From NCBI GenBank assembly GCA_003230015.1, contig QIGO01000009.1:1-44156 (forward strand): a stretch of 44,156 nucleotides of DNA. The letters are read 5' to 3'. The translations under genes were made by a program, and so were the position numbers. How positions within the stretch are numbered: the first letter of the stretch is position 1; each line of letters starts with the position of its first letter. Shown here one piece after another: positions 1 through 44,156 of this stretch. The DNA comes from Alphaproteobacteria bacterium. GTDB lineage: Bacteria; Pseudomonadota; Alphaproteobacteria; UBA6615. The notes below the pieces were generated by a model. It ran no database searches. It was not told the origin of the DNA and saw only the letters and a list, made by a program, of their open reading frames with translations.

Positions 1-237
1 GCGCTAAACCGGCAGCGCCGGGTCAGACAGGACAATCACAGCAAGGGCCAGCGCCCACAACAGCACAGTCATCAAGAACGTAAAGTCCGTTCGATGCCAA
101 CTTATGGCGAAGTATGTGGATGCGTTACGCTCGCGACATCATTATCCGTGAGAACGACGCGTGCCCGTGATACTGATCACAGTCTAGCGTTCTTTCCGGC
201 GCTAATGTGCTCCTACTTGGACCCTTCCGGCCGCGCT
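1..237. other. left edge, no supported gene
   Basis: No convincing gene lies here. The minus strand has a hydrophobic 22-codon frame that starts with ATG at 73 and stops near position 6. It is too short to call and has no ribosome binding site I trust. The plus strand has only a short arginine-rich frame that runs into the acetyltransferase antisense. Confidence 0.5.
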
Positions 238-876
238 TTAACTGCGGTTTTGAATACCGAATGGGATGATCTTACGCAGGTTCGGGCGCTCCGTCACATT
301 GCCCTCTCGTACTGAATAATGGCGCTCACAGGCGAGGCAAGCCAGGTCAATATGGAGGATCGGAAAATTGCCGTCAAAGCGGAGCAATGGCTCGCCACAG
401 CGGCAAACAAATCCGGCAAGGCCCGCCGGGCTGCCAATGACAATGTGGTGGGCGGCAATGTTGCGGGTGACGACCGCACCCATGCCGATCATCGCATGTT
501 CGCCGATTTCGAGATCGCAGCCGATCACGGCGCGGGCCCCAATGCTCGCACCCGTATGCACCCGTGTCGGGCGCAGACGGCCGTCGGCACCAACCGGAGC
601 GCCGGCGCGGGGATAACGATGATTGGTGAAGACAACGCCGGGAGCGATGAGGACTTCCGAGTCAATGGCAACACCGGCACAGAGATGACCGTGGGATCCG
701 ATCTCAACCCGGTCGGCCACACGGACCGCGCCAGCGATGGTGCAATGTTCCGCGACGATACAGTCGCGGCCGATGTCGGCGGGCGCCTGTATATAAACAC
801 CGCCGGAGATTATCGTGCCGGAGCCGACAACCGCACCGGGCTCTATAGAGGCGGTCGGGTGAATAGACAGATCCAT
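238..876 (-). CDS. hexapeptide-repeat sugar N-acetyltransferase, WbpD/WlbB-like
   Basis: A 212-residue left-handed beta-helix acyltransferase. Imperfect hexapeptide repeats (I/V-G-x-x-A/C-x-I) run from about residue 5 to 150, and the segment VVFTNHRYPR at 81-90 is typical of WbpD/WlbB-type enzymes. These move acetyl from acetyl-CoA to an amino group of a nucleotide sugar in the cytosol. The C-terminal tail has four cysteines (158, 160, 180, 183) spaced like a small zinc site, which is not part of the basic fold. The ATG at 876 follows an AGGA motif about 11 bases upstream. It lies 240 bp downstream of the SDR gene on the same strand. The family is clear, but the exact sugar substrate is inferred; serine acetyltransferase-like or O-acetyltransferase activity is possible. 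Confidence 0.8.
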   Translation of the reverse strand: MDLSIHPTASIEPGAVVGSGTIISGGVYIQAPADIGRDCIVAEHCTIAGAVRVADRVEIGSHGHLCAGVAIDSEVLIAPGVVFTNHRYPRAGAPVGADGRLRPTRVHTGASIGARAVIGCDLEIGEHAMIGMGAVVTRNIAAHHIVIGSPAGLAGFVCRCGEPLLRFDGNFPILHIDLACLACERHYSVREGNVTERPNLRKIIPFGIQNRS

Positions 877-1116
877 GTTTTTTTGGTCCTAAGTATCGGG
901 TGCACCGACATGGCTTTCACCAAGCCCGGCACAGATAAAACGCTCATTTTCTTGATTTCTAATATCTATCTAATCTTGCTGCGCGGTGATTGCTTGGTTC
1001 ACCAGAGAATATTGAACCACGGCAATGACACGGTCAAAATGTCATAAGTACTCACTCAAAGATGGATCCTGGATATGCCATTTGACCGCCATCATTGGGC
1101 AATGCCGGCGCAAGGA

Positions 1117-1827
1117 TCATCGGAGGTAGGAACCGCCATTGAGGTCAATACAGGCGCCGTTAAGGCTGCGCCAGTGGGGCTGAGTGATTGCATGGATCTG
1201 GGCGGCGAGATCACCGATCCGGACAAAATCACCGGTGGGGGTCTGGGCTTGGTGGTTGGCACGCGTCTCAGGCGCCATGTCGTGATACATGGCCGTGTCG
1301 GCAATCAGAGCCGGTGCTATGGCGTTGATCCTGGTCTGGGGTCCCAGCGCCCTGGCCATGGATTTGACAAAAGGCAAGACGGCACCCTTGGCGGCGGCGT
1401 AAAAGGGGTCATAACTGCCACGCTGACCGGCAACAGAGGCCATGAATACAATATTCGACCCCTCACCCAGATGAGGCAGCAGCTGTTGGAGGAGCAGTGC
1501 CGGGCCGGTGAAGTTGACGGCGAGCACCCGGTCGGCGAGTGCCGGATCGTATGCGGCCAGGTTCTTGCCGGGCAGCAATCCGGAGAGGAGCAAAACCACA
1601 TCCAGCTTGCCCAGAGGCGCGATAACCGTGTTAACCAAGGCGTCGCGTGCGGGCCCGGCGGTGACGTCGAGTTGGGCCCATCCGAGCCTCGGCGCGGTAT
1701 GTTCAGGCCGGTTGGCATTGTAGGTGGCCACGACCCTGTCTCCGGCGGTCAGGAAACGGTCGATGACGGCGGCGCCGATGCTGGAGGAAGCACCGACGAT
1801 CAATATATTGCGCTGCGATGCTGTCAT
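1117..1827 (-). CDS. short-chain dehydrogenase/reductase (SDR)
   Basis: A 236-residue classical SDR. The NAD(P)-binding motif GASSSIG is at 12-18, and the catalytic triad is visible as Ser131, Tyr143 and Lys147 (YAAAK). The C-terminus has the common 'ING..IDLNGG' type ending. Length is normal for the family. It is probably cytosolic and oxidises or reduces a hydroxyl/keto group. Its place beside a sugar acetyltransferase and ManC suggests a sugar or lipid-sugar substrate, but SDR specificity cannot be read from sequence. It faces away from the VanZ-like gene, with about 110 bp between the starts that must hold both promoters. Confidence 0.8.
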   Translation of the reverse strand: MTASQRNILIVGASSSIGAAVIDRFLTAGDRVVATYNANRPEHTAPRLGWAQLDVTAGPARDALVNTVIAPLGKLDVVLLLSGLLPGKNLAAYDPALADRVLAVNFTGPALLLQQLLPHLGEGSNIVFMASVAGQRGSYDPFYAAAKGAVLPFVKSMARALGPQTRINAIAPALIADTAMYHDMAPETRANHQAQTPTGDFVRIGDLAAQIHAITQPHWRSLNGACIDLNGGSYLR

Positions 1828-1938
1828 ATGGTTCGACTATACCGTTGGCTTGCTGCCGCAAACACAGCGCGTGTGATCCACACAATGCCGCAAAGTCGAT
1901 ATGCCAATTGATCTATTGTGCCGGCGGGAGTGGCACGG

Positions 1939-3108
1939 GTGAGCCTACCAAAGGGGCGCTGGCTGGTGCTGCTGTTCGCCGCCCTGCTGATGGGTAGCGT
2001 TGGGCTGGCGCAGACGAGGTTTACCTTCGGTAGCGAGATATTGCTGTCCAACCTGGATTTTCGATCCGGGCTCGTCGGGTGGGCCGTGCGGCCCGCCGGC
2101 AGTCAAGTGAGCGCCCAGGGTGGCGTAATGACGCTGGAGCAGCCCGATACTGATCAATTTATCGTGGTTTCGCGCCGATTGGCCGACGTTCAGCGCTTTG
2201 ACTATCTGCGGCTCAGCGCCGAAATCAAGCCGGAGGGTGCTGCCCAAGGCGCGTTGTTCTGGCAGAAAGCGCGTGTCGTGCTGGTGGGCCGCGACGCAGA
2301 TGGGAAGGCGATGATCCAGTACAGCCATGTGCTGGCGGCGCGAGAGGGGAGCGGCGACTGGCGCGACTATCAGGCGGTGTTCAAGATATTGCCCGGTATG
2401 GCGGAAATGCAGTTGTCGGTGGAACTGCCCGGGGTCGCCGGGCGCGTTAGTGTCCGCAATCTCGACCTTAGGGCGGCAGAGCAAGCCGGCTGGTACAGCG
2501 CCACCGGCCTGCTGGTGATCGCCGGGTGGGCCGCCGCGGCGCTGTGGGGAAGCCGACGCCTGCTGGCCGGACGGGGCGGCGCGGGTTGGCGGCAGCCGGT
2601 GCTGGCCCTGTTGCTGGCGCTGTCGCTGGTGCAAGTGATACCGCAACTGGGTGCCAATCGCTTTGCGCCGCTGACGCCGCTGGGTTTTGTCGATCTCTCC
2701 GGTGATGTCACAGCGACCGGTTCGCAGGAACGGCCGGAACCGATGCCGGGAGAAGACGGTCAGGAAGGTTTGGCGCCAACAGCAGGCGAACGCGAGAGCC
2801 ATGGCGGCGGACCGTTTCATGATGCGGTCGAGGCTGTGCGGTTTGGCCAAAAGCCGCTCGACCTGTTCGGTCATTTGGCCGGGTTCGCGCTGCTGACCCT
2901 CGCCTGCCTTTGGGTTTCGAGGGCGCGGCCCTGGACGGTTTTGCCCTATGTAATGGGCACGGCGCTGGCGGGTGAAGTGGCGCAGTGGTCCGTGCAAGGG
3001 CAATTCACGGGTGCGGATCTGGTCGAGCTGTTGGCCGATTTCGCCGGTGTGGCGTTGGTTTGTCTTAGCCTTGCCACCCTGGATCGACGGTTATCGCGAG
3101 CAGCGTGA
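1939..3108 (+). CDS. VanZ-like membrane protein with N-terminal jelly-roll domain
   Basis: About 389 residues. One N-terminal membrane segment is followed by a soluble stretch that opens with 'SNLDFRSGLVGW', the style of CBM4/9-type jelly-roll domains. Two more membrane segments follow, then a low-complexity Gly/Glu linker. The C-terminus is VanZ-like, with 'DLFGHLAGFALL' and 'GEVAQW...GADLVELLADFAGV'. VanZ-family proteins are common in capsule and exopolysaccharide loci, and their biochemical role is not established. I chose the GTG at 1939 because GGGAG lies 8 bases upstream; GTG at 1918 would add seven residues but has no such site. The 3' end overlaps the convergent manC gene by 44 bp. 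Confidence 0.7.
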   Translation: MSLPKGRWLVLLFAALLMGSVGLAQTRFTFGSEILLSNLDFRSGLVGWAVRPAGSQVSAQGGVMTLEQPDTDQFIVVSRRLADVQRFDYLRLSAEIKPEGAAQGALFWQKARVVLVGRDADGKAMIQYSHVLAAREGSGDWRDYQAVFKILPGMAEMQLSVELPGVAGRVSVRNLDLRAAEQAGWYSATGLLVIAGWAAAALWGSRRLLAGRGGAGWRQPVLALLLALSLVQVIPQLGANRFAPLTPLGFVDLSGDVTATGSQERPEPMPGEDGQEGLAPTAGERESHGGGPFHDAVEAVRFGQKPLDLFGHLAGFALLTLACLWVSRARPWTVLPYVMGTALAGEVAQWSVQGQFTGADLVELLADFAGVALVCLSLATLDRRLSRAA

Positions 3109-4450
3109 CCGGCTGGGATCCGGCCTCGATGACAACGGCTTGCCCGGCGGCGGCGGTGGCCGTTGCGCCCGCCGTCAGGCGATGGCGCTGACCAGCCACC
3201 AAGATCGACACCGACCCGGAAACGGCTGTCCACTGGGTCGACTGGCCGCCCCAATCACCCGGAACCTGGAGAGTGGCCAGAGGTTTTAGAATAAACTCAT
3301 GGAGGGCGTAACCAGGGGCTTCTCTAAGGGGTTCTCGCGAGCCCCAAGCAAAATCATGGCGCAAGGGAGCCTGGGCCTCCGGCCGGGCATGCTGCTGGAG
3401 GTTTGAGACAAGTTCGCGGATCGACTGATGGTCGTGGAGATTGGCAACCAAAATCGCGTCGCCGGTATCGATCACGGCCAAATTTTCGACGCCAGCGGCG
3501 GCAAGCAGTCTACCTTTAGACCGGAAATAGCTGTGGGCCGATCCGGCTACCATAACATCGCCGATGCAGACGTTGCCGTCAGGGTCCTTGGGAGAGATGT
3601 CCCACAGGCTCTGCCACGAGCCGACATCGGACCAGCCCAAATCACAGGGGACGACAGCTATGGCCTGCTCCTTTTCCATAACCGCCTTATCGATGGGTGC
3701 GGCGGGTATGGCGCCATACATATCAGCTTGGACAGTGCATATGTCATCCGCTATGGCAGCGGTGGCGAAGGCCTGACGCGTGGCGGTTTCGATCGCCGGG
3801 GCGTGCCGGCGTAACGCGGTAAGAAATGTGCGGGCGTCCATGACGAACATGCCGCTATTCCACAAGTAATTGCCGCTGTCGACATATTGCGCCGCCACTG
3901 CCATGGTCGGTTTTTCGACAAATTCTTCGACGTCATGGGCGGCGGAAATCCGCGGCAGCGGGGCGCCGGTCCGGATGTAACCAAGGCCCGGCTCGGGACG
4001 GTCGGGACGGATGCCAAAAGTCACCAGGCGGCCGGCCCGGGCGGCGGCCACGGCAGTCTCGAGAGCCTGGGAAAGTGCTACCTCGTCGTTGATGACATGG
4101 TCGGAGGGCAAGACCCAAAGGATGCCGCCATCGAGATGCCGCTCGACATAGAGGGCAGCGAAGGCGATTGCCGCGGCGGTGTTTCGGCCCGAGGGCTCAA
4201 GCAGCATATGATGGCGGGCCGGCAACGCCAGGGCGCCGATCTGGCTGGCCAGAGTTTCGCGCAAAACGTCTTGGGTAACCGACAAGAAATTGGTGGCGCG
4301 ACTGGCGGTCAGGGCGCGGCGGGCGGTTTCCTGAACCAGGGTGAACTCACCGCCGATGTCGTGAAATTGCTTGGGGAAGCGCTGCCGGCTAACCGGCCAA
4401 AGACGGGTCCCGGATCCGCCGCACAGGATGACCGGAACAATATGAGCCAT
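3065..4450 (-). CDS. manC: mannose-1-phosphate guanylyltransferase with degenerate isomerase domain
   Basis: A 461-residue ManC/AlgA-type enzyme that makes GDP-mannose from GTP and mannose-1-phosphate in the cytosol. The nucleotidyltransferase signature GGSGTRLWPVSR is at 11-22 and FVEKP at 177-181. The C-terminal cupin that normally carries phosphomannose isomerase activity spans about 360-461 but has lost its metal ligands. Where the family has a His-rich H-x-H-x-x-x-E-H segment, this protein has PGDWGGQSTQW (397-407). The later His is absent, and the usual acidic end is missing. It is therefore probably a guanylyltransferase only. The ATG at 4450 is preceded by GGGAG; an upstream in-frame start at 4522 lacks family similarity. 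It is followed upstream by the wzc-like gene on the same strand and overlaps the VanZ-like gene tail to tail. Confidence 0.88.
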   Translation of the reverse strand: MAHIVPVILCGGSGTRLWPVSRQRFPKQFHDIGGEFTLVQETARRALTASRATNFLSVTQDVLRETLASQIGALALPARHHMLLEPSGRNTAAAIAFAALYVERHLDGGILWVLPSDHVINDEVALSQALETAVAAARAGRLVTFGIRPDRPEPGLGYIRTGAPLPRISAAHDVEEFVEKPTMAVAAQYVDSGNYLWNSGMFVMDARTFLTALRRHAPAIETATRQAFATAAIADDICTVQADMYGAIPAAPIDKAVMEKEQAIAVVPCDLGWSDVGSWQSLWDISPKDPDGNVCIGDVMVAGSAHSYFRSKGRLLAAAGVENLAVIDTGDAILVANLHDHQSIRELVSNLQQHARPEAQAPLRHDFAWGSREPLREAPGYALHEFILKPLATLQVPGDWGGQSTQWTAVSGSVSILVAGQRHRLTAGATATAAAGQAVVIEAGSQPVTLLAITVDPGWQG

Positions 4451-4530
4451 GCGTTCTCCCGCCCGGAGGCGTCGGGTAACAGACGAATGGGCGCGACCGG
4501 CGGTCGCGCCCCGCGCCAACAAGTCGTCGA

Positions 4531-6855
4531 TTATTGTGTGTAATACTTACTGAACTGTTTTGTATAGAGCATTGAGTCGCCGTAGCGATAGCTGCTGTTC
4601 TTGCTGACATTAACATTGTTCAGCACCACACCGGCGATGTTCGCACCGGCCTCAGCGATCTGCTTGACCGTGGCACCGATCGCCTCGCGCTGGGTATCGT
4701 GCCATTTGGCGACGATCACTGTCTGGTCGGCGCGAGACGCCAGCATCAGGCCGTCGGATACGGCCAGGATGGGCGGGGCATCGATGAGGATAATGTCATA
4801 GCGCTCACGCAATTCCGCCAGGACCTCGCTGAAGCGGGGCGACTCCAACAGGTTCATGGGGCGGACGAAGTCGGTGCCGGCCTTGATGAAATGCAAACCG
4901 GAACGGGGATCTTCCTCCAAGACGTCGTTTACTTCGTCATTGTCAAGAAGCAGCTGCATCAAGCCGCGGCCGTTGGTGCTGGCGCCCAAAGCCTTGTGCA
5001 AACGCGGGCGGCGGAAGTCGCAGTCGATGACGACAACCCGGCGGCCCATGGCGGCCACAACGCGGCCGAGGGCGACCACGACCGTGGTCTTGCCTTCACC
5101 GGGCATGGCGGAGGTGAAGACGATGCTGGACTTCTTCGGATCGCCCTCCTGCAACAAGACCGTGGTGTAAAGGCGGCGCAAGGATTCAGCGTAGTGAGAC
5201 AATGGATTGTCCAGAACAACCTCTTCCAAAACCCGCTTGAAACCAGGGACGCTGCGAACCTCGGGGATCAAGCCGAGACCCGGCACGCCGAGCGACTTCT
5301 CGATCTCCTCGCTGCTGCGGAAACCACCCTCCAAACGCTCCAGGATAAAGGCGAGGCCCAGAGAAAAGGCCAAAGCAAAGCCGAGTGAGACAACGGCCAT
5401 CAACTTGCGGTTCGGGTATGAGGCGACCGAGGGTACCTCGGCAGGCGAAATGATGCGCGCGTTGGCTTGGCCGGCGTCGGTATATTCCGCAATATTGAAT
5501 TTCTCGAGGAAGTTCTGGAGCAGCAGGCGGTCGGCGTCAGCGACACTCTTGAGGGTGGCGAGTTGCACCAGGGCCCCGGACTGCCGGGCGCTATCGCTGT
5601 CGAGGGAGTCGAGGGTGCGGGTAAGCTCAGTGACACGGCGGCTGGCAATGCGCTGCTGGTTGCGCGTGCCCTCCAAGATGACGCCGATCTCGGCCGACAT
5701 CTGGCGGTCGATGGCTTCGAGTTCGGCCGCCAAATTGACCATGACCGGGTGGAGGGGGCCAAATTCAGCCGCTCCCTGGGCCTGGCGCTGGCGGATATCG
5801 GCGGCCTGCGCATTCAACAGCTGGACGGTGGAGGAAGAGATAATGTCGGGTAATGCAGAGACACCGATGGGACTGTTGCTGGCACGCTCAATCACAGCGA
5901 CTTTGGCTTGGGCTTCGGCCAGGTCAGAACGCGCGATGGCGAGTTGGCCGTTGATGGCGGTGATTTGCTGACGAATGACGGTGCCGCCACCGTCGGCCGC
6001 GGTTTCGACAATGCCGTTGGCACTGCGCCACTCCTCAACAGAGCGCTCGGAGGACGCAACTTGATCGCGCAACTGGGATATACGGTTGTTGAGCCAGGTC
6101 GTGGCGCCCTGGATGGCCTCAAACCGGGATTCAAGCTCATCAACGATGTAGAGTTCGGCCACCGTGTTGGCCGCCAGAGCGGCAAGCAGCCTATCCTCGG
6201 ACTCAAAAGTTATGTCGACAACCCGACTGCGGCCGGCAGTGGAAATGTTGATTGCCCTGAGGAACTGGCTGACCAAACGGGCGCGGCGGTCGGCCTCGCT
6301 CTCGAAAATTACTTCTGCCGGTTTGGGGGCTAGGAAGGGAATCGCATCAACAACGGCGACCGGCAAGATCGAACTGAGGGAGAAACCAGCGCCGGCTTCT
6401 TCGCCGGCGTATTCGCGATGGCTCCAAAGCTCCAACTTCTCCACGACACGGCCAGCAAGACGCCGGGAGCGCATGATTTCGATCTGGCTCTGGATCGCCT
6501 CAGCGTCGACCGAGAAGCCGGCCACAAGATCGCTGACATCGAAGGCGGCACGGGCGCTGGGCTCAATGAGTAACGAGGCGGTGGCGTTGAAGCGCTCGGT
6601 GAGGGACATGATGCCAACCAACGCGCCGGCGAAAATGGCCGTGGTTAATCCGCCGATGAGCCATTTGCGGCGCCTGACGATGGCAATGAGCTCGGGAAGC
6701 TCAATACCGGCATTGGCTTTGGCAGACTCGGCCCGCCGGAGGTTCGGCAGCAGAGACAACGACTTCATCGTGGTCACGGTACGGCTCTCCTGAATATCAC
6801 TTGAAATATCTCCCTGCCCGGAGAAATCCGAACCGGTTTGGGAGGGGACTGTCAT
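4531..6855 (-). CDS. Wzc-like polysaccharide co-polymerase and tyrosine autokinase
   Basis: 774 residues. The N-terminal Wzz domain has a membrane segment near residues 55-75 and a long periplasmic coiled region. A second membrane segment lies near 480-505. The cytoplasmic BY-kinase domain has Walker A (AMPGEGKTT, about 583-591), Walker A' (VVIDCD, about 608-613) and Walker B (ILIDAPP, about 689-695). The tail is tyrosine-rich (about 756, 758, 764, 771, 772), the usual autophosphorylation cluster. It controls chain length and export in Wzx/Wzy systems together with Wza. The start at 6855 is two bases after the stop of the Wza-like gene, so the two are co-transcribed. No partner phosphatase (Wzb) is present in the window. 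Confidence 0.92.
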   Translation of the reverse strand: MTVPSQTGSDFSGQGDISSDIQESRTVTTMKSLSLLPNLRRAESAKANAGIELPELIAIVRRRKWLIGGLTTAIFAGALVGIMSLTERFNATASLLIEPSARAAFDVSDLVAGFSVDAEAIQSQIEIMRSRRLAGRVVEKLELWSHREYAGEEAGAGFSLSSILPVAVVDAIPFLAPKPAEVIFESEADRRARLVSQFLRAINISTAGRSRVVDITFESEDRLLAALAANTVAELYIVDELESRFEAIQGATTWLNNRISQLRDQVASSERSVEEWRSANGIVETAADGGGTVIRQQITAINGQLAIARSDLAEAQAKVAVIERASNSPIGVSALPDIISSSTVQLLNAQAADIRQRQAQGAAEFGPLHPVMVNLAAELEAIDRQMSAEIGVILEGTRNQQRIASRRVTELTRTLDSLDSDSARQSGALVQLATLKSVADADRLLLQNFLEKFNIAEYTDAGQANARIISPAEVPSVASYPNRKLMAVVSLGFALAFSLGLAFILERLEGGFRSSEEIEKSLGVPGLGLIPEVRSVPGFKRVLEEVVLDNPLSHYAESLRRLYTTVLLQEGDPKKSSIVFTSAMPGEGKTTVVVALGRVVAAMGRRVVVIDCDFRRPRLHKALGASTNGRGLMQLLLDNDEVNDVLEEDPRSGLHFIKAGTDFVRPMNLLESPRFSEVLAELRERYDIILIDAPPILAVSDGLMLASRADQTVIVAKWHDTQREAIGATVKQIAEAGANIAGVVLNNVNVSKNSSYRYGDSMLYTKQFSKYYTQ

Positions 6856-6857
6856 AA

Positions 6858-7460
6858 CTACCGGCGTATGCGATTGGCCGGGATTTCAATAATATCGCCC
6901 GGGTAAATGAAATCGTTCACGCTCGCGATCTCCTTCGCGCGATTGGCGCTGGTCGCTCGGATTACAAACGGCTGCTTGGTGAGAATGGCTTCGGCCGAGT
7001 AGTCACCGGCCGCGGCGATGGCGTCAATCACGCGCATGCCCGGTTGGTACTCAAGATTGCCCGGGCTGTTGACACCACCGATGACAGAAACCGGACGGTA
7101 TCTTATAACACTGACGGATACTTTTGGATCCTGAAGGTAGCCACCCTTGAGGACCTGGATAATTTCAGCCTCGATCTGTTGGACCGTGCTGCCGCCGGCA
7201 GTCACGGTACCGACCAGGGGTACCGAAATTATTCCATCCACCGGGATAATATACTCGCCTGACAAATCAGGCTGATTAAATACAATAACTTGGATTTGAT
7301 CACCGTTTTGGACGGGAAATTGACGCCCCGGACGCGCCGGCTGTTCAACCGTCAAAACGGGCGCAGAGTTAGGTAGGACCGACGGCCGCTGAACACAGGC
7401 GGCCAGACCCAGAACCAATACCGCCAATACGGCAAGACGACGTAATATCTTGGACTTCAT
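6858..7460 (-). CDS. Wza-like polysaccharide export outer-membrane lipoprotein
   Basis: 200 residues from ATG 7460, which has GGAGAGGG about 10 bases upstream. A GTG at 7493 is in frame but poorly placed. The signal peptide ends in a lipobox (LGLAAC, Cys22). The mature part has the polysaccharide export domain (GDQIQVIVFNQPDLSG) followed by one SLBB-like repeat (SVIGGVNSPGNLEYQPGM). It is short compared with E. coli Wza and resembles the compact GumB/ExoF-type exporters. It should form the outer-membrane channel for the polymer. It is the first gene of the run wza-wzc-manC, whose promoter must lie in the 497-bp divergent gap to the flippase gene. Confidence 0.9.
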   Translation of the reverse strand: MKSKILRRLAVLAVLVLGLAACVQRPSVLPNSAPVLTVEQPARPGRQFPVQNGDQIQVIVFNQPDLSGEYIIPVDGIISVPLVGTVTAGGSTVQQIEAEIIQVLKGGYLQDPKVSVSVIRYRPVSVIGGVNSPGNLEYQPGMRVIDAIAAAGDYSAEAILTKQPFVIRATSANRAKEIASVNDFIYPGDIIEIPANRIRR

Positions 7461-7957
7461 GGGGCAAATTCCCTCTCCGGCGATCACATCCACGCCAACT
7501 AACTAAATGACTCGGGGTCGTTTCCCTCTGCCCGCGCTAATATCCGCGGACCACCGCGTTCGTGGCAAGTCTCCGGGAATTATGAGGCCACTTCAGCGGC
7601 TCATCTAGCCTCTCAGAAGTAGGGTCTCTCAGCAAAAAGGGGTAAACTCGTTGGGGCATTTTGGATATCGGCGGGGCTGGCCCCGGAAATCCGCGATTTG
7701 CCACCCGAAGCCCTAGCGCCCACCAGGGAAGGATTTGTTAAAATCGCCCAGAGGTCCAGCGCTATTGCGGTGTAGGTCACCACGACAGGGCGGTGACGCC
7801 GGGTACCGATCGGGCGCAGCGTCGAATAGCCAAGGCAATACTCCATCTTAGGCAAGGCCGTTGGCGGTGTTTGCGTGATAGTTTCGCGGCTTGCTCGATG
7901 GCACGGCAGGCGGCAGGAGCCGGCTGTTGGCGCCCGGTGTTTTTCTCGTGTGGCTTA
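7461..7957. other. divergent intergenic region between wza-like and wzx-like genes
   Basis: 497 bp that must hold promoters for both the wza-wzc-manC run and the wzx run. I see a short perfect hairpin (GGGGC-TG-GCCCC, 7673-7684). I found no JUMPstart/ops element and no promoter I would defend. An 80-codon minus-strand frame at 7613-7855 has no recognisable features. If the flippase used a start further upstream (ATG 7898 is also in frame), the gap would be shorter. Confidence 0.5.
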
Positions 7958-9271
7958 ATGCTTCAGAAATACCTCTTAACCTTTTGCAACCAAGGCCTGC
8001 TGAGCCTGCTCAACTTCGCACTGAACGTTGCGTTGCTGCGGGCCTGGGCACCGATTGATTATGGCATATTCGCGTTAACCCTGGTCCTGGCGCTGACGAT
8101 AGAGGCGTTGCAGAACGCGCTCGTCAACGCGCCACTGAGCGTCTATGTGCCGGTTATGCATCGGCGCGCGCCGCGAGTGCTGACAGAGATCATGCTGTCC
8201 TCGGTCAGCGCCATCATGGCCGTAGCGGCGCTTATTTGCGGTATCGTCTTCGGATTGGCGGTGTTCGGCGAAGCTCGATACCCACTGCTCACCGCGTTGG
8301 GGGTGGGTGCTTTCATGGGCAGCCAACTGCTGCGCGCCTATGGCAGGTCCTATCTATTCACGCAACTGAGGCCGGCCAGGGTGGCGGTCAGCGATGTGAC
8401 ATATGTGACCGTCGGGTCGACGGTCTTCGTCTTATTATGGTTCGCGCCAGACATGATCGTGCCGGCAACGGTTTTTTGGATTCTCACAATTGCAAATGTT
8501 ATCGCCACGCTGCTGAGCTTCTGGGTCGCTCAAGTGGCCCTGCGGCTCACTCTACGGCGCCGGATATTGCGGCGTTATGCCGAAGTCTGGCGGGATGCCC
8601 GTTGGGCCCTCGCCGGGGTTGTTACAGCCACATTGCAGTCGCGAGCCCATGTCTTGGTGGTCACGGCGGCGTTCGGCGAGGCGGTCTTCGCCGCACTGGC
8701 GGCAGGTGCCGTTCTGTTTGGCCCCATGCGCCTGGTCCTGCAGGCCTGGGGCATGATTACACGGCCCTTCCTGGCGCGGGCGGTGGGGCGACGGGACAGG
8801 CGCGAGATTGTCATGACCAACCGCTTTTCCCTGGGGGCGGTCCTGGCAGGCTACATGGCGTTCGTGGCGCTGCTGTATCTGTTGTGGGATCAAGTAGAAA
8901 TACGGCTCTATGCCGGCAAATATGAGGATATGGAGATCATCGTGGTGTTATGGGCCGCGGTCTCACTGCTGTTCGCGGTGCGGGCGCTTTTCTCCATACC
9001 GCTACAATCGATGCGTCAGTTCAAGCGTCTGGCTTTTGCAACAGCGATGGGTGCGGTGGTTAGCCTGGTTTCGGTGACCATTTTGGCGCTGACTTTAGGG
9101 TTTCAATACAGCGTTGCCGGGGTTGGGCTGGGCGAGGCCGTTAGTCTTGTTTATGTGATTTACATCTATCGTCGGTATATGCGCAATTTGGCGGCCACGG
9201 GACCGTTGGAGAGCGGGAAGAATGGCGCCGGGTATCCGGCTCAAATAGCAAATGGAGCAGGCAACTCATGA
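7958..9271 (+). CDS. Wzx-like lipid-linked oligosaccharide flippase
   Basis: 437 residues from ATG 7958, almost entirely hydrophobic with about 12 predicted membrane segments, in the size range of MATE/MOP-type Wzx flippases. The start MLQKYLLTFCNQG leads straight into the first helix; longer in-frame starts add an unrelated Arg/Cys-rich leader. It would move the undecaprenyl-linked repeat unit to the periplasmic side. The 3' end overlaps the beta-helix gene by ATGA (9268-9271), so the two are translationally coupled. Wzx proteins are poorly conserved, so the call rests on topology and context. Confidence 0.75.
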   Translation: MLQKYLLTFCNQGLLSLLNFALNVALLRAWAPIDYGIFALTLVLALTIEALQNALVNAPLSVYVPVMHRRAPRVLTEIMLSSVSAIMAVAALICGIVFGLAVFGEARYPLLTALGVGAFMGSQLLRAYGRSYLFTQLRPARVAVSDVTYVTVGSTVFVLLWFAPDMIVPATVFWILTIANVIATLLSFWVAQVALRLTLRRRILRRYAEVWRDARWALAGVVTATLQSRAHVLVVTAAFGEAVFAALAAGAVLFGPMRLVLQAWGMITRPFLARAVGRRDRREIVMTNRFSLGAVLAGYMAFVALLYLLWDQVEIRLYAGKYEDMEIIVVLWAAVSLLFAVRALFSIPLQSMRQFKRLAFATAMGAVVSLVSVTILALTLGFQYSVAGVGLGEAVSLVYVIYIYRRYMRNLAATGPLESGKNGAGYPAQIANGAGNS

Positions 9272-10425
9272 AATCGATCGGAACGCTATTGCTGGCAGCG
9301 GGGCTTACGGCGCTCTCGAGCCCGCTGGGCGCGGACGCGCCAGGGGATACAATCGCCGCGGCCAGCGGATCCGCCGAGGATCTGCAGGCCGCCATCGACC
9401 GCGCACAACCCGGCGATACAGTGGTTATTCCCGCCGGGGTTTTCGATTTCACCGGGCAGGTTTTTGCCCCGGACGGGATCAATATACGCGGGATGGGGCG
9501 CGACCGGACGATGCTGGTGAAGCGCGACGATCTGAGCGAATGGAAGGCGATGATTACGGTCGATTGTGCGACGGGGGAGCCGTTCACCTTTTCCGGTATT
9601 ACCCTACAAGGTCGCGGCCGTATCATTCAGGGTGACAGCAAGAAACCCGGGCCGGTACGAGACCAAGGCCTGTATCTGCAGGGCCGGTGCCTGGACTTTC
9701 AGGTTTACGATAGCCGATTTACCAAATTCTCGCGGGCCGGGATTCAAATGCAGGGCAACGCCGGCAGTGCCAGGGGCAATGCCCGCGGGGTGATCTATGA
9801 AAATGAGTTCATCGACAATTGGCATCCTAATCTGGGCTATGGCGTCGAGGTCGTCGGGGATCAGAATAGCTGGGACACGCCGCTGGAATTGGGCACCGTT
9901 AACGCGGTGGTGATGGAGGATAATCTATTCGAACGCACTCGCCATACAGTGGCGGCCAATAACGGCGCGCGTTATGTGTTCCGCTACAATCGGATCGTCG
10001 ACAATTATCCTGACGCGGCGGCTATCGACGCCCATGGCCTGGCCGCTTGGCCGCGGGGGTCGCGCAGCTACGAGATCTATGAAAATACGATCCGCAACTC
10101 AGTGAAGCGGTGGGCGGGCGTCGGTGTGCGGGGTGGCGACGGTGTGATCTTCAATAACCGAATGTGGGGTGTCGGGCTTGGCGTGCTGCTGCTGGTCGAG
10201 CGCTACAAGGACAGCATGGTATATCCGGTAAAGGACCAAATCCGCGACCTTTGGATCTGGGGTAACGAAGTCGATGGCCGGCCCGTCCGCAAGGCGGAAT
10301 TTTGGTCGCGCCAGACGAATGCGCCGAAATTGGTGGCAGAAGGGCGCGATTATCAACTGGCGGTCAAACCCGGCTATGAGCCGTTGGTCTACCCGCACCC
10401 GCTGCGTGAGAAAAGGGCAAAATAG
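9268..10425 (+). CDS. secreted right-handed beta-helix protein (pectate-lyase-like fold)
   Basis: 385 residues. A signal peptide of about 22 residues ends near 'LGADA'. The rest is a parallel beta-helix typical of pectin-lyase-like proteins, opening with 'AIDRAQPGDTVVIPAGVFDF' and followed by repeated strands such as 'GIQMQGNAG' and 'YEIYENTIRN'. A conserved-looking 'AAAIDAHG' patch may be part of the active cleft. Proteins of this fold include polysaccharide lyases and alginate C5-epimerases (AlgG). I do not see the AlgG 'DPHD' motif, so the activity is open. GGAG precedes the start, and the ATGA overlap with the flippase gene suggests action on the same polymer in the periplasm. Confidence 0.75.
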   Translation: MKSIGTLLLAAGLTALSSPLGADAPGDTIAAASGSAEDLQAAIDRAQPGDTVVIPAGVFDFTGQVFAPDGINIRGMGRDRTMLVKRDDLSEWKAMITVDCATGEPFTFSGITLQGRGRIIQGDSKKPGPVRDQGLYLQGRCLDFQVYDSRFTKFSRAGIQMQGNAGSARGNARGVIYENEFIDNWHPNLGYGVEVVGDQNSWDTPLELGTVNAVVMEDNLFERTRHTVAANNGARYVFRYNRIVDNYPDAAAIDAHGLAAWPRGSRSYEIYENTIRNSVKRWAGVGVRGGDGVIFNNRMWGVGLGVLLLVERYKDSMVYPVKDQIRDLWIWGNEVDGRPVRKAEFWSRQTNAPKLVAEGRDYQLAVKPGYEPLVYPHPLREKRAK

Positions 10426-10445
10426 CGACGGTTCGCCGGCTAGTC

Positions 10446-11693
10446 TTACTGGGTCAGGTCCTCGAAAACAGCACGTGAGATGGTCAACAGCTCCGCTCGC
10501 GGCATGCCGCCCGTCAGGGCGTAAGCAAAGGGCTCGTCAATCCAATAAAATGCCGAGACATCGCCTTTGCTGGTGAACCTGAATGCGGTGTCTTTGCCGT
10601 CGTAGGCACGAACGTAGACCGTGATCCGGCGACCGGAATCGTCTTCGTACATGAATTGGGCGGCGGGCAAGCCCGATTCGGCTAACAGCCGGCCGCCGAC
10701 CAGTTGGAACCCCGCCGATACAAGCCGGGGAGGCCGCAAAGGACGACCCAGGCGATTTGAGAGCCATGCTATCAGATGGTCCTCCTGGCTGGCCGTGACC
10801 TCGACGGGGTGAAGAATCTCGGGCACATAGACGAGGTGGGCGCCAATGGCTCTCTCGACATAGTCGGGTGGGCCGGCAATAGAGATTGCAGCCCGCTGGT
10901 CACGCAGTCCCCAGCCGCCTGCCGCTCCGACCAACAGCAGGGCGAGCGCGGCGGCAATGGGTATCCAGACAGGCCGGCGATATCGTGGCGGCGACTGCAT
11001 AACCAAATCGGACATTTCGGCGGGAATGGGCTGATCGATAATGGCGCCAAACAGATTATGAAGCTGTTCATTCTGTTGACGGTAGGCGGCGACGCGGGCG
11101 GCGTCCGCAGCGTCACCGGCTAACCAGACCTCGATCCCGGCGCGCGAACGGGCGTCTAGTTCGCCGTCGACATAAGCATTGAGTTCGGCATCGGTGATGG
11201 GATCGGGCGCGGTCATTTCACCCATCATAACCCTTAAAGATTCCCGGCCGCGCGACAGCCGCGACATCACAGTGCCGACCGGCACGTCGAGTATCTGCGC
11301 GGTTTCCCTGTAGCTCATGCCCTCCAATCCAATCAGAAGAACAACCTCGCGCTGCTGGTCAGGGAGTCTGCCCAGGGCCTGCCCCAAATCGCGGATGGTC
11401 TGTCCCTGTCCTTGTTCGGGAAGCGTTCCCAATTTCGATTCCTGTCTTTCGTCAAATGGGACTTCCGGCGGGCGCCGTTGGAAACCACGGCGCTGATTGA
11501 GGTAACAGTTGCGAAGAATAGTGAACAGCCAGGCGCGGATGTTGGTCTTGCCGCGGAATAGGTGCAGCCGACCGAGGGCCCGTTCCAAACAATCCTGGAC
11601 CAGGTCGTCGGCCGCACCCGAGTCATTCACCAGCGAACGGGCAAACCGACGCAATCGGGGGATCTCCTCGATAATCGCCCGCCTCAGATCCAC
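10446..11693 (-). CDS. ECF sigma factor fused in frame to membrane anti-sigma factor
   Basis: One open frame of 415 residues. Residues 1-159 are an ECF sigma factor: region 2 has 'AADDLVQDCLERAL' and 'NIRAWLFTILRN', and region 4 is an HTH with 'MSYRETAQILDVPVGTVMSRLSRGR'. From Met160 the protein reads like a stand-alone alphaproteobacterial anti-sigma factor: 'DAELNAYVDGELDA', 'AARVAAYRQQNEQL', a membrane helix at about 241-262, and a periplasmic domain to the end. No zinc HxxxCxxC motif is present. Such pairs are normally two genes with an ATGA overlap; here GAAATGACC joins them (see findings). The start is GTG 11693, with GGGAGGG about 11 bases upstream. It follows the EF-hand gene by 70 bp. 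Confidence 0.85.
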   Translation of the reverse strand: MDLRRAIIEEIPRLRRFARSLVNDSGAADDLVQDCLERALGRLHLFRGKTNIRAWLFTILRNCYLNQRRGFQRRPPEVPFDERQESKLGTLPEQGQGQTIRDLGQALGRLPDQQREVVLLIGLEGMSYRETAQILDVPVGTVMSRLSRGRESLRVMMGEMTAPDPITDAELNAYVDGELDARSRAGIEVWLAGDAADAARVAAYRQQNEQLHNLFGAIIDQPIPAEMSDLVMQSPPRYRRPVWIPIAAALALLLVGAAGGWGLRDQRAAISIAGPPDYVERAIGAHLVYVPEILHPVEVTASQEDHLIAWLSNRLGRPLRPPRLVSAGFQLVGGRLLAESGLPAAQFMYEDDSGRRITVYVRAYDGKDTAFRFTSKGDVSAFYWIDEPFAYALTGGMPRAELLTISRAVFEDLTQ

Positions 11694-11763
11694 CGGTTAT
11701 TCGCCCTCCCGGGACGCGCTGTAACAAGTTTGCCGCCCCGAGAGACGGCCGGTCGCGTTTGGC

Positions 11764-12423
11764 TCAGGATATGCCCTCACCTTCTTCCATGAAGCCCATA
11801 TGCCTTGCCGCTTCGTTCAAACCGCCCTCGCCTTGTTGCCAGGTGATGTCGCCGTCGCCGTTGGCGTCGACACCCAAGAGAAGCTGGTCGACCAGCAATG
11901 CGATCTGTTCCACAAGAGGTGCCGCGTCCGCAGCATTCTCGGCGGCGATGACCTGCAGGCCAAGGGCGACGATCTCGTTCGCCCTGTCCACAGCGTTTTG
12001 CGTCGATGCGCCGACATGAACAGCGTGGGCGCGAATATTGTCCGAGGCGTCGTCGCTCTGGGCGGCAAGATCGATGTGTTTGGCGGCGCCGCCAGCAGCC
12101 TTGATGACACCATAACCCAGTCCAGGTCCCGCCGCTTCGACAGATGGATCAACGGCATGCAATATGTGGCGCGCGTGGGTTTGCAGCCACCCAAGGTCAG
12201 CGGGTTTTTGCATGGCGAGGCCAGCATGCAGTGCTGCAATTTCCGCTTCGGCGGCGGCGGTCGGCAGCAACCCCATACCGTCGGGCGTGTCGCCCCATGC
12301 CGTGGTAACGTGGCCCATATGGGCATGTGACATTTTCTCGCCGTCCGTCGCAACAGCCGGCGTAACGGCAGCTGCGGCGACGACCAGGACAAAACCTAGA
12401 CTCAACCCGTGAAGTGTTCGCAT
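11764..12423 (-). CDS. secreted His-rich protein with one EF-hand-like loop
   Basis: 219 residues of unknown function. A signal peptide of about 26 residues (to 'AVA') is followed by a His/Met patch (MSHAHMGH, 31-38). A mainly helical, alanine-rich body with scattered histidines follows, and then an EF-hand-type loop DANGDGDITWQQ at 186-197. Its twelfth position is Gln, not the usual Glu. GGGGAG lies 9 bases before ATG 12423. It is likely co-transcribed with the sigma/anti-sigma gene 70 bp downstream. A candidate ECF promoter lies upstream, so it may be both target and signal partner of that sigma factor. Calcium or metal binding is inferred, not shown. Confidence 0.7.
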   Translation of the reverse strand: MRTLHGLSLGFVLVVAAAAVTPAVATDGEKMSHAHMGHVTTAWGDTPDGMGLLPTAAAEAEIAALHAGLAMQKPADLGWLQTHARHILHAVDPSVEAAGPGLGYGVIKAAGGAAKHIDLAAQSDDASDNIRAHAVHVGASTQNAVDRANEIVALGLQVIAAENAADAAPLVEQIALLVDQLLLGVDANGDGDITWQQGEGGLNEAARHMGFMEEGEGIS

Positions 12424-12477
12424 GTTTCTTGCTCCCCTGTGTGTATATACAAAGTCGAGACGATCGACGTCCCCGCT

Positions 12478-12508
12478 TTGTAAACACCGCAGCGAGAGGT
12501 TTATTCCA
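12478..12508 (-). promoter_or_regulatory. candidate ECF sigma promoter
   Basis: On the minus strand the sequence TGGAATAAA, then about 16 bases, then GTTTAC lies about 55 bp before the ATG of the EF-hand gene. The GGAA-type -35 element is typical of ECF promoters, and the position suits autoregulation of the gene pair. The -10 assignment is uncertain. Confidence 0.4.
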
Positions 12509-12636
12509 TCCGTGAACCAATTAGAGCATGGTTTTCGACCAGGAGTCGCGTACCGGCTTTCGCCCTGGGATGCTCCGGCTTGATGTTTGACGCATAGCTT
12601 TGCGGATCAGACATATCGGCTAGAACGGATATGGCT

Positions 12637-13560
12637 CTAATAACTTGGCCGATGGAGAGGCCAAGACAACTTGCCGAGACCGGTTGCGAACGAGAATCGC
12701 GCCTTGACAAGGGCGGGAGCCTGAATGCGACTTGAGAGCAGATAAGGAATGAAAAAAAGACACACTTGAAAAAGCCCCGTCACCATGTGGCGAAGGGCTG
12801 TGGGCAAGCGACTCTCGCTGTTCTTTAAAGCGACACGAACATGGGTCTGGCTGGTATGGAAGAAACGCCTGGTGCGGAATTGTATCGTCATACGATCGAA
12901 CGGCTGGAACTCGGTGACAACACCGGTGGCGCACCAGAGGATGCGGCGGCCGCGCTTGCCCTGACGGGCAATGAAGTCACTATCCTCGCCGCCGGTACGG
13001 CCAAACTGGGGATCGAAAACGGGAGTGTCGGTCAAACAAGTGTTGCGCCTGATAAGGATGTTACAGGTGGCGCCGTGGGTAATTTCGGCGCCGTCGGGGA
13101 GGAACTGATCACGGGTATAATAGCGCCCGTCGAAATCCCAGCGCGGTGCCTTGCCGCCCTCGAAATCCGGATAGGATGGGCCGACGACGATATCGCCGTC
13201 ATTGCCTATCAAGACATCGATCATATGACACAGCCAGTCTGGTTGGGCTTGCGTGTCATCATCGAGGAAAGCGACCAGGCCGCCCTGTGCAGCCGCTATC
13301 CCGGCATTGCGGGCGTGGGAGATGTTGGGCCGGCGCTCATGGACATAACGCAAGGGCAACGGGCTGGTCCGGGCTCTGGCCTCAATACGCTCGCGCGACA
13401 GGGCGGCAGAGGAATTATCGACGACAATCAACTCGACATTCATGTCAAGGGGGATGCGTTGGCGAAGAACGGACTCAATCGTGCGATCGGCTAAGGCGAA
13501 ACGATCGACGGTGCAGATCACGATCGAGATATCGACGGCCTCGGCCTCAGCGGGGATCAT
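12637..13560 (-). CDS. family 2 glycosyltransferase
   Basis: 307 residues with a GT-A fold. It opens 'ISIVICTVDRFALADRTIESVL', has 'VELIVVDNSS' at about 42-51 and the DxD-type LDDD at 99-102, and contains the common 'NISHARNAGI' segment. A hydrophobic stretch near the C-terminus (FQVCLFFIPYLL) may anchor it to the inner membrane. I chose ATG 13560 because family similarity begins there; the frame extends upstream to 13644 through the neighbouring gene with no similarity. It overlaps the end of the preceding GT2 gene by 14 bp, so the three genes from 14652 to 12637 form one unit. It probably adds a sugar to the lipid-linked repeat unit. Donor unknown. Confidence 0.85.
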   Translation of the reverse strand: MIPAEAEAVDISIVICTVDRFALADRTIESVLRQRIPLDMNVELIVVDNSSAALSRERIEARARTSPLPLRYVHERRPNISHARNAGIAAAQGGLVAFLDDDTQAQPDWLCHMIDVLIGNDGDIVVGPSYPDFEGGKAPRWDFDGRYYTRDQFLPDGAEITHGATCNILIRRNTCLTDTPVFDPQFGRTGGEDSDFIARQGKRGRRILWCATGVVTEFQPFDRMTIQFRTRRFFHTSQTHVRVALKNSESRLPTALRHMVTGLFQVCLFFIPYLLSSRIQAPALVKARFSFATGLGKLSWPLHRPSY

Positions 13561-14311
13561 AATATCCACGCATATAGCGCCACAACACACGCAAAACACG
13601 GAACCCGTATGAGATAGGGTTGAGATGGGATTCCTCTTCGCCATAGTGGGTCGGGATGGCTTGCTCGTCGATCTTCAATCCACGACGGCGGGAGGCGGCG
13701 ATGACCTCGACATCAAAATCGAAAGAGTGGCTTAGCTGCTGCAAAGGCAAATCGGCGACGGCCTTGCGGCTGTAGAGCATGTAACCGGAATGGTAGTCCG
13801 TGAGGCTAAGGCCAAAGACCTTGTTTTCGAGCCAGGTCAGGCAATTGCCGGCAATTTTCTTGTAAAGGGGCATACCGCCCGCAAGGGCCGTGCCGTCCTT
13901 GTGGCGAGATCCTTGGAGAATATCGACCCGGTTGTCGCGCATGTAGTGAACGAATTCGAGCATCTTCTCCGGCGGATACTGGCCGTCGGCATGAAGACAG
14001 ACCGCAAAGTCGGTGCCGGCCTGCAAGCATAATTCCAAGCCCTTGCGAACGGCGCCGCCGTAACCCTGGTTGCGGGGCAACGAGTGAAGGACGACCTTCG
14101 GGTAAATAAGGCTCAATTCCTCCACCGTCGCGGCGGTTTCGTCGGTGCTGCCGTCATTGACAACGAACACGGTTTCGACCACGTCCCAGGCATTCTGCGG
14201 AATACGCTCAATCACCCAGCCGAGGGTCTTGGCAGCGTTGTATGCCGGTATGAAGACGGCGATGCTGATTTCCCCGGTCATGTCGTGGGTTTCTGCAAAT
14301 TGAACGGTCAT
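13547..14311 (-). CDS. DPM1-like family 2 polyprenyl-phosphate glycosyltransferase
   Basis: 254 residues. The GT2 domain starts at 'AVFIPAYNAAKTL' (18-30), with 'VNDGSTDET' at 51-59, 'NQGYGGAVRKG' at 81-91 and the metal motif in 'LHADGQYPP' at 106-114. This is the pattern of dolichyl/undecaprenyl-phosphate hexose transferases (DPM1, GtrB, ArnC-like), which make a polyprenyl-phosphate-linked single sugar on the cytoplasmic side. There is no C-terminal membrane domain, so it would act as a peripheral protein. Its ATG overlaps the stop of the small membrane transporter gene as ATGA (14308-14311), which supports a working pair. Confidence 0.87.
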   Translation of the reverse strand: MTVQFAETHDMTGEISIAVFIPAYNAAKTLGWVIERIPQNAWDVVETVFVVNDGSTDETAATVEELSLIYPKVVLHSLPRNQGYGGAVRKGLELCLQAGTDFAVCLHADGQYPPEKMLEFVHYMRDNRVDILQGSRHKDGTALAGGMPLYKKIAGNCLTWLENKVFGLSLTDYHSGYMLYSRKAVADLPLQQLSHSFDFDVEVIAASRRRGLKIDEQAIPTHYGEEESHLNPISYGFRVLRVLWRYMRGYYDPR

Positions 14312-14652
14312 CGGCCGACGAGCACCACGCCCCCGCTAATGAGCAGGATGCCAAGGGCATAACGGGCGTCCAGGCGTTCACCGAAGACAAAATAGCTCGC
14401 CGCCGGGACAAGCAGGAACGCCAAGGCCATAAAAGGATAAGCGCGGCTAAGCTCGACCGATTGTAAAACCCAGACCCAGGCGAGCGTGGCCAAGCCGTAA
14501 ATCACGAAGGCGGTAAAAAGCGGCGCCAGGACAGAGACCTGCCAAAAATACTCGGCCGACTTGATGCCGTTAGCGGCATATTTGAAGAGCACCTGTCCAA
14601 CCGCGATGGTAATCACAATCGCAATTATGATGGCATTTGTCCCGGACGCCAT
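14308..14652 (-). CDS. SMR/EamA-type small membrane protein, ArnE/ArnF-like candidate flippase
   Basis: 114 residues with four predicted membrane helices and the DMT-superfamily pattern 'LSRAYPFMAL' and 'YALGILLISGGVVLVG'. Drug-efflux SMR proteins share this fold. Translational coupling to a DPM1-like GT2 points instead to a polyprenyl-phosphate-sugar flippase like ArnE/ArnF. The ATG at 14652 is the first gene of the unit that continues into the two GT2 genes. About 140 bp separate it from the end of asnB upstream. The role is inferred from context. Confidence 0.78.
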   Translation of the reverse strand: MASGTNAIIIAIVITIAVGQVLFKYAANGIKSAEYFWQVSVLAPLFTAFVIYGLATLAWVWVLQSVELSRAYPFMALAFLLVPAASYFVFGERLDARYALGILLISGGVVLVGR

Positions 14653-14794
14653 GAGACTCTCTCAATCGGTTGCTAGCAACGGCCCGCGGTAAAATGATTC
14701 CCCTAACCGCCGTGAATCGTCGGCAGACTAGCGCTGCGGCACTAAAATCCAACTGTCGCAATAGGGAGGCGGAATGGCGCAAAAGTAGTAACGA

Positions 14795-16696
14795 TTACCA
14801 GAGCCGCTGTTTGTCGATGAACACCATGTGCCACAATTCAAGCATTACGAGTGAATATACTTGTTTCAGGTAGACAAATTCCCGCGCGTCCATTTTATCT
14901 TTTAGATACTTCACGTACTCGTATTTGAAATACCCTCTATTCTTTACGCTGCTCTCATTTAACGTCATGGCAACGAGTTCTTTGGCCCGTGGATTATTGT
15001 AAAAGAATTCCAGAGGGAAATAGAACGGGTTCTTCGCCCTTTTTACCGAATCCGGCGGCAGTACGCCCTTTGCATACAGACGCTCGATATATTTGTCCGT
15101 TAACCCTCTAATCTTCATTCCGGGCGGCATTTGGAAGGCCAGCTCTATGAGTTTATGGTCAAGAAAGGGCGCTCGCATTTCCAGCGAGTGGGCCATGGTG
15201 TTTTTATCCTGGCGCAACAGCAGGTTGTCCTGCAGCCAGTCATCGAAATGCAACCTCAACAGACGCTCCAGCAGGGGTCCGCTGGCCGTTGCCGACTCCT
15301 TTACCAATGCCTCAGTCGCTAGACATCTATACCGATCTGTATAAACATCCCGGCGCTCGTTACATTCCCACAAAGTGCGAAGATAGACATAGTTCTGGGC
15401 CAGGCTGCGGTCACCGAAATGACGGAGATACTCGATTACGCGCGCTTTACCCTTGTTGCCGAGGTAGGCAGGATAGTTAAAGAGCTTGTTCAGCACCGAG
15501 ACAGGCAGTGCCTCGAGTATGGGAAGCGCTAGGTTGCGCCTGAGAACGCCAGGAACCAGCCGTTGCCAGGTGTCGGTCCAGCGAATGATCTTGTGGAAGG
15601 AATATCCGGCGAACAGTTCGTCCGCCCCCTCGCCGCTTAGCACGACCTTGACATGCTGCGCGGCTGCCTCGGCGAGCTTGTAGTAGGCCAATACCAGGAC
15701 GTCACCGATGGGGCGTTCGAGGTGCCATAAAACCTTGGGCAAGAGGCCCAGATCGTCGGGCACGCATACGACCTCGTGGTGGTCACAGCCGAACCTCGCG
15801 GCAAGGGCGCGGGCCTCCGGAAGCTCGTCTATGGGGGAATCGAACCCGAGGGAGAAGGTTTTGATATTGTTGGAAAATTCCCTCATCTTGCCGACGACCA
15901 GGCTGGAGTCGATACCGGCACTCAAATAGGCACCGACGGGTACATCGGCGCGCAGGGTCAGGCGAACGGCGGCGGTAAATGTCTCGTCAAAGGCGGCCAG
16001 ACAGTCGGCGCGGGACAAGCGAGGCGGGACCGCCGGCACTTGGATGTCCCAGTAGCGCTGGATATCAGCCTGGCCGTTGGCCAAGCGGAGGTAGTGGGCG
16101 GCGGGTAAGACGCTGATATCCTTGAACATTGTCTGGGGCTGAGGGGTGTAGCGGAGCCCAAGATAGCTGTCTATCGCATTGATATTACAGGCTCTTTCAA
16201 TATGCTGGGACTCCAGGATCGACTTCACCTCGGAAGCGAACAGGAAGCGGCCGTGGTCATGATAATAATACAGCGGCTTTTGACCGGCCCGGTCGCGGGC
16301 AATAATCAACTCGCCCCGGCGCCGGTCATACAGCGCTAAAACAAACATGCCGTTGAGTTTGCCGAGAAAATCCATGCCCCACTGCTCATAGGCGTGAACG
16401 ATCGTTTCCGTGTCGCCGTGGGTGCGAAAGATATGGCCCTTGGCCTTGAGATCCTTGGTTAATTCAACGTAATTGTAAATTTCGCCATTGAAACAGACGA
16501 CAAGGCTATGATCCTCGTTGAAAATCGGCTGATCACCCGCCTCAAGGTCTATAATGCTCAGCCGGCGCATGCCCATGGAATAATCGCCGTGTTCGAAGAA
16601 GCCTTCGCCGTCGGGGCCGCGGTGGTGCATGATGTCCGCCATGCGCCGTAACAAGCCCGGCTCCGAAAAACCTTGAAAACCGAATATTCCGCACAT
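14795..16696 (-). CDS. asnB: AsnB-type glutamine amidotransferase (copy 1)
   Basis: 633 residues with both domains of glutamine-dependent asparagine synthetase. The Ntn glutaminase has Cys2 (MCGIFGFQG), 'HHRGPDGEG' and 'FNGEIYNY'. The synthetase domain has the PP-loop SAGIDSS at 259-265, where the family usually has SGG, and 'LSGEGADELFAGY'. In polysaccharide loci such proteins are thought to amidate uronic acids or act on related sugars; closely similar proteins also sit in exosortase-associated loci, but no exosortase is seen here. The last third (about 14795-15120) is noticeably richer in A/T than its surroundings. GAGG lies 13 bases before ATG 16696. It diverges from the GT-C gene across a 320-bp gap with hairpins. 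Confidence 0.9.
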   Translation of the reverse strand: MCGIFGFQGFSEPGLLRRMADIMHHRGPDGEGFFEHGDYSMGMRRLSIIDLEAGDQPIFNEDHSLVVCFNGEIYNYVELTKDLKAKGHIFRTHGDTETIVHAYEQWGMDFLGKLNGMFVLALYDRRRGELIIARDRAGQKPLYYYHDHGRFLFASEVKSILESQHIERACNINAIDSYLGLRYTPQPQTMFKDISVLPAAHYLRLANGQADIQRYWDIQVPAVPPRLSRADCLAAFDETFTAAVRLTLRADVPVGAYLSAGIDSSLVVGKMREFSNNIKTFSLGFDSPIDELPEARALAARFGCDHHEVVCVPDDLGLLPKVLWHLERPIGDVLVLAYYKLAEAAAQHVKVVLSGEGADELFAGYSFHKIIRWTDTWQRLVPGVLRRNLALPILEALPVSVLNKLFNYPAYLGNKGKARVIEYLRHFGDRSLAQNYVYLRTLWECNERRDVYTDRYRCLATEALVKESATASGPLLERLLRLHFDDWLQDNLLLRQDKNTMAHSLEMRAPFLDHKLIELAFQMPPGMKIRGLTDKYIERLYAKGVLPPDSVKRAKNPFYFPLEFFYNNPRAKELVAMTLNESSVKNRGYFKYEYVKYLKDKMDAREFVYLKQVYSLVMLELWHMVFIDKQRLW

Positions 16697-17016
16697 GGAT
16701 TTCTGGTGACCTCATCAGGCCCCAAGGGACCTGCTCCGGCGGCAATCTTGGTGCAACAGATCGGCGACCGCCAGGGCGCGTCCTGGTTACGCCGTCGGCT
16801 ATGTTAAAGGTGTAGGAAGGCAACTCAGAAGGCATAGCGGCAGCCTTCCTCAGTATGTCCTCGGGGCTACTTCCGAGGAGTGGGGCATAATCCGAGAGGG
16901 CGGATATCTCCCGCCTCAAAGACGGGATAGGCTAATCGGGTCGTGTGCGCACAAAGCAGCCGCTCGGCTATGTTTGCTAGACCAAAGGTCTTGGCAATGT
17001 GACGAGGATTCCACCG
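16697..17016. other. divergent intergenic region with three hairpins
   Basis: 320 bp between asnB copy 1 (minus) and the GT-C gene (plus), with no supported gene. Three inverted repeats follow each other: arms AGGAAGGC/GCCTTCCT at 16814-16850, TCCTCGG/CCGAGGA at 16858-16879, and GGCGG/CCGCC at 16899-16915. None has a T-run. They may be part of a structured leader of either gene or operator sites. Confidence 0.5.
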
Positions 17017-18567
17017 ATGGCACTTGCCTCACACTATGACCGGCCAATCGTGGCCCCGCGGTCCGGCTTGATCGCCTTAGTGCTCCTCGTCTTGGGTGTT
17101 GCGCTGGGTCTGCGGCTCTATGGACTGACAATCCACAGCCTGTGGTTCGACGAGGGCTATAGCATCGCACTGGCTGGCCAGGCGACAATGGGAGAGTTCC
17201 TCGATGCCTTGCTTGACGCGGGGCCCGGGCAGTTAACCCAGCCATTGTACTTTTTCCTCTTGTATTTCTGGGAGAAAGCCGCCGGAGACAGCGACTTGTC
17301 CTTGCGGCTGCTTTCGGCGCTGTTTGGATTTGGCGCCACGGTGGTCTTGTTTCTCACAGCCCGGCGCGCCTTTGATGACCGGCATGCCCTGTGGGCGGCC
17401 GCTTTCGCCGGTACCAGCAGCTTTGCGGTCTATTACAGCCAGGAGGTACGGCCCTACGCGCTGATGATCCTGCTCACGACGCTGCTGCTCTGGGCCTATA
17501 CAGAGGCGACCTTGGCGCCGCGATTGCGGAAGCGGCATCTGGTCGCGCTGACGGTGGCCTCCGTGGCGATGATGCTGGGCAGCGTTATCTCCCTGTTCGT
17601 CCTGGCGGTGGTGGCGTTGGCGGATTTGGCCGTTTGGCGACGACCAGGCCGCTGGTTCATGACATGGCTGCCCGCCGGGATCGGCGGGGCGGTTGTCATG
17701 GCCGGATTTTGGGCGGTTTGGCCCGAGACGAAAACAGTGCTGGGGCCGCCCAACCCGTTGCTGAATATGGGCTATGTGCCGTTTGGATTGATTGTCGGCC
17801 AAACTTTCGGGCCGCCCCTGGATACCTTGCGGGGGGCCGACAAGGTGGAGGTTGTGCTCACGCTTTGGCCGCGGTTGGCGGTCCTTGGGGCGGTGGTCCT
17901 GGCCATTGTTTGGCGCTTACGGACGCTCGTTTTTGGTGGCGGACGGCCGGGTGGCAGCCTGACACAATTGCGGTTGGCCCAGAGCTTCGCGTTGATGCTG
18001 GTGCTATCCTATATCACGGGCGTGGCGCTGATGTTCGGGATGGACTTCGATTGGCTGCCGCGCCGGGCGTCCTACATGCTGCCGATGATTGCCCTGTTGG
18101 TGCCGCTGGCCGTGCCCAAGACCGGCTGGCAGGTCTGGAGAATCGCACCGGTCGCGGGGCTCATCATCCTCAACCTGTTCTCGCTGTGGATCTATTTCGT
18201 CGATCCAGCCCATCGCCGGGACGAATACCGTGAGGCCATGGCCTATATCGGCGATACCGCCACACCCGAAAGCGTGACGATCTTGGCCTGGGGGCAGGAA
18301 GCCCTTACCGAGCGTTACGGGGGTGGTGTGGTTCCAGGCCTCGTCGCGGTGAGGAGCGACGATTTCCTGGGTCAGATAAACAATCTCGCCGGGGACAAAG
18401 AGGTGGTCCGGCTGATGATTAACCGGGAATGGAATTTCAACACTGGCTTCGCCCGGCGGAACCAGGGAACCATGGTCGAAACAATGGAGCAGGCGTACGA
18501 ACTGCTCGAGATCAACGAGTTTGTGGCCGTGAAGATCTATACCTTTAGGCGGAAGAGCCGCTCATAA
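17017..18567 (+). CDS. GT-C membrane glycosyltransferase, ArnT/PMT-like
   Basis: 516 residues with about 11 predicted membrane helices. The first periplasmic loop has 'HSLWFDEGYSI' (Asp45, Glu46), the acidic catalytic motif of GT39/GT83-like enzymes. Further on is 'YYSQEVRPYALM', typical of this group. These enzymes take a sugar from a polyprenyl-phosphate donor and add it to an acceptor in the periplasm. ATG 17017 has GAGG 8 bases upstream; the GTG at 16999 is in frame but lacks a site. Together with the DPM1-like GT2 and the small flippase-like protein it would make a three-part branch-sugar system. The gene is monocistronic and converges on the epimerase gene. Confidence 0.85.
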   Translation: MALASHYDRPIVAPRSGLIALVLLVLGVALGLRLYGLTIHSLWFDEGYSIALAGQATMGEFLDALLDAGPGQLTQPLYFFLLYFWEKAAGDSDLSLRLLSALFGFGATVVLFLTARRAFDDRHALWAAAFAGTSSFAVYYSQEVRPYALMILLTTLLLWAYTEATLAPRLRKRHLVALTVASVAMMLGSVISLFVLAVVALADLAVWRRPGRWFMTWLPAGIGGAVVMAGFWAVWPETKTVLGPPNPLLNMGYVPFGLIVGQTFGPPLDTLRGADKVEVVLTLWPRLAVLGAVVLAIVWRLRTLVFGGGRPGGSLTQLRLAQSFALMLVLSYITGVALMFGMDFDWLPRRASYMLPMIALLVPLAVPKTGWQVWRIAPVAGLIILNLFSLWIYFVDPAHRRDEYREAMAYIGDTATPESVTILAWGQEALTERYGGGVVPGLVAVRSDDFLGQINNLAGDKEVVRLMINREWNFNTGFARRNQGTMVETMEQAYELLEINEFVAVKIYTFRRKSRS

Positions 18568-18693
18568 CACGCGTGAAGGCTGGGCAAAATCCGTGCCGGG
18601 CGCCCGCGACTGGCAACCGACCCGATAGCGAATTGCGAATATGCCCCCTACCAACGCAGGCAGTAGAAAACGGTAAAGAAAGTTCGCCTACGC

Positions 18694-19653
18694 TCAGCTG
18701 TGCGTTGCGGGCTCGTCGGACGCCGAAACGCCGGTGAAGCGCTCCTTGTCACTGGGTAGGGGAAAGGATTTCTGCATCCCCTCGGTCACGCCAATCGGCA
18801 AATAGCCAAAATCCCGCTTGCCCGGAAGCCAATCCGGATTGGCGTCCTGGCTAAGCCCGGCAATACCCTGCCAAGTAATCGGCGGATTCTTCATCGTCCG
18901 CTCGAGGACAAAGGCCAGTGCCCGGAGCATGAAGACTGGCACGGGCAAAAGTAGCTTCGGCCCGGCCTTGCGGTGCTTGAGGATGAGCTTGGCGAAGTTC
19001 CACATACTGATCTCTTCGCTACCGCTAAAGGCATAGGTCTTGCCATAGGTCTCCGTACGTCCTTGGAGAGCGAGCATACCGCGCTCCATATCGGAGACGT
19101 GAACCGGATTCTTCATCGCGTGACCAAGGCCTACAAACGGTACGATGGTATGGTTTAGCAGGGTGTTCATGAACAGTTGAAATTCAATTCCGCCATCGGG
19201 ACCATAGGCCAAAGTTGGCCGCACGATGGTATAGTTCATCGCCCTTTGCGCCTTAATCATCCGCTCACCTTCGCACTTCGAAAGGGAGTAGGCCGTAGCA
19301 AATGGGTAGGTTACGGATATGGACGAAACATATATAAAATGGTTAACGCCGGCATCTACGGCGCCGTCAATGATGTTTCTCGTGCCCTGAACGTTGACCT
19401 TTTCGAAAATGCTTGGGTGAGGCGCCAATAGGACCGCGGCAAGATGGTAAACGGTGTTTACGCCATCAAACACGCCACCCAAAGTCGAGGCGTCGCTCAC
19501 ATCTCCGTAACAAATTTCAACATCCAAACCGTTCAAGCGGCTCTCACAAGGATCATTCGGCAGGATCAGAACACGAACTCTCCGTCCCCGTTCGATAAAG
19601 CCGCGTACCAACGCAGCACCCATGAATCCAGCGCCACCTGTTATGAGGATCAT
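18694..19653 (-). CDS. NAD-dependent epimerase/dehydratase family protein
   Basis: 319 residues of the extended SDR family. The Rossmann motif GGAGFMG is at 6-12, the Ser pair near 110-112 and the catalytic pair Tyr122/Lys126 in AYSLSK. The C-terminal half resembles sugar or steroid/flavonol-reductase-like members, so the substrate is not clear; a nucleotide sugar is likely from the context. ATG 19653 has only a weak GAG upstream. It is a single gene, convergent with the GT-C gene (126 bp apart) and divergent from the polymerase gene. Base use is somewhat richer in A/T than the neighbours. Confidence 0.8.
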   Translation of the reverse strand: MILITGGAGFMGAALVRGFIERGRRVRVLILPNDPCESRLNGLDVEICYGDVSDASTLGGVFDGVNTVYHLAAVLLAPHPSIFEKVNVQGTRNIIDGAVDAGVNHFIYVSSISVTYPFATAYSLSKCEGERMIKAQRAMNYTIVRPTLAYGPDGGIEFQLFMNTLLNHTIVPFVGLGHAMKNPVHVSDMERGMLALQGRTETYGKTYAFSGSEEISMWNFAKLILKHRKAGPKLLLPVPVFMLRALAFVLERTMKNPPITWQGIAGLSQDANPDWLPGKRDFGYLPIGVTEGMQKSFPLPSDKERFTGVSASDEPATHS

Positions 19654-19955
19654 CTCGAAATACCAAATCAGTGAATAAAGATCGCTCTAACGTACTGACC
19701 CTAAGGTTAGCGCGTGTTCCTATTTATACTAGGCGGGCGTAGGTGCTACTCAGGCGGCAATTTGGGTTAATTCGGACATAGCCCAAATTCGGCTCCGGTA
19801 ACACTAATTTGCGAGAATTGGTGTTACCGACCCTGGCAGTAACGGTGCACACTATACCACTTACTCGGCCACTCTACCCCTTTTTGCCAACGCTATCGCG
19901 CCTGGCCGTCGTCTATTCTCCGGCCATCAGGAACAGCGTAAAATACGGACTAATC
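19654..19955. other. divergent intergenic region with two inverted repeats
   Basis: 302 bp between the epimerase (minus) and the polymerase (plus), with no separate gene. It holds the inverted repeats AATTTGGG/CCCAAATT (19759-19789) and the longer one at 19797-19828, listed separately. If the polymerase were translated from the in-frame TTG at 19809, the last 147 bp would be coding. Confidence 0.5.
19797..19828. repeat. 13-bp-arm inverted repeat upstream of wzy
   Basis: Left arm GGTAACACTAATT and right arm AATTGGTGTTACC pair along 13 positions with one G-T pair around the loop TGCGAG. No T-run follows. It could be an operator for a dimeric regulator or a leader hairpin of the polymerase mRNA. 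Confidence 0.6.
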
Positions 19956-21257
19956 GTGTCATCCGATATTGTGATATCCACGCCGGGGAAGTCCCCACAC
20001 TGGAGTAGTTGGCTGCTGTTCGCAGCGCTGTTTTATGTGGTGGTTGGCCTAAGCCCGTTTTCGCGCAGTGGGATCCTGGATACTTCAGGCGGCGATACAA
20101 GCAATCAGCTAGCGTGGGGAGTCATGGCGGCGGTCAGTCTGGCTATTGCCGCGAACAATTGGGCGGATACCGAACGGCTGCTGCGGCGATCCTGGCCGCT
20201 CCTGCTGGCGCTGGGTTGGATCACCACGACCATTCTATGGGCGCCCTATCAAGATCTCAGCATTCGACGGACCGGTGCACTCATCTTGGTCGCCATCGTC
20301 GGCATGGGCCTGGCGCTGACCTGCAAAAGTCCGGGCGCCTTTTTTCGGACCATGGTGGTGCTGAGCGGCGCGATCATGACGCTTAACATTTTTGGCCTGA
20401 TCGCGTTGCCGGGACTGTCCTATATCGATGGCGCGGCGGTCGGTATGCATCCGCACAAGAACACCGCAGGACAGGTATCATTGGTTGCCTACATTGTTTG
20501 GTTCGTGGCGGCGGCAACCGCACGTCACACTCGATGGCGGATCGTATTTTCCGGCGGTACGTTGCTGTGGTTTGGCTTTTTGGTGCTCACGCAATCGAAA
20601 ACAAGCCTTGGCATCGCCGTGCTCACGCCGTTCGTGATGGCGGGAACTTATGTGGTGGCGCGCGCGCAGGGCCTTGTCAGATCGTTTTTGATTGCTGCCA
20701 TAATCGCTGGCTTTACTTTCGTTTGGTGGGTATTCCTGGGCCTTGGGGTCACTGTCGAAAGGTTCGCCTTACTGATATTCGGCGACCTGACCTTTACCGG
20801 TCGAACGGACCTTTGGGAATATTTATGGGGCGAAGTCGCTCGGCGCCCCTTAATCGGTATCGGCTACGGCTCGTTCTGGAACACGGGACTTCGGTTCAGC
20901 CCCATCGACTTAGCACAAGGCTGGGCTGCCACGGCCGCACAGGCCCATAATGGCTATTTAGATCTGATTCTTAAGACCGGATATATCGGCCTTACGTTGG
21001 TCATGTTGTGCGTTGTCAGGTCACTTTACCTTGCCGTTGGTCTGGCCAGCAATCCGGAGGCGACGAGTGAGGACAAGGCTGCGTATATTTTGGCTGTAGC
21101 GTTGTTTATCGCTATTGCGCTGATGAATTTCATGGAGAGCTCCTATTTCCGCGCGTTCCACTATTTATCGGTGCAATTCCTCTTCTTGTATTTCTTTGTC
21201 GAGCGATGGTCGGAGCGCCTGCAACAGGAACCTGAGGCGATCGATGATGGGAGTTGA
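19956..21257 (+). CDS. Wzy-like O-antigen/capsule polymerase (Wzy_C family)
   Basis: 433 residues from GTG 19956, with about 11 predicted membrane helices and a long periplasmic loop. The segment 'GRTDLWEYLWGEVARRPLIGIGYGSFW' followed by 'AHNGYLDLILKTGYIGL' is the recognisable core of O-antigen ligase/polymerase family proteins. It would join flipped repeat units in the periplasm. The start is uncertain: the frame is open from TTG 19809, but the first 49 codons have no family features. The last 14 bp overlap the heparinase-family gene, so the two are coupled. Confidence 0.85.
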   Translation: MSSDIVISTPGKSPHWSSWLLFAALFYVVVGLSPFSRSGILDTSGGDTSNQLAWGVMAAVSLAIAANNWADTERLLRRSWPLLLALGWITTTILWAPYQDLSIRRTGALILVAIVGMGLALTCKSPGAFFRTMVVLSGAIMTLNIFGLIALPGLSYIDGAAVGMHPHKNTAGQVSLVAYIVWFVAAATARHTRWRIVFSGGTLLWFGFLVLTQSKTSLGIAVLTPFVMAGTYVVARAQGLVRSFLIAAIIAGFTFVWWVFLGLGVTVERFALLIFGDLTFTGRTDLWEYLWGEVARRPLIGIGYGSFWNTGLRFSPIDLAQGWAATAAQAHNGYLDLILKTGYIGLTLVMLCVVRSLYLAVGLASNPEATSEDKAAYILAVALFIAIALMNFMESSYFRAFHYLSVQFLFLYFFVERWSERLQQEPEAIDDGS

Positions 21258-23289
21258 CGCGCTGACAGCGCGGCCACAAGTCGGTACGGCCGATACAGGG
21301 ACAAGCGCGGTTCGTGGCGTCAGCGGGCAAAGTGTACGGGAACGTGCCGCGTGGCTTTATGGGCGGCTCAAGAATATGTCGCCGGCCGAGATTGGCCATC
21401 GCGCCCATGAGCAAGTCAAACGAACGGTAAGCCGGCGGCACGTCCCGGCCTTCAACAGCCTGGTGACAGGCGGCGATGCGCTGCCGAGCATGCCAGGGCT
21501 GGTCGAGGATGTCGCGCATTTCGCCGAAACTTGCCCCAGCGTTAGGCAAGATTGGGCCGATGACCTGGCGCGGGTTGGGCGCAATGGGTTCAGATTTCTT
21601 GGCCGGGATTGGCCGGCCCAGCCGGGATTGCCGAACTGGCACCAGGACCCGGTAACGGCTGCATACTGGCCTCAGGATACTTACTGTTTCGATATTCCTT
21701 ATCGCCATGCCGTGGGTATCGGCGATGTCAAATATGTCTGGGAACTTGGCCGCCTGCGCTATCTGCAGACGGTCGCGGCGCATGCGCGCATCACAAACGA
21801 CGAAGGGGCCGCGGCCCTGTGCGTCGGGCATATTATGTCCTGGCTGGACGCAAATCCGCCATTCCGAGGCGTCGGTTGGGCGACGGGTATCGAAACCGCG
21901 TTGCGGGCAATCAGCCTGATTGTCGTGGCGACGCTGCTGCCGGAGGAGGCCTTTACGCGGCCGCAACGGGAGCGGCTGCTGGCCGGGCTGGCCGCGCATG
22001 GCTATTGGCTGGCGCGCTTCCCTTCCCGCTTCTCCTCGGCCAACAACCACCTCATCGCCGAAGTGTGCGGTCTGCATCTGGTGGGCGCGTTGGTGCCTAA
22101 CCTGGCGCCGGCGGCGCGGTGGGAGCGCATGGGGCGCGAGGTTCTCGAAAGAGAAGTAAACCGCCAGTTCCTGCCGGACGGGGTCGGCGCCGAGCAATCG
22201 CCCACCTACGCGGCGTTCAGTGCGGAATTCTTCTTGCTGAGCGGAAAAGTGGCGGACCTGGTGGGACGGCCATTCCCCGATACCTATTGGGAGTCCTTGG
22301 CGCGGCACGCGGTGGCCATCAAGGCACAGATGGACGAGGGGGGCCATGTCCCGGCGATCGGAGATGATGACGAAGGACGGGTGATTTCAGCATCCATGGG
22401 GCAGGAGAATTATGTGGCCTCGGTGCTCGGTTGTCTGGCCGAGGCGGTGGCGCGACCCGATCTGGCGCCGCCGGTTGTTCAGCCTTGCCTGCGAAACGCC
22501 TTCTTCGGCCTGCCGAAAGCCGGCGCACCTGCCGCTCCCGGTCTCTCAACCTTCGTGGATGGGGGTTATTCCATCGCCCGCGACCGCGATGGCGGACGCG
22601 AGGTGATGTGGGTCATGGACCACGGGCCGCTCGGCTATCTGTCGATTGCGGCGCATGGTCATGCCGATGCCTTGGCGGTATGGCTGCATGTGGACGGAGA
22701 GCCGCTGATCGTCGACGCGGGTACTTTTCAATATCACGCAGACGAGGGGTGGCGGGCGCATTTTCGCGGGACACCGGCGCATAATACGCTGACCGTTCAG
22801 GGTGCCGATTCAAGCGTGATTTCGGGCACATTCAACTGGTCCGAAAAAGCCAAAGCCAAGTTGTTGGGCCGGGAACGCGGTGAGGCGTGGTCGATAGAAG
22901 CCGAACATAGCGGGTATGCGGACCGCTTCGGGTTGGTGCACCGGCGCAAACTGGAACGGGTGGCGGCAAACCAATACCGGGTCACCGACCAGCTGGTTGG
23001 TGGCAAGGGGGCGAGTGCGGTCGAGGCCGGCTTCCTATTCGCACCCGATGTGGATCTGCAGCAGGACGGGGCGGGCTGGGTCGCCGTGCGGGCCGGCAAG
23101 GCGATCTTACGTATCGAACATGACGGGCCGCTGACCGGGCAGGTCTTGCGCGGGCAAGAGTCGCCCAAACGCGGCTGGTATTCGCCCCATTTCGGTGCCC
23201 GTGTGCCGGCGTGCCTACTCTCGTTCCGGGGTGAAATGGCACCGGATCGCAAAGTCTATTTCAATTTTTCTATTGTGTCGGGATCATAG
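21244..23289 (+). CDS. heparinase II/III-family (alginate-lyase-like) protein, no signal peptide
   Basis: 681 residues. An alpha-helical N-terminal half carries the Asn-His motif in 'SSANNHLIAEVCG' (265-276). A beta-sandwich C-terminal half carries 'HGHADALAVW' (471-480) and the typical 'PLIVDAGTFQYH' segment. These are conserved in polysaccharide lyases of families PL12, PL15 and PL21. No signal peptide is seen: the N-terminus is polar, then 'LYGRLKNMSPAEIGHRAHEQ', the form common for members encoded in exopolysaccharide loci. ATG 21244 has GAGG 6 bases upstream. With GDP-mannuronate synthesis encoded next door, a uronate polymer or oligomer is the likely substrate. Cleavage versus epimerisation cannot be decided from sequence. 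Confidence 0.87.
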   Translation: MMGVDALTARPQVGTADTGTSAVRGVSGQSVRERAAWLYGRLKNMSPAEIGHRAHEQVKRTVSRRHVPAFNSLVTGGDALPSMPGLVEDVAHFAETCPSVRQDWADDLARVGRNGFRFLGRDWPAQPGLPNWHQDPVTAAYWPQDTYCFDIPYRHAVGIGDVKYVWELGRLRYLQTVAAHARITNDEGAAALCVGHIMSWLDANPPFRGVGWATGIETALRAISLIVVATLLPEEAFTRPQRERLLAGLAAHGYWLARFPSRFSSANNHLIAEVCGLHLVGALVPNLAPAARWERMGREVLEREVNRQFLPDGVGAEQSPTYAAFSAEFFLLSGKVADLVGRPFPDTYWESLARHAVAIKAQMDEGGHVPAIGDDDEGRVISASMGQENYVASVLGCLAEAVARPDLAPPVVQPCLRNAFFGLPKAGAPAAPGLSTFVDGGYSIARDRDGGREVMWVMDHGPLGYLSIAAHGHADALAVWLHVDGEPLIVDAGTFQYHADEGWRAHFRGTPAHNTLTVQGADSSVISGTFNWSEKAKAKLLGRERGEAWSIEAEHSGYADRFGLVHRRKLERVAANQYRVTDQLVGGKGASAVEAGFLFAPDVDLQQDGAGWVAVRAGKAILRIEHDGPLTGQVLRGQESPKRGWYSPHFGARVPACLLSFRGEMAPDRKVYFNFSIVSGS

Positions 23290-23292
23290 TCG

Positions 23293-24666
23293 ATGAATAT
23301 TGCGGAACCCACACTTGCCGCCCAGAGGGCCTCGGACACCGCGCCCAGGGCCATGCGGATCAGTATTTTCGGGCTTGGCTATGTGGGAACGATTTCAGCC
23401 GTCTGCCTCGCCAAAGAAGGCCACGCGGTCGTCGGTGTGGATACCAACGATACCAAGGTAGAGCTGATCGCCAAAGGCAACTCGCCGATCGTCGAGACCG
23501 ATCTCGATCGCTATCTGTCCGCGACCGTGAAATCGGGCGCGCTCTCGGCGACCACCGATTGGCGCGAGGCGGTCAGCAAAACCGACATCACCATGGTTTG
23601 CGTCGGCACCCCGAGCCAGGCCAATGGCAGCCTCGACCTGGCGTATCTGTCGCGGGTTTGCGAGCAGATCGGTACCGTTCTCAAAGACAAGGCCGAACGC
23701 CACATCGTGCTTATTCGTAGCACGATCCTGCCGGGCACAATGAAAGACCTGGTAAAGCCGTTGCTGGAAAGAACCTCGGGCAAAGTCGCCGGAGAAGGTT
23801 TCGGCCTGTGTTTCAACCCGGAGTTCCTGCGTGAAGGTTCGGCCATCCACGACTTCTACAACCCGCCGAAAACCGTTATCGGCGAAAGCGACCTGGTCAG
23901 CGGCGATGCCGTCGCCTCACTCTATTCGCAACTGGACGCACCGCTGATCCGAACCGATATCCGCGTGGCCGAGATGGTCAAATATGTCGATAACTGCTGG
24001 CATGCGCTGAAAGTGGCGTTCGGCAACGAAGTGGGCGCGATGGCAAAAGTGCTCGGCCTGGACAGCCATCAGGTGATGGACATATTTTGCCAAGATACAA
24101 AGCTCAATATTTCTCGAACCTATCTCAAGCCGGGTTTCGCCTTCGGCGGCTCGTGCCTGCCGAAGGATTTGCGCGCGATCGTCCATTTCGCCAAATCGGC
24201 AGACCTGGATCTGCCGATTTTCGGCGCGGTGCTGCCAAGCAACGAGCTGCAGATCGATCGCGGCTTCAAATTGATCCGGGATAGCGGTGAGCGGGCCATC
24301 GGTCTTGCCGGTTTGAGTTTCAAGGCGGAGACCGACGATCTGCGGGAAAGCCCCCTAGTCGAACTGGCCGAAAGGCTTATCGGCAAGGGCTTCGATCTGC
24401 GGATCTACGACCCGAATGTCAGTCTTGCCCGGTTGACGGGTGCCAATCGTGACTACATCCTAAACCATATTCCGCATATATCGCGGCTGCTGGTCGATAC
24501 ATATGAGGAGATGTTGGCGCACGCCAATATGATCGTGGTGGGTAACAACGACCCAAAAATACTATCATTGCTGAGTTCGCTGCGACCGGAACATCGGATC
24601 ATCGACCTCGTTCGCATCCCTGGGGCAGACCGATTCGAAGGGCGGTATGAAGGCATCAGTTGGTAA
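23293..24666 (+). CDS. algD: GDP-mannose 6-dehydrogenase (AlgD-like)
   Basis: 457 residues of the UDP-glucose/GDP-mannose dehydrogenase family, with detailed likeness to Pseudomonas AlgD: 'MRISIFGLGYVG' from residue 21, 'NPEFLREGSAI' at 175-185, Lys230 in 'AEMVKY', and the catalytic Cys288 in 'FAFGGSCLPKD'. It oxidises GDP-mannose to GDP-mannuronate with two NAD+. The first 20 residues are extra compared with AlgD, so ATG 23353 is an alternative start; neither start has a strong site. It lies 3 bp after the heparinase-family gene and overlaps the GT4 gene by 20 bp. ManC, encoded at 3-4.5 kb, supplies its substrate. Confidence 0.88.
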   Translation: MNIAEPTLAAQRASDTAPRAMRISIFGLGYVGTISAVCLAKEGHAVVGVDTNDTKVELIAKGNSPIVETDLDRYLSATVKSGALSATTDWREAVSKTDITMVCVGTPSQANGSLDLAYLSRVCEQIGTVLKDKAERHIVLIRSTILPGTMKDLVKPLLERTSGKVAGEGFGLCFNPEFLREGSAIHDFYNPPKTVIGESDLVSGDAVASLYSQLDAPLIRTDIRVAEMVKYVDNCWHALKVAFGNEVGAMAKVLGLDSHQVMDIFCQDTKLNISRTYLKPGFAFGGSCLPKDLRAIVHFAKSADLDLPIFGAVLPSNELQIDRGFKLIRDSGERAIGLAGLSFKAETDDLRESPLVELAERLIGKGFDLRIYDPNVSLARLTGANRDYILNHIPHISRLLVDTYEEMLAHANMIVVGNNDPKILSLLSSLRPEHRIIDLVRIPGADRFEGRYEGISW

Positions 24667-25924
24667 GAACGGGCGGCCGCGGCGCGTCCTCATCATTGTC
24701 GAGAATCTACCGGTTCCATTCGACCGCCGGGTTTGGATGGAAGCGACGACCCTGCGGCGCGCCGGCTACGAAGTTTCGGTGATCTGCCCGAAGGGCAAGG
24801 ATTTCAATGATAGTTACGAGGTCCTAGAGGGCGTGCATATCTATCGCCACTCGCTGCCGATCGACGCGCGCGGGGCGATGGGTTATTTGCTGGAATACCC
24901 GGCCGCTTTGTTCTGGCAGTTCGCTTTGTCCTGGCGCGTCATGTTTACACGTGGATTCGACGTGATCCATGCCTGCAATCCGCCGGACCTAATCTTCTTG
25001 GTCGCCGGCTTTTTCAAACTGTTCTTTGGAAAAAAATTCCTGTTCGACCATCATGACCTTTGTCCGGAACTATTCGAAGCAAAGTTCGACAAGAGGGGTT
25101 TCTTTTACTCGCTGATGCGGGTGTTCGAGAGCCTGACCTTCAAAGTCGCGGATGTCTCAATCGCAACAAATGGGTCATATCGGGATGTCGCCGTAAACCG
25201 AAACGGCATGGCGGCGGACAAGGTCTTTGTCGTGCGCAGCGGCCCCGACCTCAACCGGTTCAAGATAGCGCCGCCCGAGCCCGCCCATAAGAAGGGCCGG
25301 CGGTATATGGTGGGATATGTCGGCGTGATGGGGCAGCAGGAAGGCCTCAATTTCCTGCTGGATGCGGCGGAGCATGTGGTGCGCGTGCTAAAACGCGAGG
25401 ATTTGCAGTTCTGCCTGGTCGGCGGCGGGCCGGAGTTGCGGCTGCTGCAAGCCGACGCAAAAAGCCGCGGGATCGAGGGCTATATCACCTTCACCGGGCG
25501 GGTGCCCGACGAGACTCTGCTGTCGGTCCTCAACACGGCCGATGTCTGCATCAATACCGACCGGCATACGGTGATGAATGACAAATCGACGATGAATAAA
25601 ATCGTCGAGTATATGGCACTGGAGAAACCCGTCGTGCAGTTCGAGTCGACGGAAGGCCGGGTTTCGGCAGGCGAGGCCTCATTATACGCCCGCCCCGACG
25701 ATCCGGTGGATCTGGCCAACAAGCTGGTTGAACTTGTCGACGATGCAGGGCGCCGGGAGGAAATGGGCCGGCTGGGATTTGCCCGGGTGAGAGACAGCCT
25801 GTCCTGGCAGCATCAGATGCCGGTGTTGCTGCGAGCCTATGAGGCCGTATGGGGCGAGGCCTCGCATGAGGCAAATCTAGAACCCAATCTGGTGGCCAAG
25901 GGCAACGCCTCCTCGGGCGGGTAG
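24647..25924 (+). CDS. family 4 glycosyltransferase
   Basis: 425 residues, GT-B fold. N-terminal features include 'VENLPVPFDRRVWMEATTLRRAGYEV' in parts, and 'FDHHDLCPELFEAKF', which is common in GT4 enzymes of exopolysaccharide loci. The C-terminal donor domain has 'VGYVGVMGQQEGLNFLL' and the acidic region 'KIVEYMALEKPVVQFE'. The gene overlaps the algD-like gene by 20 bp and closes the run wzy-heparinase-algD-GT4. The donor is unknown; GDP-mannuronate is worth testing because of the coupling. Confidence 0.87.
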   Translation: MKASVGKNGRPRRVLIIVENLPVPFDRRVWMEATTLRRAGYEVSVICPKGKDFNDSYEVLEGVHIYRHSLPIDARGAMGYLLEYPAALFWQFALSWRVMFTRGFDVIHACNPPDLIFLVAGFFKLFFGKKFLFDHHDLCPELFEAKFDKRGFFYSLMRVFESLTFKVADVSIATNGSYRDVAVNRNGMAADKVFVVRSGPDLNRFKIAPPEPAHKKGRRYMVGYVGVMGQQEGLNFLLDAAEHVVRVLKREDLQFCLVGGGPELRLLQADAKSRGIEGYITFTGRVPDETLLSVLNTADVCINTDRHTVMNDKSTMNKIVEYMALEKPVVQFESTEGRVSAGEASLYARPDDPVDLANKLVELVDDAGRREEMGRLGFARVRDSLSWQHQMPVLLRAYEAVWGEASHEANLEPNLVAKGNASSGG

Positions 25925-26243
25925 TTGAAAGCTAGTCGTAGCGGAAAATTCAATATCGTTGTGGGCGGGAATGCGTGACTCTACACCGTATGGGATAGCC
26001 TGGCGTCAGTGATTGGCCTCCGCAGGCCGCTATCCGGCTGTATTCAGGTCTTTATCAAGGCTCGGGATACCTCCAATTAGTGCCGGACTACTCCTTCCAT
26101 CGACTTTGAACACTGCCCGTAGTTGCGAATAATGCGTACTCAGCATGAAGGGTGCATACAAGAGCATAAGCCCGGTTACTCCGATAGCCTATCGTGTCTT
26201 TTCATTTGTTCATCGTCACTCTGGTCAGAGGTAGTCGCGCGAT
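25925..26243. other. intergenic region before the apiose synthase gene
   Basis: 319 bp with no supported gene. A nested stem lies at 25993-26035: outer arms GGATAGC/GCTATCC enclose an inner hairpin GGCCT-CCGC-AGGCC. No T-run follows, so it is at best a weak terminator. The rest should contain the promoter of the next gene. Confidence 0.45.
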
Positions 26244-27335
26244 ATGAAGGTAAGAAATATTGTTCTTTTGGGCTGCGGCGGTTTTATTGGCAGCCACCTA
26301 CTGGACCGGCTTATGACGGGCGGCGAGTATAATGTCGTAGGTTGGGATTTTAACAGGGATAAGATTGCCGGGCACCTGGACAACCGGAATTTCGAATTCC
26401 ATCAGTCCGATGCGTTCTCGGTAGAAGCAGCAAGCGACCTAGATGACGCGATCAAACATGCCGACGTCGTTATCTCGCTGGCAGCCATCTGCAATCCGTC
26501 GCGCTACAACACCGAGGCGATCGCCACCATCAACTCCAATTTCACCGAAGTCCAGAAACTCGCTGAGCTATGCGCCAAGCACAAGACCTGGATGATCCAT
26601 GCCTCTACTTGTGAGGTTTATGGCCGGACGATGGCGAGTTATCTGCCCGATAACAGCTACGACAATCCCGCTCTCTACGAGCAGATAGAGGACGAGACTC
26701 CACTAATTATGGGGCCGATCCAGAACCAGCGTTGGAGCTATGCTTGTGCCAAACAGCTCTCCGAACGCCTGCTGCACGCCTATCATATGGAGCAAGGGTT
26801 GCCGATCACCATGTTCCGCCCCTACAACTTCTTCGGGCCGCGTATGGACTTCATCCCGGGCCGAACCGGCGATGGCGTGCCGCGCGTCCTTGCCTGCTTC
26901 GTGACCGCGCTCCTCGACGGCACGCCGATGAAACTGGTGGATGGCGGCCATGCCAGGCGCGCGCTGCTCTACATCGACGATGCGGTCGACGCGCTGATGG
27001 CGATGCTTGAGAAGCCTCAGGCGGCGAAAAACCAGACGTTCAACCTGGGCTCGCGGCGGAACGAAATCTCGATCCGCGATCTGGCCGACATGATGCGCAA
27101 TGCCTATGCCGATGTGAGCGGCAACGCGGCCTATCGGAGCCATCCGATCGTTGAGGTTTCCGGGCTTGAGTTCTACGGCGAAGGCTACGAAGACTGCGAC
27201 CGGCGGGTGCCGAATGTTAACAAGGCCCGGCGCCTACTGGGTTGGGAAGCAAAATACGGTCTCGAAGAGACGATCAGTCATACAGTCCGCTACTTCTACG
27301 ACCAGTTCGGGCGTGAGTCCGCTGCAGCGGAGTAA
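26244..27335 (+). CDS. UDP-apiose/UDP-xylose synthase (AXS-like)
   Basis: 363 residues of the extended SDR family, related to the ArnA decarboxylase domain but much closer to plant AXS. The NAD motif is GCGGFIG (10-16). The residues described for the plant enzyme are in place: Cys83 in 'SLAAICNP', Cys123 and Glu124 in 'ASTCEVYG', Arg163 and Tyr166/Lys170 in 'QRWSYACAK', Asp317 and Arg321 in 'YEDCDRRVP'. 'GPRMDFIPG' and 'GVPRVLACF' also match the plant protein from memory. ArnA has Ser, not Cys, beside the catalytic Glu. The enzyme converts UDP-glucuronate to UDP-apiose plus UDP-xylose by decarboxylation and ring contraction. UDP-glucuronate would come from the ugd gene at 38-39.5 kb. AGAGGT lies upstream of ATG 26244. 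Single-function UDP-xylose synthase is the main alternative. Confidence 0.85.
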   Translation: MKVRNIVLLGCGGFIGSHLLDRLMTGGEYNVVGWDFNRDKIAGHLDNRNFEFHQSDAFSVEAASDLDDAIKHADVVISLAAICNPSRYNTEAIATINSNFTEVQKLAELCAKHKTWMIHASTCEVYGRTMASYLPDNSYDNPALYEQIEDETPLIMGPIQNQRWSYACAKQLSERLLHAYHMEQGLPITMFRPYNFFGPRMDFIPGRTGDGVPRVLACFVTALLDGTPMKLVDGGHARRALLYIDDAVDALMAMLEKPQAAKNQTFNLGSRRNEISIRDLADMMRNAYADVSGNAAYRSHPIVEVSGLEFYGEGYEDCDRRVPNVNKARRLLGWEAKYGLEETISHTVRYFYDQFGRESAAAE

Positions 27336-27429
27336 CATCTAGTGCGGTCTGCGGTTCAGCTCGGCATCGGTGCTGCACCGCAGAAGGCCTGGCGTCTTTT
27401 TCGTTTTAGTCTGCAGGTAGCGGGCGGTA

Positions 27430-28905
27430 ATGCGTACAACATACAAAATCCTTGCGGATAGTCCGTCAGAAATGACCACGACAGTCGCATCCTCAGATGT
27501 TGCTGCGGGGGCGGCTTGCGCGCTCCGCCCGACTATTCAACGGGAAATCCTGTCCGGGTTGGTGCAGATCGGCGACGCAATCGGTGTTGGTGCGATCGGA
27601 ATCGCCATGTTGCCGGCAAACAGCTCTTGGACCGTCGCAATTTTAGCAGCGCTGCTATTGGGGACAGTGCTGAGCACGCGCCTGTTAGCGATGACCGGGA
27701 CCTACTCAACGAATGGGCTCAGGCATCCGTTGAGGCATATTGCGGCGATATTTGGCGTGTTTGCCGGACTGGGCGGCCTGGCATGGGGCGCGATATTCGT
27801 GAGCCAGATGGGCAACTTGCCCGCCGACTGGATCATCGGGTGGAGCGCGGCTGCCGCCGCCCTGTTAGCCTTGTCGCGGGTCGTGCTCTTCGTGGCGGTT
27901 CAGCGCTGGGCGCGGCGCGGCGCATGGGCCCAGAAAATCGTCCTCGTCGGGCGCGAGGCCGATGTTTGGCAGGTGGCAAACTCGTTGACCCAGAGTGAGC
28001 CGGGCGAGGCGGCTATCGCCGGCGTGTTTGTCGACAGTATGTCCTATCGGGTGACCACGATGGTCAATGCGCAGGGGGCGGGATATGTAGAGGAGGCTGT
28101 CGATTTTTGCCGAAAAAATCCCATAGACCGCGTCATTATCGCCATGCCGACCGATCCTGGCGGCGAGCTTAAATCTTGGATCGAGTCGCTTACGACGTTG
28201 GCGGTGCCCGTTCAAATCGCACAAAATAGCCGGACGCTGTTTCACGACGTACCCGAGAGCGCGTTGACCCTTGTGGATCTGTCTGGGCAGGTAATGACAC
28301 CATGGGGTCGTGTGAAGAAGTCACTCATGGACAGGGTTCTTGGCAGCCTTATCTTCGTCGCTATCCTGCCCTTGCTGACGGTATTGTGGGTGGCGATACG
28401 GGTGAGCAGCCCGGGCCCAGCGATATTCCGACAGCAGCGCATGGGATATAATAATACGCCGTTCACGGTGTATAAATTTCGCAGCATGGCAATTGGACAA
28501 GGTGCGACAGACGGCGCGCTACAGACGCGGCCCGGCGACAACCGGGTCACTCGGTTGGGAGAAATTTTGCGCCGTACCAGTCTCGATGAGCTGCCACAGC
28601 TCTGGAATGTTTTGCGGGGCGAAATGTCACTGGTGGGGCCGCGCCCGCATCCCATCGCCATGCGGACGCAAGGCCAATTGTGCGAGGAAATCGTTAGCGG
28701 TTACGGCAAACGTCACCGGGTCAAACCCGGCATGACAGGATGGGCGCAAATTAACGGTGCGCGCGGGGCTACCCACTCAGCCGAGCAGCTTCGCCGACGT
28801 GTTTCATTGGATTTCCATTACATTGAAAACTGGTCACCATGGTTGGACCTGAAAATCATTCTCTTGACTATTATTCGAGGTTTCTTCGATAATTCGGCGT
28901 ACTAA
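27430..28905 (+). CDS. WcaJ-like undecaprenyl-phosphate sugar phosphotransferase
   Basis: 491 residues. The N-terminal half has four to five membrane helices and a CoA-binding-like Rossmann segment (about 168-280). The C-terminal bacterial sugar transferase domain begins near 295 with 'KKSLMDRVLGSLIF', then 'FRQQRMGYNN', 'SLDELPQLWNV' (384-394), 'LVGPRPH' (401-407) and 'VKPGMTGWAQINGARG'. It loads the first sugar phosphate, commonly glucose, on undecaprenyl phosphate and so starts the repeat unit. The start at ATG 27430 is likely, with ATG 27472 as an alternative. The stop codon lies in the loop of an intrinsic terminator. Confidence 0.9.
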   Translation: MRTTYKILADSPSEMTTTVASSDVAAGAACALRPTIQREILSGLVQIGDAIGVGAIGIAMLPANSSWTVAILAALLLGTVLSTRLLAMTGTYSTNGLRHPLRHIAAIFGVFAGLGGLAWGAIFVSQMGNLPADWIIGWSAAAAALLALSRVVLFVAVQRWARRGAWAQKIVLVGREADVWQVANSLTQSEPGEAAIAGVFVDSMSYRVTTMVNAQGAGYVEEAVDFCRKNPIDRVIIAMPTDPGGELKSWIESLTTLAVPVQIAQNSRTLFHDVPESALTLVDLSGQVMTPWGRVKKSLMDRVLGSLIFVAILPLLTVLWVAIRVSSPGPAIFRQQRMGYNNTPFTVYKFRSMAIGQGATDGALQTRPGDNRVTRLGEILRRTSLDELPQLWNVLRGEMSLVGPRPHPIAMRTQGQLCEEIVSGYGKRHRVKPGMTGWAQINGARGATHSAEQLRRRVSLDFHYIENWSPWLDLKIILLTIIRGFFDNSAY

Positions 28906-28920
28906 TTACGCCTTTTTTTT
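28896..28920 (+). terminator. intrinsic terminator overlapping the wcaJ-like stop codon
   Basis: GGCGTA-CTAAT-TACGCC gives a perfect 6-bp stem with a 5-base loop, followed directly by eight T. The TAA stop codon (28903-28905) lies in the loop. It ends the run that starts with the apiose synthase, 52 bp before asnB copy 2. Confidence 0.85.
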
Positions 28921-28972
28921 GCGACCAGAATTTTAGCGGGCTGGTCTATGGCCTGAACATTGTTGGGGTGCC

Positions 28973-30910
28973 ATGTGCGGAATTGCCGGACTCTTTAATC
29001 TGCCGAGCGCTGAAGGCCTATTGCCGACCATGCTGCGTTCGATCACACATCGGGGACCCGACGCCGAAGGCCAGTATTATCATGGGGCGTCCGGGGCGCG
29101 GATCGCACTGGGGCACAGGCGGCTGTCGATCATTGATCTGTCGGCAGCGGCAAACCAGCCGTTCGTGAAAGCCGGACTGGCGCTGGCTTACAATGGCGAG
29201 ATCTACAATTTCCAAGACCTGCGGCGGGAATTGATCAGGATGGGGGTGAATTTCCGCACCAATTCGGATACGGAAGTGGTGTTGGAAGCTTGGCGCGCCT
29301 GGGGGCCGGACAGCCTGCGCCGCCTGCGGGGCATGTTCGCATTCTCGATCTATGACGAGCATACCGGCCGCATGGTGCTGGCCCGCGATCATCTGGGCAT
29401 CAAGCCGCTGTTCATGGTGCGGCGGCAAAACGGTGTGGCGTTCGCCTCCGAATTGAAGGCGTTGCGGCCGATCCTCGGGCCCGATGCGGCTATAGACCAC
29501 ACGGCGATGGTGGCGTCACTGATGTATTATTGGGTGCCGGACAGCCATTGCGTGCTGAAGGGTGTCAAAAAATTGCCTCCCGGCCACTGGGTTGAGTTCT
29601 CGGCGGCTGGCAAGATGCAGATGCATTGCTACTGGGACGCCCGGGCCGAGCTGGTGGAACAACGCCGGCAACCGGTGGGCGTGTCCGAGCTGCGCAATAT
29701 ACTCGAACAGTCGGTGGCCAACCACATGATCGCCGACGTGCCCGTCGCCACATTCTTGAGCGGCGGCCTGGATTCAAGCCTGATTACCGTGCTCGCGGCG
29801 CGCCTGAACGCCAACATCGACTGTTACACGATCGCCTTCCGCGCGGAAGACCAGCGTTTCGAGGCGATGCCAGACGATCTGTTCTACGCCCGCAAAATCG
29901 CCAAGGCTCACGACCTGCGATTGCATGAAATCGAAATTGCCCCGGACGTGGCGGACATGCTGCCGCGGATGGTGGCGATGTTGGACGAACCGATCGGCGA
30001 TGCAGCAGCGATCAATACATATTTGATTTGCGAGGCCGCCCGCAAAACCGGGATCAAGGTCATGCTCTCGGGTATGGGCGCGGATGAATTGTTCGGCGGC
30101 TACCGCAAATATTACGCCGGCCTGCTGGCCAAAAAATACCAGCGTGTACCGGGTTTCATTCGGCGCGGCCTGATCGAACCGGTGATCGGCGGATTGCCGG
30201 TCGCCGGCGGTAACCGTGGCTATAAGACCGTTCGTTGGGCCAAGCGGTTTTTGGATTTCGCCAGCCTACCCGAAGAAGCCGCCTACCGCCGCAGCTACAC
30301 ACATTACGACCGCGATGGGTTTCATTCCTTGCTGTCGCCAGAGCTGTGGTCAACGGTGGAGCAGCTGTTTTCCGAGCATGCCGCGATCTACAATGAAGGA
30401 CCCAGCGACGATCACGTCAACCGCATGTGTTACACAGATACGAGGCTGTTCCTGAATGGCCTGAATTTGGCCTACACCGACAGATCGAGCATGGCAGCGT
30501 CGATCGAGGTGCGGGTGCCCTTTGTCGATTGGCAAGTGGCAGAAGCCGCCTTCTCAATCCCGGGCGACCAGAAGATCGTCGGCCGGGAAAGCAAGGCGAT
30601 CTTGAAGAAAGCCGCCGAGGCGTGGTTGCCAAAAGAGATCATCTATCGGCCCAAGGGATTATTCAGCGCCCCGTTGCGGGCCTGGATACGCCGGGATCTC
30701 AGCGAGATGATCAATGATATCCTACCGAACGGAAGCCTGGTTCAAGACGGCCTGCTGCGGGGCGACAAGATCCGCGACCTTATCGACGAGGACCGCCGCG
30801 GTGCGGCCGACAGGTCCAAGGAAATCTGGCAGCTGCTGACATTAGAGACCTGGTACCGGCAGCAGTGGCAGCCGGCCGCAGAGCAGGAACGGGGAGACGC
30901 GGCCGAGTAG
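28973..30910 (+). CDS. asnB: AsnB-type glutamine amidotransferase (copy 2)
   Basis: 645 residues, complete two-domain form. The glutaminase domain has Cys2 (MCGIAGLFN), 'THRGPDAEG' and 'YNGEIYNF'. The synthetase domain has the intact PP-loop SGGLDSS at 263-269 and 'LSGMGADELFGGY'. It is only distantly similar to copy 1, so the two are not a recent duplication. It likely amidates a carboxyl group, for example on a uronic acid of the repeat unit; true asparagine synthesis is possible. GGGG lies just before ATG 28973. The gene abuts the two-domain oxidoreductase with about 15 bp between them. Confidence 0.9.
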   Translation: MCGIAGLFNLPSAEGLLPTMLRSITHRGPDAEGQYYHGASGARIALGHRRLSIIDLSAAANQPFVKAGLALAYNGEIYNFQDLRRELIRMGVNFRTNSDTEVVLEAWRAWGPDSLRRLRGMFAFSIYDEHTGRMVLARDHLGIKPLFMVRRQNGVAFASELKALRPILGPDAAIDHTAMVASLMYYWVPDSHCVLKGVKKLPPGHWVEFSAAGKMQMHCYWDARAELVEQRRQPVGVSELRNILEQSVANHMIADVPVATFLSGGLDSSLITVLAARLNANIDCYTIAFRAEDQRFEAMPDDLFYARKIAKAHDLRLHEIEIAPDVADMLPRMVAMLDEPIGDAAAINTYLICEAARKTGIKVMLSGMGADELFGGYRKYYAGLLAKKYQRVPGFIRRGLIEPVIGGLPVAGGNRGYKTVRWAKRFLDFASLPEEAAYRRSYTHYDRDGFHSLLSPELWSTVEQLFSEHAAIYNEGPSDDHVNRMCYTDTRLFLNGLNLAYTDRSSMAASIEVRVPFVDWQVAEAAFSIPGDQKIVGRESKAILKKAAEAWLPKEIIYRPKGLFSAPLRAWIRRDLSEMINDILPNGSLVQDGLLRGDKIRDLIDEDRRGAADRSKEIWQLLTLETWYRQQWQPAAEQERGDAAE

Positions 30911-30925
30911 GTGGCGATTAAGTCC

Positions 30926-33139
30926 ATGAAACAAATTGCGCAAAATTATAAATCCGGCGAGTTGACGGTGCTGGACGTGCCGGTGCCGGCGTGCAAGCCG
31001 GGCGGCGTGCTGGTGCGCACCGAATTCTCGCTGATCTCCGCCGGCACTGAAATGATGAAAGTGCAGGAGAGCAAACTGTCGCTTGTGGGCAAGGCCCGAG
31101 CGCGCCCCGATCAGGTCAAGAAGGTGCTGGAAAGCATGGCCCAGCAGGGGCCGATGGCAACCTATCGCAAGGTGGCCGGAAAGCTCGATTCCTATACGCC
31201 GTTGGGTTATTCGACAAGCGGGGTGGTGGTCGAAGTCGGCGACGGCGCGGACGGTTTTGCAGTCGGACAGCGGGTTGCCTGCGGCGGTAACCAGTTTGCC
31301 TTTCACGCCGAATATAATTGGGTGCCGAAGAATCTTTGCGTGGCGATGCCCGAAGGCGTGGCCAGCGCGGATGGCGCCTATGCGACGGTGGGGGCGATTG
31401 CCATGCAGGGCTTTCGCCAATCGGAAGCCAAGCTGGGCGAGTCCGCCTGCGTTATCGGGCTTGGGTTGGTGGGCCTGTTGCTTTTGCAAATTCTACAAGC
31501 TGCCGGATTGCGGGTTTTCGGGATCGACCCGGATGCCGGGCGCCGGGCGCTGGCCGAACAGCTTGGGGCGGTGGCGGCGGGGGCGCCGGACGGTGCGACC
31601 CTTGGCACCCTAAAGAGCCAGATAAAACTGCACACCGACGGCATGGGAGTCGATTACATTTTCCTTACCGCCGGGGGTAAAAGCAACGGGCCGGTGGAAC
31701 TGGCAGCAGAGTTGGCGCGTGACCGGGCGATGATCGTCGATATCGGTAAATGCAATCTCGATCTGCCCTGGAACGCCTATTATGAAAAAGAACTCGAACT
31801 GCGTTTTTCGCGGTCCTATGGGCCGGGCCGCTACGATCCGAACTATGAAGAGCGGGGCATCGACTACCCCATCGGTTACGTTCGATGGACCGAGCGGCGC
31901 AATATGCAGTCGTTTCTGGAACTGATACGCGCCGGGCAGATCGACGTCAGCGCGCTGACTTCGCAGACCGTGGCTTTCGAGGATGCTTCGGCGGTTTATG
32001 AGAAGCTCAATTCGGGCGAACTCAAGGGCATTGGCACGCTGTTCAAATATCGCGAGGACGCACCGGCTGAGCGCCGCCTGGCGGCCCGCAAACCAAGGGT
32101 GGTTAAAGCGGCCGGGAAGGTCGTGAAACTTGGCGTTATCGGTGCCGGCAACTATGCCACGAGCATGCTGCTGCCCCATCTGGAGAAACGTCCGGACGTG
32201 CAACTGGTGGAGGTGGCCACGGCGACGGCGCTTTCGGCGGCAAACGCGGCCAAGAAATTCGGCTTCGAGCGGGTGTCGACGGACTATCAGGGCCTACTGG
32301 CCGATAACGAGATCGACGCGGTGCTTATCGCCACGCGCCATAGCAGCCACGCCGGCATGGTCTGCGACGCCCTGCGGGCGGGCAAGGCGGTGTTCGTGGA
32401 GAAGCCGCTGGCGATCAATGAAGAACAGTTGCAGACGATCCGTGCGACCATGGAGGAGACCGGAAACGAGCGGGTCATGGTTGGGTTCAACCGGCGCTTC
32501 GCCCCCATGCTACTGGTGCTGAAGGAGGCCTGGGGTGTGGCCGTCGGCCCGCAAGTGGTGCAGTACCGGGTCAATGCCGGGCCGCTGGCCGCCGGTTCCT
32601 GGTACGCCGATGCCGGTTCTCAAGGCAGCCGGTTTGTTGGCGAAGGCTGCCATTTCGTCGATACCATCTCCTGGTGGCTGGGCAGCGAGCCGGTTGCCGT
32701 GTCGGCGGCAAGTGCCAAGAACGATCCGGACAATATGGTCGTGACCCTGACCTACGGGGACGGCTCCATCGCCACCGTCGCCTATCTAACGGACGGCGAG
32801 CCGCGCTACCCGAAGGAGGCGATGGAAGTGTTCGGCGAGGGCAAGGTCGCCAAGATGGACAATTTCCAGCGCATCGAGCTGTGGCAGGGCGGGCGACGGC
32901 AAATGAAAAAGTCGACCCTGCAGCTGGACAAAGGGCAAAAAAACGAGATGGCGGCCTTTGTGGATGCGGTGAAAAGCGGCGGTGCCATGCCGATCGCCGT
33001 AGCCTCCCTGATCGCCACAACCGAGGCCACGTTCGGCGCCACGGGCAGTGCCGGGGACGGCGCGACCCGGATTGTGGGCGGCGCGGCGTCCGACGGGGAC
33101 GAAACAGTGGCGATCACCGAAACCGCGACGAAAAGCTGA
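30926..33139 (+). CDS. two-domain oxidoreductase: MDR dehydrogenase plus Gfo/Idh/MocA
   Basis: 737 residues. Residues 1 to about 380 form a zinc-alcohol-dehydrogenase-like (MDR) domain with 'LISAGTEMMKV' and the nucleotide motif IGLGLVG (177-183). I see no clear structural zinc cluster. Residues from about 398 form a Gfo/Idh/MocA domain with GVIGAGN (403-409) and the family motif EKPLA (492-496). Such fusions recur in bacterial polysaccharide loci, often beside heparinase-family genes, and their reaction is not established to my knowledge. Two NAD(P) domains in one chain suggest oxidation and reduction of the same sugar, as in an epimerisation. ATG 30926 starts the domain; GTG 30911 is in frame. 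Confidence 0.82.
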   Translation: MKQIAQNYKSGELTVLDVPVPACKPGGVLVRTEFSLISAGTEMMKVQESKLSLVGKARARPDQVKKVLESMAQQGPMATYRKVAGKLDSYTPLGYSTSGVVVEVGDGADGFAVGQRVACGGNQFAFHAEYNWVPKNLCVAMPEGVASADGAYATVGAIAMQGFRQSEAKLGESACVIGLGLVGLLLLQILQAAGLRVFGIDPDAGRRALAEQLGAVAAGAPDGATLGTLKSQIKLHTDGMGVDYIFLTAGGKSNGPVELAAELARDRAMIVDIGKCNLDLPWNAYYEKELELRFSRSYGPGRYDPNYEERGIDYPIGYVRWTERRNMQSFLELIRAGQIDVSALTSQTVAFEDASAVYEKLNSGELKGIGTLFKYREDAPAERRLAARKPRVVKAAGKVVKLGVIGAGNYATSMLLPHLEKRPDVQLVEVATATALSAANAAKKFGFERVSTDYQGLLADNEIDAVLIATRHSSHAGMVCDALRAGKAVFVEKPLAINEEQLQTIRATMEETGNERVMVGFNRRFAPMLLVLKEAWGVAVGPQVVQYRVNAGPLAAGSWYADAGSQGSRFVGEGCHFVDTISWWLGSEPVAVSAASAKNDPDNMVVTLTYGDGSIATVAYLTDGEPRYPKEAMEVFGEGKVAKMDNFQRIELWQGGRRQMKKSTLQLDKGQKNEMAAFVDAVKSGGAMPIAVASLIATTEATFGATGSAGDGATRIVGGAASDGDETVAITETATKS

Positions 33140-33159
33140 GGCCGTGGAGCGGCGGCCTC
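33138..33159 (+). other. GC-rich hairpin after the two-domain oxidoreductase
   Basis: GAGGCCG/CGGCCTC form a perfect 7-bp stem with an 8-base loop starting in the stop codon. No T-run follows. It may stabilise the 3' end of the mRNA or slow transcription rather than terminate it. Confidence 0.4.
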
Positions 33160-33268
33160 GCACTTGCCAACTATGTCGAGACAGAAAATAAATGGTGTTT
33201 CAAGACTGCCATCGGTTCGCATAGTTTTACCCTGCGTTGGACCTCTCATCACCTCAGGGATAAATACA

Positions 33269-34477
33269 GTGTCAACAGCTTCCGAGTCGGGCGACCGGTC
33301 TGTCATTGTGCGCCCCAACGGCCAGCGCGGCTGCAGAGTCCTGATCATCCAAGTGATGCTCAGGCACTACCGAGAGGCTCTCTATGACGGCCTATCGGCG
33401 GCCATGAACGACCATGGCGTAACCCTGCGGGTGGCCTACGGCCTGCCAGACGGCCGGCAGGCGCTGAACAAGGATGACATCCCACTAGACCCGTCGGTGG
33501 GCGTGATCGTGCCGACGCGGCGCCTGCTGGGCGGCCGCCTAGTCTATCAGAGTATCTGGAAACAAATATTCTGGGCCGATTTGATTATTGTCGAGCAAGC
33601 GACCAAATATCTCATCAATTTCCCGCTGGTGCTGGCCTCGGTTCTTGGCGCCAAGAAACTTGGCTTTTGGGGGCATGGCTGGAACCATCAGCTGTCGCAA
33701 GATTCTTTTTCAGAGCGGGTAAAACGGTTTGCCGTGCCGCGGTGCGACTGGTGGTTCGCCTACACCGAGGGGGTGGCCCGTTACGTGGCCGAACAGGGGA
33801 TGGATCCAGAGCGCATCACCGTTGTCGAGAATACGGTCGATACGCGAGAGTTGATGCAGCAGGTCGTCGATGTGATCGACTCCGACCTGGCCGCGTTCAG
33901 AAGCACCCACGGGATCCCAGAATCTGCGAAGCTGGCGGTTTTCAGCGGCGCGCTCTATGAACGCAAGCGCATGCCCTTTTTGTTGGAGGCGGCGCATCAT
34001 ATTAAGGCCCAGTTGCCGGAATTCCATCTGGCGGTGATCGGCGAAGGACCGGACACCGCATTGGTGAGGGAGGCGGCGGATAAATATGATTGGATCCACG
34101 CCCTGGGCGCTACTTTCGGCAAACACAAGGCGGTATGTTACCGACTCGCGGACGTCTTCCTGTGCCCCGGGTTGGTGGGTTTGGCTATTCTTGACGCGCT
34201 GGCCGCCGACCTGCCCTTTATCACCAGCGATATTCCAATACACAGCCCGGAAATCGAGTATCTGGAAGACGGGGTGAATGGTCTGTGCCTACCCTACGAT
34301 CCCGCACTCTATGGACGTGCCGTGGCTGAGTTGCTGACCGATCGCGAGCGTCTGGAGAAAATGAAAACAGCCGCCGGTAAAACGGCGCGGGAGCTACCGA
34401 TGAGCCGCATGGTCAGTAACTATTCACAAGGTATCTTGAATTGCCTGGGGGTGGCCGAAGCCACCAAGACCGGCTGA
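33269..34477 (+). CDS. family 4 glycosyltransferase
   Basis: 402 residues from GTG 33269, which has AGGGA about 8 bases upstream. The frame is open from 33164, but those codons lack similarity. It has a GT-B fold: 'RVLIIQVMLRHYREALYDGL' at the start, 'GFWGHGWNHQ' mid-protein, 'VFSGALYERKRMPFLLEAA' at the start of the donor domain, and 'PGLVGLAILDALAADLPF' with the acidic donor-binding area. It probably extends the lipid-linked repeat unit in the cytosol. It is seven bases from the next gene, so they are co-transcribed. Confidence 0.83.
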   Translation: MSTASESGDRSVIVRPNGQRGCRVLIIQVMLRHYREALYDGLSAAMNDHGVTLRVAYGLPDGRQALNKDDIPLDPSVGVIVPTRRLLGGRLVYQSIWKQIFWADLIIVEQATKYLINFPLVLASVLGAKKLGFWGHGWNHQLSQDSFSERVKRFAVPRCDWWFAYTEGVARYVAEQGMDPERITVVENTVDTRELMQQVVDVIDSDLAAFRSTHGIPESAKLAVFSGALYERKRMPFLLEAAHHIKAQLPEFHLAVIGEGPDTALVREAADKYDWIHALGATFGKHKAVCYRLADVFLCPGLVGLAILDALAADLPFITSDIPIHSPEIEYLEDGVNGLCLPYDPALYGRAVAELLTDRERLEKMKTAAGKTARELPMSRMVSNYSQGILNCLGVAEATKTG

Positions 34478-34484
34478 TGCCCGC

Positions 34485-35957
34485 ATGATAGAGGGCTTGC
34501 GCCTGCATCGACGCCAATTCTTCCTTAGTTCGGAACAAATCGGGCTTGCCGGATGGCGATCGCTGCCGCTCGGCGATGGCGTTGTGTTCAGCCATTGCGA
34601 GGACCTTTCGGTTGCGGATTTGCGCGACGGCGATGGTACGCGCTGGCTGCTCGTCGGTGATCCTATTGAGGCCGATCCCAGCCAACCCGTGCCACCGGAC
34701 CGCATCGGTAAGACCGCAACCAACCAATTGGCGGCGGCGACCTATAGTTGGTCCGGCCGCTGGGCGTTGATTTCACGCGATCAAATATTGGGCGATGCTG
34801 GCGGGCTGCTGCCGATTTTCTATGACGCCGAAACGGCCGGCGGCAGACCAAGAGTGTCCTCGAGCTTGGCCCTGCTGTCCGAGCACGGTGCCGGCCAACG
34901 CGTGTTTGCGCGCCGGTTGAGATGGAGCCGCGGCATGGACTGGTATGCACCGCCGATTTCCCGTCTCAAAGGAATATTTAAACTACTGCCGTCACAGCGG
35001 CTTAACTTGCGGACCCTCAAATGTGCGTTCGTCGACCGCTTCAGGCCGGACATTGGGGCGGCATTGAGTGACGCCGCCAAGGTAGACAGGCTTCTGGAGT
35101 TTTATATACATTATCTCAAAATTCTATCTCAAGCCACTGATTTTGTTACCATCTTCTTGACCGGCGGGCTCGATTCCCGGACCACTTTCGCGGCCGCTAT
35201 TGCCGCCGGCGTGCCAACTCGCTGCTGCACGCATCGGCGGTTTGCACCGCGGTTCGACTTTGACATCCCGCGCACGCTCAGTAATAGGCACGGGATTCCA
35301 TACAATATCGTCGAGCGGCAGAGTCGGGGCGATGGGGCGGCCCGGCTGTTCGATGAACATTGCTTCCTGAATTGTGTCGATTTCGAGCGCGATGCCCTGG
35401 TGCACGGGCAAATGGAGTTTCGGGCGGAAGAGTCGACGGTCGCCGTTAAATCAGGCTGCTGGGAAGTCGGCAGGTGCTTTTATCACGACCTGTTCCCTTT
35501 CCCTTGGGACGCGCATAATCCTACCGCCGAAGATATTATTAGTGCTTGGCGGATGGCCCGGAGCGACACGGACATTGTAGAGGGATTGGGTACCTGGCTC
35601 GACTGGCGCCGTGATCATCCGGCGACACATGTCGACTGGCAAGACCTGTATTATATAGAACAGCGGATGTGCGGGTGGCTTAGCGCGGTTGAGCAATCAA
35701 TCGATTTGGTGGCAACGCCGGTCGTGCAACCGGCAAACTGCCAGGCCATTTTCGATCTTCTATTGTCGTTCGACCGCAATGACCGGAAGAACGGCACAGC
35801 GCAAAAGCTGATGATCCAGCGGGTCGATCCAGCGATGATGGATGTTCCGATCAACGGGCCGAGGGATCGTGTCTACGAGCTGAAATATCATGGCCTTCGC
35901 ATCATCAAGGCCGGCCGTGAGCTGAAACACCGTTACCTATCGGCGCCTCGATTATAG
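34485..35957 (+). CDS. degenerate asparagine-synthase-like protein (copy 3), no glutaminase cysteine
   Basis: 490 residues. The C-terminal part has an ATP-pyrophosphatase PP-loop TGGLDSR (226-232) preceded by 'FVTIFL', like asparagine synthetase. The N-terminal 200 residues keep the rough layout of the Ntn domain ('SGRWALISRDQILGDAGGLLPIFYD'). They begin MIEGLRLH, however, and have no Cys at position 2. It can therefore not use glutamine by the normal route. It may adenylate a carboxylate and use ammonia or another nucleophile, or have lost amidation. Function unknown. It overlaps the convergent GT4 gene by 25 bp. Confidence 0.72.
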   Translation: MIEGLRLHRRQFFLSSEQIGLAGWRSLPLGDGVVFSHCEDLSVADLRDGDGTRWLLVGDPIEADPSQPVPPDRIGKTATNQLAAATYSWSGRWALISRDQILGDAGGLLPIFYDAETAGGRPRVSSSLALLSEHGAGQRVFARRLRWSRGMDWYAPPISRLKGIFKLLPSQRLNLRTLKCAFVDRFRPDIGAALSDAAKVDRLLEFYIHYLKILSQATDFVTIFLTGGLDSRTTFAAAIAAGVPTRCCTHRRFAPRFDFDIPRTLSNRHGIPYNIVERQSRGDGAARLFDEHCFLNCVDFERDALVHGQMEFRAEESTVAVKSGCWEVGRCFYHDLFPFPWDAHNPTAEDIISAWRMARSDTDIVEGLGTWLDWRRDHPATHVDWQDLYYIEQRMCGWLSAVEQSIDLVATPVVQPANCQAIFDLLLSFDRNDRKNGTAQKLMIQRVDPAMMDVPINGPRDRVYELKYHGLRIIKAGRELKHRYLSAPRL

Positions 35958-37174
35958 GCGGTTGGCAGCGCACCGGAGTCTGTGCGGCCGGCGCGGGCAG
36001 CCGCGAGTCGATAGATCGTGGTGAGCTGTTTGACATTCTGCGCGGCAGTGAAGCGAGCCTCGAAGGTGGCGCGGGCGGCGCGGCGCATGGGGGCGTGGCT
36101 CTCGGGCCGGGCGAGCCAATCGCCGACCTGTTGGGAAAGTGCTACAGCCCTGCCGGCCTGGTAGCGCAACCCATTGCGGCCATGGTCGATCAATTCTGCC
36201 ATGGCGCCAATCTCGCTAGCGATGACGGGTGTGCCTTTGGCGAAGGCCTCAACAACAACGCGGCCGAAGGGCTCATACCATTCCGACGTTACCAGCTGCA
36301 GACTGGCGCGGCCCATGAGGTCGTAAACCTGCGGCAAGGGGCGAGGACCGAGAAGAGTAACACCCGGGATGGTTTCGGCGCGCGCCGCCAACTCAGCCGC
36401 CAGTGGTCCCTCGCCGACGATCTTCAGGGGCAACTCGTTGCCAATATGCCGCCAGGCGTCGAGCAGGGTTCCGACACCCTTCTCGGGCGACAGACGGCCG
36501 ACAAAAAGGGCGTATCCGCCGTCGCCTTGTCCAACGCCGGGATCGGGCAGAACGAAATTTGGTTTGACAGCAATCTTGTCCGGCGCGAAGCCATTGCTCG
36601 TAAACTGGTCGCGGGCAAACTCGGACAAAGCAATATACAGATCGACGCAGCGATGCCAGGTGCGGGCGGCGCGATGTACCGTCAGCATGGTGGCGATGGC
36701 GGCACTGCCAGCGGTGCTGCCGCGATAACAGCCGTGGCGTACGGCGGGCCAGGGCAGCAGCTTGCCGACGCAGTCCTGGCAGATTTTTCCGTTGCGGTGG
36801 AGGGTGCTAGCGGCGCAAAGCAAACGGTAGTTTCGCAAGCTTTGGACTACCGGAATACCGGCTCGCTTGGCGGCATAGTGGGCAGCCGGGGAAATGAGCG
36901 GGAAGAAATTCTGAACATGAACGACGTCATATGGCTGCGCGCGCAGGCGAAGGGATATCCGCCGGTAGGATTCACGGGACCAGATCGCCCGCAAGCCGGT
37001 GCCGAGAGCGCCGATCTCGGCGATGCGCCGGTTATCCTCTTCATAAAGATCAACTTCCCAGCCAAAGTCGCGCAGTGCGCCTATCTCTGCGTCCGTGGAT
37101 GCGTCCTCACCGGCGCGGGTGAGGTAGCGATTGTGGACCATAAGGACACGGGGGGGACGGCCGGCTGGATTCAT
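35933..37174 (-). CDS. family 4 glycosyltransferase
   Basis: 413 residues from ATG 37174; ATG 37192 is in frame and equally weak. It has a GT-B fold with 'VLMVHNRYLTRAGEDASTDAE' in parts at the N-terminus, 'DVVHVQNFFPLISPAAHYA', and a donor domain with 'LFVGRLSPEKGVGTLLDAW' and 'EPFGRVVVEAFAKGTPVIAS'. The E-x7-E motif of GT4 enzymes is visible in that last segment. It likely transfers one sugar of the repeat unit. It shares the minus strand with the CBM-like lipoprotein upstream (about 100 bp). Confidence 0.86.
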   Translation of the reverse strand: MNPAGRPPRVLMVHNRYLTRAGEDASTDAEIGALRDFGWEVDLYEEDNRRIAEIGALGTGLRAIWSRESYRRISLRLRAQPYDVVHVQNFFPLISPAAHYAAKRAGIPVVQSLRNYRLLCAASTLHRNGKICQDCVGKLLPWPAVRHGCYRGSTAGSAAIATMLTVHRAARTWHRCVDLYIALSEFARDQFTSNGFAPDKIAVKPNFVLPDPGVGQGDGGYALFVGRLSPEKGVGTLLDAWRHIGNELPLKIVGEGPLAAELAARAETIPGVTLLGPRPLPQVYDLMGRASLQLVTSEWYEPFGRVVVEAFAKGTPVIASEIGAMAELIDHGRNGLRYQAGRAVALSQQVGDWLARPESHAPMRRAARATFEARFTAAQNVKQLTTIYRLAAARAGRTDSGALPTAYNRGADR

Positions 37175-37270
37175 GTCACACTTGTCACGCATTGGGCGGA
37201 ACCCACGAAAGGGACGGAACGACGTGCCGGCTGGCGCCTCGTCCCGTCCGCGCCGTCAATTGAGGTTGGC

Positions 37271-37936
37271 CTACTTCGCAGCTACTGCGTCCGTGGCCTC
37301 CTTAGGCGGGATACCCAATAGCAAGGGGATGTCGAAAACCAGGGCACCGTTGCGGAGCATCTTCTCCATGCCTGGCTCCGTAGCGCCGCTCGTGCTCTCG
37401 AGGACGACACCCTCGGCCTCGGCCTGGATGAGCTTGCCGTTGATCTTTATCCAGTCGACGATGAGGTTGCGGTCGAACATCTTATCATCGACCTTTTCAT
37501 ATTTGTCGTTGCCGAAGAAGACGCTGACGACTTTCGGCCCACCGTCAGCCATGTCAACGTCGAAGCTGAGTTCTTGCCAGCGCAGATTGCCGTCGCGCCG
37601 CGTGCGGGATCCGGATGAGAAAGGAACGATGCGGCTACCACTATACGTCACCGCGAAGCCCTCGGTCGCGGTGTCGAGCGCCCAATCGACAGTACCGGCG
37701 CCGACTTCGTTGCCGTCCATGAATATGGTGAATTCAGGTCCGCCGTCGAAGCCCTCGCCGGAGATGCGGACGGTGATCTGACCGGGGCCGGCCGGGATCA
37801 ATGGCGCGTTCTCAACTGCCTCGAGGCTGGCGTTGACAACGCCGCCCTTACCGGCAGTGTCGGTGGTCGCCGAGGCACAGGCCGAAAGCAGCATTGCCGT
37901 GGCGGTAACTAGGACAATTCTTGCACTATTGCTCAT
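37271..37936 (-). CDS. lipoprotein with CBM60-like carbohydrate-binding domain
   Basis: 221 residues. The lipoprotein signal ends at LLSAC (Cys20). Residues about 50-170 look like the calcium-dependent xylan-binding CBM36/60 fold: 'GGPEFTIFMDGNEVGAGTV' in parts, then 'VSVFFGNDKY' (137-146) and 'DRNLIVDWIKING' (155-167), which usually hold the calcium- and sugar-binding residues. The tail after 170 is not recognised. It would sit in a membrane, probably the outer one, and bind the polymer or help retain it. It is a single gene flanked by the GT4 downstream and by a terminator for ugd upstream. Confidence 0.75.
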   Translation of the reverse strand: MSNSARIVLVTATAMLLSACASATTDTAGKGGVVNASLEAVENAPLIPAGPGQITVRISGEGFDGGPEFTIFMDGNEVGAGTVDWALDTATEGFAVTYSGSRIVPFSSGSRTRRDGNLRWQELSFDVDMADGGPKVVSVFFGNDKYEKVDDKMFDRNLIVDWIKINGKLIQAEAEGVVLESTSGATEPGMEKMLRNGALVFDIPLLLGIPPKEATDAVAAK

Positions 37937-38090
37937 TTCGAAATACTCCGTACCTACGTGGCAATCGGATGATGCACCGCCGACAGATGGCGGGCTCAGT
38001 GATGCCTAATACCCACTTCTTACGATGGTTTGGCGTTGTGTTGCTGGGGTAATGCGCCATAGGTTGGCCAGATCGGATTACCACCGCACC

Positions 38091-38134
38091 CGTGAAATAA
38101 AGCCGCCGCGCCCAAATGGTATACCGGGCGCGGC
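38091..38134 (-). terminator. intrinsic terminator downstream of ugd
   Basis: Read on the minus strand, CGCCGCGCCC and GGGCGCGGCG form a perfect 10-bp stem around a 12-base loop, followed by GCTTTATTTC. It lies about 40 bp after the ugd stop. The U-tract is imperfect but the stem is very strong. Confidence 0.7.
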
Positions 38135-38173
38135 GAAAACGGAAAAAAAATGGCTAGGATAGGCGAGTCGCGG

Positions 38174-39520
38174 CTACTCGGCGACCTCATATTGCTCGGA
38201 CCAGCGGGGTATCCAGGCACGGCCAATACTGACATAGTCAATCCCGACAGCGGCCATCTGGGCCGGATCGTAGAGATTGCGCAGGTCGACGATCTGAGGC
38301 TGCCGGAGCAGCAGCTTGGCACGCTGCATATCCAGGGTCTTGAACTCGTCCCACTCGGTCGCAATAACGGCAACATCGGCACCCTTCAGGGCCGCGTAGG
38401 GGTCGTTAGCCCAATTTACGTTGCTCAGTATCTTGGCGGCCTGATCCATGGCCTCCGGATCGTAGGCTTGAACACGGGCGCCGGCATTTTGCAGAGTGGT
38501 AATGATGTCGAGGCTCGGGGACTCGCGGACATCGTCGGTGTTGGCCTTAAAAGCGACGCCAAGAACCGCGACCGTGGTGCCCATGATCTGACCGCCCAGC
38601 ATGTCGAGGATGCGCGCGGCGACCGCCTGCTTGCGGTCCTCGTTGGCATCGATGGCCGCCTCGGTAACCTTCAGCCGCATGCCGGCGCGCCTGGCCAAGT
38701 TACGTAAGGCTCTGGTATCCTTGGGAAAACAGGAACCGCCGTAACCCGGGCCCGGATTCAAGAACAAGCTGCCGATACGGCTGTCCAAACCCATGCCCTT
38801 GGAAACGTCGACGATGTCGGCGCCGACCAATTCGGCGAGGTCGGCCATCTCGTTGATGAATGATATCTTGGCGGCCAAGAAGCTGTTGGCGGCGTATTTA
38901 ATCATCTCGGCGGTCTCGATATTGGTGTAGAGCACCGCGGCGCCACGCTCCGCCAAAGGCCGATACAGCACCCGCATAATGGCGCGGGCACGCTCCGTTT
39001 CAGCGCCGACGACAACACGGTCGGGATTAAGGAAATCGTCGATGGCCGCGCCTTCGCGCAGGAATTCAGGGTTGGATACAATGTCGTAGTCGAGATCGGC
39101 ATTCATCGCGGCGATGCGCTTTTGCAACAGGCGCCCGGTGCCGATGGGTACCGTGGACTTGGTTACGAGTACGGTGTGGCCGGAAAGCAAGGGGACAATT
39201 TCATCGATGGCGGCGAAAAGCTGGCTTAGATCGGCGTCGCCGTCCTCATCCTTGCTGGGCGTACCCACGGCCAGGAAAACCGCGTCAGCAGGGCCAACGG
39301 CAGTGGCCATATGGGTGGTGAATTGTAGCCGACCGGCGGCGACATTGGAGCTTACCAGATCATCGAGACCGGGCTCGTGAATAGGGATCTCGCCACGATG
39401 CAGCGCTGCTACTTTTGCGTCGTCACTGTCAACGCAGGTTACCGACCAACCAAGTTCGGCAAAGCAAGTGCCAGCCACCAGGCCTACATAGCCAGTACCG
39501 ATCACCGCTATCTGCACCAT
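38174..39520 (-). CDS. ugd: UDP-glucose 6-dehydrogenase
   Basis: 448 residues. The NAD motif is 'IAVIGTGYVGL' (4-14), then 'VGTPSKDEDGDADLS', 'NPEFLREGAAI' (150-160), Lys208 in 'AEMIKY', and catalytic Cys264 in 'GYGGSCFPKD'. It makes UDP-glucuronate from UDP-glucose with two NAD+. This is the precursor for the apiose/xylose synthase in the same locus and possibly a direct building block. ATG 39520 has AGGAG 9 bases upstream; the frame extends to 39553 without similarity. It is distinct from the AlgD-like protein (different substrate loops). A hairpin with eight T lies only about 30 bp before the start codon. Confidence 0.92.
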   Translation of the reverse strand: MVQIAVIGTGYVGLVAGTCFAELGWSVTCVDSDDAKVAALHRGEIPIHEPGLDDLVSSNVAAGRLQFTTHMATAVGPADAVFLAVGTPSKDEDGDADLSQLFAAIDEIVPLLSGHTVLVTKSTVPIGTGRLLQKRIAAMNADLDYDIVSNPEFLREGAAIDDFLNPDRVVVGAETERARAIMRVLYRPLAERGAAVLYTNIETAEMIKYAANSFLAAKISFINEMADLAELVGADIVDVSKGMGLDSRIGSLFLNPGPGYGGSCFPKDTRALRNLARRAGMRLKVTEAAIDANEDRKQAVAARILDMLGGQIMGTTVAVLGVAFKANTDDVRESPSLDIITTLQNAGARVQAYDPEAMDQAAKILSNVNWANDPYAALKGADVAVIATEWDEFKTLDMQRAKLLLRQPQIVDLRNLYDPAQMAAVGIDYVSIGRAWIPRWSEQYEVAE

Positions 39521-39550
39521 ACCAACACTCTCCTCAAAATACCTGCAACT

Positions 39551-39588
39551 CAAAAAAAATCGGGGCTATCTGTTATTCTCAGATGCCC
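39551..39588 (-). terminator. terminator or attenuator just upstream of ugd
   Basis: On the minus strand GGGC-ATCTG-AGAATAA-CAGAT-A-GCCC forms a 9-bp stem with one bulged A, followed by CGATTTTTTTT. It ends about 30 bases before the ugd start codon. It may end readthrough from kynU, or act as an attenuator in a longer ugd leader. On the plus strand the same stem is followed by four T. Confidence 0.65.
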
Positions 39589-39967
39589 TTTTCGACCTTG
39601 TTGTTATGGGTATGCATCGAAGTGGCAAAACAAAACGGTGTCTACCGCGAGGAAGGAGTAACCCCGCGGAGCGGGTGATCCCGAGGTATTTCGGCACGTC
39701 TTGAACGGCCTACTCTGAAATATTTGGGCTATATACTCGAATTGATATCCTGTTCGGGCGCTCTCCTGTTCAGTACTCGGCTGTTATACATGAATTCCGT
39801 TGCCCGGCGTTGCCGATAAGTTGGTAGTTGTTACCGATTGATCCTTGGTTATTGCTTGCTGACCAGCGACCCTATTCTTTGAGGCCGAGTGTCCAAGCTG
39901 CGGGCAATCAAACCAGGTACGGACCCATGGTTTGCCGGTGCCGATTTGTCTCAGTGGATGGATTTCG
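39589..39967. other. intergenic region between ugd and kynureninase
   Basis: About 380 bp with no supported gene. It marks the right border of the polysaccharide locus. A small hairpin CCCGC-GGA-GCGGG lies at 39663-39675. Base composition is more A/T-rich than the genes on either side. A ugd promoter upstream of the terminator-like hairpin would have to lie here. Confidence 0.5.
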
Positions 39968-41194
39968 TCAGATCTCGGAGGCCGGCGCGGCGACGCGCCA
40001 TGTCTCGTCGGCAAGAATGTCGGCGAGGCGGTCAACCGCATGCCAGAGGTCGCCATAGCGCAGAGTCAGGGGACCGAGGCCAAAACGGACCGTGTCGGGG
40101 GCGCGGTGGGAGCAGATGACGCCGCGCCGGGCAAGGGCCTCGACTAGGGCCGCGCCATCCGGGTGGCTAATGCTTATATGGCCGCCCTGGCTGCCGTAGG
40201 CGCGCGGCGAGACCAGGGGTACGCCTGGGCACCGCTGGTCGAGCAGGCCGATCAGCAGTCGGCTGAGGGCGGCGTGCTTGGCATGAATATCGTGTGGGGC
40301 GAGGGTGGACCAGATCTCCAGGGCGGTTTCGAGAACCGCGTTGGCAAGAACGGGAGGGGTGCCGCAGAGCTGGCGGCCGATCCCCGGGGCGGGCACATAG
40401 CCGGTGGCAAACTCGAATTGAGCCGCGTGGCCCATCCAACCGGTCAGGGCAGGTTTGACCGCATCCTGGTGGCGCCCCGCGGTGAACAGGAAAGCCGGCG
40501 CACCAGGGCCGCCGCAAAGATATTTGTAGGTGCAGCCGACGGCGAAGTCGGCGCCGGCGGCATTGAGATCGACGGGGATGGCGCCGGCGGCGTGGGAGAG
40601 ATCCCACAGGGCCAAGGCACCGGCCTGATGAGCTACCTGGGTTAATCGGTCCATATGGAGGCGCTGGCCGGTGCGGTAATCGACCAGGCTCAGAGACAAG
40701 ACAGCGGTATCCTGATCGATGTAACCGGCGGGGTCGTCGCCCTCGGGGACGAGGCGGAACTCACACGCCTGGCCAAGCAAATCATCCAACCCCTGGGCGA
40801 TGTAGAGGTTGCTGGGGAAGTTACCGGCCTCGGAAACAATTACCCGCCGGCCAGGGCGAAGTTTTAGAGCCCCGGCGAGGAGCTTGAAGAGGTTTATGGA
40901 AGTGCTGTCGCAGACCAGGACCTCGCCCGGCGCGGCGCCAATCAAGGGGGCTATGCGGTCGCCAAGGCGCTTGGGTGCCGATAACCATTCGCCGGTGGAC
41001 CAGCTGCGGCGCCGATCCCGGCTCCATCCGTCGGCCATTAGCTGCCGGAGGCGCTGGGGGGCAGCCTTGGGCATGGCGCCGATGGAATTGGCATCGAGAT
41101 AGATGCGCCCGCCCGGCGGGCGGTCGAAAAGGTCTTGCACCGGGGCAAGCGGATCGGCGCGGTCCATGGCCTGGCACTGCTCATAGGTGATCAT
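39968..41194 (-). CDS. kynU: kynureninase
   Basis: 408 residues of the PLP-dependent aspartate aminotransferase fold, normal length for KynU. Markers are 'IYLDANSIGAMPK' near the N-terminus, 'ALWDLSHAAGAIPVDL' (Asp198, His201), and the PLP lysine Lys224 in 'VGCTYKYLCGGPG'. It cleaves kynurenine to anthranilate and alanine (or 3-hydroxykynurenine to 3-hydroxyanthranilate) in tryptophan breakdown. ATG 41194 has AAAGGA upstream; the frame extends to 41569, but only as antisense of hyuA. It diverges from hyuA across 85 bp. No other kyn gene is in the window. Confidence 0.93.
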   Translation of the reverse strand: MITYEQCQAMDRADPLAPVQDLFDRPPGGRIYLDANSIGAMPKAAPQRLRQLMADGWSRDRRRSWSTGEWLSAPKRLGDRIAPLIGAAPGEVLVCDSTSINLFKLLAGALKLRPGRRVIVSEAGNFPSNLYIAQGLDDLLGQACEFRLVPEGDDPAGYIDQDTAVLSLSLVDYRTGQRLHMDRLTQVAHQAGALALWDLSHAAGAIPVDLNAAGADFAVGCTYKYLCGGPGAPAFLFTAGRHQDAVKPALTGWMGHAAQFEFATGYVPAPGIGRQLCGTPPVLANAVLETALEIWSTLAPHDIHAKHAALSRLLIGLLDQRCPGVPLVSPRAYGSQGGHISISHPDGAALVEALARRGVICSHRAPDTVRFGLGPLTLRYGDLWHAVDRLADILADETWRVAAPASEI

Positions 41195-41240
41195 GATGTT
41201 CCTTTCGGTACCCGCCGCGGCAAATGCTATAGGTACTAAA

Positions 41241-41256
41241 ATATGTAATGTCATAT
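41241..41256. promoter_or_regulatory. candidate operator palindrome between kynU and hyuA
   Basis: ATATG-TAATGT-CATAT is a perfect 5-bp-arm inverted repeat in the 85-bp divergent gap, inside an A/T-rich patch that may also hold the -10 elements. A dimeric regulator controlling both genes could bind here. The arms are short, so chance is possible. Confidence 0.3.
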
Positions 41257-41279
41257 GATATCGGCAGGAGACAAACCGT

Positions 41280-43391
41280 ATGTATGGTGACGGCAGGGCC
41301 AAGGGCCGGGCGCGCCTTGCCGTGGATATAGGCGGGACATTTACCGACGTCGCCCTGGAATTCGGCGAAGCGGGCAAGCCGGAACGGGTGACGGCAAAGG
41401 TGCTGACCACCGCCAGGGAGCCTGAAGAAGGGGTGATGAGCGCGGTGGCGGCGGCGCTCGGGCAGGCCGGGCTGGCACCGGGGGATATCGACGTCATCGT
41501 CCATGGGACGACACTGGCGACCAATGCGCTGATTGAGCGCAAGGGGGCCAATACGGCGTTCATTACCACCGAGGGGTTCCGCGATGTGCTCGAAACCGGC
41601 TATGAGAAGCGGTTCGAGCATTATGATGTAAATATAGACAAACCCACGCCCTTGGTGGGCCGAACCCAGCGCTTTACCGTGCCGGAGCGGATGAGTGCAA
41701 GGGGCGAGGTGCTGTTGGCGCTGGATGAAGAAGCGGTGGCCAAGCTGGTGCCGGCGCTGGAGCGGCTGTCGGTCACCAGCGTGGCGGTGGGATATCTGCA
41801 CAGCTATGTGGATGACAGCCATGAGCGGCGCACGCGCGATATCCTGGCCGCGGCCCTGCCGGATCTGAAGATCACGCTTTCGGCGGAGGTGGGGCCGGAA
41901 ATCCGCGAGTATGAGCGGTTTTCCACGGCCTGTGCGAATGCCTATGTGCAGCCCTTGATGAGCCGGTATTTGCGGCGGCTGGAACAATTGTTAGTGGCGG
42001 AGGGGTTGACCTGCCCGCTGTTCCTGATGATGTCGGGGGGCGGATTGACGACCCTGGATACCGCCGTGCGCCTGCCGATCCGGCTGGTGGAGTCGGGGCC
42101 GGCGGGGGGTGCCATTCTGGCCAGTCACGTGGCCCGGCAATGTGGTTTCGCCGACGTGATGGCGTTCGATATGGGCGGCACGACAGCGAAAATCTGCCTG
42201 ATCAGCGATGGCAGACCCGAGAAGTCGCGGCGGTTCGAGGTGGCGCGCATGTACCGCAATCTTAAGGGCAGCGGCTTGCCGGTGCGGATTCCGGTGATCG
42301 AAATGGTGGAGATCGGTGCCGGCGGCGGGTCTATCGCGCGCGTGGACGCCATGGCGCGCATCACCGTCGGGCCGGATAGTGCGGGCTCGGAACCCGGTCC
42401 GGCCTGCTACGGGCGCGGGGGCGATGAGGCGACGGTGACCGATGCCAACCTTGTCTTGGGTAAAATCGACGCCGGGCGCTTTGCCGGCGGGCAAATTACG
42501 CTCAGCCCCGAAGATGCAAAGAAGGCAATGAAGGCTCACGTGGGAGAACCGCTTGGCCTGGATGGGTTGTGGGCTGCCGCCGGGATCGGCGAAATCGTCG
42601 AGGAGAATATGGCCAACGCGGCGCGGGTTCATGCCATAGAACGCGGCAAGGTGATCAGCCGGCATACGATGATCGCCTTTGGCGGCGGGGCGCCACTGCA
42701 TGCCGGGCGCCTGGCGGATAAATTGGGCATAGACCGGGTGGCGGTGCCGCTGGGGGCCGGCGTGGGGTCGGCGATCGGGTTCCTGCGCGCGCCGATCTCC
42801 TATGAAGTGGTGCGGAGCCGGCATATGGCGCTGGAGGCGCTGGAGGTGGCGGCCGCGAACACACTCCTGGCCGAGATGAGGACGGCGGCGGAAGCGGTGG
42901 TGAGGCCGGGAGCGCCGGACGGGGCGCTGGTGGAGAACCGGCTGGTGGAAATGCGTTATGTGGGGCAAGGGCATGAGCTGGCGATAGCACTGCCGGCGGG
43001 GGATCTCACGGTGGCTCATGGGACCGAACTCAAGGCCCAGTATGAGGCCAGATATGCGCAGCAGTATGGCTTGAACGTGCCGAATATGGCGGTGGAAATC
43101 CTGACCTGGTCACTGACGCTGAGCACGCCCGCCGACGTGGACGAGGCGACGGCCGCCCCTGCCCCGCCGCCCTTGTCACGGCCCGACCCGAGCGGATGGC
43201 GGCAGATGTTCGACAGCCAGCAAGGAAAGATGGTGCGGACGGCGGTCTATTGGCGCCCCGATCTGCAGCCCGGCGCGGCAATCACGGGGCCGGCGGTGAT
43301 CGCCGAGGATGAAACCGCGACCGTGGTGCCGGCGGCCTTCGATGCGGCGGTCGATGCCCGGGGCACCCTGGTGTTGGAGCGGCGGCGATGA
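41280..43391 (+). CDS. hyuA: hydantoinase A / N-methylhydantoinase (5-oxoprolinase family), subunit A
   Basis: 703 residues. The actin-like ATPase signature DIGGTFTD is at 16-23, followed by 'HGTTLATNALIERKGA', 'SGPAGGAILASHVAR', 'FDMGGTTAKICLI' and 'IGAGGGSIARVD', the standard order for HyuA. Together with HyuB these proteins hydrolyse cyclic amides (hydantoins, 5-oxoproline-like, caprolactam) or carboxylate ketones using ATP. AGGAGA lies 8 bases before ATG 41280. It overlaps hyuB by ATGA (43388-43391). The true substrate cannot be told from sequence. Confidence 0.9.
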   Translation: MYGDGRAKGRARLAVDIGGTFTDVALEFGEAGKPERVTAKVLTTAREPEEGVMSAVAAALGQAGLAPGDIDVIVHGTTLATNALIERKGANTAFITTEGFRDVLETGYEKRFEHYDVNIDKPTPLVGRTQRFTVPERMSARGEVLLALDEEAVAKLVPALERLSVTSVAVGYLHSYVDDSHERRTRDILAAALPDLKITLSAEVGPEIREYERFSTACANAYVQPLMSRYLRRLEQLLVAEGLTCPLFLMMSGGGLTTLDTAVRLPIRLVESGPAGGAILASHVARQCGFADVMAFDMGGTTAKICLISDGRPEKSRRFEVARMYRNLKGSGLPVRIPVIEMVEIGAGGGSIARVDAMARITVGPDSAGSEPGPACYGRGGDEATVTDANLVLGKIDAGRFAGGQITLSPEDAKKAMKAHVGEPLGLDGLWAAAGIGEIVEENMANAARVHAIERGKVISRHTMIAFGGGAPLHAGRLADKLGIDRVAVPLGAGVGSAIGFLRAPISYEVVRSRHMALEALEVAAANTLLAEMRTAAEAVVRPGAPDGALVENRLVEMRYVGQGHELAIALPAGDLTVAHGTELKAQYEARYAQQYGLNVPNMAVEILTWSLTLSTPADVDEATAAPAPPPLSRPDPSGWRQMFDSQQGKMVRTAVYWRPDLQPGAAITGPAVIAEDETATVVPAAFDAAVDARGTLVLERRR

Positions 43392-44156
43392 CGGTTGCAA
43401 GCGGCAAGCCAAATGCGATGGTGGAAATCCAACGCCAGGTCATGTGGAACCGCCTTATCGCGGTGGTGGAGGAACAGGCGCAGGTGCTGCTGCGGACCGC
43501 GTTCGGGGCGGTGACGCGCGAGGCCGGGGACCTATCGGCAGGGGTTTATGATTTGCAGGGCCGGATGTTGGCGCAAGCCGTGACCGGGACGCCAGGGCAT
43601 GTGAACACCATGGCCATGGCAGCGGCGCATTTCCTAGACCGTTTCCCGGTCGAGACCATGCAGCCGGGCGATGTCTTCGCCACCAACGATCCATGGATGG
43701 GAACCGGGCATCTGTTCGACTTCGTGGTGCTGACGCCGGCCTTCCGCGATGGCAGGCCCGTGGCATTCTTCGCCTCGACATGCCACCTCATCGATATTGG
43801 CGGCATCGGCTTTAGCGCCGACGCGGCCTCGGTATTCGAAGAGGGCATCTGCGTGCCGCATATGAAGCTGATGGATGGCGGCGCGCCAAACGAGGTGCTG
43901 TTCGAAATCCTGGCGACCAATGTGCGAAACCCAGTGGAAATGCGCGGCGATATTTTGTCACTCGTGGGCTGCAACGAGGCCGGCTGCGGGCGGCTGGTGG
44001 AGATGATGGACGAGTTCGCACTGGATAATCTGGACGAGCTGGGCGGCGTTATCCTGGAGAATTCCCGCAACGCAGCCCTGTCGGCGGTGGCCAAAGTCAG
44101 TCCTGGAACCTATCGCCACAGCATGATTCTGGACGGTTATGAAGCGCCGGTAACAT
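43388..44156 (+). CDS. hyuB: hydantoinase B subunit, truncated by window end
   Basis: The first 256 codons of a gene that runs off the right edge; full-length HyuB proteins have about 520-600 residues. After 'MTVASGKPNAMVEIQRQVM', 'REAGDLSAGVYD', 'TPGHVNTMAMAAAHFL' and 'FATNDPWMGTGHLFDF' mark the HyuB/oxoprolinase B family. The ATG overlaps the hyuA stop as ATGA, so the two subunits are coupled. It has no internal stop in the visible part. Confidence 0.9.
   Translation, partial: MTVASGKPNAMVEIQRQVMWNRLIAVVEEQAQVLLRTAFGAVTREAGDLSAGVYDLQGRMLAQAVTGTPGHVNTMAMAAAHFLDRFPVETMQPGDVFATNDPWMGTGHLFDFVVLTPAFRDGRPVAFFASTCHLIDIGGIGFSADAASVFEEGICVPHMKLMDGGAPNEVLFEILATNVRNPVEMRGDILSLVGCNEAGCGRLVEMMDEFALDNLDELGGVILENSRNAALSAVAKVSPGTYRHSMILDGYEAPVT

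Follow-up and report, generated by a model that had tools for sequence, protein, structure and literature searches.

Apiose is regarded as a plant sugar, and to our knowledge few UDP-apiose synthases have been described from bacteria. Does an alphaproteobacterial exopolysaccharide locus encode such an enzyme, and where would its pentose go? The window, by which we mean the whole 44,156-nucleotide stretch of contig QIGO01000009.1 analysed here, contains a gene for which the original prediction was a UDP-apiose synthase. Bacterial UDP-apiose synthases were already published in 2017, and the enzyme alone adds a member to a described group. The genes associated with it, here and in other phyla, point to a shared, apparently undescribed route placing apiose (or xylose) on bacterial surfaces.

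The UDP-apiose synthase gene and its product

26244-27335, plus strand: bUAS, predicted UDP-apiose/UDP-xylose synthase (UAS), 363 amino acids (identity to plant UAXS, tree, AU test, AlphaFold2 fold)

The gene is an uninterrupted open reading frame with an ATG start. The top sequence match of its product in the PDB is Arabidopsis UAXS (6h0n), with 341 bits, 47% identity and E = 6.5e-101, so the likeness to a UDP-apiose synthase is far above chance. The lower matches are ArnA (200 bits), Burkholderia PbgP3 (180 bits) and human UXS (95 bits). The AlphaFold2 model (pLDDT 85.7) also has 6h0n as its best PDB match, with a TM score of 0.92, compared with about 0.8 for ArnA. The eight residues named in the original prediction, C83, C123, E124, R163, Y166, K170, D317 and R321, are each at the position given there. 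C83, E124, R163, Y166, K170, R321 and C123 align column by column with UAXS Cys100, Glu141, Arg182, Tyr185, Lys189, Arg341 and Cys140, respectively, and T122, Y88 and N195 with Thr139, Tyr105 and Asn214. The active-site residues of UAXS, including the role of Cys100, are those tabulated in PMC12820599. The plant and window proteins thus have both cysteines, the catalytic triad, the substrate residues and the fold in common, although their identity is limited to the 47% noted above and the window gene has a bacterial context.

Relatives of the window protein were gathered from GTDB genomes, from plasmids and from the window's own family. The nearest, at 55-58% identity, are from a Minwuiaceae MAG, a genome of the same family (G002), Geminicoccus harenae and Alloyangia pacifica plasmids; identity to the Geminicoccus, Alloyangia and Minwuiaceae bUAS proteins spans 53-58%. 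We take Alloyangia pacifica to be the former Yangia pacifica. Yangia pacifica is the source of YpUAS, a bUAS named by sequence in the study that described GrUAS, XpUAS and CeUAS as bacterial UDP-apiose synthases (Smith & Bar-Peled 2017, PMC5607165). Members of this group make both UDP-apiose and UDP-xylose, GrUAS in a ratio of about 1.7:1, and no conserved operon was found around bUAS (PMC5607165). In two trees, the window protein falls in the bUAS clade with the Geminicoccus and Alloyangia (Yangia) proteins, with support of 99/94 and 100/98. It had been stated beforehand that grouping with the ArnA or UXS clades would count against the assignment, and the protein lies in neither. Since it is closest to UAXS (341 bits against 200 for ArnA) and inside the bUAS clade, the open reading frame very probably encodes a UDP-apiose synthase of the bUAS kind. 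It shares with the GrUAS/XpUAS/CeUAS group the clade, the active-site residues except at position 123, and the lack of a fused domain. It differs in having Cys123, where the sampled proteobacterial relatives have Ser, in its exopolysaccharide locus with WcaJ and Ugd, and in keeping the GT2b and SDR genes described below.

UAS occurs rarely and with a patchy distribution. Of 385 sampled genomes of the class, that of the window and one other have a UAS with at least 54% identity, and a draw of 398 genomes from the phylum contained one such UAS besides that of the window. Four UASs, 54-58% identical, are plasmid-borne. Carriage by phage was considered and rejected, the phage matches being ArnA-like or weaker; Pseudomonas phage Y5 (OQ572407.1, 83113-84135) encodes an ArnA-like decarboxylase homologue with 34% identity to UAS.

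Which residue marks a UAS? Cys123 had been put forward as setting the protein apart from the Ser-bearing ArnA types, and this part of the original prediction has to be given up. All seven proteobacterial relatives, those of Geminicoccus harenae and Alloyangia among them, have Ser (AGC) at position 123, and many Fibrobacterota UASs have Ser too; GrUAS probably has Ser there as well, judging from its congener L021. Cys at this position occurs in the window, in plants, in Planctomycetota and Myxococcota and in some Fibrobacterota proteins, scattered across the tree, and a single clade of Cys/Cys proteins is rejected (AU p = 0.0027). Cys123 is therefore not a functional marker and is unusable as evidence for apiose synthesis. 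On sequence grounds, the discriminating marker residue for UAS is Cys83, the counterpart of UAXS Cys100. UASs from the loci of Proteobacteria, Fibrobacterota, Planctomycetota and Myxococcota have Cys at this position, and ArnA, U4kpxs and UXS have Ala; the comparison includes an alignment of 39 proteins. The two exceptions, both divergent, are L036, with Val, and the archaeal L034, with Ala. The latter (L034, 7992-9068) is a UAS-like protein in a glycan locus of a Halomarina plasmid, and has Cys at the Cys140 site.

The exopolysaccharide locus

UAS is accompanied in the window by the following genes.

4531-6855, minus strand: Wzc-like chain-length determinant/tyrosine kinase (TIGR01005, TIGR01007, PF02706)
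6858-7493, minus strand: Wza-like export protein (PF02563, E = 3.4e-19)
7793-9271, plus strand: candidate Wzx-like flippase, or lipid-linked sugar flippase (about 9-11 TM segments)
12637-13644, minus strand: GT2a glycosyltransferase, overlapping GT2b (PF00535)
16999-18567, plus strand: GT-C-like membrane protein (PMT_2), 522 amino acids, candidate lipid-linked-sugar transferase (PF13231, E = 4.3e-12; Agl23-like)
19809-21257, plus strand: Wzy-like polymerase/ligase (PF04932, Wzy_C, E = 8.7e-11)
23293-24666, plus strand: Ugd1, UDP-glucose 6-dehydrogenase, which makes UDP-GlcA, the UAS substrate (TIGR03026, 408 bits; PF03721/PF00984/PF03720)
24647-25924, plus strand: GT4 glycosyltransferase upstream of UAS, with a 20-bp overlap with Ugd1 (PF13692/PF00534)
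27430-28905, plus strand: WcaJ-type undecaprenyl-phosphate hexose-1-P transferase, 94 bp downstream of UAS (TIGR03025, 370 bits, above cut-off; TIGR03023, 384 bits, just below cut-off)
33164-34477, plus strand: GT4 glycosyltransferase (PF13692/PF00534)
38174-39553, minus strand: Ugd2, second UDP-glucose 6-dehydrogenase (PF03721/PF00984/PF03720; 35% identical to Ugd1)

Further genes encode AsnB-like enzymes, a heparinase II/III-like protein and an ADH-Gfo/Idh fusion. The gene does lie, as had been noted, beside the initiating transferase and in the same locus as ugd, of which there are two copies. The parts of a Wzx/Wzy-type locus that are present are the initiating PHPT (the WcaJ-type transferase), Wzy, Wzc and Wza, so to this extent the predicted Wzx/Wzy exopolysaccharide locus stands; the tentative Wzx assignment comes from the topology of the protein at 7793-9271. 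Pfam, NCBIfam and PDB sequence searches gave no match for this protein; tblastn finds relatives of it on plasmids of rhizobia, one of them with the annotation 'polysaccharide biosynthesis protein'. The Wzx profile PF01943 has a single match in the same genome, on another contig. The open reading frame at 34485-35957 was rejected as a flippase, as it has no TM segments and contains a PP-loop-like FLTGGLDSR motif. Its sequence fits a divergent AsnB-like protein better, though its BLAST matches to the other two AsnB proteins are only marginal.

The UAS-GT2b-SDR association

Two further proteins of the window are central to the argument.

13547-14311, minus strand: GT2b, DPM1/ArnC/PpgS-type GT2, predicted polyprenyl-phosphate pentose (apiose/xylose) synthase (UAS-neighbour homologues 45-60% identical; fold; motif HADGQYPPE)
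18694-19653, minus strand: SDR of the NAD-dependent epimerase/dehydratase type, with GGAGFMG and YSLSK motifs, predicted epimerase/reductase of an activated pentose (homologues 34-49% identical beside GT2b)

DPM synthase, ArnC, GtrB and PpgS are all polyprenyl-phosphate sugar synthases. The sequence relatives of GT2b in the PDB are DPM synthase, ArnC and GtrB, its NCBIfam match is PpgS-like, and the top PDB fold matches of its structure model (pLDDT 88.9) are ArnC, DPM synthase and GtrB. In fold, sequence and QxPPE motif, GT2b is thus of the polyprenyl-phosphate sugar synthase kind, although, unlike ArnC and GtrB, it has no TM helices. UAS, GT2b and SDR are 5-12 kb apart in the window and on different strands, with the PMT_2 GT-C gene between GT2b and SDR.

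All window proteins were first compared with the regions that flank distant UAS genes. A GT2b homologue (45-55% identity) is directly downstream of UAS in six loci of Fibrobacterota, Planctomycetota and Myxococcota (L023-L025 and L027-L029), with a coding overlap or a gap of less than 5 bp in five of the six. Homologues of the SDR, 34-49% identical, are also found in distant UAS loci, among them L025, L026 and L029. Since these loci had been found through UAS, a search driven by GT2b was run to avoid circularity. No other GT2b above 40% identity was found in the 385 sampled genomes of the window's class. The 294 Planctomycetota genomes gave a single new match of at least 45% (G890, 49%), and it has UAS adjacent; two genomes with GT2b at 40-41% have no UAS nearby. 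GT2b is present in 89 of 168 Fibrobacterota genomes at E ≤ 1e-45. When 30 of the Fibrobacterota loci were inspected, UAS was within 1.5 kb of GT2b in 22, the SDR was beside it in 17, and one or both were there in 29. UAS was found in 13 of 13 further cases, made up of eight Fibrobacterota genomes without adjacent UAS and five with lower-scoring GT2b, compared with 0 of 6 Fibrobacterota genomes without GT2b (Fisher p = 3.7e-5 for these 19 genomes, which are related and hence not independent). All told, UAS was present in 35 of the 35 GT2b-bearing Fibrobacterota genomes checked. This suggests that glycans with apiose, or with UAS-derived xylose, are widespread in Fibrobacterota.

Among the Fibrobacterota, five genomes encode the GT2b proteins nearest to that of the window (57-60%). 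Their UASs share 52-56% identity with the window UAS and together are sister to the proteobacterial bUAS clade (96/94). In four of these five, SDR and GT2b are on one strand and UAS is 9-11 kb off on the other; the window has the same arrangement, and these four loci contain no homologue of any other window gene. The other proteobacterial bUAS genomes searched have no close GT2b, so UAS does not require GT2b. The most economical interpretation is that an older module has been retained in the window and lost in its relatives. We have good confidence that UAS, GT2b and SDR form a functional module. We found no description of it in a search of the open-access literature, with most subscription journals outside its range.

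On plasmids, SDR homologues are 31% identical at best, a level too low to be informative. The two nearest plasmid relatives of GT2b (43-44%, Sinorhizobium) adjoin UDP-xylose synthase, not UAS. On these plasmids (L067, 15001-17983; L068, 15001-17973), a GT2b relative, an epimerase-like SDR and UDP-xylose synthase stand in a row and likely form the equivalent of the UAS module for lipid-linked xylose.

Proposed pathway and alternatives

We think it likely that a bifunctional bUAS feeds a lipid-linked pentose route via GT2b, SDR and the GT-C protein. In the scheme that follows, we infer the substrates, the direction, the acceptor and the role of the SDR. Ugd would provide UDP-glucuronate. By analogy with its homologues, UAS would oxidize UDP-GlcA at C4 and open and contract the ring, while Cys83 relays the C3 proton, before decarboxylation gives UDP-apiose together with some UDP-xylose. 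GT2b is predicted to transfer the pentose from UDP onto polyprenyl phosphate, and the SDR to epimerize or reduce it at either the UDP or the lipid-linked stage. The GT-C protein (16999-18567) may then place the pentose on the exopolysaccharide, outside the cytoplasmic membrane. The order UDP-GlcA, UDP-apiose, polyprenyl-P-apiose and extracytoplasmic transfer is suggested by the GT2b relatives, by the PMT_2 protein of the window and by a GT-C-like protein in Fibrobacterota. The last is a multi-TM protein of 577-592 amino acids encoded divergently from UAS, whose N-terminus appears GT-C-like; it has no Pfam match and no detectable homology with the window GT-C protein.

We put it at slightly less than an even chance that UAS, a DPM1/ArnC-type GT2 and an SDR constitute a conserved, undescribed pathway of Fibrobacterota, Planctomycetota, Myxococcota and this proteobacterium, in which polyprenyl-phosphate-apiose is made and an extracytoplasmic GT-C enzyme transfers it onto surface glycans, the window being a rare proteobacterial copy that keeps the whole module. 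That the lipid-linked sugar is specifically apiose is likewise held tentatively, a little short of even. The association offers a concrete, testable pathway and candidate apiose-handling transferases of a kind not previously tied to apiose.

How does this route compare with known systems? The Xanthomonas pisi apiose operon, XpUAS-XpApiT-XpXylT, also links UAS to pentose glycosyltransferases, but XpApiT is a GT90 enzyme and a direct transferase (PMC6193724), whereas the partner in the window is a DPM1/ArnC-type GT2 with an SDR. Bacterial use of apiose has so far been linked to this one GT90 enzyme, and bUAS had no conserved genetic context before. A search of the window's own genome with the GT90 profile PF05686 gave no match, but the control also matched nowhere. 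The Arn pathway is similar in logic, with a UDP-GlcA decarboxylating SDR, a polyprenyl-P pentose GT2 and a GT-C enzyme, so that UAS, GT2b and GT-C would correspond to ArnA, ArnC and ArnT; the best fold matches of GT2b are indeed to ArnC. It differs in that no aminotransferase, formyltransferase or deformylase partner was identified in the window, the sugar would not be aminated, and UAS is outside the ArnA clade. The three-component pentofuranose systems use a PRPP donor, a polyprenyl phosphoribosyltransferase and phosphatase, a flippase, a GT-C enzyme and an auxiliary SDR epimerase (Kelly et al. 2024, PMC11127046); the main text of that paper makes no mention of apiose. The window route as we propose it would resemble these in that a pentofuranose is carried on a lipid, flipped and transferred by a GT-C enzyme, with the help of an auxiliary SDR epimerase; a UDP-pentose and a GT2 are predicted in place of the PRPP donor. 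Pfam scans of the main window ORFs gave no polyprenyl phosphoribosyltransferase or phosphatase domains.

The main doubt about lipid-linked apiose is that xylose is possibly the sugar transferred. UAS would then be genuine, but the module would deliver xylose, with UDP-apiose a by-product or unstable and GT2b a UDP-xylose:polyprenyl-phosphate transferase. Known bUASs yield both products and UDP-apiose degrades (PMC5607165), and the Sinorhizobium relatives beside UDP-xylose synthase mean that the GT2b donor could be UDP-xylose. We nonetheless consider this fairly unlikely, since it is UAS, and not UXS, that consistently accompanies GT2b in Fibrobacterota, Planctomycetota and Myxococcota, and the UASs of these loci keep Cys83, the counterpart of the residue that steers ring contraction.

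Alternatively, an ordinary cytoplasmic GT4 or GT2 might use UDP-apiose for a Wzx/Wzy repeat unit, with GT2b and SDR serving another sugar as chance neighbours. The two GT4 genes that flank UAS (24647-25924 and 33164-34477), the adjacent WcaJ gene, the 12 kb between UAS and GT2b, and the many proteobacterial bUASs, the majority, that lack GT2b would all fit. However, GT2b at 45% identity or above is missing from the other sampled genomes of the class, yet the window has both it and the SDR in its UAS locus, and both are partners of UAS in other phyla, with matching layout. Chance neighbourhood is therefore rather improbable, and we continue to prefer a role for GT2b and SDR in the UAS pathway.

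It is very unlikely that the enzyme is an ArnA/U4kpxs-type UDP-GlcA decarboxylase giving UDP-4-keto-pentose and UDP-xylose with no ring contraction. These proteins belong to the same superfamily and have the same overall fold, and among the NCBIfam families the window protein scores best with the U4kpxs model, but the 272 bits are below the cut-off of 294, and the ArnA model reaches 242 bits against a cut-off of 777. The window protein has Cys/Cys where ArnA has its Ala393/Ser433 signature, matches UAXS far better than ArnA, and is separated from the ArnA/U4kpxs-type proteins by a split with 100/100 support; a tree constrained to place it with ArnA is rejected (AU p = 0.004). A recent transfer of the gene from plants, in which UAS is best known and whose enzyme is 47% identical, is extremely improbable, since identity to bacterial proteins is higher (53-58%) and the window protein nests in a proteobacterial and Fibrobacterota clade that contains no plant sequence (96/94).

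The polymer and neighbouring genes

An apiose-containing capsule is the prediction for this locus. The polymer could also carry xylose, because known bUASs make the two UDP-pentoses together. It may contain amidated uronic acids. There are three AsnB-like genes in the locus, at 14795-16696, 28973-30910 and 34485-35957, the third without a Pfam match.

In Fibrobacterota, UAS is followed by the gene of an AlgX-like protein, and the UAS cassettes of L027, L028, L029 and G1217 include an AlgX-domain protein of about 690-710 amino acids. MBOAT-type genes are present in the cassettes of L025 and L029. These AlgX- and MBOAT-bearing cassettes suggest an acetylated polymer. A Transglut_core2/TPR-type protein is encoded in the cassettes of L023-L025 and L027-L029. 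In the window, a beta-helix protein at 9268-10425, whose gene overlaps that of the Wzx candidate by 4 bp, is possibly a polymer-modifying enzyme. Beside the locus, at 37271-37936, is the gene of a small protein with a CBM60 (xylan-binding) module, which is of interest if the polymer has xylose.
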